Assembly (NCBI GenBank): GCA_023653115.1 | Contig: JAMNXO010000002.1 | Location: forward strand, 1-64,000 | Origin: Erythrobacter sp. | GTDB taxonomy: Bacteria > Pseudomonadota > Alphaproteobacteria > Sphingomonadales > Sphingomonadaceae | DNA length: 64,000 nucleotides | Direction: 5' to 3' | Shown here: positions 1-64,000 of the stretch, piece after piece | Layout of the letters: every line of letters starts with the position of its first letter | How positions within the stretch are numbered: the stretch's first letter is position 1 | Translations under genes and position numbers: made by a program | The notes under the pieces: generated by a model | Database searches by the model: none | Seen by the model: only the letters and a program-made list of their open reading frames with translations | Told to the model about the DNA's origin: nothing

Positions 1-464
1 ACGGCATCGAATTCGTCGCCGTGCAGCACCATCAGGCGGCGGCCATCGGCGGTGTCGTGGAAGGCAGCGCGGCGGATTTCGATCCCGCCGAAATTGAGGC
101 CGGTGAACTGGCGGAACATCTCGTCATGATTGCCCGGGATGTAGACCACCCGCGTGCCGCGCCGGGCGCGCTTCATGATGCGCCACACGATGTCGTTGTG
201 CGCGGCGGGCCAGTAGAACTTTTTCTTCAAGCGCCAGCCATCGATGATGTCGCCGACCAGATACATGGTCTCGCTATCGGTGGTGTCGAGGAAGTCGATC
301 AGCAGCTCGGCATTGCAGCCCTTGGTGCCCAAGTGGACGTCGCTGATCCAGATGGTGCGGAAGCTGCGCCGTTCGCCGCCCTCGGGCTCGGGCGTGCGCG
401 GCGTCGTCAGCCGAAAATTGGCAACATTGCCGCTGATCAGGTCAGACAGATCGGATCCGGTCAT
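1..464 (-). CDS. UDP-2,3-diacylglucosamine diphosphatase-like metallophosphoesterase (3' end outside window)
   Basis: Calcineurin-like metallophosphoesterase of the family usually annotated as UDP-2,3-diacylglucosamine diphosphatase (lipid A synthesis). The visible 154 residues carry the metal-binding motifs DVHLG (42-46), GDIIDGW (71-77) and GNHDE (111-115), then HGDEFD close to the window edge. The ATG at 464 gives the first in-frame start; an ATG two bases upstream runs into a stop. The C-terminal part lies outside the window. Many alphaproteobacteria use LpxI for this lipid A step, so the exact substrate here is uncertain; the enzyme family is clear. Confidence 0.85.
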   Translation of the reverse strand, partial: MTGSDLSDLISGNVANFRLTTPRTPEPEGGERRSFRTIWISDVHLGTKGCNAELLIDFLDTTDSETMYLVGDIIDGWRLKKKFYWPAAHNDIVWRIMKRARRGTRVVYIPGNHDEMFRQFTGLNFGGIEIRRAAFHDTADGRRLMVLHGDEFDA

Positions 465-668
465 GCATAATCCCTGAGTGTCATGTCTTGCTGAGGTCAC
501 CCCATGACAGGGAATTGTTACAAGCGTTGCGCAGACAAATGACGGTTTGGAGTCATTTTCCGTTAGTCCGGCGCGTGAAAAATGATTCAGCCGCGCGGTT
601 GTTGACCAGAATATGACTGATGCACGACAAATCAAGCATGGCCGAAGGGCGTTCGTCGGGCCGCTGGG

Positions 669-1298
669 TCAATCCATCGGGACAAACCCGGGCAGCGCCG
701 CGATCCGGGCAATCCACGCGAGGATATGCGGATACGCCCCCATGGTAAAACCGCCCTCCCCGGCGACATTGGTATAGGGAAACAGCACAAGATCAGCGAG
801 GCTCACCGCATCGCCGCAGAAGAAGGCGCGATCGGCGAGGTGCTGGTCCATCAGCGCGAGCGCGGCGCTGCCGGCAGTGCGCTTGGCCTCGATTTGCCCG
901 CGCTGTGCATCCGACAGATTGGCCTCGCCCACAAATCGCATCCAGAACCGCAAGGTCGCGACGTTGGGTTCGTGATTATATTGCTCGAAGAACATCCAGC
1001 GCAGCATATCGGCCTGCGCGAAACGGTCGGCCGGGATCAACGCCGAGCCATGCGCGAGATACCAGCAGGCGGCATTGCTCTCCGGCAGGAACTGCGCCCC
1101 TTCCCCCGCTCCGATCTGGAGCACCGGAATGCGGCCATTGGCATTCACGCGGGCGAGGAATTCCGGCGTGCGGGTCTCGCCCTGCATGATGTCATAGGCG
1201 CGCGCGTCCAGCGGGAGGCCGAGCAGCGCGGCGGTGAGCCTGATCTTGTAGCAGTTCCCGCTGCGGGGGTCTTCATGGAGGACCAGCGCCTCAGCCAC
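669..1298 (-). CDS. glutathione S-transferase family protein
   Basis: A 209-residue protein with an N-terminal thioredoxin-like half (EALVLHEDPRSGNCYKIRL at the start, NANGRIPVL around residue 60 as the cis-proline/glutathione-binding region) and an all-helical C-terminal half, the standard GST layout and length. I chose the GTG at 1298, whose bases overlap the stop codon of the upstream quinone reductase, because the protein aligns to the family from that point; a longer reading from 1352 would run far into the neighbour. The two genes therefore look translationally coupled. The substrate is unknown. Confidence 0.85.
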   Translation of the reverse strand: MAEALVLHEDPRSGNCYKIRLTAALLGLPLDARAYDIMQGETRTPEFLARVNANGRIPVLQIGAGEGAQFLPESNAACWYLAHGSALIPADRFAQADMLRWMFFEQYNHEPNVATLRFWMRFVGEANLSDAQRGQIEAKRTAGSAALALMDQHLADRAFFCGDAVSLADLVLFPYTNVAGEGGFTMGAYPHILAWIARIAALPGFVPMD

Positions 1299-2313
1299 CG
1301 GCAACCTCGAGCACGATCTTGCCGATATGCGCGCCCGCTTCCATCCGCGCATGGGCGGCGGCGGCGTCTGCGAGGGGGAAGGTCATGTCCATCACCGGCG
1401 ACAATTCGCCATCGGCAAACAGCGGCCAGGCATTGTTGGCGATCTCGTCAGCCAGCGCGGATTTGAAGCTGTCCGAGCGCGGGCGCAGGGTCGATCCGGT
1501 CAGCGTCAGCCGCCGCATCATCACCACCGCCATGTTGATGTCGGCCTTGGCCCCGCCCAGCACCGCGATGGTGACATGGCGGCCATCTTCGGCAAGGCAC
1601 TTGAGATTGCGCGCGACATAATCGCCCGACACCATATCGAGCACCACATGGGCGCCCTTGCCCCCCGTATGCGCCAGCACCGCCTCGACATAATCGGTCT
1701 CGCGGTAATTGATCGCGAGATCGGCGCCGATGCGGGTGGCGGCATCGCATTTCGCCTTGTCGCCGCAGGTCACGATCACCTGCATCCCGAACGCTTTCGC
1801 CAGCATGATCGCCATCGTCCCGATACCGCTGGTGCCGCCGTGGATCAGCACGCACTCGCCATCGCGGGCAAGGCCGCGCTCGAACAGGTTGTGCCACACA
1901 GTGAACAGGGTTTCGGGGAGCGCTGCGGCTTCTGCCAGCAGCATCCCCTCGGGCACGGGCAGACAGTGCTGCCAATGCGCCGCGCAATATTCGGCATAGC
2001 CCCCGCCCGGCGTGAGCGCGGCGACATATTGTCCGATCATCTCGCGCGGGACTTCGTTGCCGACCGCGACAACCTCGCCCGAGATTTCCAGCCCCAGCAG
2101 CGGCGAAGCGCCCGGTGGCGGCGGATAGGCGCCCGCGCGCTGGAGGCAGTCGGGGCGGTTGACCCCGGCATAGGCAACCCGGATCAGCACATCATCGGGG
2201 CGCAGGCGCGGGACAGGCACAGTCTCGAGCCGCAGCACATCCGGCCCGCCGGGTGCATCGAAGCCGATAGCCCGCATCGTTTCGGGCACATCTGCTCCGC
2301 TTGCTCCAACCAT
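1291..2313 (-). CDS. NAD(P)H quinone oxidoreductase, PIG3/zeta-crystallin type
   Basis: Medium-chain dehydrogenase/reductase of about 340 residues. The N-terminal GroES-like domain contains YAGVNRPDCLQRAG and PPPPGASPLLGLEISGEV. The nucleotide-binding domain contains HGGTSGIGTMAIMLAKAFG, the family's NADPH-binding loop. There is no cysteine cluster for structural zinc, so this is the zinc-free quinone reductase branch (TP53I3/PIG3-like), which reduces quinones with NADPH in the cytoplasm. The first ATG is at 2313; an alternative at 2277 (MRAIGF) fits the family start better. It overlaps the GST gene, suggesting a small redox/detoxification operon. Confidence 0.88.
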   Translation of the reverse strand: MVGASGADVPETMRAIGFDAPGGPDVLRLETVPVPRLRPDDVLIRVAYAGVNRPDCLQRAGAYPPPPGASPLLGLEISGEVVAVGNEVPREMIGQYVAALTPGGGYAEYCAAHWQHCLPVPEGMLLAEAAALPETLFTVWHNLFERGLARDGECVLIHGGTSGIGTMAIMLAKAFGMQVIVTCGDKAKCDAATRIGADLAINYRETDYVEAVLAHTGGKGAHVVLDMVSGDYVARNLKCLAEDGRHVTIAVLGGAKADINMAVVMMRRLTLTGSTLRPRSDSFKSALADEIANNAWPLFADGELSPVMDMTFPLADAAAAHARMEAGAHIGKIVLEVAGG

Positions 2314-2427
2314 CCCTCAAAACCCCCCTGAAATGCCTGCCTTAACCGGGCCGCCCCGCCAATCGCCGCGCAAATACCCGCCTTGCCGATTGACAGCAAG
2401 CCGCTTGGCTTGCGATGCTGCGCGGCA

Positions 2428-2631
2428 ATGGAAGAACCCGATCTCCCGAGACCGGAAGGGGACGCGGCGAGTCGCCTCGCAGCCGAGGATCTCGGCCCCT
2501 ATTCGCAGGCCGAGCTCGATATGCGCATCGCGCTGCTCGAAGCCGAGATCGCCCGCGTCAGCGCGCATCGCAACAAGGCCGCCGCCCACCGCGCCGCTGC
2601 CGACGCGCTGTTTGCGAAGGGTGGCGGGTGA
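2428..2631 (+). CDS. DUF1192 family small protein
   Basis: A 67-residue acidic protein with the DUF1192 pattern: an N-terminal Asp/Pro-rich stretch, then DLGPYSQAELDMRIALLEAEIARV, a short predicted coiled coil, and an alanine-rich end. The family is widespread and uncharacterised in alphaproteobacteria. The ATG at 2428 was chosen because the reading from further upstream is not conserved-looking. It sits divergent to the quinone reductase and upstream of clpA. No function can be assigned. Confidence 0.75.
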   Translation: MEEPDLPRPEGDAASRLAAEDLGPYSQAELDMRIALLEAEIARVSAHRNKAAAHRAAADALFAKGGG

Positions 2632-2762
2632 TGGCCGGGATTTTTCCTCCCGCGCACACGCAATCGGATTCGCAATTTCTGCGCAGCGTCCCATATAGTC
2701 CAACGCACCCTCTCGCCGCTCCTTCAACCCGAGCTCCTCTCCCCCTCTCGTAGAGACCTCTC

Positions 2763-5120
2763 ATGCCCAGCTTCGCACAGAACCTCGAACGGACCCTGCA
2801 CAACGCGCTCGGCAATGCCTCGGAGCGCAAGCACGAATATGCGACGCTGGAGCACCTGCTGCTGGCGCTGATCGATGACGAGGACGCCGCCGCCGTGATG
2901 GCCGCCTGCGGAGTCGACCTGGCCGAGCTGGGCGAGGTGGTAAAGCAGTATCTTGATCAGGAATATCAGTCGCTTAAGACTGAAGACGGCGCCGATCCGC
3001 AGCCGACCGCCGGCTTCCAGCGGGTGATCCAGCGCGCGATCCTGCACGTTCAGTCGAGCGGCAAGGACACCGTGACCGGCGCCAACGTGCTGGTCGCGCT
3101 GTTTTCCGAGCGCGATAGCTACGCGGTCTATTTCCTCCAGCAGCAGGACATGAGCCGGCTGGATGCGGTGAGCTATATCAGCCACGGCATCGGCAAGGGC
3201 GGGCGCCAGATCGAAAGCAAGACGCCGCAGGGCGCCGACAAGACCGACGAGCCGGCGCAGACCAAGGACAGCGGCAACAAGAAGGAAACCGCGCTCGACC
3301 AGTTCACCGTCAACCTCAACACCAAGGCCGAAAACGGCAAGATCGATCCGCTGATCGGTCGCGGGCCGGAGGTTGACCGGACGATCCAGATCCTGTGCCG
3401 CCGTTCCAAGAACAATCCGCTCTATGTCGGCGATCCCGGCGTCGGGAAGACCGCGATTGCCGAAGGGCTCGCGCGCAAGATCGTCGAAGGCGATGTGCCC
3501 GAAGTGCTGTCCGAAGCGGTGATCTACTCGCTCGACATGGGCGCGCTGCTGGCTGGCACGCGCTATCGCGGCGATTTCGAGGAACGCCTCAAGCAGGTTG
3601 TCACCGAACTCGAAGCCATGCCGCACGCGGTGCTGTTCATCGACGAGATCCACACCGTGATCGGTGCCGGCGCGACCAGCGGCGGGGCGATGGACGCCTC
3701 GAACCTCTTGAAGCCCGCGCTCTCCAGCGGCGCGATCCGCTGCATCGGTTCGACCACCTACAAGGAATTCCGCAACCACTTCGAAAAGGACCGCGCCCTG
3801 CTGCGCCGGTTCCAGAAGATCGACGTGAACGAGCCGACCATCGAGGACACGATCAAGATCCTCAAGGGTCTGCGGTCGGCCTTCGAAGATCACCACAAGG
3901 TGAAATACACCCCCGATGCGATCAAGACCGCGGTCGAACTCTCGGCGCGCTACATCAATGATCGCAAGCTGCCCGACAAGGCGATCGACGTAATCGACGA
4001 GGTTGGCGCGATGCAGATGCTGGTGCCGCCCAGCCGCCGCAAGAAGACCATCACCGCGCGCGAGATCGAACAGGTGATCGCGACGATGGCGCGCATCCCG
4101 GCGAAGTCGGTGAGCAAGGACGACAAGAAGGCGCTCGAAAACCTCGAACGCGATCTCAAGCACGTGGTGTTCGGCCAGGACGAGGCGATCAAGCGGCTTT
4201 CGACCGCGATGAAGCTGGCGCGTGCCGGCCTGCGCGATCCGGACAAGCCGATCGGCAGCTTCCTGTTCTCCGGCCCGACCGGCGTCGGCAAGACCGAAGT
4301 CGCACGCCAGCTCGCCAATATCATGGGCATCGAGCTGAAGCGGTTCGATATGTCCGAATATATGGAGCGCCACTCGGTCTCCCGCCTGATCGGCGCGCCT
4401 CCGGGCTATGTCGGCTATGATCAGGGCGGCTTGCTCACCGATGCGATCGACCAGAACCCGCATTGCGTGCTGCTGCTCGACGAGATCGAGAAAGCCCACC
4501 CAGATCTGTTCAACATCCTGCTGCAGGTGATGGATAATGGCCGCCTGACCGATCATCACGGCAAGACGGTCGATTTCCGCAATGTGGTGCTGATCATGAC
4601 GACCAATGCCGGCGCGGCCGACATGGCGCGTCAGGGCATCGGCTTTGGCGACGTGTCGAAGGAAGACGCGGGCGACGAGGCGGTGAAGAAGATGTTCACC
4701 CCCGAATTCCGCAACCGCTTGGATGCGATCGTGCCGTTCAGCTACCTCGGTCGCAGCACCGTGGCCCGTGTGGTCGACAAGTTCATCCTCGAGCTCGAAC
4801 TGCAGCTGGCCGAACAGAACGTCCACATCCAGTTCGACAGCGACGCCCGCGCGTGGCTGGCCGAAAAGGGTTATGACAAGCTCTATGGCGCCCGCCCGAT
4901 GAGCCGGTTGATCCAGGAAAAGATCAAGCAGCCGCTCGCTGAAGAGCTGTTGTTCGGCAAGCTGTCGGATGGCGGCGAAGTCCACGTCAGCATCAAGGAC
5001 AACAAGCCGAGCTTCGAGATGACCCCGGCCCCGCCCAAGGTGAAGGCCGTCAAGAAGAAGCCCGCAGCCAAGAAGAAGGCCCCGGCCAAAAAGCCCGCAC
5101 CCGAGGCTGACGAAGGCTGA
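2763..5120 (+). CDS. clpA: ATP-dependent Clp protease ATP-binding subunit ClpA
   Basis: The unfoldase that feeds substrates to ClpP. It has the N-terminal Clp repeat domain (about 1-145), a first AAA+ module with Walker A GDPGVGKTAIAEG and Walker B LFIDEIHT, and a second module with GPTGVGKTEVARQ and LLLDEIEKAHPD. The IGF tripeptide that docks ClpP is present in RQGIGFGD. At 785 residues it is slightly longer than E. coli ClpA (758) because of a C-terminal Lys/Pro/Ala-rich tail of roughly 30 residues. The adaptor gene clpS, often next door, is not in this window. A hairpin terminator follows. Confidence 0.97.
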   Translation: MPSFAQNLERTLHNALGNASERKHEYATLEHLLLALIDDEDAAAVMAACGVDLAELGEVVKQYLDQEYQSLKTEDGADPQPTAGFQRVIQRAILHVQSSGKDTVTGANVLVALFSERDSYAVYFLQQQDMSRLDAVSYISHGIGKGGRQIESKTPQGADKTDEPAQTKDSGNKKETALDQFTVNLNTKAENGKIDPLIGRGPEVDRTIQILCRRSKNNPLYVGDPGVGKTAIAEGLARKIVEGDVPEVLSEAVIYSLDMGALLAGTRYRGDFEERLKQVVTELEAMPHAVLFIDEIHTVIGAGATSGGAMDASNLLKPALSSGAIRCIGSTTYKEFRNHFEKDRALLRRFQKIDVNEPTIEDTIKILKGLRSAFEDHHKVKYTPDAIKTAVELSARYINDRKLPDKAIDVIDEVGAMQMLVPPSRRKKTITAREIEQVIATMARIPAKSVSKDDKKALENLERDLKHVVFGQDEAIKRLSTAMKLARAGLRDPDKPIGSFLFSGPTGVGKTEVARQLANIMGIELKRFDMSEYMERHSVSRLIGAPPGYVGYDQGGLLTDAIDQNPHCVLLLDEIEKAHPDLFNILLQVMDNGRLTDHHGKTVDFRNVVLIMTTNAGAADMARQGIGFGDVSKEDAGDEAVKKMFTPEFRNRLDAIVPFSYLGRSTVARVVDKFILELELQLAEQNVHIQFDSDARAWLAEKGYDKLYGARPMSRLIQEKIKQPLAEELLFGKLSDGGEVHVSIKDNKPSFEMTPAPPKVKAVKKKPAAKKKAPAKKPAPEADEG

Positions 5121-5140
5121 TTTCGGCAAATCATGATGAT

Positions 5141-5180
5141 CGGGCGCGGCCGGGGAAACCTGTCCGCGCCCGTTTCGTTT
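5141..5180 (+). terminator. probable intrinsic terminator of clpA
   Basis: Nine-base complementary arms (cgggcgcgg at 5141-5149 and ccgcgcccg at 5164-5172) are followed by the T-rich run tttcgttt. The hairpin lies 20 bases after the clpA stop and just before the next gene, so the exonuclease gene probably has its own promoter or relies on readthrough. Confidence 0.6.
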
Positions 5181-5188
5181 GAGCCTGT

Positions 5189-6196
5189 ATGAGCGCCCCC
5201 TTCTCCTGGATCCGGCCTGAGCCCTGGGGCATCCATGTCGTCCCCGCCGACATCTGGGTCGATCCCTCGCGGGCCGTTCCGCGCGCGCTGGTCACCCACG
5301 GCCACGCCGATCACGCCCGCGGCGGGCATGGCGCAACCATCGCCACGCCGGAAACGCTGGCGATCATGCAGCTGCGCTACAACACCAGCGCAGGCGCGGC
5401 GCCGGCGGCCTATGGCGAAAGCGTGAGCCTCGGCGGCGGGGTGACCGCGACCTTCCTGCCTGCCGGCCACGTGCTCGGCTCGGCGCAAATCCTGCTCGAA
5501 CACGCGGGCGAGCGCATGATCATCACCGGCGATTACAAACGCGCACCCGATCCCACCTGCGCGCCCTTCGCCGTCACCCCGTGCGACATCTTCATCACCG
5601 AGGCGACCTTCGGCCTGCCGGTCTTCACCCATCCGCCGATCAGTGATGAAATCAGCAAGCTATTGAAATCGCTAAAGGATAATCCCGAAAACTGTGTGCT
5701 GGTCGGCGCCTATGCGCTGGGCAAGGCACAGCGCGTGATCGCGGAACTGCGTGCGGCGGGACATCATGACACCATCTGGCTGCACGGCGCGATGGAGGCG
5801 ATGTGCCGGCTTTACGAGGAGCACGGTGTGGCGCTGGGCGATTGCAGGCTGGTGAGCGATGCGCCCTCAAAAGAGGCGATGCGCGGGTCTATCGTGATCG
5901 CGCCGCCCGCCGCGCTATCCGACCGCTGGAGCCGCCGTCTGCCGGATCCGATCACGGCGATGGCGAGCGGGTGGATGCAGGTGCGCGGACGGGCGCGCCA
6001 GCGCGGGGTCGAGCTGCCGCTGGTGATCTCCGACCATGCTGACTGGAACGCGCTGACCGCCACCATCCTCGAGGTGAACCCGCAAGAGACCTGGATCACC
6101 CACGGCCGCGAGGAGGCGCTGCTGCGCTGGTGCCAGCTCAACCAGCGCCGCGCCCGCGCGCTGGCGCTGGTTGGCTACGAGGACGAGGATGATTAG
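5189..6196 (+). CDS. ligase-associated DNA damage response exonuclease (MBL fold)
   Basis: Metallo-beta-lactamase/beta-CASP nuclease of 335 residues. The metal site motif THGHADHARGG is around residues 36-46; LPAGHVLGSAQI, ITGDYKR, ITEATFGLP and SDHADWNAL follow in the order typical of the family. Members are named for their linkage with an ATP-dependent DNA ligase, and that ligase lies 0.6 kb downstream on the same strand. The expected role is end processing in DNA repair. The Lhr-type helicase and PdeM phosphoesterase that often complete this cluster are not in the window. Confidence 0.88.
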   Translation: MSAPFSWIRPEPWGIHVVPADIWVDPSRAVPRALVTHGHADHARGGHGATIATPETLAIMQLRYNTSAGAAPAAYGESVSLGGGVTATFLPAGHVLGSAQILLEHAGERMIITGDYKRAPDPTCAPFAVTPCDIFITEATFGLPVFTHPPISDEISKLLKSLKDNPENCVLVGAYALGKAQRVIAELRAAGHHDTIWLHGAMEAMCRLYEEHGVALGDCRLVSDAPSKEAMRGSIVIAPPAALSDRWSRRLPDPITAMASGWMQVRGRARQRGVELPLVISDHADWNALTATILEVNPQETWITHGREEALLRWCQLNQRRARALALVGYEDEDD

Positions 6197-6211
6197 CGGG
6201 CGAGCGGTATT

Positions 6212-6345
6212 CCCCCTCCTCTTGAGAGGAGGGGAGCGAGACTTGCGAGCTTGCTCGCTAGTCGCAGCGGGGTGGTGCCTGCAGCACGCGCGACGCTCAC
6301 GCGCCGCGCCACCACCCCCAACCCCCTCCTCTCAAGAGGAGGGGG
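6212..6345. repeat. nested intergenic inverted repeat
   Basis: Two 23-base arms, 6212-6234 and 6323-6345, are perfect reverse complements of one another, and each arm is itself nearly palindromic (cccctcctct / agaggagggg). Inside them a second pair, ggggtggtg (6269-6277) and caccacccc (6310-6318), is also complementary. The whole can fold into a long stem. It lies between two convergent genes and looks like a dispersed palindromic element that may also stop transcription from both sides. Confidence 0.75.
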
Positions 6346-6356
6346 ACGCACCGGCC

Positions 6357-6668
6357 TTACTTGATCGCGGCCAGATCGACGCTGATCTTGCCCAGCAGCT
6401 CGTCGGTAATCAGGCCCTGCGAGAACGGCGCGAGCGACTTGAGGCTGATCGCCTTGAACTGGTCGTAGGCCGGATGCATGTCGATGCCGGGCAGGTGCTT
6501 GGTGACAACCGCCTTGGCGCGCTCGTCAGCCATCAACGCCTCGATCGGCGTGTCGACGGTGAAGGCTGCCATCGGAGCGGCAGGCGCATCGTTCTGGGCA
6601 ATCGCAGCGACAGGCGCGGTCATCGCGGCAACGGCGAGACCCAGGGCGGCAAGCGGGGCAAACTTCAT
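6357..6668 (-). CDS. small secreted protein of unknown function
   Basis: A 103-residue protein with a clear signal peptide (basic MKF start, Ala/Leu-rich core, likely cleavage after AIAQ near residue 25) and a mature part of about 78 residues containing DTPIEALMADERAKAVV, LPGIDMHPAYDQF and ISLKSLAPFSQGLI. It has no cysteines in the mature part. I do not recognise a characterised family; proteins of this look occur in sphingomonads. It is inserted on the opposite strand between the repair exonuclease and ligase genes, so it is unlikely to belong to that repair unit. Confidence 0.65.
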   Translation of the reverse strand: MKFAPLAALGLAVAAMTAPVAAIAQNDAPAAPMAAFTVDTPIEALMADERAKAVVTKHLPGIDMHPAYDQFKAISLKSLAPFSQGLITDELLGKISVDLAAIK

Positions 6669-6778
6669 ACAGGCGTATCCTTGATGGCGAGACGGAGCGG
6701 ACGGGCGTCCGTTTCGCCCTCTAGCGCAATCATATGGCTGCGCAATGAATGTGATGGCGGTCCGGGGGGCTTGGGCTG

Positions 6779-8377
6779 ATGGAGGAATTTGCCGCCCTGC
6801 TCGACGCGCTGGTCTACACCACCAGCCGCAACCGCAAGCTGGCGCTGATCGCGTCCTATCTGCGCGCCGCCCCCGATCCCGATCGCGGCTGGGCGCTGGC
6901 GGGGCTGACCGGCGGGCTCGATTTTCCGGCGGTCAAATCCTCCACCATCCGCAATCTGATGATGGAGCGGGTCGATCCGGTGCTGTGGACGCTGAGCCGC
7001 GATTTCGTCGGCGATACGGCCGAGACCGCAAGCCTGCTGTGGCCCGCGCCCGAGGATGCCGCCCCGCAGGACGATCTGCCGCTCGCCGACGTGGTGGCGC
7101 GGCTGGCGAGCCTCACCCGCGCCAGCGCGCCCAAGGAATTGCCGCTGTTGTTCGACCGGATGGATGCGCGCGGGCGCTATGCGCTGATCAAGCTGGCGAC
7201 CGGCGGAATGCGCGTCGGCGTATCGGCGCGGCTGGCCAAGACCGCCTTCGCACAAGCCTTCGATGTCGCGGTGGAGGAAGTCGAGGAATACTGGCACGCG
7301 CTCGCGCCGCCTTACACCGAACTGTTCGATTGGGCGGCGAAGGGCGGGCCTGCGCCCGATCTTGCCAATGTGCCGCGCTTCCGCCCCTTCATGCTCGCCC
7401 ACCCGCTCGAAGACGGCGAAGTCGATCTGGCCGACTATGCCGCCGAGTGGAAATGGGACGGAATCCGCGTGCAGCTGGCGCGGACTGGCGGGGTGACGCG
7501 GGTCTATTCGCGCTCGGGCGACGATATTTCGGCCACTTTCCCCGAATTGCTCGGCGCCTTGCCGATCGACGCGGTGCTCGATGGCGAGTTGCTGGTGCGC
7601 GGATCGGCCCAGGGCGGGGAAGCCGGGGGCGCGGCGAGTTTCAATGCGCTCCAGCAACGGCTCGGGCGCAAAACCGTCTCGGGCAAGATGCTGAAAGACT
7701 ATCCGGCCTTCGTGCGGCTGTATGATGTGCTGCTGCTGGATGGCACCGATTGGCGCGAACATCCGTGGAAGTTGCGCCGCGCAACTTTGGAAGGGCTGAT
7801 GCCGCGACTGCCGCAGACCCATTTCGACCTCTCCGCACTGGTCGAGGCCGAGGATTTCGCGCAGCTGGCCGCAATCCGCGACACCGCGCGTGACGAGGCG
7901 ATCGAGGGCCTGATGCTCAAGCACCGCACCAGCCCCTATGTCGCCGGGCGCAAGGTGGGCCACTGGTTCAAATGGAAACGCGATCCGCTGCTGATCGACT
8001 GCGTGCTGATGTATGCCCAGCGCGGCAGCGGCAAGCGTTCGAGCTTCTATTCGGACTACACCTTTGGCTGCTGGGACGGCGATCCCGATGCGGGCGCGGA
8101 GCTGCTGCCGGTAGGCAAGGCCTATTCGGGCTTCACCGACGCCGAATTGAAGATGATCGACAAATTCGTGCGCCAGAACACGCTCAATCGCTTCGGCCCG
8201 GTGCGCGAGGTGGTGCGCCAGCTGGTGTTCGAGGTGGCGTTCGATTCTGTCCACACAAGCAAACGCCACAAGAGCGGCCTCGCCATGCGCTTCCCCCGCA
8301 TCCACCGCATCCGCTGGGACAAGCCCGCGCACGAGGCGGATAGGATTGAGGGGTTGCGGGCGCTGGTGAAGGACTGA
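6779..8377 (+). CDS. ATP-dependent DNA ligase (LigC/ligase-associated type)
   Basis: A 532-residue ligase that seals nicks using ATP. The adenylated lysine lies in motif I, EWKWDGIRVQ (Lys about residue 225). Motif III VYSRSGDDIS, motif IV DGELLVRG and motif V IEGLMLKHRTSPY follow, with a C-terminal OB-fold. The N-terminal 200 residues form the extra DNA-binding domain of the larger bacterial ATP ligases. It pairs functionally with the MBL exonuclease upstream and is additional to the NAD-dependent LigA expected for replication. A dispersed repeat element follows directly after the stop. Confidence 0.92.
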   Translation: MEEFAALLDALVYTTSRNRKLALIASYLRAAPDPDRGWALAGLTGGLDFPAVKSSTIRNLMMERVDPVLWTLSRDFVGDTAETASLLWPAPEDAAPQDDLPLADVVARLASLTRASAPKELPLLFDRMDARGRYALIKLATGGMRVGVSARLAKTAFAQAFDVAVEEVEEYWHALAPPYTELFDWAAKGGPAPDLANVPRFRPFMLAHPLEDGEVDLADYAAEWKWDGIRVQLARTGGVTRVYSRSGDDISATFPELLGALPIDAVLDGELLVRGSAQGGEAGGAASFNALQQRLGRKTVSGKMLKDYPAFVRLYDVLLLDGTDWREHPWKLRRATLEGLMPRLPQTHFDLSALVEAEDFAQLAAIRDTARDEAIEGLMLKHRTSPYVAGRKVGHWFKWKRDPLLIDCVLMYAQRGSGKRSSFYSDYTFGCWDGDPDAGAELLPVGKAYSGFTDAELKMIDKFVRQNTLNRFGPVREVVRQLVFEVAFDSVHTSKRHKSGLAMRFPRIHRIRWDKPAHEADRIEGLRALVKD

Positions 8378-8384
8378 CCCCTAA

Positions 8385-8498
8385 CCTCGTCATTGCGAGG
8401 AGCCGTAGGCGACGAAGCAATCCATAACCTAACTTCGCCCGGTGCGGAACGGCTCGGCCATGGATTGCCGCGCGGCTTCGCCGCTCGCAATGACGAGG
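8385..8498. repeat. dispersed inverted-repeat element, copy 1
   Basis: The element opens with cctcgtcattgcgag and closes with the exact reverse complement ctcgcaatgacgagg. Inside are gaagcaatccat on the left and atggattgccgc on the right, again complementary. A second copy with the same ends is at 45462-45574. The arrangement resembles the short non-coding palindromic repeats scattered in sphingomonad genomes. The ten bases aaggactgac occur on both sides of this copy (8369-8378 and 8514-8523). Confidence 0.8.
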
Positions 8499-8562
8499 GC
8501 GTAGGCGTTGATAAAGGACTGACTGCGGCGTAACTCCCCCGCATATCCATCGGGAGAGACCA

Positions 8563-9075
8563 ATGTCCTACGCCACCGCCGCGCTTGCCACTTACACCAA
8601 TATGCTCGGCACACTCGACACGCTCGTGGTCAAGGCGGCCGCGCATGAAAAGGGCGAGGCGCTGCTGCAGGCGCGGCTCGCAGAGGATATGTTCCCGCTC
8701 CACACGCAGATCCGCTTCACTATTGCGCAGGTGATCGTGGCGCTCGACCGGCTCGGCAGCCTTGGCCTGACGACCGATGACAGCGATATCACCTCTTTTG
8801 CCGAGGCCCGCACGCGCATCGCCGCCGCGCAGGCATTGGTTGCGGGCACCGATCCTGCCACCTGGCCGGGCGCGCATGACATGGTGGAGTTCGATCTGCC
8901 CAACGGCATGGGCTTTGTGATGCAAGCGCATGAATATTGCCGCGACTGGGCGACCCCGCAGTTCTATTTCCACCTGATGGCGGCCTATGCGATCCTCCGC
9001 ACGGAAGGCGTGGTGATCGGCAAGATCGATTATGTCGGCCACATGATGAAATATCTGAAGCAGCCCGCTGCCTGA
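8563..9075 (+). CDS. DUF1993 family protein
   Basis: A 170-residue cytoplasmic protein with the DUF1993 pattern: an N-terminal helix ending in a long spacer to RLAEDMFPLHTQIRFTIAQV, then FAEARTRIAAA, and a C-terminal EYCRDWATPQFYFHLMAAYAILR. The fold is expected to be a DinB-like four-helix bundle. The function of the family is not known. A Shine-Dalgarno sequence (ggagag) lies just before the ATG. Its stop codon overlaps the start of the DUF1275 gene, so the two are probably co-translated. Confidence 0.85.
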   Translation: MSYATAALATYTNMLGTLDTLVVKAAAHEKGEALLQARLAEDMFPLHTQIRFTIAQVIVALDRLGSLGLTTDDSDITSFAEARTRIAAAQALVAGTDPATWPGAHDMVEFDLPNGMGFVMQAHEYCRDWATPQFYFHLMAAYAILRTEGVVIGKIDYVGHMMKYLKQPAA

Positions 9076-9707
9076 TGCACCGCTATGATCCCGCCCGCCA
9101 GCGCCTCGCCTTCGGCCTTGCCGGGCTGGCGGGGCTGGTCGATGCGACCGGGTTTGTGGTGGCGGGCGGGTATTTCACCTCCTTCATGTCGGGCAACACC
9201 ACGCGGATGGGGGTGGAGCTGGTGGAGCGCCCCGCGCTGGCGCTTGCGCCGCTGGGGCTGATCGGGTGCTTTCTGACCGGCGTGGTGCTGGGGGCGCTGA
9301 TCGGGCGGCGGTTCAAGGGTCGGCACAAGCGGGTGTTGCTCGGTCTGGTAGCCGCGCTGCTTGCCACAAGCGCCGCCCTGCTCACGGCAGGCCAGCCAAT
9401 CCCCTTTCTCGGGCTTTCCGCCGCCGCGATGGGCCTCGCCAACAATATCTTCGCGCGCGATGGCGAGGTGACGGTGGGCGTCACCTACATGACCGGCGCG
9501 CTGGTGCGGTTCGGACAGGGGATTGCGGCGCGGATCAGCGGACAATCGCTCCCCGCGACGCGCGGCTATGGCTTGCTCTGGAGCGCGCTGGCGCTGGGCG
9601 CGGCGAGCGGCGGGGGCCTGTGCCTGCTCGCACCAGCCGCGGCGGCGGGGACGGCCTGCGCGGTCGCTCTTATGCTGTGGGCCTATGCCTTCCGGGTCGA
9701 GCGCTAG
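9075..9707 (+). CDS. DUF1275 family membrane protein (YoaK-like)
   Basis: A 210-residue integral membrane protein with about six hydrophobic segments. The family signature is present near the start: LAGLVDATGFVVAGGYFTSFMSGNTTRMG. This matches the YoaK/DUF1275 family of unknown transport-like function. The ATG overlaps the preceding stop codon (tgatg), which fixes the start. Its 3' end overlaps the convergent DUF167 gene by four bases. Confidence 0.85.
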   Translation: MHRYDPARQRLAFGLAGLAGLVDATGFVVAGGYFTSFMSGNTTRMGVELVERPALALAPLGLIGCFLTGVVLGALIGRRFKGRHKRVLLGLVAALLATSAALLTAGQPIPFLGLSAAAMGLANNIFARDGEVTVGVTYMTGALVRFGQGIAARISGQSLPATRGYGLLWSALALGAASGGGLCLLAPAAAAGTACAVALMLWAYAFRVER

Positions 9708-9988
9708 TCCGGCGCGACCGCGAACAGTTTCTGCCGCGAGGTCGCCCCGCGCAGTAGGGTGAGCTGCGAGCGGGAAATGCCCAACACCTCGGCGAGCAAT
9801 GCGATCACGGCATCATTCGCCGCGCCCTTGTCCGCCGGGGCGCGGACCTTCACCAGCACCGCATCATCGGCAAGCGTCACCGCTTCCTCGCGCGCGCCTG
9901 GAGTCACCTTGACGGCAAGACGCCCGCCCGGGTCGATCCGGGCGCGCAACAAGGCGGCATCGGGGAGGTGGGCGGGAGCCCGCGCCAT
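9704..9988 (-). CDS. DUF167 family protein (YggU-like)
   Basis: A 94-residue protein with the DUF167 pattern: RIDPGGRLAVKVTPGAREEAV at the start, VKVRAPADKGAANDAVIALLAEVLGI in the middle and LLRGATSRQKLFAV at the end. The family is conserved across bacteria and eukaryotes and has no settled function. It lies 12 bases downstream of the gamma carbonic anhydrase gene on the same strand and may be the last gene of the hemB-GNAT-carbonic anhydrase run. Confidence 0.88.
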   Translation of the reverse strand: MARAPAHLPDAALLRARIDPGGRLAVKVTPGAREEAVTLADDAVLVKVRAPADKGAANDAVIALLAEVLGISRSQLTLLRGATSRQKLFAVAPD

Positions 9989-10000
9989 TATCCCCCCGCA

Positions 10001-10567
10001 CTACGCAAGCGCAGCCGCCACCGCTTCGGCATGGGCCTTGGCGTTCTCGGCATAGTGCATCACGCCCACGCGCATGCCGGCAATCGCCGCGTCGCCCAGT
10101 TCCTTCATCTTCACCGCCGGACGCCCCGCCCACAGCTCGCGCGCGCCCATCACCTTGCGCTCGGTCAGCATCGCGCCCGCGGCGAGCATCGCGTCAGAGC
10201 CGATCACCGCCTTGTTCATCACAATCGCGCCGAGGCCGACAAAGCCGCGATCATGGATCGTGCAGCCGTGAACCATCGCCATGTGGCCGATCAGCACATC
10301 ATCACCGATCACCAGCGGGCAGCCCTCGGGATCGCCCGGGCGCGGCGGATCGCAGTGGAGCACGCTTCCATCCTGCACATTGGTGCGCTCGCCGATGCGG
10401 ATGCTGAACACGTCGGCGCGCAGCACGCAATTGTACCAGATCGAGCTTCCCGCCCCGATCACCACATCGCCGATGATGGTGCAGCCGGGCGCGATGAAGG
10501 CGCTTTCGTGAATCACGGGCGTCTTGCCGTGGATCGGGATGATGTTTACCCCCGGGCGTGTCGTCAT
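10001..10567 (-). CDS. gamma carbonic anhydrase family protein
   Basis: Left-handed beta-helix protein of 188 residues built of hexapeptide repeats (IIGDVVIGAGSSIWYNCVLRAD, then VIGDDVLIGHMAMVHGCTI). The histidines in VLHCD and IGHMAMVH are in the positions of the zinc ligands of the Cam/YrdA/PaaY family. Members are trimeric; some hydrate CO2, others are inactive or act in complex I assembly, so activity is not proven. The ATG at 10567 overlaps the stop of the GNAT gene (atga), making it part of that operon. Confidence 0.88.
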   Translation of the reverse strand: MTTRPGVNIIPIHGKTPVIHESAFIAPGCTIIGDVVIGAGSSIWYNCVLRADVFSIRIGERTNVQDGSVLHCDPPRPGDPEGCPLVIGDDVLIGHMAMVHGCTIHDRGFVGLGAIVMNKAVIGSDAMLAAGAMLTERKVMGARELWAGRPAVKMKELGDAAIAGMRVGVMHYAENAKAHAEAVAAALA

Positions 10568-11112
10568 GGCAGGGCCTCCCATTGGTCGCGCGTGATCATG
10601 TATTGGATAATCGGATCAGGTTCAGCCGGATCGCGGAAATCGAGGTCTGCGCGGCGCGTCATCCCGAGCTTTTCCATCAGCCGCCAGCTGCCCAGATTGG
10701 CCTCGCAGGTCAAGGCGGCGATCTGCGGCGCGCCGTGGGCGGAAAAGCCCCAGTCCACCACCGCGCGCATGGCCTCGTGCGCATAGCCCCGGCGCCAGCG
10801 ATCCTCGCGCACCAGCCAGCCGATCTCGAAATCCTGCGGGTTGGGCGCGAGCGGGTGCGCAACCCGGCGCAATCCGCAGTGGCCGACCAGTTCGCCGCTA
10901 TCGCGCTCTTCCATGATCATGAAGCCGTAGCCCTCGGCCGCGAAACTCTCCCGCGAGGCCGCGTGCTTGGCGGCGATCACGGCGCGCGGCTGGACTCCGC
11001 CCAGATGCTGCATCACCGCCGGCGTGTTGAGCAGTGCAAGATGCAGCTCAAGATCGTCCTCGCGGATCTGCCGCAGCACCAGCCGGGGGGTTACGAGAAC
11101 CGCCTCACCCAT
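10564..11112 (-). CDS. GNAT family N-acetyltransferase, RimJ/RimL-like
   Basis: A 182-residue acetyltransferase of the RimJ/RimL branch. It begins VTPRLVLRQIREDDLELHL, contains GELVGHCGLRRV and the acetyl-CoA loop REDRWRRGYAHEAMRAVVDWGF, and ends with ANLGSWRLMEKLGM, the usual Asn and Ser/Arg segment of these enzymes. The substrate could be a ribosomal protein N-terminus or a small amine; it cannot be told from sequence. Its start overlaps the 3' end of hemB, so both are probably on one transcript. Confidence 0.88.
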   Translation of the reverse strand: MGEAVLVTPRLVLRQIREDDLELHLALLNTPAVMQHLGGVQPRAVIAAKHAASRESFAAEGYGFMIMEERDSGELVGHCGLRRVAHPLAPNPQDFEIGWLVREDRWRRGYAHEAMRAVVDWGFSAHGAPQIAALTCEANLGSWRLMEKLGMTRRADLDFRDPAEPDPIIQYMITRDQWEALP

Positions 11113-12100
11113 TCAGCAGGCGGGCGACGTGCGCGGCGTGATAGGTGAGGATGCCGCTGCACCCTGCGCGCTTGAAGGCGATCAGCTTTTCCAGCACCAG
11201 TGCATCGCGGTCCCCGATCCCGGCGGCCTGCGCGGCCTCGATCATCGCGTATTCGCCGCTCACCTGATAGGCGAACACCGGCACATCGAAGCGCTGCTTC
11301 ACCCGGTAGATGATGTCGAGATAGGCGAGGCCGGGCTTCACCATCACCGAATCCGCGCCCTCGGCAATGTCGAGCGCGACTTCGCGCATGGCCTCGTCGG
11401 CATTGGCCGGGTCCATCTGGTAGGCTTTCTTGTCGCCCTTGAGCAGCCCGCCGCTGCCCACCGCATCGCGGAACGGCCCGTAGAAGGCGCTGGCATACTT
11501 GGCGGCGTAGGACATGATCTGCACGTTCGGATGCCCGTTCATCTCCAGCGCCATGCGGATCGCGTGAATGCGGCCGTCCATCATGTCGCTGGGGGCGATG
11601 ATGTCCGCGCCGGCGTTCGCCTGGTTGACCGCCTGATCCACCAGCATCGCGACCGTTGCGTCGTTGACGACATAGCCCGCGTCGTTGACCAGCCCGTCCT
11701 GTCCGTGGCTGGTATAGGGATCGAGCGCCACGTCGGTCAGCACCCCGATGGAGTCGCCGCAGGCATCCTTGATCGCGCGGATCGCCTGACACATCAGGTT
11801 ATCGGGATTATGCGCCTCGGCGCCGTCGTCGCTGCGCAGCTCGCGCGGGGTGTTGGGAAACAGCGCCACGACCGGAATGCCAAGGTCTACCGCCTCTTTC
11901 GCGCGCGCCACAATCCCGTCGACCGACCAGCGCGAGACGCCGGGCAAGGTCGCAATCGGTTCCTCCACGCCTGTCCCCGAGGTGACGAACAGCGGCCAGA
12001 TTAGGTCAGCGGGGGTGAGCACCGTCTCGCGGTGGAGCGCGCGGCTCCAGCCGGTGGCACGGGTGCGACGCAGGCGGGTGTTGGGATAGCTTCCAGTCAT
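11105..12100 (-). CDS. hemB: delta-aminolevulinic acid dehydratase (porphobilinogen synthase)
   Basis: Condenses two aminolevulinate molecules to porphobilinogen in heme synthesis. The 331-residue length is standard. The two active-site lysines lie in SYAAKYASAFYGPF and VMVKPGLAYLD. At the metal site the sequence reads DVALDPYTSHGQDG, where zinc-type enzymes have cysteines; the aspartates mark the magnesium-dependent, zinc-free type common in alphaproteobacteria. hemE and a hemJ-like gene occur elsewhere in this window, so heme genes are scattered rather than clustered. Confidence 0.97.
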   Translation of the reverse strand: MTGSYPNTRLRRTRATGWSRALHRETVLTPADLIWPLFVTSGTGVEEPIATLPGVSRWSVDGIVARAKEAVDLGIPVVALFPNTPRELRSDDGAEAHNPDNLMCQAIRAIKDACGDSIGVLTDVALDPYTSHGQDGLVNDAGYVVNDATVAMLVDQAVNQANAGADIIAPSDMMDGRIHAIRMALEMNGHPNVQIMSYAAKYASAFYGPFRDAVGSGGLLKGDKKAYQMDPANADEAMREVALDIAEGADSVMVKPGLAYLDIIYRVKQRFDVPVFAYQVSGEYAMIEAAQAAGIGDRDALVLEKLIAFKRAGCSGILTYHAAHVARLLNG

Positions 12101-12143
12101 GGCCTGAGGTTTAGGCGCAATCGCGCAGCCACGACAAGCGCTG

Positions 12144-13925
12144 TTAGAGCGAACCGGCCAAACCGCCGCCCGCCTTGCGGGCTGCCATATCCACCTTTTC
12201 GATCTCGCGCTCCGGCTCCTTGGCTTCGGTCGGCAGCGGAGCGAGATCCTCCAGCGCCTTGCCGACCTCGATTTCCTTCAGGCGCAGCAGCTGGCGGCGG
12301 AAATCGATCAGTTCGGTGCCATTGAGTTCGGCGCGGTTGACGAAGGCGACGCTCGACGGATTGATCACCCGCCCGCCGCGATACATTTCGTAATGGAGGT
12401 GCGGGCCGGTCGAGAGGCCGGACGAGCCGACATAGCCGATCACCTGGCCGCGGCGCACCTGCTGGCCGGGGCGCACCGCCATCGCGCTCATGTGGCAATA
12501 GCGGGTGGTGAGGCCGCTGCCATGCTCCAGCCGCACCGCGATGCCGCAGCCGCCCGAGCGACCGGCCGAGCTGACGCGGCCATCCGAAACGGCCACAATC
12601 GGGGTGCCGTAACGCGCCTTGAAGTCGATCCCGGCGTGCATCCGGCGATAGCCGAGGATCGGGTGACGGCGCATCCCGAAGCCCGAGGTCACCGCCCCCG
12701 GCACCGGTGCCAGCAGCCCGCGGCGCTGTTCGCCCACGCCCGAGGCTTCGAAGAAGCGGTCTTCCTTGCCCCAGCGCATCAGCTGGGTGCGCGGCTTGCC
12801 CGAGCGATCGACCCCGGCATAGAGCAGCTTGCCCGCCTGCCGCTCGCCCGTGGCGGCGCGGCGATAGGCGACGATGATGTCGAATTCGTCGCTGGAGCGA
12901 ACGTCGCGCTCCATATCGACCTGCGCATTGAGCGCCTTGAGATATTCCTGCACCGCGCTGGCCGGGACGCCCGCCTGCCGCATCGAGCGGTAGAGGCTGG
13001 AGCCGACCGTGCCGCGCACCCGCAGCGGGGTTTCATCCACGCGGATGATGTTGCGCTTCAAGGCCAGCGGGCCATTGGGGATGATCGGCGTGCCATCCTC
13101 GGCGGTTTCGCCCACGCCGGGGCGGGTCAGTTCCAGCTCGAGATCGAAGCGCGCACGGAAGGCGAGGCTGTCGAGCGGGCGCGGCTGGCCGGGCGCGGGG
13201 CGGCGGCCGAGCAGCACGTCCATCTGCGTCCCCGGCGCAATCTCGCCGAGCGCAACCGCCTGCCCGACCAGCGCCGAGGCGCGATCAATGTCTCCCGAAG
13301 ACACGCCCGCACGGCGCAGCATGGTGACAAAGCTGTCCCCCGGCGCGAGCGTAACGACCAGCTGGATCTGCGGCCGCTCGGGCGCGCTCTTCAGCGGGAT
13401 CACCTGGGCGGTCGGCCCCATGCGGCGGCCGCTATCCGCGCCCAGCGCCAGCGGCAGGATCATCTGGCTGCGCAATTCGCTGCGCACCGCATCGTCCTGC
13501 GGCATCGCGGGGCGGGCTTCCAAGGGGGTGAGATCCGGCCAGAACGCCAGCGCCACCGCGCCAAGGCCGACCATGGTGCCCAGCCCGCGGAACCAGCGGC
13601 GGCTGCCGATATCCTCGGCCAGATCGGGCGCGAGATCGAGGCTGTCAAACCAGCGCGAGGCGGCGAGCCTCCATTCGTCATAACGCTCGCCCAGCCCGCT
13701 GACCCGCGCGAGCACGCGGCGTTTGGCCTTCTGCGCCTTAGACGGCGGGGCCATTTTCTTGGAATTGCGCAGATAGGGTAGCAGGTCGCGCGCGGTTTCG
13801 GGGTCGATCGCGGCGGGGAGCACAGGAACCGGAACGGGCACCAGCGCACGCCCTTGCGCACCCTCGTGCGAGCCGCCCTCTGCCTCGGGCAGATCATCCG
13901 GATTGCGCGCGTGATCCAACATCAT
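12144..13925 (-). CDS. M23 family metallopeptidase (murein DD-endopeptidase type)
   Basis: Membrane-anchored peptidoglycan endopeptidase of about 593 residues. A single transmembrane segment (GTMVGLGAVALAFWP, near residue 115) follows a cytoplasmic, Pro/Lys-rich head. The periplasmic part has an OapA/LysM-like region (LAPGDSFVTMLRRAGV) and ends with the catalytic domain: HAGIDFKARYGTPI (HxxxD zinc ligands) and GPHLHYE (HxH). The longest reading starts at 13955, but the ATG at 13925 (with ggggca just upstream) is a more likely start. It is a candidate for cell-wall remodelling during growth or division. Confidence 0.88.
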   Translation of the reverse strand: MMLDHARNPDDLPEAEGGSHEGAQGRALVPVPVPVLPAAIDPETARDLLPYLRNSKKMAPPSKAQKAKRRVLARVSGLGERYDEWRLAASRWFDSLDLAPDLAEDIGSRRWFRGLGTMVGLGAVALAFWPDLTPLEARPAMPQDDAVRSELRSQMILPLALGADSGRRMGPTAQVIPLKSAPERPQIQLVVTLAPGDSFVTMLRRAGVSSGDIDRASALVGQAVALGEIAPGTQMDVLLGRRPAPGQPRPLDSLAFRARFDLELELTRPGVGETAEDGTPIIPNGPLALKRNIIRVDETPLRVRGTVGSSLYRSMRQAGVPASAVQEYLKALNAQVDMERDVRSSDEFDIIVAYRRAATGERQAGKLLYAGVDRSGKPRTQLMRWGKEDRFFEASGVGEQRRGLLAPVPGAVTSGFGMRRHPILGYRRMHAGIDFKARYGTPIVAVSDGRVSSAGRSGGCGIAVRLEHGSGLTTRYCHMSAMAVRPGQQVRRGQVIGYVGSSGLSTGPHLHYEMYRGGRVINPSSVAFVNRAELNGTELIDFRRQLLRLKEIEVGKALEDLAPLPTEAKEPEREIEKVDMAARKAGGGLAGSL

Positions 13926-14118
13926 TGCCCCGAGAGCCGCACCCCTTGGGCGCAAAACTGGCCCGTCCTTGTCGCATTTCTTTGCCCGATCAAAGTAAAT
14001 CCGGCGTTAACCAGCGATCAATTGTGTCCCCGGTGCGATAAGGCGTTACGCTTATGCGCCACAAGAGGTCGCGGGCAGCCTTGCTCCGTGTGGCCAAGCC
14101 TGCAACAACTCCGCCATC

Positions 14119-16908
14119 GTGACCGTCCCCCCGCATTCCCGCTCTGCTTCTGACCGTGATGAACGCGTGCGCGCGGTGCTGGGGCCGACCAACACCGGCA
14201 AGACCCACCTCGCGATCGAACGGATGTGCGGCCATTCCAGCGGCATGATGGGCTTCCCGCTGCGCTTGCTGGCGCGCGAGGTCTATGACCGGGTGCGCGC
14301 GATCAAGGGTGACAAGCAGGTCGCGCTGATCACCGGCGAGGAGCGGATCGAGCCGCCTGAAGCGCGTTATTTCCTCTGCACCGCCGAGGCCATGCCGCGC
14401 ACGGTGGGCGAACACGCCTTTGTCGCCATCGACGAGGCGCAGCTGGGCGCGGATCCCGAACGCGGGCATATCTTCACTGACCGGCTGATGCACGCACGCG
14501 GCCGCGAGGAGACGATGATCCTCGGCTCGGCCACACTGGAACCGATGGTCAAGGCGCTGATCCCCAAGGCCGAGATCACCACTCGCCCGCGCTTCTCCAC
14601 ATTGAGCCATGCCGGGGTGTGCAAGCTCTCGCGCCTGCCCAAACGCAGCGCGGTGGTCGCCTTCTCGATCGAGCAGGTCTACGCCATGGCCGAGGCGCTG
14701 CGGCGCTTCCGCGGGGGCGCTGCTGTGGTGATGGGGGCGCTCTCGCCCGAGACCCGCAACAAACAGGTCGCCATGTTCCAGTCGGGCGAGGTCGATTACA
14801 TCGTCGCCACCGATGCGATCGGCATGGGGCTCAACCTCGATCTCGATCATGTGGCATTCGCGGCGCTCACCAAGTTCGATGGGCGGCGCAAGCGGCGGCT
14901 CACCCCGTCGGAGATGGCGCAGATCGCCGGCCGCGCCGGGCGGCACCAGCGCGATGGCACCTTCGGCACGCTCTCGGGCACCGGCAAGGGCGATGCGGGC
15001 GAGCCCCTCGCCTTCACCGACGAGGAAGTCTACGCGATCGAGGAGCACAAGTTCGCGCCGCTGACCCACCTGTTCTGGCGCGATGCCGATCCGCGGTTTG
15101 ACAGTTTGCCCGCCTTGATCGCCGATCTCGAAGCGCGGCCAAATCATGCGGTTCTGCGCGCCGCGCCCGAGGCGATCGACATGGCGGTGCTGCGGCGCCT
15201 GTCGGAGGATTCGATCGCGCAATCGGTGCGCGGGGCGGGGTCGGTCAGGCGCTTCTGGGAGGCGTGTTCACTCCCCGACTTCCGCAATCTCGGGGTGGAG
15301 CAGCACGCGCGCTTTGTGGCGCGGCTGTGGGAGGACTTGTGCCAGGGTTATCTCGGCGCGGATTTCGTCACCGCACGCATCGCCGAGCTTGACCGGATGC
15401 AAGGCGACATCGACACGCTGCAAGGGCGGATCGCGGCGATTCGCAGCTGGGCTTACATCTGCCAGCGGCCCGATTGGGTGCTGGCACGCGACGAAATGGC
15501 AGCGCGGGCGCGCGCGGTCGAGGCGAAGCTTTCGGATGCGCTGCACGCGCGGCTGACCGAGCGCTTCGTCAACCGGAGGACGACTCTCTTGATGAAATCG
15601 CTGGGGCAGGACGCATCTGCGCTGCCCGTGACACTCGAACCCGATGGCCATCTCTCCGTGGAGGGCGAAAGCATCGGCCGGCTGGAGGGCTTCCGCTTCC
15701 ATGTCGATCCGGCAGCCGGCGTGGCTGACCGGCGGATGCTGCTGGCTGCTGGCGAAAAGGCGCTGCCCGCGCTGCTGGCGCAAAGGGCCGAGTGGCTGCT
15801 GACGCAAGGGCTGGGCGAGCTGGAGATTTCCGGCGGCGCGATCCGCTGGCAAGGCCGGGCGTTGGCGGACATCACCTTCCCGGGCCATGTCGGCGCAGGC
15901 AATTTCGGCACGCCCCGCCTCGCGCTGACCCGCGATCTGGCGCTGCTGACCGAGGCCTCGCGCGCGAGCCTTGAGACTGGCTTGGCGGCCTGGCTCGATG
16001 CCCAGCTCGAACCGCTCGAACCCTTGCGCAAACTGGCCGAAGCCGCGCGCGATCCCGAGGCCGGATCACAGGCGCGCGCGCTGATCATCACGCTGATCGA
16101 GGCGCGCGGGGTGATTTCGCGCGAGGAAGCCGGGCTCGAACACCTGCCCAAGGAAATGCGCCCCTATCTGCGCAAGCTGGGTGTGACCTTCGGGGCGCTG
16201 GACATCTTCGCCGCCGGTCTGCTCAAGCCCGCGCCGCGCCGCTTGCTGCACGCGCTCGGGCTTGATCTGCGCCCGCTGCAGGAGGCGATGCTGCCGGTGC
16301 TGGCCGAAGGTGGCTGGGCCAAGGGGCGGCTGCCGGCCGGATACCGCTTCGCCGGGTCGCAGGCGATCCGGGTCGATCTGGCCGAGAAGATCCTGCGCGC
16401 GGCTTTCGATGCCCGCGCGGCGATGACAGCGGCCCATCCCAAGGAGCGTAACCGCGCCTTCCGGGTCGATCTGGCGCTGGCGGTGTCGGTCGGGCTGGAG
16501 GCAGACAATGCCCGCCGCCTGCTCGGCAGCGCGGGTTTCCGTTGTGACCGGGCGCGCACCCTGCCCGAAGGCGCGCAAGGTGCGCCCGCGCCCGATCGCT
16601 GGCACTGGCGTCCGCGCCGTCCCGGCGAAGCGCAGGACAAGCGCGGCGACCGGCGCCCCGGCGCACGGGATGCGCGTCAGCCCAACCAGCGCGCCCCGCG
16701 CGAGGCCAAGCCCGCAGGCGAAGGCACCGGGGAACGCGGGGGAGAACGTAAGGGCCGTCCCGAAGGAACCGGCAAGCCCGGCGGCAAACGCGATGCCAAG
16801 CACGATCGCCGCCCCCCGCGCGAGCCGCGGGCCGCGCCCAAGCCCGATACCGGCCCCGCACGCGCCGGCGGTGCCTTCGACAAGCTGGCGGACCTGCTCA
16901 AGGGATGA
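14119..16908 (+). CDS. SUV3-like ATP-dependent RNA helicase
   Basis: Superfamily 2 helicase of 929 residues starting at a GTG. Walker A is GPTNTGKTHLA (about 22-32) and Walker B is VAIDEAQLG; motif III is ILGSATLEP, and the C-terminal helicase domain has VATDAIGMGLNLDLDHV and AGRAGRHQRDG. This matches the alphaproteobacterial relatives of mitochondrial SUV3, an RNA-degradation helicase. The last 120 residues are a low-complexity Arg/Pro/Gly-rich basic tail, likely disordered and RNA-binding. The gene overlaps the S4-domain gene and heads the conserved helicase-S4-fdxA-carD block. Confidence 0.88.
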   Translation: MTVPPHSRSASDRDERVRAVLGPTNTGKTHLAIERMCGHSSGMMGFPLRLLAREVYDRVRAIKGDKQVALITGEERIEPPEARYFLCTAEAMPRTVGEHAFVAIDEAQLGADPERGHIFTDRLMHARGREETMILGSATLEPMVKALIPKAEITTRPRFSTLSHAGVCKLSRLPKRSAVVAFSIEQVYAMAEALRRFRGGAAVVMGALSPETRNKQVAMFQSGEVDYIVATDAIGMGLNLDLDHVAFAALTKFDGRRKRRLTPSEMAQIAGRAGRHQRDGTFGTLSGTGKGDAGEPLAFTDEEVYAIEEHKFAPLTHLFWRDADPRFDSLPALIADLEARPNHAVLRAAPEAIDMAVLRRLSEDSIAQSVRGAGSVRRFWEACSLPDFRNLGVEQHARFVARLWEDLCQGYLGADFVTARIAELDRMQGDIDTLQGRIAAIRSWAYICQRPDWVLARDEMAARARAVEAKLSDALHARLTERFVNRRTTLLMKSLGQDASALPVTLEPDGHLSVEGESIGRLEGFRFHVDPAAGVADRRMLLAAGEKALPALLAQRAEWLLTQGLGELEISGGAIRWQGRALADITFPGHVGAGNFGTPRLALTRDLALLTEASRASLETGLAAWLDAQLEPLEPLRKLAEAARDPEAGSQARALIITLIEARGVISREEAGLEHLPKEMRPYLRKLGVTFGALDIFAAGLLKPAPRRLLHALGLDLRPLQEAMLPVLAEGGWAKGRLPAGYRFAGSQAIRVDLAEKILRAAFDARAAMTAAHPKERNRAFRVDLALAVSVGLEADNARRLLGSAGFRCDRARTLPEGAQGAPAPDRWHWRPRRPGEAQDKRGDRRPGARDARQPNQRAPREAKPAGEGTGERGGERKGRPEGTGKPGGKRDAKHDRRPPREPRAAPKPDTGPARAGGAFDKLADLLKG

Positions 16909-17312
16909 GCGCAGGCGGGCAGGCCGATGCGCGCGGTTCGGTCCGGATCGACCGGCTGCTCGTCTATCTCCGCTTTGCCCGCACCCGCTCCGCCGCCGAT
17001 GCGCTGATTGCCGGCCACGCCCTCAGGCGCAACCGCAAGCACGTGCTGCGCGGGGCCGAACAGGCGCGGATCGGCGATGTGCTGACCCTGGCAACCGGCG
17101 ACGGGGTGCGGGTGATCGAGCTGCTCGCCATCCCGCAGCGGCGCGAGTCGCCCGCCGTGGCGCGGTCCCACTATCGTGAGGTTGACGCTTTTAGTGAGGT
17201 TGACGGGGGCGGACTTGACCGTAAAGGGCAAATGACCATAGCAGCGTCGCCTCTCACTGCGGGCATGGCGCCCGACGATCCCGAAGAAACGCATCTGAAA
17301 GAGCCGCAATGA
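16905..17312 (+). CDS. S4 domain RNA-binding protein (Hsp15-like)
   Basis: A 135-residue protein with an S4 RNA-binding domain in its first half: [36 protein letters not shown]. This is the arrangement of Hsp15, which rescues stalled large ribosomal subunits in E. coli. The second half, after about residue 80, is unlike the S4 family and probably flexible. Its start overlaps the helicase stop and its own stop overlaps the fdxA start (atga), so the three genes are tightly coupled. Confidence 0.85.
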
Positions 17313-17647
17313 CTTACGTCGTCACCGAAGACTGCATCAAGTGCAAGTACACCGATTGCGTGGAAGTGTGCCCGGTCGATTGCTTCTACGAAGGCGAGAA
17401 CATGCTGGTGATCAACCCCAGCGAATGCATCGATTGCGGCGTGTGCGAACCGGAATGCCCGGCCGAGGCGATTCTGCCCGATACCGAGGACGGCCTGGAA
17501 AAGTGGCTCGAGCTCAACACCCAGTATTCCGCGCTCTGGCCCAACATCACCAGCCAGAAGTCTCCGCCCGAAGATGCCGACGCGCATAAGGGCGAGACCG
17601 ACAAGTTCGAGAAGTATTTCAGCGAGCAGCCGGGCGAAGGCGACTGA
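17309..17647 (+). CDS. fdxA: 7Fe-8S ferredoxin FdxA
   Basis: A 112-residue ferredoxin carrying one 3Fe-4S and one 4Fe-4S cluster. The cysteines appear as [17 protein letters not shown] near the N-terminus and [15 protein letters not shown] in the second motif, followed by the typical long C-terminal helix of alphaproteobacterial FdxA. It carries electrons in the cytoplasm; the specific partner is not known from context. Its start codon overlaps the stop of the S4 gene. The same gene order (S4-fdxA-carD) is common in the class. Confidence 0.96.
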
Positions 17648-17726
17648 TTTTGCCTGTGAAGCCGCGTGCCTGCAAAGATTGGCAGGTGCGCGCAATCGCC
17701 GACTCGCAATTTTGTTGCCGGTATGC

Positions 17727-17734
17727 TATATAAT
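17727..17734 (+). promoter_or_regulatory. probable -10 region of the carD promoter
   Basis: In the 273-base gap between fdxA and carD the sequence tgctatataat contains a perfect TATAAT (17729-17734) and an extended TG upstream (17724-17725). No good -35 hexamer is evident. The leader down to the carD ATG would be about 180 bases and is GC-rich. A separate promoter would let carD be expressed independently of the helicase-S4-fdxA unit. Confidence 0.45.
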
Positions 17735-17920
17735 ACCCAGACCGTGTCGGCCCGGGCGATTGCCGGGGCGCGGCGCAGGCGTTGAAACCAGGAAGGCCGC
17801 CCACCAGCAACCCCCATCGGATGATCCGTTCCCGGCGCTTTGTCTCCCCCGAGACAGGGTCGCGCCGCCGGGATGATTGTCCCTCTCACCTTGCTGGATG
17901 GCCCACAGAAAGGAACTTGC

Positions 17921-18457
17921 ATGGCAAGCACCGCGAACGCATTCACCGTCGGCGATTATGTTGTCTACCCGAAGCACGGCGTGGGCCGGGTGATCGAGCT
18001 CCAGAGCGAGGAAATCGCCGGAATGCAGCTCGAACTTTATGTGCTGCGGTTCGAAAAGGAGCGCATGACGCTCCGCGTGCCGGTGGGCAAGGTCGAGTCG
18101 ATCGGGATGCGCAAGCTGTCGTCCGACAAGACGCTCAAGCAGGCGATGGAAACGCTCAAGGGCAAGCCCAAGGTCAAGCGCACCATGTGGTCGCGCCGCG
18201 CGCAGGAATACGAAGCGAAGATCAACTCGGGTGACCTCGTGTCGATCGCCGAAGTGACCCGCGATCTGTTCCGCCCCGAAGACCAGCCCGAGCAGTCCTA
18301 TTCGGAGCGCCAGATCTTCGAAGCGGCCTCCAGCCGCCTCGCCCGCGAACTCGCTGCCATGGAAGAGACGGACGAGCCCACCGCGCTCAACAAGATCCTC
18401 GATGTGCTGCGCGAACACGCTCCGCAATATTACGACACTGCGGCCGAAGAAGCGTAA
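17921..18457 (+). CDS. CarD family transcriptional regulator
   Basis: A 178-residue CarD/CdnL-like protein. The N-terminal RNA polymerase-interacting Tudor-like domain is seen in FTVGDYVVYPKHGVGRVIELQSEEIAG, followed by LRVPVGKV and a helical C-terminal part for promoter DNA (RRAQEYEAKINSGDLVSIAEVTRDL and YSERQIFEAASSRLARELA). CarD proteins bind RNA polymerase beta and stabilise open complexes at rRNA and other promoters. The ATG at 17921 is preceded by aaagga. A well-formed terminator follows. Confidence 0.95.
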   Translation: MASTANAFTVGDYVVYPKHGVGRVIELQSEEIAGMQLELYVLRFEKERMTLRVPVGKVESIGMRKLSSDKTLKQAMETLKGKPKVKRTMWSRRAQEYEAKINSGDLVSIAEVTRDLFRPEDQPEQSYSERQIFEAASSRLARELAAMEETDEPTALNKILDVLREHAPQYYDTAAEEA

Positions 18458-18487
18458 GCTTCCCGCGCCTCGGGCCAATACAACAAG

Positions 18488-18514
18488 GGGTCGTCCTTCG
18501 GGGCGGCCCTTTTT
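18488..18514 (+). terminator. intrinsic terminator of carD
   Basis: gggtcgtc and ggcggccc pair over eight positions (with GU pairs) around a cttcg-type loop, and the stem is followed by ttttt. It lies 30 bases after the carD stop. Confidence 0.8.
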
Positions 18515-18600
18515 GTTTGGGCGTGCCACAGCGCTTGTGCGGAGCGGATGGGTGTATTATATCAGCAATACGCCGAAAGGCCCCCACAGGGAGAGATTGC

Positions 18601-19413
18601 ATGTTCACATCGTCTGCCACGCGCCTTGCCGCGCTCGCCGCCGCCGTTTCTGCCCTCGCGCTGGCAGGGTGTGACAGCGCGGATGTCGAAATCAACGGCC
18701 AGAAGGGCGTGCCCCTGTCCGAGATCGAAATCGCCGGCCCGCCGCCGTCCGAAGTGTTCCTCGCCTCGGGCGACAATGTGATCCTGACCGAAGGCGAGAC
18801 CTTCGCGATCACGGTGGAAGGCCCCGACACCGAAAGCCTGCGCTTCGTGCGCGACAAGGACCTGATCGGCATCACCCGCGAGAACGGCTGGAGCGGCGAG
18901 AGCAGCGCCACCATCCGCATCACCATGCCCGCTCCCAGGGAGCTGGTGATCGGCGGCAGCGGCACGATCACCGCCCCGGTGCTGGCGAGCGAGGCCGATA
19001 TCAATATCGGCGGCAAGGGGACGATCGAATTCGGCCAGTTCGCAGGCCAGACACTGGGCATCAACATCGGCGGCAGCGGGACTGTCAAAGGCGCCGGCAC
19101 CGCCAAGGAGCTCGACATCCTGATAGGCGGCAGCGGCGATATCATCATGCCGAGCCTCAAGGCCGACAAGGCCGAAGTGACCATCGGCGGACAAGGTGAT
19201 GTGGCCTTTGCCTCGGATGGCACGGTCGAGGCCAAGATCGCCGGATCGGGCGCGGTGAATGTGTCGGGCAATGCCAAGTGCACGGTCGAAGCGTTCGGCT
19301 CGGGCACGCTCACCTGTTCGCCGACCAGCGCCGGCGCAGCGCCCGCGCTTCCGGCCGCAGCAGCCTCGCCAGCGGCAACGGGTGTTCAGGCTGCGGCAAA
19401 ATCCGCAGAATAG
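18601..19413 (+). CDS. DUF2807 (head GIN domain) lipoprotein
   Basis: A 270-residue predicted lipoprotein. The signal peptide ends in a lipobox LALAGC (Cys about residue 23). The mature protein consists of glycine-rich beta-helix repeats such as VIGGSGTITAPVLASEADINIGGKGTIEF and LDILIGGSGDIIMPSL, the putative auto-transporter adhesin head GIN domain (DUF2807). It ends in an Ala/Pro-rich tail. The position is probably periplasmic or outer-membrane attached. The function of the family is not established. The next gene encodes another small lipoprotein. Confidence 0.85.
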   Translation: MFTSSATRLAALAAAVSALALAGCDSADVEINGQKGVPLSEIEIAGPPPSEVFLASGDNVILTEGETFAITVEGPDTESLRFVRDKDLIGITRENGWSGESSATIRITMPAPRELVIGGSGTITAPVLASEADINIGGKGTIEFGQFAGQTLGINIGGSGTVKGAGTAKELDILIGGSGDIIMPSLKADKAEVTIGGQGDVAFASDGTVEAKIAGSGAVNVSGNAKCTVEAFGSGTLTCSPTSAGAAPALPAAAASPAATGVQAAAKSAE

Positions 19414-19453
19414 GGTTTGCATTCAGGCAAGCCGTGGGTGACATAACGTCCCC

Positions 19454-19786
19454 ATGCGCACGTCCTCTCTTGCGGCCCTGGCCCTCGCTTCGCTTGCCCT
19501 GCAGGGCTGTCTTGCCCGTGCGGCGGTCGATGTTGTCACCTTGCCGGTCAAGGTTGTCAGCGCCGGGGTCGATGCCGCGACGGAAAGCCAGTCCGAAGCC
19601 GACGAGAAGCGCGGCCGCGAAATCCGCAAGCGCGAGGAGCGGCTCGGCGAGCTCGAACGCGAATACGACAAGGCGATGGAGCGCTGCGGTGACGGCGATG
19701 ATGAAGCCTGCGACCGCGCCCAGACACTGCGCGCCGAACAGAAAGCGCTGATGGAGCGCGTGCCGGTGGAGCCGGAGGACGATTAA
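19454..19786 (+). CDS. small predicted lipoprotein with charged helix
   Basis: A 110-residue protein with a signal peptide and lipobox LALQGC (Cys about residue 19). The mature part is mostly one highly charged helix (ESQSEADEKRGREIRKREER and onward to YDKAMERCGDGDDEACDRAQ) and is likely a coiled coil. Two further cysteines flank an acidic GDGDDEA stretch. No family is recognised. It may be co-transcribed with the upstream GIN-domain lipoprotein 40 bases away. Confidence 0.7.
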   Translation: MRTSSLAALALASLALQGCLARAAVDVVTLPVKVVSAGVDAATESQSEADEKRGREIRKREERLGELEREYDKAMERCGDGDDEACDRAQTLRAEQKALMERVPVEPEDD

Positions 19787-19791
19787 GCCGT

Positions 19792-20712
19792 CTAGGCCGC
19801 CGCCCGTCGCAACCGGTCGTTGATCGCCCGGCCCACGCCCGCCTCGGGCACCGGAGCAACCGCGATGCGCGGCTGGGCAGCCCGCGCCGCCTCGTGCAGA
19901 CAGGCATAGAGCCGCGCTGCTGCCTCATCGACGTCGCCGCTCGCTGACAGCGTGCAGTCACCCTGCACTATCCCGAAACCGATGAGATATTCGTCCGGCT
20001 CCGCAGCCGCCGCATTGAGCCGCAGCGGCTTTCCCGGCGCATAATGGCTCGCAAGCTGACCCGGAGCTTCGATGCCCGCGCCCTCCGCCGCCCGCGTCCC
20101 CAATGACAATGGCCCCGGACGCAGTTCTTCCACGCTCCCGTCTGCGCGCACCGCCACGATAGTCGATTCCACGCCAGCAAGGCACGGCCCGCCATCGAGC
20201 ACCATGTCGATCCGTCCGTCGAGCGAGGCGAGCACGTGCGCGGCGCAGGTGGGGCTGATGAACCCGCTGCGGTTGGCAGACGGCGCGGCCAACGGAAAAT
20301 CCACCGCCGCCAGCAGTTCGCGCATCACCGGATGGGCGGGCGCGCGCAGAGCGATGGTCGGCAAGCCCGCACTCACCGCAGCAGCCAGCGACGCCTCCTT
20401 GCGGCGCGGGACCACCAGCGTCAGCGGGCCGGGCCAATGCGCGGCGGCCAGCGCCAGCGCAGCAGGCGAAAGCTCGGCATAGCGCGCGGCCTGCTCCACA
20501 CCTTGCACATGGACGATCAGCGGATTGAAATCGGGGCGGCCCTTGGCGGCATAAATCTTCGCCACCGCCTCGGCACTGTCAGCCCGCGCGGCGAGGCCGT
20601 AAACCGTCTCGGTCGGCACCGCGACGAGCCCGCCTGATTCGAGGATTCGCGCCGCTTCCGCGATCCCTTCGGCGTCTGCCAGCCGCACTTCCGTAACGTT
20701 CTTGCCGCTCAT
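19792..20712 (-). CDS. tsaC: L-threonylcarbamoyladenylate synthase (TsaC/Sua5)
   Basis: Makes threonylcarbamoyl-AMP from threonine, bicarbonate and ATP for t6A37 modification of tRNAs reading ANN codons. The YrdC domain covers the first 200 residues (ESGGLVAVPTETVYGLAARA; IYAAKGRPDFNPLIVHV; PSANRSGFISPT). The 306-residue length shows the additional C-terminal Sua5 domain, with the linker SLGTRAAEGAGIEAPGQLASHYAPGKPL. It is convergent with the lipoprotein gene, with the stops only a few bases apart, and divergent from the acyl-CoA dehydrogenase. Confidence 0.95.
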   Translation of the reverse strand: MSGKNVTEVRLADAEGIAEAARILESGGLVAVPTETVYGLAARADSAEAVAKIYAAKGRPDFNPLIVHVQGVEQAARYAELSPAALALAAAHWPGPLTLVVPRRKEASLAAAVSAGLPTIALRAPAHPVMRELLAAVDFPLAAPSANRSGFISPTCAAHVLASLDGRIDMVLDGGPCLAGVESTIVAVRADGSVEELRPGPLSLGTRAAEGAGIEAPGQLASHYAPGKPLRLNAAAAEPDEYLIGFGIVQGDCTLSASGDVDEAAARLYACLHEAARAAQPRIAVAPVPEAGVGRAINDRLRRAAA

Positions 20713-20786
20713 GCCCCGGCGCTATATTCAAACCCCCGCCGTGCCAAGTCCGCGCGGCCAATACCCATCCGAAGGACGCCCCTCAC

Positions 20787-22529
20787 GTGACCCCCTACAC
20801 CCCGCCGACCGCCGACCAGCTGCTTGCCATCCGCGTCAATGCCGGGATCGACGAGTTGGCGCAAAGCGAACGCTTCGCCCACGCCGAACCCGATCTGGTC
20901 GAAGCGATTGTCGAAGGCGTGGGGCAGTTCGCAGCCGGCGAGTTCGCGCCGCTCAACCGCATCGGCGACCTGGAAGGCGCGAAGCTGGAGAACGGCGTCG
21001 TGCGCCTGCCCGAAGGTTTCGATGCGGCCTACAAGGCCTATGTCGAGCAGGGCTGGAACGCGATTGCCTCGCCGGTAGAGCATGGCGGACAGGGCCTGCC
21101 CTTCACCCTGTCGTGCAACGTGCTGGAGAACCTCGGCGCGGCCAACATGGCCTTCACGCTGCTCCCCATGCTCTCGGTCGGCGCGATCGAGGCGCTGGAG
21201 CACCACGGTAGCAAGGATCAGCAGGCGATGTATCTGCCCAAGCTGGTGAGCGGGCAGTGGTCGGGCACGATGAACCTCACCGAACCGGGCGCAGGCAGTG
21301 ATGTCGGCGCGCTGCGCACCACCGCGGTTCCGATCGAAAGCGGGGCGCATGCGGGCAAGTATCTGATTACCGGCCAGAAGATCTACATCACCTGGGGCGA
21401 GCATGATCTGGCTGACAACATCATCCATCTGGTGCTGGCACGTCTGCCCGATGCGTCCGAAGGCTCGCGCGGGATTTCGCTGTTCGCGGTGCCCAAGTAT
21501 CACGTGAACCACGATGGCTCGCTCGGCCCGCGCAATGATCTGCGCTGCGTCAGCCTTGAACACAAGCTCGGGATCAACGCCTCGCCCACCTGCGTGATGA
21601 GCTACGGCGACAATGGCGAATGCATCGGCGAACTGGTCGGCCATCCCAACAAGGGGCTCGCGGCGATGTTCACGATGATGAACAATGCGCGCATCAACGT
21701 CGGCAATCAGGGCAACCAGATCGCCGAACGCGCCACCCAGCAGGCGCTCGCCTATGCGCGGGACCGGATCCAGTCGGCGCGCGCCGGTTCGCCAGACAAG
21801 ACTCCGGTGGCGATCATCGAACATCCCGATGTGCGCCGCATGATCCTGCGCATGAAGGCGCTCACCGAAGGCAGCCGCGCACTGCTCTATTACTGCGCGG
21901 GGCAAGTCGATCGCGGCAATCTCGGGGACGAGGCGGCGAAGAACCGTGCCGAGATCATCGTGCCGCTGCTCAAGGCATGGGGCACGGATATCGGCGTGGA
22001 AGTGGCCGGGCTCGGCATCCAGATCCACGGCGGGATGGGCTTTGTCGAGGAAACCGGCGCCGCCCAGCACTGGCGCGATTCGCGCATCGCTCCGATCTAC
22101 GAAGGCACCAACGGCATTCAGGCGGCGGACCTTGTCACCCGCAAGCTCGGGCTGGACGGCGGCGAGGCCATGCTCGCGCTGTTTGCTGGCATCGCGCGCG
22201 ACGCGGCGGGCGAACCCGCCCTCGCCAGCCTTGCGCAGGAATGTGCGCGGATCGCCCGCTGGATGCGCGATGAAGCGAGCCTCGATGATCGCCTCGCAGG
22301 CAGCGTGCCGTTCTGCACCATGGCTGCGGTGACAGTCGCCGGGTGGCAGCTGATGAAGCAGGCCGCCGCGGTGGCCGCAGGTGCCGCGCCGTCGCTCAGC
22401 GCGACCAAGCCGGTGACGGTGCGGTTCTTCCTCGACCGGATCGTGCCCGAAGCCGCGGGCCTCGCTGCTGGCGCGACCGCGGGGGCCGACGGGCTCTACA
22501 CCCTGCCCGCCGAAGCCTTGGTCGGCTGA
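20787..22529 (+). CDS. acyl-CoA dehydrogenase
   Basis: FAD-dependent acyl-CoA dehydrogenase of 580 residues, starting at a GTG preceded by gaagga. The FAD/substrate motifs are present: MNLTEPGAGSDVGALRTTA and QIHGGMGFVEETGAAQHWRDSRIAPIYEGTNGIQA. The larger size and C-terminal extension fit the group of long-chain or 3-methylmercaptopropionyl-CoA dehydrogenase-like enzymes often mis-named DmdC. The substrate cannot be fixed without beta-oxidation neighbours, and none are adjacent. The next gene begins one base after its stop. Confidence 0.9.
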   Translation: MTPYTPPTADQLLAIRVNAGIDELAQSERFAHAEPDLVEAIVEGVGQFAAGEFAPLNRIGDLEGAKLENGVVRLPEGFDAAYKAYVEQGWNAIASPVEHGGQGLPFTLSCNVLENLGAANMAFTLLPMLSVGAIEALEHHGSKDQQAMYLPKLVSGQWSGTMNLTEPGAGSDVGALRTTAVPIESGAHAGKYLITGQKIYITWGEHDLADNIIHLVLARLPDASEGSRGISLFAVPKYHVNHDGSLGPRNDLRCVSLEHKLGINASPTCVMSYGDNGECIGELVGHPNKGLAAMFTMMNNARINVGNQGNQIAERATQQALAYARDRIQSARAGSPDKTPVAIIEHPDVRRMILRMKALTEGSRALLYYCAGQVDRGNLGDEAAKNRAEIIVPLLKAWGTDIGVEVAGLGIQIHGGMGFVEETGAAQHWRDSRIAPIYEGTNGIQAADLVTRKLGLDGGEAMLALFAGIARDAAGEPALASLAQECARIARWMRDEASLDDRLAGSVPFCTMAAVTVAGWQLMKQAAAVAAGAAPSLSATKPVTVRFFLDRIVPEAAGLAAGATAGADGLYTLPAEALVG

Positions 22530-22530
22530 C

Positions 22531-23349
22531 ATGGCCGGCGGGGACGAGTTGGCGCGCATCGCCGCCGCGCTTGAGCGGCTCGCGCCCCCGCCCCCGCCGC
22601 CGACCGACTGGTGCGCCGCGCCAGCCTATGTGTGGGAAGGCGCGCAGGCGCGGGCTGTGCCGGAGCTGGACGCGCTGCCGCTGGATGCGCTCCACGGGAT
22701 CAACGCGCAGAAGATCGCGCTGCGCGGCAATTGCGCCCGCCTTGCATCAGGAGCAGCGGCGCATGATGTGCTGCTGTGGGGCGCACGCGGCATGGGCAAA
22801 TCGGCGCTGGTGCGTGCGGCCGTCGCCGCAGTGCAGGCTGAACAACCGGCGGCGCTGGCGCTGGTGCAGCTGGCCCCCGGCACACTGCCGACCTTCCCCG
22901 CGCTGATCGCCGAACTGGCCGCGCAGCCCCGCGCCTTCCTGCTGTTCATCGACGATCTCGGCTTTGGCGCGGATGGGCGGGCAGAGATGCTTGCGCTCAG
23001 GAGCCTGCTTGATGGCGGGGTCGCCCCGCGTCCGCCGCATATCCGCCTCGCCGTGACCGCCAACCGCCGTTCCGTCGTCGAGCGCGAGGACACGTCCGCC
23101 GCGATGCATGAACGCGACGAGCGTGACGATGCGCTGGCGCTGGTGGATCGGTTCGGTCTGACGCTGGGCTTCCACCCGGCGGACAAGGACACCTACCTTG
23201 CGATCCTGGCGAGCTACACCGCGCCGCTGGGGATCGCATTCGATGCCGAAGAAGCAATGGCCTTCGCGATCCAGCGCGGCAACCGTTCAGGCCGCACCGC
23301 GCTGCAATTCGCGACCGAACTGGCGGGGCGCGCTGGGCTGACGCTTTAG
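22531..23349 (+). CDS. DUF815 family AAA-type ATPase
   Basis: A 272-residue P-loop ATPase. The Walker A motif WGARGMGKSALVRA is around residue 86, Walker B is FLLFIDDLGFG, and sensor-like segments ANRRSVVERED and GNRSGRTALQFATEL follow. This is the DUF815 pattern, an uncharacterised AAA family found widely in proteobacteria, in which the P-loop follows a short proline-rich N-terminus. It is placed directly after the acyl-CoA dehydrogenase stop and is probably co-transcribed with it, though the functional link is unclear. Confidence 0.85.
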   Translation: MAGGDELARIAAALERLAPPPPPPTDWCAAPAYVWEGAQARAVPELDALPLDALHGINAQKIALRGNCARLASGAAAHDVLLWGARGMGKSALVRAAVAAVQAEQPAALALVQLAPGTLPTFPALIAELAAQPRAFLLFIDDLGFGADGRAEMLALRSLLDGGVAPRPPHIRLAVTANRRSVVEREDTSAAMHERDERDDALALVDRFGLTLGFHPADKDTYLAILASYTAPLGIAFDAEEAMAFAIQRGNRSGRTALQFATELAGRAGLTL

Positions 23350-23367
23350 GGTTTCAGACCACCCGCT

Positions 23368-24852
23368 CTAATTAACCTGCTGCCCCGCCTGCTGGCGCAG
23401 GTAATCTTCCTCGAAAGTCTTGCGCGGGTCTTTCAGCCCACGGATCGGGGGCAGCTTCTCGCTCACCAGCCGCGCAATCCCGGGCGCGGGCGAGGCCGTG
23501 GGCGAGCGCACCCGCCAGATAATCCCCGCCGTATCGTCCGACACCAGCAGCGCGCCATCCTTGGCCCATTCGACCCAGGTCGGCCGGCCGCGGGTGGTGC
23601 CATCGGCTTTCAGGAAGTCCGTCAGCACCGGCACCGGCTTGCCCGCCGGATTGCCGAGCTTGTCGAACGCCACATAGACCACGTCATAGCCCGAAGGCGG
23701 CTTGCGGTTCCACGAGCCGTGCCGCGCGATAAAGGCACCGGCGGCGAATTTCTCGCCCATCACATGGCCTTCCCTGGCGAACACCAGCCCGAGCGCCGCC
23801 ACGTGCGGGCCCATCGCGTAAACCGGCTTGCGGGTATATTCCTGCATGAACTTGGGCATCGGCGCTTCGACCCGGCGATCGAAGTTTTCCTTGTAGTAGA
23901 TCCACGGCCAGCCGTACTGCGCGCCCACCGGCACATTGGTGAGGTAATCGGGCACCAGATCGGAACCGAGCATGTCGCGCTCGTTCACCGTGGTCCACAG
24001 CTCGCCGGTCCAGGGGCTGAAATCGAGCCCGTTGGGATTGCGCAGGCCAACGGCGTATTGGCGCTGGCGTTTGGTCTCGAGATTATACTCCCAGATCATC
24101 GCGCGGCCTTCCTCGGCCCCCATCCCCTGCTCGCCAATATTGCTGGCGGAGCCGACCGCGACGAACAGGCTCGTGCCGTCGGGGGAGATTTCCATGTTGC
24201 GCATCCAGTGATTGCCGCCCGCAGGCAGATCCATCAGCTTGCGCGGCGTGCCCGTCACCGCATCGCTGCCGAGCGTATAGGGGAAGGCCAGCACGGCATT
24301 GTGATTGGCGACATAGAGCGTGTCATCCTGCCAGCTCATGCCGGAGGGCGAATCGAGACCTTCTTCGAGGAGCACCTTGGTGGTTTCGGCCGAGCCATTG
24401 CCGTCCTCGTCGCGCAGCAGCACGATCTGGTTGGGCGATTCGCCGGCGGAACCGGCTTTCTCGAACAGGATTGCGGCAATCCAGCCCTCGATCGTGGCCA
24501 TGATCCCGCCGCCGCCGCCGCCTTCGCTCTTGGGCGCGCGGGTGAGGGTTGCCAGCACATCACCATTGGGCAGCGCGTAGAGGATGCGCGGATGCTCCAG
24601 CCCTTCGGCAAAGCGCACCACTTCCAGCCCTTCGGCAGCGGTTGGCGCCTCGCCCGCTTTCCAGCCCACCGGCTCGGCGATCTGCACCGTCGGGAAAGAC
24701 TGCGGATCGCCCTCCTGCAACACCGGTTCGGTGCCCGCGACCTCTTCGACCGAGAGATCGGCGGTGTCTCCCCGGGCGAGGAACCAGAAGGCCCCGCCTG
24801 CGAGAAGGAGAATGATGCCAAGGGCGATTGCGATTTTGCGGAAAAAAGCCAT
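23368..24852 (-). CDS. PQQ-dependent sugar dehydrogenase-like protein (sorbosone dehydrogenase family)
   Basis: An exported six-bladed beta-propeller of 494 residues. A membrane/signal segment (RKIAIALGIILLLAGGAFWFLA) starts the protein; then come LEVVRFAEGLEHPRILYALPNGDVLATLTRAPK, ALPYTLG-like propeller repeats, VGSASNIGEQGMGAEEGRAMI, YAVGLRNPNGLDFSPWTGELW and FIARHGSWNRKPPSGYDVVYV. These match the glucose/sorbosone dehydrogenase (GSDH) family, which binds PQQ and calcium. PQQ synthesis genes are not in the window. The ATG at 24852 was chosen because it begins at the signal peptide. Confidence 0.85.
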   Translation of the reverse strand: MAFFRKIAIALGIILLLAGGAFWFLARGDTADLSVEEVAGTEPVLQEGDPQSFPTVQIAEPVGWKAGEAPTAAEGLEVVRFAEGLEHPRILYALPNGDVLATLTRAPKSEGGGGGGIMATIEGWIAAILFEKAGSAGESPNQIVLLRDEDGNGSAETTKVLLEEGLDSPSGMSWQDDTLYVANHNAVLAFPYTLGSDAVTGTPRKLMDLPAGGNHWMRNMEISPDGTSLFVAVGSASNIGEQGMGAEEGRAMIWEYNLETKRQRQYAVGLRNPNGLDFSPWTGELWTTVNERDMLGSDLVPDYLTNVPVGAQYGWPWIYYKENFDRRVEAPMPKFMQEYTRKPVYAMGPHVAALGLVFAREGHVMGEKFAAGAFIARHGSWNRKPPSGYDVVYVAFDKLGNPAGKPVPVLTDFLKADGTTRGRPTWVEWAKDGALLVSDDTAGIIWRVRSPTASPAPGIARLVSEKLPPIRGLKDPRKTFEEDYLRQQAGQQVN

Positions 24853-24916
24853 GTGGGGGGAGATAGAGCCGCCTCGCCCGCGCGGCAACACACAAGCTTT
24901 GAAGGCCGCACCGTCG

Positions 24917-25417
24917 ATGTATGATTTCAAGCCCGCCGCCCCGCTTCCCGCAGCGGAACTTTACCGCGAATTGCTCGGCGCGGCCGAGGCGCTGACGGCG
25001 GGTGAGCCCGATGGCATCGCCAACATGGCCAATGTCGCCGCGCTTTTGTGGGAATTCCTGCCAGACCTGAACTGGGCGGGCTTCTACCGCACCGCGCCCA
25101 CCAAGGACGGTGCGGGCAGCGAGCTGGTGCTCGGGCCATTTGTCGGGCGGCCCGCCTGCATCCGCATTCCCTTTGGCGTGGGCGTGTGCGGGGCAGCGGC
25201 GGAAAGTCGCGCCGCGCAACTTGTCGAAGATGTCCACGCCTTCCCGGGCCACATTGCCTGCGACGCGGCGAGCGCGAGCGAGCTGGTGGTGCCGGTGCTG
25301 CGCGATGGCGCGGTGATCGCGGTGATCGATCTCGACAGCCCCACCCCCGCCCGCTTTACCGAGGCCGACCGGGAAGGCGTCACCGCGCTGGCAGCCCTGC
25401 TCGCCCCGCGTATCTGA
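24917..25417 (+). CDS. msrC: free methionine-(R)-sulfoxide reductase (GAF domain, fRMsr)
   Basis: A 166-residue single GAF-domain enzyme that reduces free methionine-R-sulfoxide. The three cysteines used in catalysis are in place: PACIRIPFGVGVCG supplies two and FPGHIACDAAS the third. LNWAGFYR and DVHAFPGH are family hallmarks, and SELVVPVLRDGAVIAVIDLDS closes the fold. It is divergent from the sugar dehydrogenase and shares a short upstream region. It is a protective enzyme for oxidative stress in the cytoplasm. Confidence 0.92.
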   Translation: MYDFKPAAPLPAAELYRELLGAAEALTAGEPDGIANMANVAALLWEFLPDLNWAGFYRTAPTKDGAGSELVLGPFVGRPACIRIPFGVGVCGAAAESRAAQLVEDVHAFPGHIACDAASASELVVPVLRDGAVIAVIDLDSPTPARFTEADREGVTALAALLAPRI

Positions 25418-25545
25418 CAGCATCCCGCCCCCGGGGCTTCCCGAAACGGGACAGCCCCCACACCCTGCTTGGGAGCGAGGGCGAGTCGATGGTAGGCTTT
25501 TGCTAACCATCCGCCGTGCCCGGCTGATCCAGGGGAAAATTGCCC

Positions 25546-26355
25546 ATGCTCAAGCTGCCGACCACCCTTCCGCTCGCCGCGCTTGCGCTGGCCTTGCCTG
25601 CGCTGGCAAATGCCCAGAATTACAGTGATTTGCCGCCGCTCGCGCCGATGAGCGAAGCCGAGGTTCGCAGCCTCCCCGCAGAGTATCGCACCGCGCCGGC
25701 CACCACGCGGACCGTGACCGAGACGACCGAAACCGTGATCGATGCCAACGGGGTCGAAACCATCACCCGCACCCGCCGGATCGATCTGCCAGCTGCGCCG
25801 CAGGGCTATGCGCCGGCCTACGCGCCCTCCTATGCGCCGGTGGTGTTCGAGCGCGATCAATGGCTCGACGAATGCCGCCGCCGCACGGCGGGCAAGGACA
25901 AGGACGATACCGGCGCAATCATCGGCGGCTTGCTCGGCGCGATTGCTGGCGGCTTTGCCGGCTACGAAATCGCCGGCGTGGGTGACCGCGTGCTCGGCAC
26001 CGTGCTTGGCGTGGGTGGCGGCGGGCTGATCGGCGGCTTGCTCGGCAGCCTGTTCGATGGCGATGACGACGCGGACCGCTACGACTGCGAAGCCGCGCTC
26101 GACACCTATCTTTCGCAATACGGCACGTCCGCCGCCTATCCCGGCGCGCGCAGCGCCAGCCGCGAGATCCCCTATCCCACCTATGGCTACGCCTATGCTC
26201 CGCCGCAAATGGTGATGGTGCCGGTGCGCAGCGAGGTGCCACAGCAGGTCGTGGTGCGCGAGACCGAGCGGTACGAGACCTACACCGTCCCCGGCGCAGC
26301 GCGGATCATTCCGGCCCCGCGCCCCTCGCCCAAGATGATCAAAGGCGGCAACTAA
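25546..26355 (+). CDS. exported glycine-zipper protein
   Basis: A 269-residue protein with a signal peptide (likely cleavage after ALANA, about residue 23). The middle contains two glycine-zipper membrane segments, DTGAIIGGLLGAIAGGFAG and GTVLGVGGGGLIGGLLGSL, the glycine-zipper 2TM pattern of outer-membrane or periplasmic lipoprotein-like proteins. The N-terminal mature part is Thr-rich (ATTRTVTETTETV) and the end is Tyr/Pro-rich. No precise function. The ATG at 25546 is preferred to a TTG six bases upstream. A strong terminator follows. Confidence 0.75.
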   Translation: MLKLPTTLPLAALALALPALANAQNYSDLPPLAPMSEAEVRSLPAEYRTAPATTRTVTETTETVIDANGVETITRTRRIDLPAAPQGYAPAYAPSYAPVVFERDQWLDECRRRTAGKDKDDTGAIIGGLLGAIAGGFAGYEIAGVGDRVLGTVLGVGGGGLIGGLLGSLFDGDDDADRYDCEAALDTYLSQYGTSAAYPGARSASREIPYPTYGYAYAPPQMVMVPVRSEVPQQVVVRETERYETYTVPGAARIIPAPRPSPKMIKGGN

Positions 26356-26389
26356 GGCGCGCGGCGCTCGCTTGCGGGTGAGCGATACG

Positions 26390-26434
26390 AAAAGCCCCGC
26401 AGAAGTTGCGTAAGGCGACTTTTGCGGGGCTTTT
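26390..26434. terminator. bidirectional intrinsic terminator between the glycine-zipper gene and parB
   Basis: aaaagccccgcagaagt and its near-complement acttttgcggggctttt form a long stem with A-rich and T-rich flanks on the two sides, so it can stop transcription from both convergent genes. Confidence 0.88.
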
Positions 26435-26461
26435 GGTTGAGGTGCGGCGTGCGGGAGGCGA

Positions 26462-27433
26462 TCAGAACTCGCCGCCGGTCAGGCGCTGGCACACCAGATC
26501 AAGCTGGTCGAGCGTGGTGTAGCGGATCGTGATCGTCCCCTTGCGCGGATCGACTTCCGGCTTGATCCGCACGCCAAGTCCCAGAAATTCTTCGAGATGT
26601 TGCTGCACCGCGAGAATATCGGCGTTCTCGCCGCCCTCGGGGCGCGGCGGGCGGGCCACCGGAACCTTGGCCGCATCATTGGCCTTGCGGGTCAGCATCT
26701 CCATATCGCGCACCGAAAGACCTTCGGAGACCGCAATGTCGGCCAGATGCGCCGCATCGGCCCGCCCGATCAGCGCGCGCACATGACCGACGCTGAGCTT
26801 GCCCTGCTCCACATAGTCGAGCACCGCATCCGGCAGCGTCACGAGGCGCATCATGTTCGCCACATGGCTGCGCGATTTCTCGACCAGCTTGGCGATGTCG
26901 ACCTGGATCATCCCTTCCTCTTCGGAAAGGCGGTGATAGGCGCGCGCCTCCTCGACCGGATTGAGATCTTCGCGCTGCAGGTTCTCGATCAGCGCCAGCG
27001 CCATCACTTCGCGCTCGGACAGCTGGCGCACCAACGCGGGAATTTCGTGCAGCCGCGCCTTCTGTGCTGCTCGCCAGCGGCGTTCGCCCGCGACCAGCTG
27101 ATACCCCTCACCCGCAGGGTGCGGACGCACGATGATCGGCTGGATCACCCCGCGCGTCGCAATCGAGGCGGCGAGTTCTTCCAGCGCGGCCTCGTCGAAA
27201 TGCTTGCGCGGATTGCCCGGCAGCGGCTTGATCGCGGCCAGCGCCAGCATCCGCAAGGCGGTGCCGCCCGGCGCCGGTGCCTCGGCCGCCGGTTCCTCGC
27301 GGCGCACCAGCGGCTCCTCGCGCCGGCTTTCGCCCATCAGCGCGCCAAGACCCTTACCCAGGCGCCGCGGCTTTTCTGCAGCCTCCCGCAAAGGTGTCGT
27401 CAATTCAAGCGGTTGGGTGATATCGTCGCTCAT
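26462..27433 (-). CDS. parB: chromosome partitioning protein ParB
   Basis: The CTP-dependent DNA clamp that loads at parS. Its 323 residues contain the CTP-binding/ParB N-terminal domain (LPGNPRKHFDEAALEELAAS; YQLVAGERRWRAAQKA), a helix-turn-helix for parS (MIQVDIAKLVEKSRSHVANMMRLVTLP) and a C-terminal dimer domain ending GTITIRYTTLDQLDLVCQRL. It overlaps parA by four bases. Five parS sites lie in the genes downstream of the pair as read on the map, which supports a chromosomal (Type I) segregation system. Confidence 0.97.
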   Translation of the reverse strand: MSDDITQPLELTTPLREAAEKPRRLGKGLGALMGESRREEPLVRREEPAAEAPAPGGTALRMLALAAIKPLPGNPRKHFDEAALEELAASIATRGVIQPIIVRPHPAGEGYQLVAGERRWRAAQKARLHEIPALVRQLSEREVMALALIENLQREDLNPVEEARAYHRLSEEEGMIQVDIAKLVEKSRSHVANMMRLVTLPDAVLDYVEQGKLSVGHVRALIGRADAAHLADIAVSEGLSVRDMEMLTRKANDAAKVPVARPPRPEGGENADILAVQQHLEEFLGLGVRIKPEVDPRKGTITIRYTTLDQLDLVCQRLTGGEF

Positions 27434-28206
27434 GCGGCCTGTCTTTCAGCGGGAAAACGCCCGATCAATTCGCGCGCCAGTGCCATATAGGCGCGGCTGC
27501 CGGTGCAATGCTGATCATAGACCAGCGCGGGGAGCCCGTGGCTCGGCGCTTCGGAGAGGCGCACGTTGCGCGGGATCACGGTTTCGAACACCAGCTTGCC
27601 GAGGCAATCGCGCACATCATCCGAGACCTGATCGGTCAGGCGATTGCGGCGATCGAACATCGTCAGCGCCACGCCGATGATGCCGAGACGCGGATTGAAG
27701 CGCTGCTGCACCTGATCCACCGTCTGGAGCAGCTGGCTGAGGCCCTCGAGCGCGAAAAACTCGCATTGCAGCGGCACCAGCAGCGTATCAGCGGCGCACA
27801 AGGCGTTCAGCGTGAGCAGGCCGAGCGACGGAGGGCAATCGATAAAGGCAATGTCGTGCCCCGTGTGGTTCTCCAACGCGTGCCGCAGCCGCGCCGTGCG
27901 CTCGTCGACCGAGACCAGCTCCACCTCGGCGCCTGACAGATCGACCGTCGCCGGAACAATATCGAGGCGCGGAATGCTGGTCGGGACAATCGCACGGTCG
28001 AGCGCGACTTCATCGACCAGCAGATCATAGCTGGAAACCTCGCGCGCGGCGGCGTGGACGCCCAACCCGGTCGAGGCATTGCCCTGCGGATCAAGATCGA
28101 TCAGCAGCGTGCGCCAGCCGGTCGCCGCCATGGCCGTGGCGATGTTGATCGCGGTGGTGGTCTTGCCCACTCCGCCCTTCTGGTTGGCGATCGCGATGGT
28201 CAGCAT
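27430..28206 (-). CDS. parA: chromosome partitioning ATPase ParA
   Basis: Deviant Walker-type ATPase of 258 residues that binds non-specific DNA and moves ParB-parS complexes. The deviant P-loop NQKGGVGKTTTAINIA is at the N-terminus; LLIDLDPQGNASTGLG, FIDCPPSLGLLTLNAL and LVPLQCEFFALEGLSQLL follow in order. The gene starts a few tens of bases after the end of rsmG, giving the standard rsmG-parA-parB order. It is short and lacks a DNA-binding N-terminal extension, as expected for a chromosomal ParA. Confidence 0.97.
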   Translation of the reverse strand: MLTIAIANQKGGVGKTTTAINIATAMAATGWRTLLIDLDPQGNASTGLGVHAAAREVSSYDLLVDEVALDRAIVPTSIPRLDIVPATVDLSGAEVELVSVDERTARLRHALENHTGHDIAFIDCPPSLGLLTLNALCAADTLLVPLQCEFFALEGLSQLLQTVDQVQQRFNPRLGIIGVALTMFDRRNRLTDQVSDDVRDCLGKLVFETVIPRNVRLSEAPSHGLPALVYDQHCTGSRAYMALARELIGRFPAERQAA

Positions 28207-28263
28207 GGTGCCTGTGTCCTCCTACGCGCGGAATCCGGTTGAATCCGCAGCGCCTTTCGCGCG

Positions 28264-28890
28264 TCAGGCCTTCACAATGATTCCTGCGTCGGGATCGGTC
28301 AAGGAATGTTTCACGTGAAACATTGCCCGAATCGAAGGCTTGAGCGCCTCCAATTCCTGCGCCGCCGAGCGGCCCTTGGGCAAGACGTAGCGGGTGGCGC
28401 TTGTGGAGAAGGGTGCGGATAGCTCGAGAAGTTTGGGGAGCGGCGCAAAAGCACGTGCCGAAATGGCGCGCGCAGCAAAGGGCGCAACACGCTCAAGCCG
28501 CTGTGCTTCCACCCGGCATTTGCGCAAATCCAGCGCCGCAATCGCGGATTGCAGGAACTCCGCCCGCCGCGCGCGGGATTCGACCAGCACCACCGGCATA
28601 TTCGGGCACAGCGCCGCGATCACCAGCCCCGGGAACCCCGGCCCGCTGCCGAGGTCGAGCCATGGCCCGCCCGCATTGGCACCCAATGTTTCACGTGAAA
28701 CATTCTCGAGCAGCTGGGCGGAGTCGGCAATGTGCCGCTGCCAGATATGCGGCTCGGTTGCCTTGGCAATCAGGTTCTGGCGCTGGTTTTCTTCCAGCAC
28801 CAGCGCGGCGAAGGTCTCCAGGCGCGCCATGCCCGCTGCATCGGTCAGCCCCGCGACATAGGCGCGCGCCTCGGCTTCGGTGACAATCAT
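28264..28890 (-). CDS. rsmG: 16S rRNA (guanine-N7) methyltransferase RsmG
   Basis: Methylates G527 of 16S rRNA using S-adenosylmethionine. Its 208 residues include [24 protein letters not shown] and the SAM-binding loop [16 protein letters not shown], followed by [14 protein letters not shown]. Two parS sites are embedded in the coding sequence: one reads as AMFHVKHS near the C-terminus, the other as NVSRET just before the SAM loop. The start overlaps the mnmG stop by four bases. Confidence 0.95.
28307..28322. other. parS: parS centromere site 1
   Basis: Perfect 16-base palindrome tgtttcacgtgaaaca, the consensus ParB-binding parS site of bacterial chromosomes. It lies inside the 3' part of rsmG. 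Confidence 0.95.
28687..28702. other. parS: parS centromere site 2
   Basis: Perfect copy of tgtttcacgtgaaaca inside rsmG, read in a different codon frame from site 1 (encoding NVSRET rather than FHVKH). Confidence 0.95.
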
Positions 28891-30749
28891 GCCGCGCGCT
28901 GCCCGTTGGCAAGCCGGCGCGCATGGACCAGCAAGGCCGAGAGCGCCGCCGGGGTCACCCCCGCCACACGCCCTGCCGCCGCCAGCGTTCCGGGCGCTGC
29001 CGAAGCGAGGCGCTCGACCATTTCGTTCGAAAGCCCTGGCACCTCGGCATAGGGGAAGTCTGCCGCGAGCGTCAGCGCCTCGCTTGCGCGAAGGTCACGC
29101 AGTTCGGCATCCTGCCGCGCGAGATAGGGTGCATAGGCGGCATCCTCGGCCATTTCCTCGGCCAGCAGGGGATCGAGCGCGGTCACCTCGCCAAGCCATG
29201 GGGCAAGCGCATCGGGCGACACCCCGTCATGCCGCAGCCACTCGCTGAGCGGCTTTTCGCCATGGTCACGCCGCACCGGAAGGCCCAGATCGGCCAGCTC
29301 GCGCGCATGGACCTTCTGCGAATGTTTCACGTGAAACATTTTGCGCAAGTCCTCGCGGCGTTCCCACCAGATGCGCCGTTCCTCGCTGATGCACCCAGCT
29401 TCGATGCCCAGCCCTGTCAGACGGGTCGCCGCATTATTGGCGCGCAGGCGCAGACGGTATTCCGCGCGCGCGGTGAGCATCCGGTAGGGCTCCGACACAC
29501 CCTGCAGCGTCAGATCGTCGACCATCACCGCGATATAGGCATTCGCCCGGTCCAGCGCAGGCGCCGCCTTGCCCAAGGCGGCCGCAGAAGCCTCAAGCCC
29601 GGCGACCAACCCCTGTGCGGCGGCTTCCTCGTATCCGGTGGTGCCGTTGATCTGCCCCGCGCAATAGAGCCCGGGGATTGCGCGCAGCTGCAAGTCGGGC
29701 GTGAGCGCGCGCGGATCGATGTGATCATACTCCACCGCATAGCCCGGCTGCACGATCACCGCCGTCTCGCAGCCCGGCATGGTGCGGACCACAGTTTCCT
29801 GCACATCGGTGGGCAGCGAGGTGCTGATCCCGTTGGGATAGACCATGTGGGTGTCCAACCCCTCGGGCTCGAGGAACACCTGATGCCCCTCGCGGTCACC
29901 GAAGCGGTGGATCTTGTCCTCGATCGAGGGGCAATAGCGCGGGCCTGCCGCCGCAATCGCGCCCGAGAAAAGCGGCGAGCGGTGGAGGTTGGCGCGGATC
30001 GCATCATGCCCCGCCTGCGTGGTGCGGGTGATGGCGCAGAACACCTGCGGGTTCACCCGGCGCGGGGTAAGCGCCGACATGGTCCAGGCCTCGCAGTCAG
30101 AGGGCTGCTCTTCAAGCACCGCCCAGTTGATCGTCCGCCCGTCGATCCGCGGCGGCGTGCCGGTCTTGAGGCGCGCCATGGGGAGATCGGCGGCGCGCAG
30201 CTGCTGGGCGAGGCGCTTGGCGGCGTTTTCACCGATGCGGCCACCCTCGTAACGCTCCTCGCCGCGGAACAGCACGCCGCCAAGGAAGGTGCCGGTGCAC
30301 AGCACCACGCGCGGGGCATGGAGGATGGTGCCGTCAGCCAGCTCCAGCCCGGCAACAGCGCCGCCTGCCAGCACCAGCGCGGCAGCCTCGCCCTCGACCA
30401 GCGTGAGATTGGCCTGCGCGCGCACGATCGCTTGCACCGCCGCCTTGAACCGCACCCGGTCTGCCTGCACGCGCGGGCCCCACACGGCGCTGCCCTTGGA
30501 ACGGTTGAGCATCCGGTAATGGATCGCGCCGGCATCGGCTGCGCGGCCGATAACGCCGTCGAGCGCATCCACCTCGCGCACCAGATGGCCCTTGCCCAAC
30601 CCCCCGATCGCGGGGTTGCAGCTCATCGCGCCAATGGCATTGAGGTCAAAGCTCACCAGCGCGGTGCGCGCGCCCATGCGGGCCGCAGCGCAGGCGGCCT
30701 CAACCCCGGCGTGACCGCCGCCGATGACGAGGACATCGAAGGAATGCAT
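28887..30749 (-). CDS. mnmG: tRNA uridine-5-carboxymethylaminomethyl modification enzyme MnmG
   Basis: FAD-dependent partner of MnmE in making cmnm5U34 in tRNA. The FAD-binding start is [44 protein letters not shown] and [24 protein letters not shown] are typical, as is [26 protein letters not shown]. The 620-residue length is normal. I took the ATG at 30749 rather than one 12 codons upstream, as the family begins just before the FAD motif. A parS site inside the gene encodes KMFHVKHS. Confidence 0.97.
29323..29338. other. parS: parS centromere site 3
   Basis: Perfect tgtttcacgtgaaaca inside mnmG, read as FHVKH. The insertion lies in the C-terminal helical region of MnmG, where length variation is tolerated. 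Confidence 0.95.
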
Positions 30750-30814
30750 GGCGCCGCAGATAGGGCGCGGGGGGCGAATCGTCAAAGCGGATTCGGCGGG
30801 ATGCGCAGCGCCAA

Positions 30815-30830
30815 TGTTTCACGTGAAACA
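30815..30830. other. parS: parS centromere site 4
   Basis: Perfect tgtttcacgtgaaaca in the short gap between mnmE and mnmG, the only one of the five outside a coding region. Confidence 0.95.
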
Positions 30831-30846
30831 TTTTGCGCTCGCAGCC

Positions 30847-32133
30847 TCACTTCCCGATGCAGAAGCGCCCAAACAGGGTGTCGAGCATATCCTCGGTGGT
30901 GGCCCGCCCGATCAGCCGGTCAAAGGCCAGACGGGCACGGCGCAGTTCTTCCGCCACCAGCAAGGGATCGCCCAGCCAGCGCGCCGCCGTGAGCGCCTCC
31001 GCCGCCTCGGCCAGACGCGCGTGTTGCCGTGCGTTGAGCGCGCCTTGCCCTGGTTTCGACAGGGCATCACGGGCGGTCGCGACCAGCGCGTGTTTGAGTG
31101 CAGCCACCCCTTCCCCCGTTGTCGCCGAAAGGGTGAAGCGCGCCGCGGACTTGGGAGTGAAGCCGGCGCAGTCGGCCTGCGCGGCAATCTCCCACGCGTG
31201 CGCTGGCCCCTCGCCTTCCGCCCCCAGCCACAGCACGCAGTCGGCACGCGCAAGCTCACCGCGCGCGCGGTCGATGCCGATGGCCTCGATCTCATCGGCA
31301 AGATCGCCGTCCCGCAGGCCCGCCGTATCGACGAAGGTGAACGGCACGCCGCCAATCGCCACGGCGCGTTCGATCACATCGCGGGTTGTCCCGGCAATCG
31401 GCGAGGTGATGGCCGCTTCGCTTTCAATCAAGGCGTTGAAAAGGGTTGATTTCCCGGCGTTGGGCGGCCCGGCCAGCACCACGCGGTAGCCCTCCCCCAA
31501 CCGCTCGGAGCGCGGGCGGGCGAGCCAGGCGCCAATTTCCCCGGCGAGCGCGGCAATGTTCCACGTGAAACATTCGGGCAGGTCGGCCGAGTCCTCCTCG
31601 TCCGAGAAATCGAGCACGCCTTCGACTTCGGCCGAGAGCACCAGCGCCTGTTCGCGCCACGCCTCGACCTGGCGCGACAGCGCGCCGCCGGCATTGGCAA
31701 GCGCGGCGGCGCGGGCGAGTTCGGTTTCGGCGGAGAGCAGATCAGCCAGCCCCTCGGCTTCGGCCAGATCGATGCGACCATTGGCAAAAGCGCGGCGGGT
31801 GAATTCGCCCGGCTCGGCGCGGCGCAGGCCCGCAAGTGCCGCCAGCGCGCCCTCCACCGCCGCGATCACCGCGCGGCCTCCGTGGCAGTGCAATTCGGCG
31901 AGATCCTCGCCGGTGGCGGTGTTCGGCCCGGGGAACCAAAGCACCAGGGCCTCGTCGAGAAGCGCGCCCGCATTGTCGTGGAGCTTGGCCAGCGACGCGC
32001 GGCGCGGCTGCGGCACTCGCCCCGTCAACGCCGCCAGCGCCGCTGCTGCCTGCGGGCCAGACACGCGAATAACCCCGATACCCGCAGGCGGCGCGCCGCT
32101 CGACAGCGCGAAGATCGTCGGAGTCTCGCTCAT
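30847..32133 (-). CDS. mnmE: tRNA modification GTPase MnmE
   Basis: GTPase that works with MnmG on tRNA wobble uridines. The N-terminal tetrahydrofolate-binding domain starts TIFALSSGAPPAGIGVIRVSG; the G domain has GPPNAGKSTLFNAL (G1), IAGTTRDV (G2) and DTAGLRD (G3); the protein ends with the diagnostic FCIGK. Length is 428 residues from the ATG at 32133; a longer reading upstream is not conserved. A parS-like site within the gene encodes ECFTWN. Confidence 0.97.
   Translation of the reverse strand: MSETPTIFALSSGAPPAGIGVIRVSGPQAAAALAALTGRVPQPRRASLAKLHDNAGALLDEALVLWFPGPNTATGEDLAELHCHGGRAVIAAVEGALAALAGLRRAEPGEFTRRAFANGRIDLAEAEGLADLLSAETELARAAALANAGGALSRQVEAWREQALVLSAEVEGVLDFSDEEDSADLPECFTWNIAALAGEIGAWLARPRSERLGEGYRVVLAGPPNAGKSTLFNALIESEAAITSPIAGTTRDVIERAVAIGGVPFTFVDTAGLRDGDLADEIEAIGIDRARGELARADCVLWLGAEGEGPAHAWEIAAQADCAGFTPKSAARFTLSATTGEGVAALKHALVATARDALSKPGQGALNARQHARLAEAAEALTAARWLGDPLLVAEELRRARLAFDRLIGRATTEDMLDTLFGRFCIGK
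31557..31572. other. parS: parS-like site 5 (one mismatch)
   Basis: tgttccacgtgaaaca differs from the parS consensus by one base in the left half. It lies inside mnmE. It may bind ParB more weakly than the four perfect sites. Confidence 0.8.
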
Positions 32134-32146
32134 GGCAGGCGGATTG

Positions 32147-32419
32147 TTACGAGCCCTTGGGCCCCTTGGCGCTACCCCCGGACGCACCGGACGCCGCCTT
32201 CATCCCGCTTTCCACGAAGTTCTGGAACATCTTCAGCCCCACCTGCCCCATCGGCGCCAGCGCGGAGGCATATTGCTGCAACTGGTCAGGGCTGGAGACG
32301 CCCTGCATCGCCTTGGTGATATTGTCGACATAGACGCTGTTCGCCGCGCTGACATCGGGCAGGCCCATGAAGCTGCGGGCCTCTTCGGGGGTGCAATCGA
32401 TTTCGATGGTGATCTTCAT
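32147..32419 (-). CDS. DUF6489-type small protein
   Basis: A 90-residue cytoplasmic protein beginning MKITIEIDCTPEEARSFMGLPDVS, followed by a helical middle (ITKAMQGVSSPDQLQQYASALAP) and a Ser/Gly/Lys-rich tail. It fits a small conserved alphaproteobacterial family of unknown function. The ATG at 32419 has a good Shine-Dalgarno (ggagaggag). It ends 14 bases before the mnmE start and is probably the first gene of the mnmE-mnmG-rsmG-parAB run. Confidence 0.7.
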   Translation of the reverse strand: MKITIEIDCTPEEARSFMGLPDVSAANSVYVDNITKAMQGVSSPDQLQQYASALAPMGQVGLKMFQNFVESGMKAASGASGGSAKGPKGS

Positions 32420-32524
32420 GGCCGTGTCTCCTCTCCCGCGTGCGCCTGTCTCATTTGGGCTTGGCAGCCGTGCAAGGCAAGCGATAGACCACGCGCAGCC
32501 CCTGAACCACCAGAGAGAGATCCC

Positions 32525-33223
32525 ATGAGCCTCAACGCCACCATCCCCACGCTGGAAGGCGACGCCGAGTTCGGCGCCTATATCGCGACCCCGGAGGGCA
32601 CGCCGCGCGGGGCGATCATCGTCATTCAGGAGATTTTCGGGGTGAACCCCGGCATCCGCCAGAAATGCGACAAGCTCGCCGCCGAAGGCTGGTTGGCCGT
32701 TGCGCCCGATCTGTTCTGGCGCCTTCAGCCGGGCATCACGCTCGATCCCGATGTGCAGGCCGAATTCACCCAAGCGCTTGATTGGATGGTGCAATTCGAT
32801 CAGGATACCGGCATTCGCGACATCGAAGCCACGATCCATCACATCCGCCGCACACTCGGCGTCGCCAAGGTCGGTTGCGTGGGTTACTGCCTCGGCGGGC
32901 GCCTCGCTTACATGACCGCCGCACGCACCGACATCAATGCCAGCGTCGGCTATTACGGGGTCGGCATTGATGGCCTGCTGGGCGAGAAACACGCCATTGC
33001 CCACCCGCTGATGCTGCATATTCCCACGGCGGACGGCTTTGTGCCGCCCGAAACCCAGGCGGCGATGCACACCGCGCTGGATGATCACCCGCGCGTGACG
33101 CTTTACGACTACGAAGGGCTCGATCACGGCTTTGCGACCGAGACGGGACTGCGCCGTCAGGAGGAAGCCGCGACCCTGGCCGACAGCCGCACCGCCACCT
33201 TCTTTGCCGAGCATCTCGGGTGA
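32525..33223 (+). CDS. dienelactone hydrolase family protein
   Basis: Alpha/beta hydrolase of 232 residues. The nucleophile elbow is VGCVGYCLGGRLAY with cysteine as nucleophile, the glutamate is in IVIQEIFGVNPGI, and the catalytic histidine is in LDHGFATE. This is the carboxymethylenebutenolidase (dienelactone hydrolase) arrangement. No aromatic degradation genes are nearby, so the true substrate is open; many such proteins are general esterases. The Shine-Dalgarno is agagagat. It overlaps the next gene (gtga). Confidence 0.9.
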   Translation: MSLNATIPTLEGDAEFGAYIATPEGTPRGAIIVIQEIFGVNPGIRQKCDKLAAEGWLAVAPDLFWRLQPGITLDPDVQAEFTQALDWMVQFDQDTGIRDIEATIHHIRRTLGVAKVGCVGYCLGGRLAYMTAARTDINASVGYYGVGIDGLLGEKHAIAHPLMLHIPTADGFVPPETQAAMHTALDDHPRVTLYDYEGLDHGFATETGLRRQEEAATLADSRTATFFAEHLG

Positions 33224-33618
33224 GCGCCCATCCCGGCCTTGCGCGCTGGCACGCCTATATGGAGAGCGGCGGCGATGCGGCCCTGCTCTCGGCGCTGATT
33301 GCCGAGACTTGCGTGTTCCATTCGCCGGTGGTCCACACCCCGCAGGCCGGCAAGCCGGTGGTGATGGCCTACCTGCTCGCGGCGGCAAAGGTGCTGGGCA
33401 ATGATGCCTTCCACTATGTCCGCGAGGTGGTGGACGGGGACGAGGTGGTGCTCGAATTCGTCACCGAACTGGACGGCATCAGCGTCAACGGGGTCGATAT
33501 CATGCACTTCAACGCAGATGGACAGATCAGCGATTTCAAGGTGATGGTGCGGCCTTTGAAGGCGATCAATGCCGTGTGGCAGATGATGGGCGCACAGCTC
33601 GCCGCGGCCAAGGGCTGA
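33220..33618 (+). CDS. nuclear transport factor 2 (SnoaL-like) family protein
   Basis: A 132-residue protein with the cone-shaped NTF2-like fold pattern: LARWHAYMESGGDAALLSALIAETCVFHSP, then VLEFVTELDGISVNGVDIMHFNADGQISDFKVMVRPLKAI. Such proteins serve as small enzymes or ligand binders; the substrate is unknown. It starts with a GTG whose bases overlap the stop of the dienelactone hydrolase gene, so the two are translationally coupled and may act on related compounds. Confidence 0.85.
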   Translation: MSAHPGLARWHAYMESGGDAALLSALIAETCVFHSPVVHTPQAGKPVVMAYLLAAAKVLGNDAFHYVREVVDGDEVVLEFVTELDGISVNGVDIMHFNADGQISDFKVMVRPLKAINAVWQMMGAQLAAAKG

Positions 33619-33633
33619 GCCGCAGAAGCGTAA

Positions 33634-34059
33634 TCAGGCCAGATGCGCCCGCAGCTGGTTTGCCCGCGCCTGATCGCAGCCGAAGAATGACGGCACCGCC
33701 TCGTCGACCACCTTGGGGACGGCACCATGAGCCTCGGCACTGATCATGTTGAGCACCTTGGCAATGTCGGAATCGTCGAAATAACGCATCGGCCAATTGC
33801 TGAAGATGCGCTCGGGAACGGACCGTTCATCCAGCACCTCGACATGGCTGTGGCGCACATCGCGGCGGATGGTTTGAAAGGCGGCACACAGCTTCCAGGT
33901 CGGCCCTTCGAGCACCTGGAGAAAGCGCTGATCCGAACGCAGCAGCAATCCGCTCAGGCCGCGCCGTTCGTTGGCGGCGCGCGCCTGATAAAGCAGCCTG
34001 AAAAGCTCCATCCGGTCCAGATCCGGTGAAACCACGCTCTGATAAATGATCCGGCGCAT
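33634..34059 (-). CDS. stand-alone BLUF blue-light sensor 1
   Basis: A 141-residue flavin-binding photoreceptor of the BLUF family. Key residues of the flavin pocket fall at the same spacing as in AppA: Tyr6 (IIYQS), Asn30 (AANERRG), Gln48 (FLQVLEG), with Trp89 and Met91 (NWPM) on the last strand. RRDVRHSHVEVL is also typical. No effector domain follows, only a short helical C-terminus, so signalling must go through a partner protein. A second BLUF gene lies directly upstream on the same strand. Confidence 0.92.
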   Translation of the reverse strand: MRRIIYQSVVSPDLDRMELFRLLYQARAANERRGLSGLLLRSDQRFLQVLEGPTWKLCAAFQTIRRDVRHSHVEVLDERSVPERIFSNWPMRYFDDSDIAKVLNMISAEAHGAVPKVVDEAVPSFFGCDQARANQLRAHLA

Positions 34060-34145
34060 CCCGCAGTCCCTGTCTTGGAACGGCGGGTTAGACTCGCGGA
34101 AGCATATCGAAGCCTAGCGGGAACCCCGGGAATTACCCCTAGAGC

Positions 34146-34538
34146 CTAGTTCAGAACCGCGAAATTGACGATCATCTTGCGCACTTCGGGATCAAGATCC
34201 TGCGGCAGATCGCGATCCAACATTTCGCGGCGTGCGGCGATGCTTTCGGCAATCAGCACGCGCTTCATGGCCCAATCGGGGCAGGCGCGCGCGGCGATTG
34301 CCCGGCGATCGAGCACCGACACCCCGCTGTGGCGGGGATCGGCGGTGATCTTGTCCATCAGACCGGCCACCTCGGCCTCCTCGCCTTCGAGCAGCTGGAG
34401 GAAATTGCGGCCGTTGAACAGCAACAGACCCGTGATCCCGCGCGCGGGGTTGTTGCGCGCACTGGTGGCGAGGATCGAATCGACCTCCTCGCGCGGCAGG
34501 GTCGGCGCGGTGCTGATGTAGAGATATTGACTGAGCAA
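34146..34538 (-). CDS. stand-alone BLUF blue-light sensor 2
   Basis: A 130-residue BLUF protein with the flavin-pocket residues Tyr7 (LYIS), Asn30 (ARNNPARGITG), Gln48 (FLQLLEG), Trp89 and Met91 (DWAM). It shares the family plan of its neighbour but differs in many positions, so the pair is not a recent duplication. The C-terminal helices (MLDRDLPQDLDPEVRKMIV) end without an output domain. It lies between rho and BLUF 1, probably in one transcript with BLUF 1. Confidence 0.92.
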   Translation of the reverse strand: MLSQYLYISTAPTLPREEVDSILATSARNNPARGITGLLLFNGRNFLQLLEGEEAEVAGLMDKITADPRHSGVSVLDRRAIAARACPDWAMKRVLIAESIAARREMLDRDLPQDLDPEVRKMIVNFAVLN

Positions 34539-34596
34539 GCTTCCCGTCCCTTTTGGCCTGTCTGGCGGGCCGACCCCATGGCCCGTGCGCGTGATG

Positions 34597-35862
34597 CTAT
34601 TGATTCATCGTGTCGAAGAAGTCGTCGTTGGTCTTCGAATCCTTCATCTTGTCGAGCAGGAATTCCATCGCATCTACGGTGCCCATCTGCATCAGGATGC
34701 GGCGCAGCACCCACATCTTGGACAGGCGATCCTTCTCCACCAGCAGTTCTTCCTTGCGGGTGCCGGACTTGCCGACGTCGAGCGCCGGGAAGATGCGCTT
34801 GTCGGCGACCTTGCGGTCGAGCACGATTTCGCTGTTACCGGTGCCCTTGAACTCTTCGAAGATGACTTCGTCCATGCGGCTGCCGGTGTCGATCAGCGCA
34901 GTGGCGATGATCGAGAGGCTGCCGCCTTCCTCGATGTTACGCGCCGCACCGAAGAAGCGCTTGGGCCGCTGGAGCGCGTTGGCATCCACACCGCCGGTCA
35001 GCACCTTGCCCGAAGACGGCACCACGGTGTTGTAGGCCCGGCCGAGACGCGTGATCGAATCAAGCAGGATTACCACGTCATGCTTGTGCTCGACGAGGCG
35101 CTTGGCCTTTTCGATCACCATTTCGGCAACCTGCACGTGGCGCTGCGCGGGTTCGTCAAAGGTCGAGGAGACAACCTCGCCCTTCACAGAACGCTGCATA
35201 TCGGTGACTTCCTCGGGGCGTTCATCGACAAGCAGGACGATCAGGAACACCTCGGGGTGATTGTCGGTGATCGCCTTGGCGATATTCTGCAGCAGCACCG
35301 TCTTACCGGTGCGCGGCGGCGCGACGATCAGCGCGCGCTGGCCCTTGCCCTGCGGTGCGATGATATCGATCACCCGCGCGCTCTTGTCCTTCACGGTGGG
35401 ATCAAGGCTGTCGAGCGTCAGCTTCGAATCCGGATAGAGCGGGGTGAGGTTGTCGAAATTGGTGCGCAGGCGCACCGCGTCGGGATCGTCGAAATTGACC
35501 TTGGCGAGGCTGGTCAGCGCGAAATAGCGCTCGCCATCGCGCGGTGCGCGGATTTCGCCTTCCACGGTGTCGCCGGTGCGCAGGCCCCAGCGGCGCACCT
35601 GGTTGGGCGAGACATAGATATCGTCCGGCCCGGCGAGATAGTTCGCTTCCGGCGAGCGCAGGAAGCCGAAGCCGTCCTGCAGCACCTCGATGGTGCCGAT
35701 GCCCATGATCTTTTCTTCGTATTCCTCGTCCTCGGCCAGTTCGCGCAGGATGCTGAACAGCAGATCCTGACGGCGCATGGTCGAGGCGCCTTCAACGCCC
35801 AGCTCTTCGGCCATCGCGACCAGTTCGGCCGGGGTCTGTCGTTTGAGGTCTTTCAGATGCAT
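34597..35862 (-). CDS. rho: transcription termination factor Rho
   Basis: Hexameric RNA helicase for factor-dependent termination. The 421-residue protein has the N-terminal helix bundle ([19 protein letters not shown]), the RNA-binding cold-shock-like domain ([28 protein letters not shown]), Walker [29 protein letters not shown] and the Q/R-loop region [21 protein letters not shown]. Its place next to hemJ and hemE is the conserved arrangement near alphaproteobacterial origins. A 221-base leader with hairpins precedes it. Confidence 0.97.
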
Positions 35863-35901
35863 TATGTGTATTCCAAAGGCAGGAGTGGCCGGATGGTCAG
35901 T

Positions 35902-36011
35902 GCCTCCTGATGCAGGAGGCGCCCCCTTGTCATGGGCCTGAAGAAAATCATGCAGGCCGGTCGGGGCTGGGCTTGGAGAAAGCAGACCTGTGGGAGCGCA
36001 AAACCGCTCCC
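35902..36011 (-). promoter_or_regulatory. structured leader upstream of rho
   Basis: The gap between hemJ and rho holds two hairpins: gcctcctgatgcaggaggc (35902-35920) and gggagcg/cgctccc (35992-35998 with 36005-36011). Neither is followed by a T-run on the minus strand, so they are not classic terminators. rho leaders are often used for self-regulation; that role here is an inference. Confidence 0.4.
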
Positions 36012-36083
36012 GACACCGGATGGGTGATTGCTGCGATAGAAGCGCCGGAGCGCGTGGTCAATTGTGTAAAGTGGCCGGCCCGC

Positions 36084-36530
36084 TCAGAACGGCTTGAGAT
36101 AGACCAGCGCGACAATCAGGACGAGCAACAGCCCGGGCAGTTCGCCGATCATCCGCAGGCGCGCTTCGGTCAGCGGACGCTCGCCGCGGGCCATCTTCTT
36201 GGTCTGCCCCACCAGCCAGCCGTGGAAACCTGTCATCACCAGCACCAGCGTCAGCTTGGCATGGAGCCAGCCGCCGCCGGAGAAATGATCGCCCGCAATG
36301 GCCATGCTCAGCCCCAGCACCCACACGATGATCATGCTGGGGGTGAGGATGATTGTGCGCAGCTTGCCCGTGCGGCTCGCCCACTTGGCCTCGCCCTCCG
36401 AGCCCGGCGCGTGATCGAGCATATAGATGCACTGGCGCGGCAGCATGAACAGCCCCGCCAGCCAGAACACCATGAAGATCACATGGCCGATCTTGAGGAA
36501 GGGATAGATGAGCAGGAGGGTCGATTGCAT
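36084..36530 (-). CDS. hemJ: protoporphyrinogen oxidase HemJ (CopD family)
   Basis: A 148-residue membrane protein with four predicted transmembrane helices, starting IYPFLKIGHVIFMVFWLAGLFMLPRQCIYMLDH, where the His of the first helix is the expected heme ligand. KWASRTGKLRTIILTPSMIIVWVLG and WLHAKLTLVLVMTGFHGW follow, as in the HemJ family, which oxidises protoporphyrinogen IX in many bacteria lacking HemG or HemY. The position between rho and hemE supports this over a copper-transport role suggested by the CopD name. Confidence 0.85.
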   Translation of the reverse strand: MQSTLLLIYPFLKIGHVIFMVFWLAGLFMLPRQCIYMLDHAPGSEGEAKWASRTGKLRTIILTPSMIIVWVLGLSMAIAGDHFSGGGWLHAKLTLVLVMTGFHGWLVGQTKKMARGERPLTEARLRMIGELPGLLLVLIVALVYLKPF

Positions 36531-36545
36531 GGCCTGATCCCTACC

Positions 36546-37562
36546 CTAGCCTCGCAGCGCCGCAAGCAATTCCTCGACATGGGAAATCGGCGTGAATTGC
36601 CCGATCCCGTGGCCAAGGTTGAACACGTGCGGGCGATCTTCAAACGCCGCGATGATGGTGCGCAGACGCTCGGCCATCGCCGGGCCGCCTGCTTCAAGCA
36701 GCAGCGGATCGAAATTGCCCTGCACCGGCATTCCTGCAGGCAGGCTGGCATGAGCCCAGGCGGGATCAAGCGTCTCGTCGAGGCCCACGGCATCCACCCC
36801 CGTCTCGCGGGCATAGGCGGGCAGCTTCGCGCCGGCGCCCTTGGGGAAGCCGATCACCGGCGTATCGGGGTGCGTTTCCTTGAGCTTCGCGGTGATCGCG
36901 GCATTGGGGGCGACCACCCACTTTTCGAACTGGTCAGGCGCGAGGCTTCCGGCCCAGCTGTCGAACAGCTGTACGGCTTCGGCGCCGGCATCGATCTGGC
37001 CGCGCAGGTAGGTGACCGAAACCTCGATGATGGCATCGATGATCGCCTGCATATGCGCCGGATCCCGGTAAGCCAGCAGCCGCGCCGGGCCCTGATCCTT
37101 CGAGCCTTCGCCGGCAATCATGTAGGTCGCCACGGTCCACGGACTGCCCGCAAAGCCGAGCATCGTCACCTCGGGCCCGATGAGCGCGCGGGTGCGGCGC
37201 ACGGTTTCATACACCGGCTCGAACCGCTCGAACGCCGGGGTGAAGCTATCGAGCCCGGCTTCGAGCAGCGTTGGCGAAAGGTGCGGGCCTTCTCCGGCGA
37301 GGAACTGCAACCCCTGCCCCATCGCGTGCGGCACGATCAGGATATCGGAAAACAGGATCGCACCATCGAATCCGAAGCGCCGGATCGGCTGGACGGTAAT
37401 CTCGGCGGCGGCCTCGCTGTCGTAAACCAGCTCGAGGAATCCACCCTTCTCGGCCCGCAATTCGCGGTATTCCGGCAAATAACGACCGGCCTGGCGCATG
37501 AGCCAAACGGGGGCGATGTCCTGTCGGACACCCTTCAGCGTATCGAGCAATTTGCCAGGCAT
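36546..37562 (-). CDS. hemE: uroporphyrinogen decarboxylase
   Basis: Converts uroporphyrinogen III to coproporphyrinogen III. The 338 residues contain APVWLMRQAGRYLPEYRELRA at the N-terminus (the substrate-binding RQAGR) and GFAGSPWTVATYMIAGEGSKDQ, QLFDSWAGSLAP and FNLGHGIGQFTP further on. The ATG at 37562 has aagga upstream and a TATAAT hexamer 28 bases before the start. It borders the putative replication origin, a position conserved in many alphaproteobacteria. Confidence 0.97.
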   Translation of the reverse strand: MPGKLLDTLKGVRQDIAPVWLMRQAGRYLPEYRELRAEKGGFLELVYDSEAAAEITVQPIRRFGFDGAILFSDILIVPHAMGQGLQFLAGEGPHLSPTLLEAGLDSFTPAFERFEPVYETVRRTRALIGPEVTMLGFAGSPWTVATYMIAGEGSKDQGPARLLAYRDPAHMQAIIDAIIEVSVTYLRGQIDAGAEAVQLFDSWAGSLAPDQFEKWVVAPNAAITAKLKETHPDTPVIGFPKGAGAKLPAYARETGVDAVGLDETLDPAWAHASLPAGMPVQGNFDPLLLEAGGPAMAERLRTIIAAFEDRPHVFNLGHGIGQFTPISHVEELLAALRG

Positions 37563-37897
37563 GGCGTTCCTTTAATCAAAACAATTCAAATTATAAAAGG
37601 ATTGATGGAGTCTGTTGGCCCTGTGGAAAGCGGGAATTACCGGCCTCTGCCGGGTTACCCCCACTCTGCCCCATGCCCATCACCCCCCAGCGAATCCGCA
37701 CAGATTGGACGTCAAGCCGGCTTTATCCCCACTCTTCCCAGCCTGTCGATAACACTTATCCCGTGTTGGCAAATACCCCGAGGAAAAGCCTGTCAGCGGG
37801 TATGAAAATTCGTCCCCAGCTTGTCCGCCAATTGCTCCCGTGGTTTATGCGGCCATCTGTCCACAGCCCGCGGGCAGCCCAGTGAGCGATCCCGAGC
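37563..37897. other. oriC: putative chromosomal replication origin (oriC)
   Basis: Gene-free stretch between hemE and the PPSR gene, the place of oriC in Caulobacter and relatives. It has an AT-rich segment (about 37572-37600) in otherwise GC-rich DNA, a candidate unwinding region. DnaA-box-like 9-mers with one mismatch to TTATNCACA are ttatcccca (37723-37731) and, on the other strand, ttatcgaca (37744-37752); weaker ones are tgtggaaa (37622-37629) and ctgtccaca (37857-37865). Two GANTC sites (37608-37612, 37692-37696) would be CcrM targets. A short inverted repeat aacac/gtgtt (37751-37767) surrounds ttatccc. Genes on both sides run outward. Confidence 0.82.
37590..37595 (-). promoter_or_regulatory. 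-10 hexamer of the hemE promoter
   Basis: On the minus strand the sequence reads tataat, with only a weak -35 match (ccaaca) at 17 bases. It lies in the AT-rich edge of the putative origin, so hemE transcription would start within oriC, as reported for Caulobacter. Confidence 0.5.
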
Positions 37898-38743
37898 ATG
37901 AGTCGACTGAACCTGCATCTTGTATCGGATTCGACCGGCGAGACTCTGGAAATGATCGCCAAGGCGGCGCTCGCCCAGTTCGACGATCCCGATGTCAGCC
38001 GCCATTTCTGGCCGATGGTGCGCTCGCTCCAGCATCTTGACCGGATCGTGCCCGATCTCGCCGCGCATCCGGGGCTGGTGCTCTATACGCTGGTGAACCC
38101 GGAAACCCGCAAGCGGCTGGAGGAGCATTGCCGCCATCTCGGCCTGCCCGCGGTGCCGGTGCTGGATCAGGTCACCGCGGCGCTCGAAGCCCAGCTCGGG
38201 CAGGAAGCCCACGGCCGCCCGGGCCGCCAGCACATGATGGACGCCGACTATTTCAAACGCGTCGATGCGATCCAGTACACCATCGCCCATGATGACGGCA
38301 TCGGTTACGAGGAATGGGAAGAGGCCGACATCGTGCTTGTCGGCGTGTCGCGCTCATCCAAGACGCCGACCAGCATCTATCTCGCCAATCGCGGCTACAA
38401 GGTCGCCAATATCCCGCTGGTGGTGGAAAGCCCGCCGCCGCAGGTGCTTTACGGGCTGCGCCATCCGCTGATCGTCGGCCTCACCACCAGTCCCGAACGG
38501 CTGGTGCAGATCCGCCGCAACCGGCTGCTGTCGCTCAACGAGGCGACCGAGACGGCCTATGTCGATAACGACAAGGTGAAGACCGAGCTGCAATTCGCGC
38601 GGCGGATGTATGCCGATAATGGCTGGCCGGTGATCGACGTCACCCGCCGCTCGATCGAGGAGACGGCCGCGGCGATCATCCGGCTGGCGCAGGAACGCGG
38701 GCGCAAACCGGCGAGCGAAGGCGGGGTGGGCCAGCCGATATGA
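37898..38743 (+). CDS. pyruvate, phosphate/water dikinase regulatory protein (PPSR, DUF299)
   Basis: Bifunctional ADP-dependent kinase and phosphorylase that switches pyruvate phosphate dikinase or PEP synthetase off and on. The 281-residue protein begins LNLHLVSDSTGETLEMIAKAALAQF and contains the P-loop VGVSRSSKTPTSIYLANRGYKVANIPLV, then LTTSPERLVQIRRNRL, all diagnostic of the DUF299 family. It is the first gene to the right of oriC, as in Caulobacter, and overlaps the Maf gene by four bases. Confidence 0.95.
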   Translation: MSRLNLHLVSDSTGETLEMIAKAALAQFDDPDVSRHFWPMVRSLQHLDRIVPDLAAHPGLVLYTLVNPETRKRLEEHCRHLGLPAVPVLDQVTAALEAQLGQEAHGRPGRQHMMDADYFKRVDAIQYTIAHDDGIGYEEWEEADIVLVGVSRSSKTPTSIYLANRGYKVANIPLVVESPPPQVLYGLRHPLIVGLTTSPERLVQIRRNRLLSLNEATETAYVDNDKVKTELQFARRMYADNGWPVIDVTRRSIEETAAAIIRLAQERGRKPASEGGVGQPI

Positions 38744-39336
38744 GCGGGACACGGCTCATCCTCGCCAGCAAGAGCGCCTCGCGCCGGGCGATGCTCGATG
38801 CAGCAGGTGCGGCTTACGAAAGCATCCCCGCCGATATCGACGAGCGCGCGGTGGAAGCCGGTCTTGCAGGAGCCGCGCCGTCCGAAGTGGCCGAGGCGCT
38901 GGCGGTTGCCAAGGCGGCCACGGTGGCGGCGCTGCACCCCGGCGCGCTGGTGCTCGGATCGGATTCGCTGGTGGTCGCAAACGGCCGCCGCTTCGACAAG
39001 CCGCAAACCCGCGAGGAAGCGGGCGAGCATCTCCGGTTCTTCTCGGGCAGAGTGATGGAGCTCCACTCCGCCGCCGCACTGGTGAAAGACGGCGGGTGCC
39101 AATGGAGCCACACCAGCATCGCCCGCCTGCACGTGCGCGATCTCTCCGAGGATTTCATCGCCGCCTATCTCGAAAAGGAATGGCCCGAAATCAGCCACAC
39201 CGTCGGCGCATTCCGGATCGAGGGGCCCGGGGTGCAGCTGTTCGAGCATATCGAGGGCGACCAGTTCACCGTGCTGGGGATGCCGCTGCTGCCCTTGCTC
39301 GGCGCACTGCGCGAGGAAGGGGTGCTGCTGGCATGA
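38740..39336 (+). CDS. Maf-type nucleoside triphosphate pyrophosphatase
   Basis: House-cleaning pyrophosphatase of 198 residues that hydrolyses non-canonical or modified nucleotides. The N-terminal LILASKSASRRAMLDAAG motif, LVLGSDSLVVANG and the TREEAGEHLRFFSGR segment are family hallmarks. Which Maf subtype (dTTP/UTP or m7GTP) it belongs to is not certain. It overlaps the genes on both sides (atga), within the PPSR-maf-aroE-coaE operon. Confidence 0.93.
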   Translation: MSGTRLILASKSASRRAMLDAAGAAYESIPADIDERAVEAGLAGAAPSEVAEALAVAKAATVAALHPGALVLGSDSLVVANGRRFDKPQTREEAGEHLRFFSGRVMELHSAAALVKDGGCQWSHTSIARLHVRDLSEDFIAAYLEKEWPEISHTVGAFRIEGPGVQLFEHIEGDQFTVLGMPLLPLLGALREEGVLLA

Positions 39337-40187
39337 CCAAGCCTTATACCGAGGTGATCGGCGATCCGATTGCGCAGTCCAAGTCTCCGTCGATCCATGG
39401 CTTCTGGCTGGGCAAGCTCGGGATCGATGCCGACTACCGCGCCGCCCATGTGCGGCCGGAAGCGCTGGCCGATTACATCGCCGCCCGCCGCGCCGATCCG
39501 CTGTGGCGCGGTTGCAATGTCACCATGCCGCACAAGCAGGCGGTGATGCCGCATCTCGATCAGATCCACTCTCCCGCCGATACCATTGGCGCGGTCAACA
39601 CCATTCTGCCGCTGGGCGATGGCACGCTCGCCGGGACCAACACCGATGCGGCAGGCTTCCTCGAGCCGCTGCGCGTTACCCTTGCCGATACCCACTATTA
39701 CCGCATGGCGCGCATCCTCGGCACCGGCGGCGCGGCGCGGGCGATCATTGCTGCGCTGGCGGACAAGGGCTTCACGCTGGTGGTGGCGGGCCGCGATCCG
39801 GCCAAGGCACGCGCGCTGCTCGATGAACTCGCGCCCAAGGGCGAGCATCACGCGATTGATCTGGCGCACTTTGCCGATCCCACCGATTTCGCCTTCGACG
39901 ACCGCGAAGGCTGCTGTGATCTCGTCATCAACGCCTCCAGCCTCGGGATGCAGGGCCAGCCTCCCCTGCCCTTCGACTGGAGCCACGCGCCGCCGGGCAG
40001 CATCGCCTATGATATCGTCACCGCCCCGCGCGATACCGCCTTCCTCCAAGCCGCCCGCGCCAAGGGTCTGCCCGCTATCGACGGGCTCTCGATGCTGATC
40101 GGACAGGCGGCGGCGGCGTTTGAAAAGTTCTTCGGCCAGCCTGCCCCGCGCCAGCATGATGCCGAACTGCGCGAGCTGCTGCGCTGA
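39333..40187 (+). CDS. aroE: shikimate dehydrogenase
   Basis: NADPH-dependent reduction of 3-dehydroshikimate in aromatic amino acid synthesis. The 284-residue enzyme has the shikimate-binding GDPIAQSKSPSIHGFWL, catalytic Lys in VTMPHKQAV, Asp in GTNTDAAGFL and the nucleotide loop ILGTGGAARAIIAAL. LSMLIGQAAAAFEKFFGQP is the usual C-terminal helix. It overlaps maf upstream and coaE downstream. Confidence 0.96.
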   Translation: MTKPYTEVIGDPIAQSKSPSIHGFWLGKLGIDADYRAAHVRPEALADYIAARRADPLWRGCNVTMPHKQAVMPHLDQIHSPADTIGAVNTILPLGDGTLAGTNTDAAGFLEPLRVTLADTHYYRMARILGTGGAARAIIAALADKGFTLVVAGRDPAKARALLDELAPKGEHHAIDLAHFADPTDFAFDDREGCCDLVINASSLGMQGQPPLPFDWSHAPPGSIAYDIVTAPRDTAFLQAARAKGLPAIDGLSMLIGQAAAAFEKFFGQPAPRQHDAELRELLR

Positions 40188-40771
40188 TGACAAAGCCAAA
40201 GATCATCGGCCTCACCGGCTCGATCGGGATGGGCAAATCCACTGTTGCCGCGATGTTTGCCGAGGCTGGTATCCCGGTGTTCGACGCCGATGCCGAAGTG
40301 CGCGCGATGCAGGGCGCTGGCGGCGAACTCGTCCCCGCAATCGAGGCCGCCTTCCCTGGATCGACCGGCGCGCACGGCGTCGACCGTGACCGGCTTGGCC
40401 ATCAGGTGTTTGCCGACAAGGAAGCGCTCCACCGCCTCGAAGCCATCGTCCATCCGGCGGTAGCGGCAAAGCGCGCCGCCTTTCTGGAAGCGCACCACGA
40501 CAAGCGCGCCGTGGTGTTCGACATACCCTTGCTGTTCGAGCGCGGCGGGCATGAAAGCGTCGATACCATCGTTGTCGTCTCCGCCCCCGAAGCCGTCCAG
40601 CGCGCCCGCGTGCTCGCCCGCCCCGGCATGACGGAACAGAAATTCGATCACATCTTCGGGTTGCAACTGCACGATACAGAGAAGCGCGCGCGCGCCGATC
40701 ACGTCATCGACACCGGCACCAGCCTTGCCGAGACCGCCAGGCAGGTGGCGGCGCTGATTGCGTCATTTTGA
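40187..40771 (+). CDS. coaE: dephospho-CoA kinase
   Basis: Last step of coenzyme A synthesis. The 194 residues start with the P-loop GLTGSIGMGKSTVAAMFAEAGIPVFDADAEV, followed by HRLEAIVHPAVAAKRAAFL and VVFDIPLLFERGG, each typical of CoaE. The ATG overlaps the aroE stop by one base. The order aroE-coaE-dnaQ right of the origin is conserved in alphaproteobacteria. Confidence 0.96.
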   Translation: MTKPKIIGLTGSIGMGKSTVAAMFAEAGIPVFDADAEVRAMQGAGGELVPAIEAAFPGSTGAHGVDRDRLGHQVFADKEALHRLEAIVHPAVAAKRAAFLEAHHDKRAVVFDIPLLFERGGHESVDTIVVVSAPEAVQRARVLARPGMTEQKFDHIFGLQLHDTEKRARADHVIDTGTSLAETARQVAALIASF

Positions 40772-40820
40772 TTGCAGGCAGCCCTTGCAACTGCCGGGAC
40801 TTGAGAGGATAGTCCTGCAA

Positions 40821-41516
40821 ATGCGTGAGGTCATCTTCGACACCGAAACCACCGGGCTCGATCCCAAGACGGGGGACCGCATGGTGGAAATCGGCTGCAT
40901 CGAAATGGTCGGCCGGGTCGAGACAGGCCGCAGTTTTCACGCCTATTTCAATCCCGAACGCGATATGCCGCCCGAGGCCGAGCGCGTGCATGGCCTGAGC
41001 GCCGCCTTCCTTTCGACCAAGCCGCGCTTTGCCGAAACGGCCGATGATCTGCTCGCGTTTCTGGGCGATGCGCCGCTGGTGGCGCACAACGCGGGGTTCG
41101 ATTTCGGCTTTCTCAACAACGAGCTCGAAAAGATTGGCCGCGCGCCGATCAGTATGGACCGCATGGTCGATACCGTAGCGCTCGCCCGCAAGAAACACCC
41201 GGGCTCGAAGCTGTCGCTCGATGCGCTTTGCACCCGCTACGGGATCGATCGCTCGCACCGGGTCAAGCATGGCGCGCTGCTCGATGCCGAATTGCTGGCG
41301 CAGGTCTATGTCGAGCTGACCGGCGGACGGCAGATCGGGCTTGGGCTGGTGGAAAGCGCCAGCGTTACCATCGAAACAAATGTGGTGCAGATTTCCGGCC
41401 AGGCCGTTGCCGCGCGCCCGGTGCGCCCGCCGCGACCGCACGCGGCGTCGCCAGAGGAATTGGAACGCCACGGCAAATTCATCGCCGGAATCGAAAAGGC
41501 TATCTGGACGCGCTGA
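40821..41516 (+). CDS. dnaQ: DNA polymerase III epsilon subunit (3'-5' proofreading exonuclease)
   Basis: DEDDh exonuclease of 231 residues. Exo I is FDTETTGLDP, Exo II is LVAHNAGFDFGFL and Exo III is HRVKHGALLDAELLAQVY, with the catalytic His. The C-terminal tail after residue 180 is where the polymerase alpha subunit binds. The ATG at 40821 lies eight bases after gagagga and begins right before Exo I, so upstream in-frame codons were not used. It closes the operon that starts at the origin. Confidence 0.96.
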   Translation: MREVIFDTETTGLDPKTGDRMVEIGCIEMVGRVETGRSFHAYFNPERDMPPEAERVHGLSAAFLSTKPRFAETADDLLAFLGDAPLVAHNAGFDFGFLNNELEKIGRAPISMDRMVDTVALARKKHPGSKLSLDALCTRYGIDRSHRVKHGALLDAELLAQVYVELTGGRQIGLGLVESASVTIETNVVQISGQAVAARPVRPPRPHAASPEELERHGKFIAGIEKAIWTR

Positions 41517-41574
41517 GGGGGCGGCGCGGCGGACGTAAACGGAAGTCGCAACTTGGACGGAGGGCTCACAGCTT

Positions 41575-42141
41575 ATGGATATTCGGATTTCGGGCCATCA
41601 GGTCGACACGGGCACCGCCTTGCAGGAACACGCGGCTGACAGGCTCGGCGCGATCGTCGACAAGTATTTCGAACAGGCGCTGTCCAGCCACGTCACCTTT
41701 GGCAAGGCGCCCGCGGGGGCCTTCACCTGCGATATCGTCACCCACGTGATGCAAGGGCTGATCCTCAAGGCGCAAGGCTCGGCGCACAGCGCCCATGTCG
41801 CGCTTGATGATGCCGCCGCCAAGATCGACAAGCAGCTGCGCCGCTACAAGCGCCGCCTGACCGATCGCCACGAACAGGCCGATCACGCGCGCGGCGAGGA
41901 AGAGGCCGCCTACACCATCTTCGCGGTCGAGGAGGATGTCGAGGAAGAGGTCACCGCCGATGCCCCGCTGGTGATCGCCGAGACCCGCGTCGACATCCCC
42001 ACCGCCACCGTCGCCGATGCGGTGATGATGATGGATCTGCGGAACACCACGGCGCTGTTTTTCAAAAATGCTGGCACCGGCAGGCATAATATGGTTTACC
42101 GACGTGCCGATGGTTCGATCGGATGGGTCGAACCGAGATAG
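41575..42141 (+). CDS. hpf: ribosome hibernation-promoting factor, long form
   Basis: A 188-residue long-form HPF that dimerises idle ribosomes into 100S particles. The N-terminal domain (DIRISGHQVDTGTALQEHAADRL to about residue 100) binds the decoding region; an acidic linker (VEEDVEEEV) leads to the C-terminal dimerisation domain, TATVADAVMMMDLRNTTALFFKNAGTG and VVYRRADGSIGWVEP-like end. The usual neighbour rpoN is absent, but ptsN follows 150 bases downstream, as is common. Confidence 0.94.
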   Translation: MDIRISGHQVDTGTALQEHAADRLGAIVDKYFEQALSSHVTFGKAPAGAFTCDIVTHVMQGLILKAQGSAHSAHVALDDAAAKIDKQLRRYKRRLTDRHEQADHARGEEEAAYTIFAVEEDVEEEVTADAPLVIAETRVDIPTATVADAVMMMDLRNTTALFFKNAGTGRHNMVYRRADGSIGWVEPR

Positions 42142-42294
42142 GGCCCACGTCTGCCGTTTCGCACGGCATCACCAGCAGACAAAGGGCCCACGCGGCAGCA
42201 GCAGGAGGGCGTTCGCCCCGGCCGGCAGGGTTCCTCGCAACCCTGGCTTGCCGGACTTGCACTGATCGCGGGCATTTTCATTCGGGATTCGCAC

Positions 42295-42759
42295 ATGATG
42301 GACGTCAACCTCGCTCTCTCACCGCAGGCGATTCTGTTCGATCGTATCGACAGCAAACCCAAGGTGCTGGCTGCGCTGGCAGAGCTGCTTGCGGGGGCCT
42401 ACGGGCTTGACCAGAACGAGGTGCTCGAAAATCTCGAAGCGCGCGAAGCGCTCGGCAGCACCGGTTTCGGGCGCGGCGTGGCGATCCCGCATTGCCGCAG
42501 CAAGGATATCCGCCGGCCTTCGCTGGCGCTGATCCGGCTCGAAGCGCCGATCGATTTCGCGGCGGCGGATGCGCTGCCCGTCACGCTGGTGTGCGGCCTG
42601 GTCTCGCCCGAGAATGCCGGGGCGACCCACCTCCACGCGCTCGCCGCGATCTCGCGCCTGACGCGCGACGAAGCCAAATTGCAGATGCTCGCCGATGCGC
42701 CGACGACGGAAGCGGCCTTCACGCTGCTCACCGAGCAGTTCGAGCGGGATGCCGCCTGA
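42295..42759 (+). CDS. ptsN: nitrogen-regulatory PTS enzyme IIA (EIIA-Ntr)
   Basis: Phosphocarrier of the nitrogen PTS, regulating potassium transport and stress responses. The 154-residue protein contains the phosphorylated histidine in GFGRGVAIPHCRSKDI. LSPQAILFDRIDSKPKVLAALAELLAG and PENAGATHLHALAAISRLTRD are family segments. Two adjacent ATGs (42295 and 42298) are possible starts. The partner genes ptsP and ptsO are not in the window. Confidence 0.95.
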   Translation: MMDVNLALSPQAILFDRIDSKPKVLAALAELLAGAYGLDQNEVLENLEAREALGSTGFGRGVAIPHCRSKDIRRPSLALIRLEAPIDFAAADALPVTLVCGLVSPENAGATHLHALAAISRLTRDEAKLQMLADAPTTEAAFTLLTEQFERDAA

Positions 42760-42793
42760 CGGCAAGGTTTAACGGCAAACGGTCCCACCCATC

Positions 42794-43267
42794 ATGAGCG
42801 CAACCGATCACGCGGCTCCCATCGGGGCGGAGGGGCATTACCGCGCGCTGGAGCGGCTGTATGCCTCAGCCCCGGTCAATGCCAAGTTCGCCTCCAGCCT
42901 GCATATCGTGGGCGAGGGTGCCTCGCGGCTGACCTTCACGGTGACGCCCGAGGATTATCACGCGGCGGGTGCGGCGCACGGGACGATCTATTTCAAGATG
43001 CTCGATGACGCGGCCTTCTATGCCGCGAACGCGCTGGTGACCGACCGCTTCCTGCTCACCACCAGCTTCAACCTCCACTTCAGCAAGCCGGTGCGCGCCG
43101 GCAACGTCACGGCCGAGGGTCGCTGGGTCAGCGGGCGGCGGCGCGTGTTCGTCGCCGAGGCGCGGCTGGTGGACGAAGAGGGCGAGGAGATCGGCCGCGG
43201 CACCGGCACCTTCATGCGCTCGCGCATCGCACTCTCCAGCCTGCCGGGTTACGCGGCCCAACCGTGA
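42794..43267 (+). CDS. PaaI-type acyl-CoA thioesterase (hotdog fold)
   Basis: A 157-residue hotdog-fold protein. The helix and catalytic loop region reads EDYHAAGAAHGTIYFKMLDDAAFYAANAL, followed by LLTTSFNLHFSKPVRAGNVTAEGRWVSGRRRVFVAEARLVDEEGEEIGRGTGTF-type strands. It is expected to cleave CoA thioesters as a tetramer in the cytoplasm; the substrate is not known. It lies 34 bases after ptsN and shortly before the DUF1491 gene. Confidence 0.88.
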   Translation: MSATDHAAPIGAEGHYRALERLYASAPVNAKFASSLHIVGEGASRLTFTVTPEDYHAAGAAHGTIYFKMLDDAAFYAANALVTDRFLLTTSFNLHFSKPVRAGNVTAEGRWVSGRRRVFVAEARLVDEEGEEIGRGTGTFMRSRIALSSLPGYAAQP

Positions 43268-43291
43268 GCCCCCTGAAATGAGCCCCCTGAA

Positions 43292-43633
43292 ATGAGCCAG
43301 CGCCTGCCCGCGCATCTCGAGGCGAGCGCCATCCTGCGCCTCGCCGAATCGCAGGGCGGCTTTGCGACAGTGCTGGCCAAGGGTGAGCGTGACGCCGGAA
43401 CGCTGTTGCTGGTAACCCTGTATCGCGGCGCGGGTGCAACGCTTTACGAAAGGATGCCTGCGCTCGACGGATCGCGCATCTTTGTTGCGACCAAATTTGA
43501 AAATGCTGAAAACCCTCAGGAATTTTCCGAATATCTGGCGCGCCGCCGCCAGCAGGATCGCGATATCTGGCTGATCGAGGTGGATATCGCGGATCCCGAA
43601 CGGTTCGTCGCGCAAATCACCGCGTTAACTTGA
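43292..43633 (+). CDS. DUF1491 family protein
   Basis: A 113-residue protein matching DUF1491: LEASAILRLAESQGGFATVLAKGERDAGTLLLVTLYRG, then LYERMPALDGSR and the C-terminal RRQQDRDIWLIEVDIADPERFVAQI. The family is confined mainly to alphaproteobacteria and is uncharacterised. Just upstream a 14-base unit, gagccccctgaaat, is repeated in tandem (43266-43293), so the gene's start codon is part of the duplication. Confidence 0.85.
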   Translation: MSQRLPAHLEASAILRLAESQGGFATVLAKGERDAGTLLLVTLYRGAGATLYERMPALDGSRIFVATKFENAENPQEFSEYLARRRQQDRDIWLIEVDIADPERFVAQITALT

Positions 43634-43825
43634 CCCCTGCCGATCCCCGGCTAATGGCCCGCGCAATTCCTGGCGCAGGCTGACGGGGCGGCATTTCGGT
43701 CGTTCGATCAGCACGCAGACGGGGAGCGGCCGGCAGGCTTTTTCGAACCCCCCCACAATCCGCAATGATTTGGATAAGGTTCCCGCCTGCGTCGGAGCGC
43801 GCTCACCGCACGTTTAGTAGAGTTC

Positions 43826-44482
43826 ATGAGTCGCAAGACTTTCTCGATTTCCGCGATTGCTGCAGTGGCAATCGCAACGGTGATGATCCCCGGCGTCGAT
43901 GGCGCTGCGGTGCTGGCGCAAGCCGCCAATGACCAGTTCAGCGCAACCGAAGCGGCCGATCCGGCCCCGGCGGCGGAGCTGGTCCCCGAAACCCTTGAAT
44001 ATATCTCCGAACCCGTGGTGCAGCCGCTTGTCGCTGCGCCCGAGCAGGACGTGCTCAGGGAAGCCGGTTCGCTTGGCGAGCTGGTCGGCATGGTCGATAC
44101 CGCCGCACCGATGAACGACGAGATGCATTGTCTGGCCGGTGCGGTCTATTTCGAAGCCCGCGGCGAACCGCTCGCCGGGCAGCTGGCGGTGGCGCAGGTG
44201 ATCGTCAACCGCACCGAAGATGGCCGTTTCCCGCGTAGCTATTGCGGTGTGGTGCGCCAGCGGGGGCAGTTTTCCTTCATGCGCGGCCGGACGATGCCGC
44301 AGATCCGTGATCGTTCCGCCGCGTGGGAACGCGCCGTGGCAATCGCGCAGATCGCGCACAAGGGCCTGTGGGAATCCGCCGCGGGCGACGCGGTGTTCTT
44401 CCACGCCCGCTATGTTCGTCCCGGCTGGAGCCGCACCAAGACGCGCCTCGCGCAGATCGACACGCATATCTTTTATAGGTGA
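43826..44482 (+). CDS. cell wall hydrolase, SleB family
   Basis: An exported 218-residue hydrolase. The N-terminus is a signal peptide (likely cleavage after VLAQA near residue 33), followed by a Pro/Glu-rich spacer. The catalytic domain is EMHCLAGAVYFEARGEPLAGQLAVAQVIVNRTEDGRFP with the glutamate of the lytic transglycosylase-like SleB fold, then CGVVRQRGQFSFM and FFHARYVRPGW. It probably cleaves peptidoglycan glycan strands in the periplasm during growth. Confidence 0.9.
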   Translation: MSRKTFSISAIAAVAIATVMIPGVDGAAVLAQAANDQFSATEAADPAPAAELVPETLEYISEPVVQPLVAAPEQDVLREAGSLGELVGMVDTAAPMNDEMHCLAGAVYFEARGEPLAGQLAVAQVIVNRTEDGRFPRSYCGVVRQRGQFSFMRGRTMPQIRDRSAAWERAVAIAQIAHKGLWESAAGDAVFFHARYVRPGWSRTKTRLAQIDTHIFYR

Positions 44483-44496
44483 TCCTCGCGGCTAGT

Positions 44497-44514
44497 GTGG
44501 GGGCAAGCCCCCAC
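44497..44514. repeat. intergenic hairpin after the cell wall hydrolase gene
   Basis: gtgggggc and gcccccac form a perfect eight-base-pair stem with a two-base loop. The 150 bases that follow, up to the end of the convergent xth gene, are rich in short complementary GC blocks (gcgcgaagcgc, cgcgcg). There is no T-run, so a terminator role is uncertain; it may be part of a dispersed repeat. Confidence 0.55.
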
Positions 44515-44659
44515 GCCGCTGCGGGCGCCCGCTTGGGCTTGCGGCGCTGTGCGCCGAGACCCGCCATCTTCAAGGGTTGGCACTAATCGGCGCGAAGCGC
44601 CGCAAGGGCGACCGCCCGCCCGCAGCCGCTCGCGCGGCACGCGCGAGACGCGGCGAGGA

Positions 44660-45454
44660 TTAGCGAGAAACCACCGCCCACACCGGCGCGTGATCGCTCG
44701 CTTTTTCACGCCCGCGGTGCGCCTTGTCGACGCCGCAGGCTTCGAGCCGGTCGGCGCATTCGGGCGACAGCAGGATGTGATCGATGCGGAAGCCGTGATC
44801 GCGCTGCCACGCGCCCGCCTGATAGTCCCAATAGGTCCACACCCCGCCGCGCGGATTGTGGGTGCGCAGGGCATCGGTCCAGCCATCATTGAGCAGCTGC
44901 GCATAGGCGGCGCGCGATTCAGGCTGCATCAGCGCGTCATCCGCCATCGCCTTGACCGCCCACACGTCGTCGTCTTCCGGGATGACGTTGAAATCGCCGA
45001 GCACCACCGCGGGCACTTCCTCGGCCCAGATTTCGGCCATGCGCGCGCGCAGCCGTTCCATCCACGCCAGTTTGTAGGTGAATTTCGGCCCCGGATGGGG
45101 GTTGCCGTTGGGCAGGTAGAGGCAGGCGATCCGCACGCCCGAGACATCCGCCTCGAGATAGCGCGCCTGTTCGCCCTCCCCTTCATTCGGCCCGTCGATC
45201 CCCAGCCCGCGCCGCACTTCGGTGAGCGTGTAGCCCGCCGCCGTATCGACCAGGATCGCCACCCCGTTGAAGCTCTTCTGCCCGTGCCAGATCGCGCTGT
45301 AACCCAGCGCCTCGATCTCGGCGGCGGGGAAGCCTTCGTCCTGCGATTTGATCTCCTGCAGGCAGGCGACCGCCGGACGCGTTTCAGCGAGCCATTCGAG
45401 CAGGCGCGGCAGGCGTGCCTTGATGCCATTGATGTTGAAGGTGGCGATTTTCAT
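44660..45454 (-). CDS. xth: exodeoxyribonuclease III
   Basis: AP endonuclease and 3'-5' exonuclease for base-excision repair, 264 residues. Motifs in order: FNINGIKARLPRLLEWLAE, CLQEIKSQDEGFP (metal-binding Glu), VAILVDTAAGY, VVLGDFNVIPEDDDVW (catalytic Asp and Asn) and FRIDHILLSPE with the C-terminal SDHAPVW (Asp-His). It is preceded by a dispersed repeat that separates it from erpA. Confidence 0.95.
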   Translation of the reverse strand: MKIATFNINGIKARLPRLLEWLAETRPAVACLQEIKSQDEGFPAAEIEALGYSAIWHGQKSFNGVAILVDTAAGYTLTEVRRGLGIDGPNEGEGEQARYLEADVSGVRIACLYLPNGNPHPGPKFTYKLAWMERLRARMAEIWAEEVPAVVLGDFNVIPEDDDVWAVKAMADDALMQPESRAAYAQLLNDGWTDALRTHNPRGGVWTYWDYQAGAWQRDHGFRIDHILLSPECADRLEACGVDKAHRGREKASDHAPVWAVVSR

Positions 45455-45461
45455 GGGGCTA

Positions 45462-45574
45462 CCTCGTCATTGCGAGCGGAGCGAAGCAATCCATGAACCG
45501 GCGTTTCCGCATAAGGCGAGGTCAGATCATGGATTGCCGCGTCGGCCCTTGCGGGCCTCCTCGCAATGACGCGG
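45462..45574. repeat. dispersed inverted-repeat element, copy 2
   Basis: Starts cctcgtcattgcgag and ends ctcgcaatgacgcgg, with gcgaagcaatccatg on the left and catggattgccgc on the right. These termini match the element at 8385-8498, while the centres differ. It fills the gap between xth and erpA. Confidence 0.8.
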
Positions 45575-45586
45575 CAAGATATCAAC

Positions 45587-45919
45587 TCAAATCCCGAAGC
45601 TCGCCCCGCATCCGCATCCCGCAGCGGCCTGCGGGTTTTCGACCTTGAAGGCCGCCCCGCCCAGCGATTCCACGAAATCGACCGTGCTGCCCGCAATCAG
45701 ATCAAGGCTCACCGGATCGACCACCAGCTTGACCCCGTCGGTTTCGCTCACCGTGTCGTCGCCCTCGGGCGCGTCGGCCAGGTCGAACTTGTACTGGAAG
45801 CCCGAACAGCCGCCCCCTTCGACCGCAAGGCGCAGGATCGCCGGACGCGCCTGCTTGGACGCGATCAACGCGATCCGGTGGGCGGCAGAGGGGGTGAGGA
45901 TCAGGGGCGCGGGGTTCAT
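45587..45919 (-). CDS. erpA: iron-sulfur cluster insertion protein ErpA/HesB type
   Basis: A-type carrier of 110 residues. The three conserved cysteines are in EGGGCSGFQYKF and AGCGCGASF (the C-x-C motif near the end). It receives [Fe-S] clusters from the assembly machinery and hands them to apoproteins. No other suf or isc gene is in the window. It lies 44 bases before the stop of the CBS-domain gene upstream on the same strand. Confidence 0.92.
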   Translation of the reverse strand: MNPAPLILTPSAAHRIALIASKQARPAILRLAVEGGGCSGFQYKFDLADAPEGDDTVSETDGVKLVVDPVSLDLIAGSTVDFVESLGGAAFKVENPQAAAGCGCGASFGI

Positions 45920-45958
45920 GACTGTAATCTAGTGCGCGCGGGCGCGATCCTCAAGCGA

Positions 45959-46390
45959 TCAGACCGCCTGAATATAATCGCGCAGCGCATTGGCCTCGTG
46001 CTGCACCTCGTCGATCTTGTGCTTCACCAGATCGCCGATCGAGATGAAGGCGACCAGCTTGCCGTCCTCCACCACCGGAAAGTGGCGGAAACGGCGGCGG
46101 GTCATCAGCGCCAGCGCATCATCGATATGGGTGCCGGGCTCGACCGTGACGGCGGGCGAGGTCATGATCTGCTCCACCGGCATATCGAGGCACGCGCCGC
46201 CGTGATCGGCAAGGCGGTAGATCACGTCGCGTTCCGACACGATGCCGACCACGCTGCCATTACGCAGCACCGGCAGCGCGCCGATGCGTTTGCTGGCAAG
46301 AATGCCGACAACCTGGGAAACCGGGGTCGCGACGTCGCAGGCGATGATGTCTGCAGAGCCGCGTTGAGCGATGATTCTGGCGATGGTCAT
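45959..46390 (-). CDS. two-CBS-domain protein
   Basis: A 143-residue protein made of a tandem CBS pair. CBS 1 runs about 10-65 (TPVSQVVGILASKRIGALPVLRNGSVVGIVSERDVIYRL) and CBS 2 about 72-130 (IMTSPAVTVEPGTHIDDALALMTRRRFRHFPVVEDGKLVAFISIGDLVKHKI). Such stand-alone pairs bind adenine nucleotides and act as energy sensors. The partner is unknown. It is divergent from the small membrane protein gene. Confidence 0.9.
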   Translation of the reverse strand: MTIARIIAQRGSADIIACDVATPVSQVVGILASKRIGALPVLRNGSVVGIVSERDVIYRLADHGGACLDMPVEQIMTSPAVTVEPGTHIDDALALMTRRRFRHFPVVEDGKLVAFISIGDLVKHKIDEVQHEANALRDYIQAV

Positions 46391-46538
46391 GGCCGACTCC
46401 CTCTCTCTCTAGATATGAAAATGCCATGTTTGCCGGCAAAACGCGAATCCGTGTCATTGCGATGGGTTGCATGGCCGGAATGCACCCTTGCAGCCTTTGC
46501 GCGTTGCCAAGCGATGGGATGCGCGCCATGTCGCTGGC

Positions 46539-46850
46539 ATGACCCGCAAATCCCCGCTCGATGATCCCGTGAACGCCGCCCACGCCTGGGCGCGCTATCG
46601 CCAGATCATGAAGCTGCTGCTGGCCGCCACGGTGCTGGTGGTGGCGGTCGCGATGGGACTGCTATTTGCCTATAACGGCATGATTTCGGTGCATTTCTAT
46701 ATCGCCGTCGCGCTCGGCATCAGCCTCACCATGCTGCTTGGCGGCGGGCTGATGGGCCTCGTGTTCCTCAGCAACGGGACAGGCCACGACGAATCGGTCG
46801 ACAACCAGATGCCGGGGCGCGACGAGTTCTGGTTGCCCAAGGATGATTAG
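46539..46850 (+). CDS. small two-helix membrane protein
   Basis: A 103-residue protein with two predicted transmembrane segments: LLLAATVLVVAVAMGLLFAY and YIAVALGISLTMLLGGGLMGLVFL. The N-terminus is short and charged, and the C-terminus is acidic (GHDESVDNQMPGRDEFWLPKDD). This type is conserved in sphingomonads but I know of no function. The ATG at 46539 fits the hydrophobic layout; an in-frame start further upstream is less likely. A long hairpin follows the stop. Confidence 0.75.
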   Translation: MTRKSPLDDPVNAAHAWARYRQIMKLLLAATVLVVAVAMGLLFAYNGMISVHFYIAVALGISLTMLLGGGLMGLVFLSNGTGHDESVDNQMPGRDEFWLPKDD

Positions 46851-46890
46851 GCGCTCTTTTCGGTCTCGCTGATGCGAGACAGCCCTTGCC

Positions 46891-46957
46891 GCCCCGCCTC
46901 CCCACCCGGCCACCATAACATAGTGGTACTATTGGTGGCCGGGTGGGGAGGCGGGGC
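46891..46957. repeat. long perfect hairpin, loop orientation A
   Basis: Arms of 25 bases, 46891-46915 and 46933-46957, are perfect reverse complements (gccccgcctccccacccgg core). The 17-base loop is taacatagtggtactat. The right flank gcgggaggtctgcgcc continues to the end of the next gene. A second copy at 56025-56085 has the same arms and flank with the loop inverted. It lies between convergent genes and likely stops transcription from both. Confidence 0.92.
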
Positions 46958-46970
46958 GGGAGGTCTGCGC

Positions 46971-47381
46971 CTAAGCAGCGGTAAGCCGGTAGTCTTCAAC
47001 GGGCACGCCGCCCACCAGATGTTCCTGAATGATCCGCTCCAGCACCTCGGGGCTGCACGAGTGATACCACACCCCGTCCGGCCACACGACCGCGACCGGC
47101 CCTGCGGCGCAGATCTGGAAGCAATCCGCCTTGCTGCGCTGCACGCCCCCGCCCGCGCCGCGGTTGCTGGCATCGGTGCGCTGCGGGCCGACGAGGCCAA
47201 GCTCCTTCAGGCGTGACTTCAGGAACCCCCACGCCTCCTCGCCCGCCTCGCGCGAGCAGCACTTCTGCTTGTCCGACACCGCGCACAGCAGGATGTGGCG
47301 CGTGATCGCGGTGCCTGCCTGCTGATCGCCGTAATGCTTGGCGAGCGAAGCCTGGGCCGAGAGCAGTTCCTTCCGGCTCAT
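46971..47381 (-). CDS. thioredoxin-like [2Fe-2S] ferredoxin domain protein
   Basis: A 136-residue protein of the thioredoxin-like 2Fe-2S ferredoxin family (as in NuoE and Shethna-type proteins). Cluster cysteines are suggested by HILLCAVSDKQKCC in the first part and DCFQICAAGPVAVVWPDGVWYHSC in the second. It may act in electron transfer or as a redox sensor. The start ATG overlaps the stop of the S9 peptidase gene, and the stop codon is close to a long hairpin. Confidence 0.85.
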   Translation of the reverse strand: MSRKELLSAQASLAKHYGDQQAGTAITRHILLCAVSDKQKCCSREAGEEAWGFLKSRLKELGLVGPQRTDASNRGAGGGVQRSKADCFQICAAGPVAVVWPDGVWYHSCSPEVLERIIQEHLVGGVPVEDYRLTAA

Positions 47382-49513
47382 TCGGGCTTCCCATCCTTCG
47401 GCTTCAACCAGCGATCCAGCCACGCGAACACCGTCTGGTGCCATTGCAGCGAGTTCTTCGCGCCCAGCACCCAGTGGTTCTCGTCCGGGAACACCAGCAA
47501 TTGCGAGGGGATACCGCGTTCCTGCAGGGCGGTGAAGCTTTGCAGGCCTTGCGTGTAGGGCACGCGGAAATCGAGCTCGCCGGTCACCACCAGCATCGGG
47601 GTTTTCCAGCTATCGACGTGGTTGGCGGGGTTCCACTTCTCGTAGGTTTCGCGTGCCTGCGAGTAGGTGCCGCCGAAATCCCAGCGCGGAAACCACAATT
47701 CCTCGGTCGCATAGTAGAAGCTGCGGGTGTCGAAGATGCCGTCATGCTGGACAAGGCAATCGAAGCGGTCAGCCCATTGGCCTGCGATCCAGTTGACCAT
47801 GTAGCCGCCATAGCTCGCCCCCATCGCGCAGGCGCGCTCTCCATCGATCTGGCTGTCGAGCTTCAATGCCGCCTCGAAGCCCTTTTGCAGATCTTCCAGA
47901 GGCTTTCCGCCCCAGTCACGCTGGATCGCATCGGTGAAGGCCTGCCCGTATCCGGTGCTGCCGTGGAAATCGATCGAGATCACTGCATAGCCCTGCGAGG
48001 CCGTAACGCGCGGGTTCCAGCGGTTTGACCAGCTGTCGTTGAAGCTGCCTTGCGGCCCGCCGTGGATATAGAGCAGCGCGGGGATCGGCCCGGTCTGGTC
48101 GGCCAGCCGGGTGATCTGGCCCCACACCGTATCGCCGTTGGCGCCGGTAAAGCTGAAGCGGCGGGTGACGATGCTCGCCATCTGGCCCATCTTGGTGGTG
48201 GCCACATCGGTGAGCGGGCGCGCCTGCCCCATCGCGTCCGACAGGTAGAGTTCGGCCGGAAGCCCAAGCGAATCGCGCGTGAACAGCATCCGCCCGCCCG
48301 GTAGCGGGGCGAGATTGGCAATATGCGCTTCGTTGCCCGCCATCAGATCAAGCCGCTCGACCTTCCCGCTGACGGGATCGATCCGGAAAGCGGGTGTATC
48401 GAGCACCGATTGCGCTGTCGCCAGCAGGTGCTTGCCATCAGCGCTCCAGGTGAGGCCGCCGAAGCTGAGATCGGTGTCTGCCGTCAGATTGCGCACTGTG
48501 CCTGTGGCGAGATCAAGCAGCCGCACCGAGAGCCGGTCGGCCTCGTAGGTCGGCCGGTCCATCGCCAGCCACGCCAGATAACGGCCACCGGGCGAGGGGG
48601 CGGGCGCGGTATCGGTAGCGGCGTTGCTGGCGGTCAGCAGCCTGGGCGCGGCGCCCGAAAGGTCGGAGGCGTAGATATCGAGGTTGGTCGAGCCGGGCTC
48701 AGCCCCGTCGGCCAGCCGCGCAACGAAATAGGCCTGGCTGCCGTCGGGCGCGAAGGCGATGTCCTCACCCCCGCCGAACGGCATGGTCGGGGTGTCGGCG
48801 ATCAGCCCTGTGGCAGGATCGCGGCCGTCGACCGGCACGCCTTCGCCTGCGGCCTTGCCGTCCGCGAGATCGAACACGAACACGCGGTTGGGGGTGCCGG
48901 GCGTCGCCCAGCGATCCCAGTGGCGATAGAAGCCGCCCGATCCGTCATACAGTCGTCCGGTGCCGGGGCCGGGGAGGTGTGCGGGCGTGGCAGCGCCGCA
49001 GCCCAATGTGGGGCAATTACGCGGCACTTCGGCCCACAGTGCGATTTTTGCGCCATTGGGGGCGAGTTTGAACCCTGCGATCGCGGCATCGGGATAGCCC
49101 GCGACCAGCTGCGGCGCGCCGACAGAGCCATCCTTGCCCAGCGTCACGCGCCACACCCGCCCGCGCGCATCGGCGCTGGCATCGGGATGCTGGCTGCTGA
49201 GGAAATAGATCTGGCCGTCCGGGCCGAAGGTGGGCGATGAGGCCTTGATCCCGAAGGCAAGCGCGACCGGAGCGGCGGCCGGCTTGGTCAGATCGAGCAG
49301 ATAGTAGCCGGTGCTGCGCGCAAGGCTCTCAGGATCGGTGGTGGTGACGCCGTAGATCGCCAGCGTCCCCGCGGCATTGACAGCCGGTGCACCGAGGCGG
49401 GGCAGGGTGACGAGATCCTGCGCGGTCATCGGCGGCGCGGTCTCGGCCGCGAGCGGGGTGGCAATCAGGGCGAGGGCGGCGGCAAGCGCGCCGGAAGCAG
49501 CAAGGTTACGCAT
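47378..49513 (-). CDS. S9 family prolyl oligopeptidase-type peptidase
   Basis: An exported 711-residue serine peptidase. A signal peptide (LAASGALAAALALIATPLAAE) precedes a beta-propeller of about 400 residues and the alpha/beta hydrolase domain. The catalytic Ser is in ACAMGASYGGYMVNW, Asp in VTGELDFRVPY and His in DENHWVLG. ALLYIHGGPQGSF forms the oxyanion region. It probably digests peptides in the periplasm. I used the ATG at 49513 because the longer reading adds 41 residues before the signal peptide. Confidence 0.93.
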   Translation of the reverse strand: MRNLAASGALAAALALIATPLAAETAPPMTAQDLVTLPRLGAPAVNAAGTLAIYGVTTTDPESLARSTGYYLLDLTKPAAAPVALAFGIKASSPTFGPDGQIYFLSSQHPDASADARGRVWRVTLGKDGSVGAPQLVAGYPDAAIAGFKLAPNGAKIALWAEVPRNCPTLGCGAATPAHLPGPGTGRLYDGSGGFYRHWDRWATPGTPNRVFVFDLADGKAAGEGVPVDGRDPATGLIADTPTMPFGGGEDIAFAPDGSQAYFVARLADGAEPGSTNLDIYASDLSGAAPRLLTASNAATDTAPAPSPGGRYLAWLAMDRPTYEADRLSVRLLDLATGTVRNLTADTDLSFGGLTWSADGKHLLATAQSVLDTPAFRIDPVSGKVERLDLMAGNEAHIANLAPLPGGRMLFTRDSLGLPAELYLSDAMGQARPLTDVATTKMGQMASIVTRRFSFTGANGDTVWGQITRLADQTGPIPALLYIHGGPQGSFNDSWSNRWNPRVTASQGYAVISIDFHGSTGYGQAFTDAIQRDWGGKPLEDLQKGFEAALKLDSQIDGERACAMGASYGGYMVNWIAGQWADRFDCLVQHDGIFDTRSFYYATEELWFPRWDFGGTYSQARETYEKWNPANHVDSWKTPMLVVTGELDFRVPYTQGLQSFTALQERGIPSQLLVFPDENHWVLGAKNSLQWHQTVFAWLDRWLKPKDGKPE

Positions 49514-49554
49514 GGCGCGCAGGACTAGCCTGCCGCGCGCCGCCGCGCCAGTCG

Positions 49555-50061
49555 TCAGACCTTCTTGCCGACGATCCGCGCGATTTCGGCCTGCACCATC
49601 TGTTCGACCATCGCGGGCAGATTGGCTTCGAGCCATTCGGCCAGCATCGGGCGCAGCAATTCACGGGTCAGCCCTTCGAGCGAGGTTTCGCCCGACCGCA
49701 CGATCTGCGGCTTGGCGCCGGGTTCGGCCAGCATCGCGAGCGCGGCAAGATTATCCTGCATCGCGCTGCGCACCGTATCGTCGATCAGCGGAGCTTCGTC
49801 GTCCTGAGCGAGCGGGATCGCCGGCGCCTCGGCCTCGGGGGCGAATTCCATGTCGGCGAGATCGAGCACTTCCTCTTCGTCACGCACCTGATGTGCGCGC
49901 GCGGATTCGGGCGCCGGGATGGGGGTGATCTCGACCGGCCGCTCGGGCGCGACATCGCGGCGGCGGCGGTTTTCGAGGGCCACGGCGCGGTTATCGCGCG
50001 CGATTACTTTCTTGATCGATTCGAGAATTTCCTCGACCGAAGCTTCGTTGTCGTGGCCCAT
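49555..50061 (-). CDS. popZ: PopZ-type polar organizing protein (DUF2497)
   Basis: A 168-residue acidic protein with the DUF2497/PopZ plan. The N-terminal helix EASVEEILESIKKVIARDN resembles the partner-binding region of Caulobacter PopZ; the middle is Pro/Glu/Asp-rich and likely disordered; the C-terminal helices LEGLTRELLRPMLAEWLEANLPAMVEQMVQAEIARIV form the oligomerisation domain. In Caulobacter PopZ forms the polar matrix that captures ParB-parS complexes. The gene lies between the S9 peptidase and the TolC-like gene. Confidence 0.85.
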   Translation of the reverse strand: MGHDNEASVEEILESIKKVIARDNRAVALENRRRRDVAPERPVEITPIPAPESARAHQVRDEEEVLDLADMEFAPEAEAPAIPLAQDDEAPLIDDTVRSAMQDNLAALAMLAEPGAKPQIVRSGETSLEGLTRELLRPMLAEWLEANLPAMVEQMVQAEIARIVGKKV

Positions 50062-50105
50062 CTTCCGCCCTTTGTGAGCTGCGCCGGCCGTCCCGAATCG
50101 GGACG

Positions 50106-51572
50106 CTATTTTTCGCCGGGCAGCAGTTGCGGGCCGATTGTTGCGTCAGGGGCAGGAATGTCAACGGTTCTGGTGGAGCGGGCTTCGGCCTGCGGGTCGC
50201 GGTCCCAGTCCCACATCTTGCTGCTGACACGGTCTGCGTTGACCTGCGGATCATAGAGCGGGCCCCCGGTGTCGAGGTTGAGATCGCGCGCTTCGGCCTT
50301 GCCCATCAGCGCGAGCAGGCTGAAGCCCGCGACATAGGCATTGCGCCGTGCGGTCACCAATTGGGCGCGGGCGAGCACCAGTTCCTGCTCGGCGTTGAGC
50401 ACGTCGAGGATCTGGCGGTTGCCGATGGAGTTTTCCGCACGCACGCCTTCAAGACTGAGTTCGGCGGCTTCAACGGCAGCCTGCGCGCTCTTGATCACGC
50501 TGTTGGCGGCCTGCCATGCGGCATAGGTCGAGCGGGTTTCGGCGATGATCTGGCGTTCGGAAGCGATCACATCTTCGAGCAAGGCGGATTCGCGCGCTCC
50601 GGCCTGACGCTGGCGCGCGGCGGGTGCGCCGCCCTGGAACAGCGGGATTGTGACCCGCACGCCGGCATTGGCGGTCTTCTCGCTCTGCGCGAACTGCGCG
50701 GCGACGGGGCCGCCGAGCGTGCCGAAGAAGTCGCTGTACTGGCCGTTGACGAACAGCCCGACGGTGGGAAGGCGCCCGGCTCCTGCGGCCTTGGTGTCGA
50801 AGCCCGCAGCCTCGGCGCGCAGCTTGGCGGCGATGAGATTGGGGTTGTTCTCCAGCGCGCTCACGATTGCCGCGCCAACAGTGTCCGGCAGGCCCGGCAG
50901 CAGCGGCGGGGCCTCGAGGTCGCCCGGCTCCTTGCCCACGAGGCGGATATAGGTCTCGCGCGCATTGATGAGGTTGGCCTCGGCCGACTGGCGATCACCC
51001 TCGGCCACCGCGAGGCGCGAGCGTGACTGGGCCACGTCGGTGATGGTCAGATCGCCGATCTGGAAGCGATCACTTGTCGCCTGGAGATTGGTGCGCAGCA
51101 CTTCGACGTTGTTGGACGCCAGCGCCACCAGCGCCTCGGTGCGCAGCACGTCCATATAGGCGGCGACGACCTGCGCGAAGAGCGAGCTTTCGACATTGCG
51201 CAGCTCTGCCTCGCTCGATTCGACCCGTCCCTTGGCGGCAGCGATCGAATTGCGCACGGCCCCGCCGGAATAGACCGGCACCAGCACCTGTGCCGTCACC
51301 CCGAGGTTTCGTTCGGGCGCGGTGAAGGAGTTGGCCGATTGCCGCAGGAACTCGATATGGGTCGCGGTGATGTCGGCCGAGGGCAGGCCCTGCGCCCGCG
51401 CCAGCGGCACGTTCTCGTCATTGCCGCGCTTGGTCGCCCGCGCGCTTTCGAGCGAGGGGTTGGTGTTGTAGGCGTTGGCCAGCGCCTCGCGCAGATTGTC
51501 GGCCGCAGCCGGTGCGGCAAGCGCGAGCAGGCTCGCCGATCCGGCCAGCAGCAATGCGGCGGTGCGGTTCAC
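50106..51572 (-). CDS. TolC family outer membrane protein
   Basis: A 488-residue outer membrane efflux factor. The signal peptide ends about AAPAAAD; the protein then shows LREALANAYNTNPSLESARATKRGNDE and the repeated coiled-coil halves of TolC (NVESSLFAQVVAAYMDVLRTEALVALA; AGARESALLEDVIASERQIIAETRSTYAAWQAAN), with LVGKEPGDLE typical of the family. It forms a trimeric channel for type I secretion or drug efflux; the inner-membrane partners are elsewhere. It overlaps the Pcm-like gene upstream, a common pairing in alphaproteobacteria. Confidence 0.93.
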   Translation of the reverse strand: MNRTAALLLAGSASLLALAAPAAADNLREALANAYNTNPSLESARATKRGNDENVPLARAQGLPSADITATHIEFLRQSANSFTAPERNLGVTAQVLVPVYSGGAVRNSIAAAKGRVESSEAELRNVESSLFAQVVAAYMDVLRTEALVALASNNVEVLRTNLQATSDRFQIGDLTITDVAQSRSRLAVAEGDRQSAEANLINARETYIRLVGKEPGDLEAPPLLPGLPDTVGAAIVSALENNPNLIAAKLRAEAAGFDTKAAGAGRLPTVGLFVNGQYSDFFGTLGGPVAAQFAQSEKTANAGVRVTIPLFQGGAPAARQRQAGARESALLEDVIASERQIIAETRSTYAAWQAANSVIKSAQAAVEAAELSLEGVRAENSIGNRQILDVLNAEQELVLARAQLVTARRNAYVAGFSLLALMGKAEARDLNLDTGGPLYDPQVNADRVSSKMWDWDRDPQAEARSTRTVDIPAPDATIGPQLLPGEK

Positions 51573-52192
51573 GCGAAGGTCCAGCTCTTGGGCGTATCGA
51601 AAGCGTGCAGCACCGGAATGCCGAGATCCTCGACCGGCTGGAGCACGACATTGCCGCCTACCTTGCGCCCCGAGGCGAGCCGGGTGACCTGCCGCAGCAC
51701 CACGCCGGTGACGATCCGTCCCTGATCGGCAAGGCGTGCTTCAAGGGCTTCGGGCAGGTGTTCGATCGCGCCGTCGATCACGATCAGCGAGAACGTGCCC
51801 GTCACCGCGCCCGTCGCTGCCTCGGCTGCGCTGATGGTGGCAAGTTCGCTCACCAGCGGGCGCAGCAATTCGGCGAGGTAACCGGTGCCGCCTTCGACCA
51901 CCAGCACGCTGTCAGCGCGGGCAGGAGCAGCTTCGGTCAACAGCTTGCCGTAGAACAGCGGCGCGGCAAGGTGACCGCCGGTTTCGCTGGCGTTGCCGAG
52001 GCTCACCGCGCGATCAATATAGGCGACCGACGCCTTGTCAGCGGGCAGGAAATCCTCGCGCGGCACGGCGATCATGCGGGCGAGGACATATTCCTCGTTG
52101 ACGCCGCTGGTGCGCAGCTGGCTGTCAATCATCGCGCGGCGGGCGGTGCTGGTGTCGGTTTGGCGTTCACGTGTCATGGTCAGGTCGGTCAT
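51569..52192 (-). CDS. protein-L-isoaspartate O-methyltransferase family protein
   Basis: A 207-residue Pcm-like SAM methyltransferase. MIDSQLRTSGVNEEYVLARMIAVPREDFLP is the family start; the SAM-binding region is ADSVLVVEGGTGYLAELL, with Glu-Gly-Gly in place of the common G-x-G-S-G-Y, so activity as a repair enzyme is not certain. It overlaps tolC by four bases and is probably the first gene of the pair. A 22-base perfect palindrome sits 15 bases upstream of its start. Confidence 0.85.
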   Translation of the reverse strand: MTDLTMTRERQTDTSTARRAMIDSQLRTSGVNEEYVLARMIAVPREDFLPADKASVAYIDRAVSLGNASETGGHLAAPLFYGKLLTEAAPARADSVLVVEGGTGYLAELLRPLVSELATISAAEAATGAVTGTFSLIVIDGAIEHLPEALEARLADQGRIVTGVVLRQVTRLASGRKVGGNVVLQPVEDLGIPVLHAFDTPKSWTFA

Positions 52193-52206
52193 GTATGCTC
52201 CGATGG

Positions 52207-52228
52207 CTGTATTAAGTGCATAATACAG
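52207..52228. promoter_or_regulatory. palindromic operator-like site
   Basis: ctgtatta and taatacag form perfect eight-base arms around agtgca. The site lies 15 bases upstream of the Pcm-like gene start in the region shared with fumC, in otherwise GC-rich DNA. It could be a repressor operator for the methyltransferase-tolC operon; it also contains AT-rich hexamers that could serve as a -10 element. Confidence 0.5.
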
Positions 52229-52398
52229 CCCGTCAACTCTTCCTTAGACGCCGCGCGGGCTTGTTCCAAGGTCTTTGCGGCTTTTGGCGCCGCTCCCGCA
52301 GGCGTGGCAATTTCGGGCTTTGACCTCGTCCGCCGCCGGTGCTTAGGGAAGCGCACAATCAAGCGGAATCGTTTTCGACACAGGCAGGGATGGGTTCG

Positions 52399-53814
52399 AT
52401 GAGTGACATGATGGGCAACGGGCAAGATGTGCGGATCGAGACTGATTCGCTCGGCGAGGTGGCCGTTCCGGCGCACGTCCACTGGGGCGCGCAGACGCAG
52501 CGTTCGATCGTCAACTTCCCGATCGGCGGGGAGCGCATGCCGCCGGCCCTGGTGCGCGCGCTGGGCATCCAGAAGCTGGCAGCGGCCCGCGCCAACATGA
52601 AGCTGGGCGTGCTCGATGCAGCGCTGGGCGAGGCGATTGTCGCCGCCGCGCGCGAGGTGATCGACGGGACGCTGGCCGACCAGTTCCCGCTGGTGGTGTG
52701 GCAGACGGGTTCGGGCACCCAGTCGAACATGAACGCCAACGAGGTGATCGCCAGCCGCGCCAACGAGATCCTCACCGGCCACAAGGGCGGCAAGTCGCCG
52801 GTCCACCCCAATGATCACTGCAACATGGGCCAGTCGTCGAACGACACCTTCCCCACCGCGATGCACATTGCTGCCGCGCACGAGGCGATCGCGCATCTGA
52901 TCCCGGCGCTGAAAAAGCTGCACGGCGCGCTCGATGCCAAGGCGCAGGAGTTCGCCGGCATCGTCAAGATCGGCCGCACCCACCTCCAGGATGCGACCCC
53001 GATGACGCTGGGGCAGGAATTCTCAGGCTATGCCAAGCAGATCGAATACGGCATCGCCCGCGTGGAAGCGACCCTGCCGCGCGTGCTGGAACTGGCGCAG
53101 GGCGGCACCGCCGTTGGCACCGGGATCAACGCCAAGGTCGGCTTCGACACCGCCTTTGCTGCCGAAGTCGCCGCCGAAACCGGCCATGCTTTCGTGACCG
53201 CGCCCAACAAGTTTGAAGCGCTCGCCGCGCATGATGCGATGGTCGAGATTTCGGGCGCATTGAACGTGCTCGCCGTCAGCCTGATGAAGATCGCCAACGA
53301 CATCCGCCTGCTCGGCTCCGGGCCGCGTTCGGGCCTTGGCGAACTCAGCCTGCCCGCCAACGAGCCGGGTTCCTCGATCATGCCGGGCAAGGTCAATCCG
53401 ACCCAGTGCGAGGCGATGACGATGGTCTGCGCGCAGGTGATGGGCAACAACATGGCGGTGACGGTGGCCGGATCGCACGGGCACCTTGAGCTCAACGTGT
53501 TCAAGCCGGTGATCATCTATAACGTGCTGCAGTCGATCAAACTGATCGGCGATGCGAGCCACGCCTTCACCGATAATTGCGTGGTCGGGATCGAGGCGAA
53601 CGAAGGCCGCATCAACCAGCTGCTCAATGAAAGCCTGATGCTGGTGACCGCGCTCAACCCGCATATCGGCTACGACAACGCGGCCAAGATCGCCAAGAAG
53701 GCGCACGCCGAAGGCACCACGCTGAAGGAATCGGCGCTGGCACTGGGCCTGCTGACCGAAGAGCAGTTTGCGCAGTGGGTGGTGCCGAGCGATATGATCC
53801 GTCCGCGGGATTGA
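52399..53814 (+). CDS. fumC: fumarate hydratase class II
   Basis: Iron-independent fumarase of the TCA cycle, about 471 residues. It contains [24 protein letters not shown] at the N-terminus, [32 protein letters not shown] and the signature [18 protein letters not shown] chose the ATG at 52399; ATGs at 52390 and further upstream are possible. The homologous class II aspartase and argininosuccinate lyase are less similar in the [10 protein letters not shown] segment. Confidence 0.95.
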
Positions 53815-53939
53815 TCGGGCAGCCCGTTCGTCGAGCCTGAACGGCCGTTCATCATTCGACCAAGGCCCGAGTCCGCCCGACGATGCGCGCCTTCGCCAGT
53901 GGCGCAGGGCGTGCGGGCGCGCTATCGCCTATTGGCATA

Positions 53940-55241
53940 ATGGCGATCAACCTGACCCGCGATCCGGCGCCTGCCGGGCCTGAAGTATCCGTGCCGTTCC
54001 GCACCGTGCTGTTCTCGATGGCGGTGCTGTGGGCGACCTATTTCGTCCTCACCACCTTCCGTGCGCTGGTGATGGATTTCGATCTGCAGTTCGAACTGGG
54101 CTGGCGGCGGCTGCTGGTAACGGCGTTCGGCGTGGTGCTGACGATCGTGCTGTGGTTGCTGCTGCGCCTGTTCGACAACCGTCCGTTGTGGATCAAGATT
54201 TCCGCTGCGATCGTGCTGGCGATGCCGGTCGCGCTGGCAATCGGGCAGGTCAATGCGCTGGTGTTCAAGGACATGGAGGCCGCGCAGGAACAGGCCTACG
54301 CGCAGAAATACAACATCAACCTGCGCCGTGACGAAAGCGGGAACCTGCTGGTCGATGTGCCGGTGCGCCGGGTCAGCCCGGCCGGGCGCGGTGCGCAGAG
54401 CAACGCGCCGGCGCCTGAGGCTGATCCCGCGGCCAAGCCCGAAGAAGTGGTCGAATCCGAAGCGGTGATCATCGCGCCGGCGGAAACCTACGCCGATTTC
54501 TGGCGCAAACTGCTCGACGTGGCGCTCGGGCGCTATTTCCTCCTGCTGGCCTGGGCCTCGACCTATTATGCGCTGCTGGCCGGCGTGCAGGCGCGCAGCG
54601 CCGAGCGGCGCGAACAGCAGTTCCGCTCCGCCGCCAAGGCTGCCGAACTGCGCAGTTTGCGCTATCAGGTGAACCCGCATTTCCTGTTCAACACGCTCAA
54701 CTCCCTCTCCGCGCTGGTGATGACGGGCAAGGCCGATCGGGCCGAGATGATGATCCAGACGATCAGCCGCTTCTACCGCCACAGCCTCGCCAACGAGCCG
54801 ACCGCCGACGTGAGCCTGCGTGACGAATTCGATCTGCAGCAGCTCTATCTCGATATCGAGGCGGTGCGCTTCCCCAAACGGCTGGTGTGTGTGTTCGATC
54901 TGCCAGCCGATCTCGAAGAAGCCCGCGTGCCGGGGATGATCCTGCAGCCGCTGGTCGAAAACTCGGTCAAATACGCGATTTCTCCGGTGGCCCGCACGGT
55001 GACGATCACGCTCGCCGCGCGCGAGGAGTTTGACCGGCTGGTGATCACTGTCGGCGATGATGGCCCGGGCGTGCCGCAAGGCGCGAGCCATGGCTTCGGC
55101 ATCGGCCTCGCCAATGTCCGCGACCGGCTGGAAGCGCGCTTTGGCCCCGACATCGGCTTTACCTCCGCCCCGGTTCCGGGCGGTTATCGCACCGAAATCC
55201 GCATTCCTCTCACACGATCGACGAGCCGCCATGATGGATAG
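53940..55241 (+). CDS. LytS/YehU-type sensor histidine kinase
   Basis: A 433-residue membrane kinase. About four transmembrane segments lie in the first 230 residues (FSMAVLWATYFVLTTF; LLVTAFGVVLTIVLWLLLRL; KISAAIVLAMPVALAIG; LLDVALGRYFLLLAWASTYYALLAG), with a Pro/Glu-rich loop between. The His_kinase domain has LRYQVNPHFLFNTLNSLSALV (phospho-His) and the ATP-binding LQPLVENSVKYAI and GDDGPGVPQGASHGFGIGLANVRDRLEARFG. It is coupled to the LytTR regulator by overlap. Confidence 0.93.
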   Translation: MAINLTRDPAPAGPEVSVPFRTVLFSMAVLWATYFVLTTFRALVMDFDLQFELGWRRLLVTAFGVVLTIVLWLLLRLFDNRPLWIKISAAIVLAMPVALAIGQVNALVFKDMEAAQEQAYAQKYNINLRRDESGNLLVDVPVRRVSPAGRGAQSNAPAPEADPAAKPEEVVESEAVIIAPAETYADFWRKLLDVALGRYFLLLAWASTYYALLAGVQARSAERREQQFRSAAKAAELRSLRYQVNPHFLFNTLNSLSALVMTGKADRAEMMIQTISRFYRHSLANEPTADVSLRDEFDLQQLYLDIEAVRFPKRLVCVFDLPADLEEARVPGMILQPLVENSVKYAISPVARTVTITLAAREEFDRLVITVGDDGPGVPQGASHGFGIGLANVRDRLEARFGPDIGFTSAPVPGGYRTEIRIPLTRSTSRHDG

Positions 55242-55986
55242 CGACACCGAAACCACCGCCCTGCGCACGCTGATTGTTGATGACGAACCGCTCGCGGTGG
55301 AACGGGTGCAGGTGATCTGCGCCGAGATTCCCAGCGTGCAGGTGGTCGGCACCGCCAGCGACGGGGCAGCCGCGCTCAGGCTGGCCGACAAGCTCGAACC
55401 CGATGTGGTGCTGCTCGACATGACCATGCCCGAAATCGACGGGCTCGGCGTGGCGCGCAAGCTGGCGGAACAGGAACAGGCGCCGGTGGTGATCTTCGTT
55501 ACCGCGCATGATCACTTCGCGGTCGAGGCGTTCGATTGCGATGCGGTGGACTATGTCCTCAAGCCGGTCGCGGCGGACCGGCTGGAACGCGCCATCGAGC
55601 GCGCGCTCGCCCGCCGCGGCACGCGCCGCCAGAAGACCAGCCGCTTCCTCGATGAATTGTGGGTGCCGCACCGCTCCGAACTGCTGCGGATCGCGGTGAG
55701 CGAGGTCCACCAGATCGATGCCGAGCGCGACTATGTGCGCCTGCACGTGGGCGGCGATGATGCGCTGCGCTCCTATCTGCTGCTGCAGACGATTGCGGGC
55801 CTCGAATCGCGGCTCGATCCCGAACAGTTTATCCGCATCCACCGCTCCACCATCCTGCGGCGCGACAATATCCGCGGCCTGCGGCACGACGGGCTGGGTG
55901 TGTGGTCGGTGGAGTTGCAGAACGGCGAGGCCCTGCGCATCGGCCGCACCTATCTCGCCCGCGTCAAGGCGATGGCTGGTCGTTGA
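55231..55986 (+). CDS. LytTR family response regulator
   Basis: A 251-residue regulator. The receiver domain (1-125) has RTLIVDDEPLAVERV (acidic pocket), VVLLDMTMPEIDGLGV with the phosphorylated Asp, IFVTAHDHFAVEAF and YVLKPV. The C-terminal LytTR DNA-binding domain (about 145-251) is RIAVSEVHQIDAERDYVRLHVGGD and FIRIHRSTILRRDNI. The start overlaps the kinase gene by 11 bases, so they form one two-component pair. Its targets are unknown. Confidence 0.93.
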   Translation: MMDSDTETTALRTLIVDDEPLAVERVQVICAEIPSVQVVGTASDGAAALRLADKLEPDVVLLDMTMPEIDGLGVARKLAEQEQAPVVIFVTAHDHFAVEAFDCDAVDYVLKPVAADRLERAIERALARRGTRRQKTSRFLDELWVPHRSELLRIAVSEVHQIDAERDYVRLHVGGDDALRSYLLLQTIAGLESRLDPEQFIRIHRSTILRRDNIRGLRHDGLGVWSVELQNGEALRIGRTYLARVKAMAGR

Positions 55987-56024
55987 TTCGCGGTCGCGCT
56001 GACGCGCGATGAAGGCCTTCCGCA

Positions 56025-56085
56025 CCGCCTCCCCACCCGGCCACCAATAGTACCACTATGTTATGGTGGCCGGGTGGGGAGGCGG
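56025..56085. repeat. long perfect hairpin, loop orientation B
   Basis: Arms of 22 bases, 56025-56046 and 56064-56085, are identical to those of the copy at 46891-46957. The 17-base loop atagtaccactatgtta is the exact reverse complement of that copy's loop, while the right flank gcgggaggtctgcgcc is in the same orientation. It lies after the response regulator stop. Confidence 0.92.
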
Positions 56086-56120
56086 GGCGGGAGGTCTGCG
56101 CCACCGAAGGTGGCCACCAT

Positions 56121-56162
56121 AAAAAACGGCCCGAACCCCAGGGACTGGAGGGTTCGGGCCGT
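56121..56162 (-). terminator. intrinsic terminator of the UrcA gene
   Basis: On the minus strand a 13-base-pair stem (acggcccgaaccc with gggttcgggccgt) with an 11-base loop is followed by a run of six T. It stops transcription of the UrcA-family gene. Confidence 0.9.
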
Positions 56163-56206
56163 ATGGGCTGCACCGCGGGGCGGGTGCGCCCGAGACGTTG
56201 CGCGGT

Positions 56207-56518
56207 TCAGCCGCCGCGCTGCCGGTCTCCGGTGATCGCCGCGACCTGCTGGCGCGCATCGGCGCGGGCCTTGACGAGGCAATCGCGCTTTTCCTGGGTC
56301 AGAATGCGCGAGCCGGTGGTCGGCACGTCGGCGCGGCACACGGTGCGCGCGGCAAAGGCGATCCGCCGGTCGAGCAGCTTCTGGCCCGAGGGGCTGGCGA
56401 GATTGATGTCGCCGAGATTGACGCGGACCGACATCTTTTCGGCATTGCCGGCAAAGGCCGGGGCTGCGGTGGTGCAGGCCAGCCCGAGCGCGGCGGCTGC
56501 GAGTGCAAGCTTCTTCAT
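56207..56518 (-). CDS. UrcA family protein
   Basis: A secreted protein of 103 residues. The signal peptide (KKLALAAAALGLACTTAAPAFA) is followed by a mature part with MSVRVNLGDINLASPSGQKLLDRRIAFAARTVC and ILTQEKRDCLVKARADARQQV, the UrcA pattern with two cysteines that probably form a disulfide. The family is common in sphingomonads and its role is unknown. The start ATG at 56518 was chosen because the signal peptide begins there. Confidence 0.88.
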   Translation of the reverse strand: MKKLALAAAALGLACTTAAPAFAGNAEKMSVRVNLGDINLASPSGQKLLDRRIAFAARTVCRADVPTTGSRILTQEKRDCLVKARADARQQVAAITGDRQRGG

Positions 56519-56745
56519 GGTCATCCTCCAAAAGCAGGCTGCCTGTGATCGGGCGGGGGCTCGATCCGGGGGTTGCCAGGCGTTCTGCCGAATTGAGGAA
56601 TAGGCCGATTCGCACCGCGCTTCAGCCGCAGGTCGATCAACCCGCACCAACCCCTCGACCGGCGCAGCAGGGCCCTGACGGACAGCGCGAAGCGGGCGAC
56701 AAATGGCGGTTTCCAATCGACCGGCGTAGCGCCATAGTGGCGGTG

Positions 56746-57018
56746 ATGGGATGGCCGACGATCGTGATCTTTGTGGCGGGCGTGATCAATTTCGCGCTCA
56801 ACCGCGCTGTGTTCGACAGTCGCCACCCCTTGCTCGCGCGCCTGCCGCAGGCCAGCCGCGTGCTCGGTGCGCGCGCCGCGCTGGTGACCGAGTTTGCCAT
56901 TCTGCTGATTGCGCTGATGCTGGCCGCCAATGGCTGGCCGGGGTTCGTGTGGGCCTATCTCGCCTATACCGCCGCCAACGGCGTTGCGGCGTGGCTGATC
57001 TCGGCGGGCAAGGTCTAG
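56746..57018 (+). CDS. small membrane protein of unknown function
   Basis: A 90-residue protein with three hydrophobic stretches: WPTIVIFVAGVINFALNRAVF, ALVTEFAILLIALMLAANGW and FVWAYLAYTAANGVAAWLI. I do not recognise the family. It lies 7 bases before the phosphodiesterase gene and is probably in the same transcript. The start is not secure, since no clear Shine-Dalgarno precedes the ATG. Confidence 0.6.
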   Translation: MGWPTIVIFVAGVINFALNRAVFDSRHPLLARLPQASRVLGARAALVTEFAILLIALMLAANGWPGFVWAYLAYTAANGVAAWLISAGKV

Positions 57019-57025
57019 CCCGCGC

Positions 57026-57790
57026 ATGACCACCCGCCTGTTCCATATCAGCGACGTGCATTTCGGGGTCGAGGACAGCGCTGCACTCGCGGCTGTGGCG
57101 CAGGCCGTGGCGCAGGAGCGCCCCGATGCGGTGGTGTGCACCGGCGATCTGACCCAGCGCGCCAAGCATTCCGAATATGCCCGCGCAGCCGAATGGTTCG
57201 CTTCCTTGAGTGTGCCGGTGGTGCTGGAGCCGGGCAACCACGATATGCCCTATTACAACCCGTGGGAGCGCTTCACCGATCCGTTCCGGCGCTACAACCG
57301 GCTGCGCAGCGCGGTGCCGGGGGGCTTTGCCTCGGACGACGTGGTGCTGGTGCCGCTGTTGACGACGGTGCGCGCGCAAACCCGCATTCCGTGGTCGGAC
57401 GGAGTGATCAAACCCGCCGCGCTCGCGGCGACAGTGGCGCAGCTGGCCGCGCTCAAGGGCGATCCGCGCAGCATCATTGTCACCGCGCATCACCCGCTGC
57501 TCGGCCCGCATGACGGGGAGGGGGTGAAGAACCCCACCATCGGCGGCGATGCCGCTTTTGCAGCGGTGGCGGCGGCGGGGGCCGATGCGATCATGTCGGG
57601 CCATGTCCACGTCCCGTTCGACGAGGTCCGCAGCCGCGCCGGGCACAGCGCGCGGATGATCGGGGCGGGCACGCTGTCGACGAGGCTGCGCCACGGTGCG
57701 CCGGCCTCGTGGCGGGTGATCACCTGCGAGCGCGGCGGGGTAATCACAACCGAGCTGCGGCTCATCACCGTAAGCGCGCCAGTAACCTGA
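57026..57790 (+). CDS. calcineurin-like metallophosphoesterase (CpdA-type)
   Basis: A 254-residue phosphoesterase with the full motif set: HISDVHFG, VVCTGDLTQRAK, LEPGNHDMPYYN, IIVTAHHPLLGP and IMSGHVHVPF. This order and length match the class III cyclic nucleotide phosphodiesterase (CpdA) family, which may hydrolyse cyclic AMP. The true substrate needs to be shown. It follows the small membrane protein gene. Confidence 0.88.
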   Translation: MTTRLFHISDVHFGVEDSAALAAVAQAVAQERPDAVVCTGDLTQRAKHSEYARAAEWFASLSVPVVLEPGNHDMPYYNPWERFTDPFRRYNRLRSAVPGGFASDDVVLVPLLTTVRAQTRIPWSDGVIKPAALAATVAQLAALKGDPRSIIVTAHHPLLGPHDGEGVKNPTIGGDAAFAAVAAAGADAIMSGHVHVPFDEVRSRAGHSARMIGAGTLSTRLRHGAPASWRVITCERGGVITTELRLITVSAPVT

Positions 57791-57927
57791 GGCCTGCGAA
57801 CCTTAACCCTTTCCCGAGGGCGGCTGTTAAGACCTTATTGGTGAAACTGCGGGTGCAGGCCGGCCTCTCCGGTCTTGCGCGAAATTGTCCCCTATTCGCT
57901 ACTCTCTCTTGGTCCGGAGGTACGAGG

Positions 57928-58125
57928 ATGGATTTGTTGAAAGCGCTCACGCTCGGCGCGGTTCTGTCGGTTGCGATCGGGCTGGTGATCGGCTCGCAAG
58001 GCACCAGCGCGGGGCCTCTGGCGATCCATCTGGTCTCGCTGGCCGAGGCAAAGTTCTACTGGTCGTGGCCGGTATTCCTGTCAGGCAGCGGCCTGGCCTG
58101 GGGGCTGATGCTGCTGCAACGCTGA
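57928..58125 (+). CDS. small hydrophobic protein
   Basis: A 65-residue protein with two predicted transmembrane segments, KALTLGAVLSVAIGLVIGS and YWSWPVFLSGSGLAWGLMLL. The ATG is preceded by ggaggtacgagg, a strong ribosome-binding site, which supports it as a real gene despite its size. No family is recognised. It is followed by a terminator. Confidence 0.65.
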   Translation: MDLLKALTLGAVLSVAIGLVIGSQGTSAGPLAIHLVSLAEAKFYWSWPVFLSGSGLAWGLMLLQR

Positions 58126-58148
58126 CGCTCCTTGGCCTTGCACACGAA

Positions 58149-58179
58149 AAAGGGCGGCTCCCTTGCGGGGCCGCCCTTT
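58149..58179. terminator. bidirectional terminator between the small hydrophobic protein gene and rpsI
   Basis: aaagggcggc and gccgcccttt form a perfect ten-base-pair stem with A- and T-rich ends on both sides, suited to stop the two convergent transcripts. Confidence 0.88.
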
Positions 58180-58202
58180 GTCTGTCCCGAGGGACGGAGG
58201 CT

Positions 58203-58730
58203 TTAACGCTTCGAGAACTGGAAGCTGCGGCGGGCCTTGGCCTTGCCGTACTTCTTACGCTCGACCACGCGGCTGTCGCGGGTGAGGAAGCCGGCCGCCT
58301 TGACGGTGCTGCGCAGCTCCGGCTCGTACTTGCTGAGCGCCTGGGCGATGCCGTGCTTCACCGCACCGGCCTGACCCGACAGGCCGCCGCCGCGCACGGT
58401 GGCGACAACGTCATACTGGCCGGCACGATCGGTGATGGTGAAGGGCTGGTTGATCACCAGACGCAGGGTCGGACGCGCGAAGTAGGCTTCCTGATCGCGG
58501 CCGTTGATGGTGATCTTGCCGGTGCCGGGCTTGACCCACACGCGGGCAACCGCATCCTTGCGGCGGCCGGTGGCGTAGGCGCGGCCCTGCTTGTCGAGTT
58601 CCTGCTGACGCAGCGGAGCAGACACGCGGGCGATTTCGACAGCGTCACCCTGCGGGGCGTTGCCGGCGATGTCCTTCAGATCGGCGAGATCGGACACGGT
58701 GCCCGAAATGGTGGTGGTCTCATCGGTCAT
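58203..58730 (-). CDS. rpsI: 30S ribosomal protein S9
   Basis: A 175-residue S9. The conserved core, [30 protein letters not shown], starts only after about 50 N-terminal residues; E. coli S9 has 130 residues, so this form has the acidic N-terminal extension seen in alphaproteobacteria. The C-terminus RRSFQFSKR is the tail that contacts P-site tRNA. It overlaps the stop of rplM by one base. Confidence 0.97.
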
Positions 58731-59209
58731 TATGCGGTGACCTTGTTCTTGCGGTTCATGGAAGCGACGTCGAGCACCTGCGGCTTCTGGCCGTCATGGG
58801 GATGCTCGGTGCCGACGTAGAGGTGCAGCGCACGCATCTGGTCACGGCCGAGCGGGCCGCGCGGGATCATCCGCTCGATTGCCTTTTCAAGCACGCGCTC
58901 GGGGAAACGACCGCCGAGCACCTTGGCCGGGGTGGTTTCCTTGATGCCGCCGGGGTGGCCGGTGTGCTTGTAATAGACCTTGTCGCCCATCTTGTTGCCG
59001 GTGAACTTCACCTTCTCAACGTTGATGATGATGACGTGATCGCCGCAATCGACGTGCGGGGTGAAGCTCGGCTTGTGCTTGCCGCGCAGGATGTTGGCGA
59101 CGATCGCGGCAAGACGGCCGACGACGAGGCCATCGGCATCGATGATGTGCCAGTTCTTTTCGACCTCGGCCGGCTTGATCGACCGGGTCTGCTTGCTGAG
59201 CGCCTTCAT
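58730..59209 (-). CDS. rplM: 50S ribosomal protein L13
   Basis: A 159-residue L13 (142 in E. coli). [44 protein letters not shown] and [19 protein letters not shown] are diagnostic; [30 protein letters not shown] follows. I used the ATG at 59209 ([13 protein letters not shown]), the universal start for the class. It forms an operon with rpsI, as in most bacteria. Confidence 0.97.
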
Positions 59210-59396
59210 GGCTGTGGTGTCCTTGGTTCTTAGCGGGCTGTCCGGCAGCGACGCCGGCAAGAATCACCCGCGGATCAATCGACCGGACGGGCAAGTGGCG
59301 GCGCAAGTGTCGTTTGGGGGCGTCAAAGTCAAGCAAAAGCGCCGTTTTGCCCTGCGGTAAAATAATACCGTATGGATTTGGCGGCTTGCCTGCCGG

Positions 59397-60122
59397 TCAG
59401 ATCTTGCCGAGCGTCCACACCTCGCGCGAGCGGCGTTCGAGCTCCTCGATGCGGGTGATGATCTGGCGCTGGCCCTCGATCAGCCACCCGCTGCCCGGCG
59501 CACCGCGGGCTTCCCACAGCAGTTCGAAGGCGCCGGTCAGCCCGCCCGGCAGGCTCACTGTCTCGACACGGCGCTGCGGCGTGCCGGCAGGAACGAACAG
59601 ATCGGGCGGCAGCGCGTCGAACTGGCCCGACCCGGCGCGGTGCACCTCGGACAGATAGCGCCGCAGATTGTCGCGCCGCGCCTCGCTCTGGGGGCGGTTG
59701 GCGATCATGGTTTCGGCTGTGCGCAGCGCCGCGCCAAGATCAGCCGGGGCCGATCCGCTCCCGACGACGAGGCCGGTGTCGGACAGCATGATCGGGAACA
59801 TCGCCGCGGTATCGCGCTGCTGTTCAATCTGCGCCAATGGGGCGAGGCTGGGCGGGGCATCGACGCTTGCGCTCACCTGCGTGCCGGAAATCACGATCCC
59901 GCGCGCTTGCCGGGCGAAGCTGACATCCCACGCCCGCCGCACAGTGATTGCCGCGCCGTCACCCAGCTCGCGCACCAGTTCGCGCGTCAGCCGCATCGGC
60001 CCCTCGGGCAGCGCCGGCGCGGCGCTCGCCATGGCCCGCAGCTGCGGTGCCAGCGCGAGCGTGCCGCCCGCTGCAAGCAGCCCGGCCAACAGCCTCCTGC
60101 GGGTTGTCCCGGCCATGCTCAT
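59397..60122 (-). CDS. exported protein of unknown function (possible Tat substrate)
   Basis: A protein of about 241 residues starting near 60122 (ATGs at 60125, 60122 and 60116 are possible). Its N-terminus GTTRRRLLAGLLAAGGTLALAP has twin arginines before a hydrophobic stretch, the look of a Tat signal. The mature part contains VRRAWDVSFARQARGIVISGTQVSASVDAPP and ends in a helix. I do not recognise a family. Its stop lies about 190 bases before rplM on the same strand, and cutA precedes it. Confidence 0.65.
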   Translation of the reverse strand: MSMAGTTRRRLLAGLLAAGGTLALAPQLRAMASAAPALPEGPMRLTRELVRELGDGAAITVRRAWDVSFARQARGIVISGTQVSASVDAPPSLAPLAQIEQQRDTAAMFPIMLSDTGLVVGSGSAPADLGAALRTAETMIANRPQSEARRDNLRRYLSEVHRAGSGQFDALPPDLFVPAGTPQRRVETVSLPGGLTGAFELLWEARGAPGSGWLIEGQRQIITRIEELERRSREVWTLGKI

Positions 60123-60163
60123 CATCCCCCCGTTACGGCCCCAATATCGGCGGCGTTGCCGCC

Positions 60164-60508
60164 TCACCTGTCTGACTGCGTTGCCGCCGCCAACCAGGCG
60201 ATTGTCGCCGGGTGAGCGGCATCAGCGCGCCACCCGATTATTGCTGGTGTATCATAGGGGTGCAACTTGCCCAACCGCTCGACTGCATCGCCGAGCAAGG
60301 CGGCCGTGGTCTTGAACAAAACGCCGGTTTCCGAGGCGCTGTCACGCTCGCCCTGCCACAGGAAATGGGATTCGATGGCGCCGAGAATATTGGCGCAGGC
60401 GACCAGCTTTTCGTCGAGCAATTGGGCGGCGATGGTGCGGGCGGTGTCGTTATCGGGGAAGGGACACCAGATCAGCGCCGCCACGCTCTCTGCTGCCTGT
60501 GTCATCAT
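60164..60508 (-). CDS. cutA: divalent-cation tolerance protein CutA
   Basis: A 114-residue trimeric CutA1 protein. IWCPFPDNDTARTIAAQLLDEKLVACANIL is the family start, with FLWQGERDSASETGVLFKTTAALLGDAVERLGKLHPYDTPAI following. CutA1 has been linked to copper tolerance, but its biochemical role is unsettled. The start overlaps the stop of ctaA by a few bases. Confidence 0.93.
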   Translation of the reverse strand: MMTQAAESVAALIWCPFPDNDTARTIAAQLLDEKLVACANILGAIESHFLWQGERDSASETGVLFKTTAALLGDAVERLGKLHPYDTPAIIGWRADAAHPATIAWLAAATQSDR

Positions 60509-61584
60509 GCCGCCGCCGGGCGCCGCCGTGCCAGCCCGTCGCTATGCATCGCCCGCACGGTCGCGGCCACTGTCAGCGCGCCGACCAGCTGGTGCGCCGC
60601 TGCAATCCACAAGGACACGCCGCTCAGCACCGTGGCGATGCCGAGCAACACCATCGTCCCGAAGGCGGTGTGCACGGCCACCGAAGCAAAGCGGTCACTC
60701 GCGCGCACCCGCCGCGCCAGCCACACCAGCGCGGCCACCGCCACCCATGCCCACCAGCGGTGCAGGAATTGCAGCAGGAAGGGATCATGGGTCAGCGCCC
60801 ATCCGAACCCGCGCGACCAGTCGACTTCGGGGAAGAACCGCCCGTTCATCAGCGGCCAATCATAGGCGGCATGGCCGGCATTCAGCCCTGCCACCCATGC
60901 GCCAAGCAGCAATTGAATGAACAACACCCCCGCAACCAGCGCCGCAAGACCCGTCAAGGGCGCTGCACGGGCCGCAGGTTCGCGCGCCACCAGCCGCATA
61001 TCGCGCGCGGTCCACAACAGCCCGGCCAGCAGGGCCAGCGCGGTCAGCAGGTGGAGCGAGAGGCGGAAGTGGCTCACATCGGTCATGTCGCCGACCAGGC
61101 CCGATTGCACCATCAGCCAGCCGAACAGGCCCTGCAGCCCGCCCAGCGCGAGCAGGCCGAGCAGCCGCCCCTTGAACCCTTGCGGGATCGCGCCGCGCAG
61201 CCAGAACCACGCCAGCGGCAGGGCGTAAACAAGGCCGATCACCCGCGCGATCAGGCGGTGGACCCATTCCCAGAAGAAGATGAACTTGAAATCCGACAGG
61301 CCCATGCCGCCCAGCGCAGCCTCGAGGCGGTATTCGGGGGTCGCCTGATACTTGGCGAACTCCGCCTGCCATGCCGCTTCGGTAAGCGGGGGGAGGATGC
61401 CGGTGACGACATTCCATTCGGTGATCGACAATCCGCTCTCGGTCAGCCGGGTGATCCCGCCGACCACCACGATGCCGACCACCATTGCCGCAACGATCTC
61501 CAGCCAGCGGGCAATCGCCAGCGGGCGCGCTGTGCTGCGCGGCGATGCGGCGAACAGGTTCGAGACGGAGGCGGAGGTGGCCAT
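60505..61584 (-). CDS. ctaA: heme A synthase (COX15/CtaA)
   Basis: Integral membrane enzyme converting heme O to heme A for cytochrome c oxidase. The 359-residue protein has about eight transmembrane helices, with GGITRLTESGLSITEWNVVTG at the first, EYRLEAALGGMGLSDFKFIFFWEWVHRLIARVIGLVYALPL (a heme-ligand His in WVHR) and QFLHRWWAWVAVAALVW in the second half. The ATG at 61584 was preferred to one 39 codons upstream. It is divergent from the MerC-like gene. Confidence 0.94.
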   Translation of the reverse strand: MATSASVSNLFAASPRSTARPLAIARWLEIVAAMVVGIVVVGGITRLTESGLSITEWNVVTGILPPLTEAAWQAEFAKYQATPEYRLEAALGGMGLSDFKFIFFWEWVHRLIARVIGLVYALPLAWFWLRGAIPQGFKGRLLGLLALGGLQGLFGWLMVQSGLVGDMTDVSHFRLSLHLLTALALLAGLLWTARDMRLVAREPAARAAPLTGLAALVAGVLFIQLLLGAWVAGLNAGHAAYDWPLMNGRFFPEVDWSRGFGWALTHDPFLLQFLHRWWAWVAVAALVWLARRVRASDRFASVAVHTAFGTMVLLGIATVLSGVSLWIAAAHQLVGALTVAATVRAMHSDGLARRRPAAA

Positions 61585-61683
61585 GACGCGGCATTCTTTG
61601 TGCCTGCCTCGCGCGATGTGCAAGCCGCTTTGCGCGCAAGCACCGGTGCGGCAGATGCAATCGCTGCGCTCGCCCCCTTGCAA

Positions 61684-61702
61684 TATGATACAGTGTAACA
61701 TA
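61684..61702. promoter_or_regulatory. Zur-like palindrome upstream of the MerC-like gene
   Basis: tatgatacagtgtaacata is a near-perfect 19-base palindrome (mismatches at two symmetric positions and the centre). It resembles the AT-rich tgttat/ataaca-type boxes bound by Zur and Fur regulators in alphaproteobacteria. It lies 14 bases before the MerC-like ATG, between divergent genes. Confidence 0.5.
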
Positions 61703-61715
61703 TGTGCAGCCCCAG

Positions 61716-62105
61716 ATGGATCGTCCCGAACCCTCGTTTGCGAGTCGCCCGACTGTGCGACGCCGGCTTGATCAACTCGGGATCGGGCTCGCTGGCTTGT
61801 GCGCGGTGCATTGCCTCGCCACGCTGATCATTGTCTCGACGCTGGGGCTGGGCGGACATTTCCTGCTCGATCAGAACATCCACCGAATCGGTCTGGCGCT
61901 GGCGCTGGTGGTGGCGGTGGTCGCGATCGGCTGGGGGCTGTGGCGCCATCGCCGCCCGTTGCCTTTCGCCATCGCGGCGACGGGGATCGGCCTGATGGGC
62001 TGGGCGCTAGCAGTGCCGCACGGCGCGAACGAGTTTGTGCTGACCTTGCTCGGCGTTGCGCTGGTGTCCTTCGGGCATTTCCTCAACCTGCGCGCGGCAT
62101 ACTGA
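61716..62105 (+). CDS. MerC-like membrane protein
   Basis: A 129-residue protein with about four transmembrane segments. [23 protein letters not shown] places a Cys-x-x-His-Cys pair in the first helix, as in MerC-domain transporters; [52 protein letters not shown] follows. MerC proteins carry mercury in resistance operons, but stand-alone relatives under Zur-type control may handle zinc or another metal. No mer genes are nearby. Confidence 0.8.
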
Positions 62106-62164
62106 AGGCAGCACCCCTCAAACTCGCGGTTGCAGCCTTGGCGCAACGCCCTATGTCTCGCGCC

Positions 62165-63148
62165 ATGAGCACTCCCAAGAGCATTACCCTGAACGGCGCC
62201 CCCCATCGCAGCATCGCGGGCACCATTGCCGATCTGGTGCGCGAACTCGAACTCGCGCCCGAAAAGGTCGCGGTTGAACGCAATGGCGAAATCGTGCCGC
62301 GCTCGACGCTGGAAGAGGCCCCGTTGGCCGAGGGCGACACGCTGGAGATCGTGCATTTCGTCGGCGGGGGCGATCATGCGGCTGATACCTGGACGGTCGC
62401 GGGCCGCACCTTCACCTCGCGGCTGATTGTCGGCACCGGCAAGTACAAGAGCTTTGAACAGAACGCGGCGGCGGTTGCGGCGAGCGGCGCGGAGATCGTC
62501 ACGGTCGCGGTGCGGCGCGTCAATGTCAGCGATCCCAAGGCGCCGATGCTGACCGACTTCATCGACCCCAAGAAAATCACCTATCTGCCCAACACCGCCG
62601 GGTGCTTCACCGGCGAGGATGCGGTGCGCACCTTGCGGCTGGCACGCGAAGCGGGCGGCTGGGATCTGGTCAAGCTCGAGGTGCTGGGAGAGGCGCGCAC
62701 GCTCTATCCCGATATGCGCGAGACGCTGAAGGCGACCGAGGTGCTGGCCAAGGAGGGCTTTCTCCCCATGGTCTACTGCGCCGATGATCCGATTGCGGCC
62801 AAGCAGCTGGAAGATGCCGGCGCGGTGGCGATCATGCCGCTGGGCGCGCCGATCGGCTCGGGGCTAGGCATCCAGAACCGCGTGATGATTCGCCTGATTG
62901 TCGAGGGCGCCAAGGTGCCGGTGCTGGTCGATGCAGGCGTGGGCACGGCGTCGGACGCGGCGGTCGGCATGGAGCTGGGCTGCGAGGGCATCCTGATGAA
63001 CACCGCGATTGCCGAAGCGAAAGACCCGATCCGCATGGCCCGCGCGATGAAGCTGGCGGTAGAAGCCGGGCGTGAAGCCTATCTGGCCGGCAGAATGGCG
63101 CGGCGGATGTATGCCGATCCAAGCTCGCCGCTGGCTGGCTTGATCTGA
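62165..63148 (+). CDS. thiG: fused ThiS-ThiG, sulfur carrier and thiazole synthase
   Basis: A 327-residue fusion. Residues 1-70 are a ThiS sulfur carrier ([23 protein letters not shown] through [10 protein letters not shown], with the Gly-Gly end kept inside the fusion). Residues 75-327 are Thi[31 protein letters not shown] (Schiff-base Lys lies in [15 protein letters not shown]), and [37 protein letters not shown]. It makes the thiazole phosphate of thiamine. The fusion joins carrier and synthase, which are separate proteins in most bacteria. Confidence 0.92.
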
Positions 63149-63380
63149 ACCCAACCTCGCGTGTGGCGCTGTAACGGCTGCGCAGCAGCCGCAAGCGCGA
63201 ATGGCCTCAAGCAGCGAAGCGGTAGGCCGAAAAAGACGCGCGCCCGCAGCGACGCGACCTTCAGGTCGCATGAGCGAGGATTTCGCAGCCCGAAGGGGCT
63301 GCGGAACACAAAGAATCCCACCTAACGCTTAATTAACCACAATAAGCGACAGTTCTCCTTGTCCGAAGGAGACCTGCGCC
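63149..63380. repeat. intergenic stretch rich in hairpins after thiSG
   Basis: No gene is seen here. The DNA contains gcgacct/aggtcgc (63254-63260 with 63263-63269) and cgcagccc/gggctgcg (63284-63291 with 63296-63303), plus further GC-rich complementary blocks. Parts (gcccgcagc ... gcgaggatt) resemble the gap at 44515-44659, so both may be remnants of one repeat family. The end, about 63320-63370, is AT-rich (cttaattaaccacaataagcg) and probably holds the promoter of the next gene. Confidence 0.45.
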
Positions 63381-63893
63381 ATGATGATGCCGATTGCCGA
63401 AATGCGCGAATTTGCGGGCTTTGCCCCGTGCGAGCAGCGTTACATCAAGCGCAGCCTCGATATCGGCCTTGCGCGCACCGATGCCTTCCGGCGCTGGGGC
63501 CGCAGCGAGAGCGAGAACATCGCGATTCGCCGCCAATATGTCGCCTATCAGGACTTGAAGGCCCTGCGCGCGCTGATCCCGGTGGAGGGCACGCCGAACG
63601 AAGTCGAACGTTTCCTGGGTAAACTGGTGCGTCTGGCCGCGCATGATCTTGAACAGGAGCGGCTGGCGAGCTTTTCGGCCTTCCGCTTCCTGTATGAACG
63701 CCTGCTCGGCGCCAAGGCGCGGGCCTATCTGCCGGCGGCCTTCTGCGCCGCCAGCGCGCTCCCCGCGATCCGCCCCGAACGCCGCAAGCTGCTGCTGCAA
63801 TCCCTCTCCGAAGCCGCGGCCACCGCCCCCGGCTGGTCGGAACGCGAACCAGCGTTCTACCCCGAATATGTCGATGATTTCGAAGCGGCGTGA
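63381..63893 (+). CDS. hypothetical helical protein
   Basis: A 170-residue protein, mostly helical by composition: EQRYIKRSLDIGLARTDAFRRWGRSESENIAIRRQYVAYQDLKALRALIP, then VERFLGKLVRLAAHDLEQERLASFSAFRFLYERLLG and a C-terminal Ala/Glu-rich part. It has no signal peptide or membrane segment. The start is one of three ATGs in a row. I do not recognise a family. It lies 43 bases before the partial gene at the window edge. Confidence 0.65.
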   Translation: MMMPIAEMREFAGFAPCEQRYIKRSLDIGLARTDAFRRWGRSESENIAIRRQYVAYQDLKALRALIPVEGTPNEVERFLGKLVRLAAHDLEQERLASFSAFRFLYERLLGAKARAYLPAAFCAASALPAIRPERRKLLLQSLSEAAATAPGWSEREPAFYPEYVDDFEAA

Positions 63894-63936
63894 GGCGGTG
63901 ACAAAGGCTTAAGGCCTTGTCCCTTATGCCGAACCC

Positions 63937-64000
63937 ATGACGGCGCACTTCAATGTCAACGAAATCGGCTTCTTCTCGCTTGAGCAGTGGCCCGTCACGG
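63937..64000 (+). CDS. start of an unidentified gene, cut by the window end
   Basis: An ATG opens a reading frame of 21 codons beginning MTAHFNVNEIGFFSLEQW and running to the window edge without a stop. Its position close behind the previous gene suggests a real coding sequence in the same transcript. Too little is visible to name it. Confidence 0.5.
   Translation, partial: MTAHFNVNEIGFFSLEQWPVT

Follow-up and report, generated by a model that had tools for sequence, protein, structure and literature searches.

The window (the whole stretch of DNA analysed, 64,000 nucleotides) belongs to contig C58, in a genome bin of 2.40 Mb that comprises 65 contigs and is 86% complete. The nearest named relatives by PPSR, the pyruvate,phosphate dikinase/PEP synthase regulator, were Porphyrobacter and Erythrobacter (95% identity). 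The features of the gap between hemE and PPSR and of its surroundings are collected in Table 1. On the hemE side of the gap lie hemJ, rho, MnmE, MnmG, GidB, ParA and ParB, and on the PPSR side maf, aroE, coaE and a DnaQ-like exonuclease. Profile matches above cut-off were obtained for hemE, PPSR, maf, rho, coaE, MnmG and MnmE, and such matches also named aroE, the DnaQ-like exonuclease, ParA, ParB and GidB. HemJ scored 92.3 bits against its NCBIfam model, below the curated cut-off of 138.05. The first-pass annotation had given the gap the same coordinates and flanking genes, with rho-hemJ-hemE and PPSR-maf-aroE-coaE-dnaQ as neighbours, and both statements were borne out, HemJ being the only neighbour below cut-off. 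Its AT-rich block, the TATAAT for hemE within that block, two one-mismatch DnaA-box-like 9-mers and two GANTC sites were likewise found in the gap, the TATAAT by sequence match only. An Rfam search of positions 36000-39000, up to an E value of 1, gave no match, and a noncoding RNA in the gap was rejected on this result.

Table 1. Features of the hemE-PPSR gap and neighbouring loci, in window coordinates.
Feature	Position	Strand	Basis or remark
parB	26462-27433	-	profile match
parA	27430-28206	-	profile match
parS cluster	28307-31572		exact sites at 28307, 28687, 29323 and 30815; one-mismatch site at 31557
hemE, uroporphyrinogen decarboxylase	36546-37562	-	TIGR01464 match above cut-off
hemE-PPSR gap	37563-37897		335 bp, between hemE (-) and PPSR (+)
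Proposed oriC proper, hemE start codon to far DnaA box	37563-37865		near-fixed arm lengths in close clade
AT-rich DNA unwinding element (DUE), predicted	37567-37600		stability minimum, AT content, alignment
TATAAT-like -10 element of hemE promoter, putative, inside DUE	37590-37595	-	sequence match
Conserved linker GATGGAGTCTGTTGGCCC between DUE and first box	37604-37621		contains GANTC at 37608-37612
End DnaA box adjoining DUE, predicted (CTTTCCACA)	37622-37630	-	core TCCACA; faces DUE
Second conserved GANTC site	37692-37696		GAATC in window
Inner DnaA box, predicted (TTATCCCCA)	37723-37731	+	one mismatch
Inner DnaA box, predicted (TTATCGACA)	37744-37752	-	one mismatch; inverted relative to 37723 box
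Conserved block CTCCCGTGGTTTATGC, putative element	37835-37850		beside far DnaA box; no known factor
Far end DnaA box, predicted (CTGTCCACA)	37857-37865	+	core TCCACA; faces PPSR
PPSR, pyruvate,phosphate dikinase/PEP synthase regulator	37898-38743	+	NF003742 match above cut-off

Loci were taken from 80 relatives, two of which stop at a contig edge before hemE. The order hemE(-)-gap-PPSR(+) was found in all 78 that reached hemE. A second set of 118 order-level genomes included 109 with a PPSR match and nine without; 70 of the 109 were taken, and the same order was present in all 70, one of which was the source genome itself. The conservation set consisted of 79 gaps (that of the window and those of the 78 relatives). 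Gap edges are approximate in ten distant loci where the extrapolated hemE start was not ATG, and in ten loci where the extrapolated PPSR start was not ATG.

The gap has a GC content of 0.558, against 0.660 for the genome. The 30-mer at 37567 has a GC content of 0.167, the next lowest separate 30-mer in the window being at 0.333. Stability was calculated as nearest-neighbour energy with SantaLucia parameters; the AT block was the least stable 30-mer and 40-mer in the 292,813 bp contig and the second least stable at 50 and 60 bp. The AT content of the first 45 bp of the gap was 0.701 against 0.423 for the remainder, and was the higher of the two in 72 of 72 gaps compared (those of the 79 with hemE identity >67%). 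Alignment of the relatives showed that AT-richness is kept in the block and that its sequence is free. The block is a predicted DUE and adjoins a DnaA-box-like site, as expected of an alphaproteobacterial oriC at hemE.

The gap contains five DnaA-box-like 9-mers at two mismatches or fewer, two of which have one mismatch; no exact box was found within it. Both counts are the maximum over all 335 bp stretches of the window, and in 5000 dinucleotide shuffles of the gap they were reached at frequencies of 0.0024 (one mismatch) and 0.001 (two mismatches). Over the 79 gaps the mean was 1.51 boxes (≤1 mismatch) per gap, against 0.06 in shuffles. The DnaA-box cluster looked for in an alphaproteobacterial oriC is therefore present above chance, though without an exact box. 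Among the Sphingomonas gaps listed, several carry perfect or near-perfect inverted boxes in the region of the inner pair. The whole genome bin contains four exact boxes. Separately, genome G000 as a whole contains 119 DnaA-box-like 9-mers (≤1 mismatch) against 207 for a reversed control pattern, and such 9-mers are perhaps selected against there away from the origin.

The two end boxes share the core TCCACA. The DUE-side core was kept in 70 of the 79 aligned gaps (48/48 in the close clade) and the far core in 68 of 79 (45/48 in the close clade). Spacing was measured in the close clade, defined by hemE identity ≥80% and comprising 50 gaps after the addition of two order-level genomes. Both cores were present in 47 of these gaps, and in 46 of the 47 they face outward at 235-239 bp apart; the exception, L030, has its cores 142 bp apart. 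With this outlier left out, core-to-core spacing was ∼237 bp with a standard deviation of 0.84 bp (46 gaps). The hemE-side arm had a standard deviation of 0.66 bp, against 15.15 bp for the PPSR-side arm (same 46 gaps); the rest of the gap, from the far box to PPSR, is not fixed in length in the close clade. Rigidity of the hemE-side arm could be due in part to the promoter and leader of hemE itself. Among the 34 gaps of the next group, made up of other family members, 28 have both cores, and 20 of these are spaced at 230-245 bp; in the Sphingomonas-like group (26 gaps) both cores occur in 21, with such spacing in 1. Next to the far box, CGTGGTTTA of the conserved block occurs in 63 of 79 gaps. 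In the literature searched, which was available in part, no description was found of fixed end-box spacing or of loss of canonical boxes.

The exact box TTATCCACA was present in 1 of the 50 close-clade gaps and missing from the other 49. It was found in 2/33 distinct gaps of the next group, 15/26 of the Sphingomonas-like group, 14/14 of family f5, and 3/4, 0/1, 1/4, 3/4, 1/2 and 3/9 of the remaining families. The DnaA recognition segment GGRDHSTVIHAVR was identical in 13 of 13 DnaA proteins from relatives in both groups, an identity that is partly selected since the dnaA reading frames were chosen by a short motif of the recognition helix. As the segment is the same in both groups, a changed initiator was not the reason seen for the weak boxes, and a changed recognition helix was rejected as their cause. 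The suggestion of the first-pass annotation that initiator binding may differ from E. coli thus stands for the weakness of the boxes and fails for the recognition helix, which is ordinary in the relatives. The weak boxes of the window are the NNNTCCACA end boxes and differ from the G-boxes of the Caulobacter origin (Cori), which we take to be TGATCCACA. That sequence was absent from the gap and occurred once in the window, at 54187.

At the first GANTC site of the window the motif was kept in at least 55 of 79 gaps, and at the second in at least 67 of 79 (GAATC in 44, GACTC in 23). The commonest middle base of the second site was present in 49 of 79 gaps and its four fixed bases in 67 to 72; the corresponding values for the first site were 56 of 79 and 76, 69, 66 and 58 of 79. 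Because the last base of the first site (58/79) is barely above its middle base (56/79), only the second site is clearly patterned. GANTC density was compared with 5 kb of flank on both sides in 71 of the 79 loci and was 11.2 per kb in the gap against 1.7 in the flanks, the gap being higher in 70 of 71. In the close clade, enrichment over composition was 2.19 for GANTC and 2.23 for the control motif AGNCT. Such enrichment is not specific, and the close-clade GANTC claim therefore rests on column conservation and flank density. Three further GANTC sites lie at 37900-37946, within 50 bp of the PPSR start. The mean number of GANTC in the opening 60 bp of PPSR is 1.39 over the 79 loci, so the cluster of methylation sites extends into the gene.

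Of 118 genomes, 105 carry a CcrM-type RAMA domain, both same-genus genomes among them, and 116 carry GcrA. The source bin contains GcrA; in this incomplete bin (86% complete) a RAMA domain match was absent. Since RAMA also occurs in families with few GANTC sites in the gap, it does not account for how the families differ. Conservation of the GANTC sites points to a possible effect of the methylation state set by CcrM on origin firing or on the divergent promoters. No publication combining GANTC, Sphingomonadaceae and origin of replication was found. The CtrA binding motif at origins was presumed to be TTAA-N7-TTAA. No full site of this kind was found in the window gap, and CtrA control of this origin was rejected accordingly; full sites were present in 2 of the 79 gaps and in 1 of the 70 order-level gaps.

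Conservation of the gap was compared with two controls in the same 47 genomes. Columns kept at ≥90% made up 36.7% of the gap; the rho-hemJ gap reached 23.5% and third codon positions of PPSR 7.1%. Mean column identities were 0.745, 0.610 and 0.688, respectively. The rho-hemJ gap (35863-36083) is thus partly conserved in its own right and perhaps holds a regulatory element of the rho leader.

A model of the DUE plus first box (87 positions) was built from 47 of the 79 gap sequences, which in part accounts for its matches in near relatives. Its 43 matches fell in 42 of the 118 genomes, the other 76 having none; 39 of the matches were no more than 1.2 kb from PPSR. One match, in G020, lies at 3,145,498 of a single ∼3.1 Mb contig whose first bases hold PPSR; three are away from PPSR or not placeable (G027, G103 and the second in G106). 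G099, G108 and G117, all of genus g12 and at 99% completeness, have neither a PPSR match nor a model match, and their origin neighbourhood may be rearranged.

The partial conservation of the rho-hemJ gap (23.5% against 36.7% of columns) would also fit a reading in which the hemE-PPSR gap is nothing more than a conserved region of divergent promoters and 5'-UTRs for the two genes and the origin lies within ∼10 kb, for example at gidA or parAB. The TATAAT within the AT block fits this too, but the 30 bp and 40 bp stability minima of the 292.8-kb contig also fall in the gap. Strand polarity by KOPS resolves the origin to ∼5-10 kb only, and GC skew less well; against this, the densest DnaA-box-like cluster of the window is in the gap itself. 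The box-to-box spacing, fixed over ∼237 bp, counts further against a promoter alone, since promoters, we infer, would not need it. This explanation is accordingly considered very unlikely.

No dnaA profile match over cut-off was found in the source MAG (65 contigs). As this MAG is fragmented and lacks such a match, polarity was analysed in two relatives with one large contig, Erythrobacter sp. NAP1 and isolate 2B2-61-1 (two of the five one-contig candidates in which dnaA had been located), which were treated as circles. The KOPS motif was taken to be GGGNAGGG, from E. coli FtsK. The KOPS sample covered 980 kb of NAP1 in 49 stretches and 576 kb of 2B2-61-1 in 29 stretches. For NAP1 the best origin on a 5-kb grid was at 2,685,000, with the gap at 2,677,211 and dnaA at 2,295,834. 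KOPS were oriented as expected in 132/144 cases from the best origin, 130/144 from the gap and 114/144 from dnaA, whose log-likelihood was 27.8 units below that of the gap. Two discordant sites account for the 8-kb offset between the gap and the best position. The KOPS maximum of 2B2-61-1 coincides with the gap, from which 105/133 were oriented as expected; dnaA gave 84/133 and a log-likelihood 19.1 units lower. The KOPS switch therefore lies at the gap to within 8 kb in both relatives. In the source contig it is partial: eight KOPS left of the gap are all on the minus strand (0+/8-), and those on the right are only weakly polarised (18+/15-; Fisher P = 0.0056).

Cumulative GC skew was less sharp. 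In the source contig, in 20-kb bins, it was lowest at the end of bin 20001-40000; at finer scale within the window the minimum was near 46-49 kb, ∼10 kb off the gap. The sampled skew of NAP1 reached its minimum with the 2.70-2.72 Mb sample, within ∼50 kb of the gap, and in contiguous stretches it falls to the gap, is nearly flat over 2.678-2.73 Mb and is lowest at the far end. For 2B2-61-1 the lowest sampled cumulative value among those listed was near 1.93 Mb and did not single out the gap; the value at which this series starts, 148 kb from the gap, is even lower, as its construction dictates. The first-pass annotation had predicted a skew minimum here and not at dnaA; KOPS polarity in the two relatives favours the gap over dnaA, with GC skew unsharp in NAP1 and silent on the gap in 2B2-61-1.

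An origin next to dnaA is common in other bacteria, and the NAP1 dnaA locus does contain one exact box, but dnaA lies 381 kb (NAP1) and 527 kb (2B2-61-1) from the gap, five dnaA loci (3483 bp each) hold 0-3 boxes at ≤1 mismatch, and the KOPS polarity in both relatives leads us to reject this location as extremely improbable. In agreement, dnaA is described as not close to ori in Sphingomonadales in the part of the report available (PMC8116508).

In the window, parAB and parS lie 6-11 kb from the gap (parS sites 6-9.5 kb). The genome has ten exact parS sites, four at 28307-30830 and the other six scattered in the bin. The sites at 28307-31572 fall within and around the coding sequences of gidB, gidA and mnmE.

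Published origins were compared using the available portions of the reports. The predicted oriC of Sphingopyxis granuli TFA is close to hemE, as predicted for most Sphingomonadaceae in DoriC; it lies in a conserved gene neighbourhood and has a putative DUE and DnaA boxes, those of E. coli having served as the search template (PMC4741004). An origin close to hemE with three DnaA boxes was predicted in Novosphingobium PP1Y (PMC4059872). By description, the hemE-side origin is shared with the window, whereas the exact box is missing from 49/50 gaps of the window clade. In Hyphomonas neptunium the marker-frequency maximum is close to hemE, with parAB ∼7 kb away (PMC6650430); this resembles the window in hemE and nearby parAB, a likeness of position to an organism that is not a sphingomonad. 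Cori of Caulobacter crescentus is flanked by hemE (PMC6650430), its DnaA boxes are weak and tuned, with moderate G-boxes and very weak W-boxes (PMC4468827), and the origin contains GANTC sites (PMC3973325). The window resembles it in all three respects and differs in having no full CtrA site in the gap. The basal unwinding system is described as a DnaA-box, a spacer of ≤16 bp and three or more DnaA-trios (PMC8287927). The window resembles this system in that an end box adjoins the AT-rich unwinding region. It differs in its trios: with the minus-strand TCCACA box searched in one orientation, the sole run of three found has a spacer of 19 bp, which exceeds the limit in print, and no standard DnaA-trio was seen there.

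The gap at 37563-37897 is almost certainly oriC, the chromosomal replication origin, and is an ordinary, well-supported case of the published oriC-at-hemE type. The identification made in the first-pass annotation is supported by synteny, the box cluster, the DUE, the KOPS switch in two relatives, KOPS and 20-kb GC skew in the source contig, the parS cluster, the model matches near PPSR and the published sphingomonad oriC at hemE. Weighing against it are the lack of an exact box, the weakly polarised right arm of the source contig, the 8-kb KOPS offset in NAP1, the displaced or flat GC-skew minima, the 76 genomes that the model did not match and the missing dnaA match in the MAG. DnaA would bind the DUE-side end box at 37622 (-), the inner inverted pair at 37723 (+) and 37744 (-) and the far box at 37857 (+). 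The resulting oligomer would then melt the AT-rich DUE at 37567-37600, helicase would be loaded, and one fork would travel through hemE-rho-gidA-parAB and the other through PPSR-maf-aroE. The combination of weak boxes and strict spacing suggests that DnaA assembles cooperatively, as at Cori, and by this analogy such assembly is the likely mechanism here.

More doubtful, but possible, is a wider model for the Erythrobacter/Porphyrobacter clade. Canonical boxes would have been lost almost entirely with the recognition helix unchanged, and the two outward TCCACA end boxes, ∼237 bp apart (standard deviation 0.84), would form one cooperative unit with the fixed-length DUE. GANTC sites methylated by CcrM, including the one in the DUE-box linker, would gate this unit much as Dam/SeqA do at E. 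coli oriC, without CtrA.

No origin experiment for this clade was found in the literature searched, and the origin is here narrowed to ∼300 bp. The near-invariant spacing of weak end boxes amid diverging sequence provides a natural test of DnaA oligomers measuring DNA. With conserved GANTC sites and a near-absence of full CtrA sites, the timing of initiation by CcrM becomes a testable question in this group.
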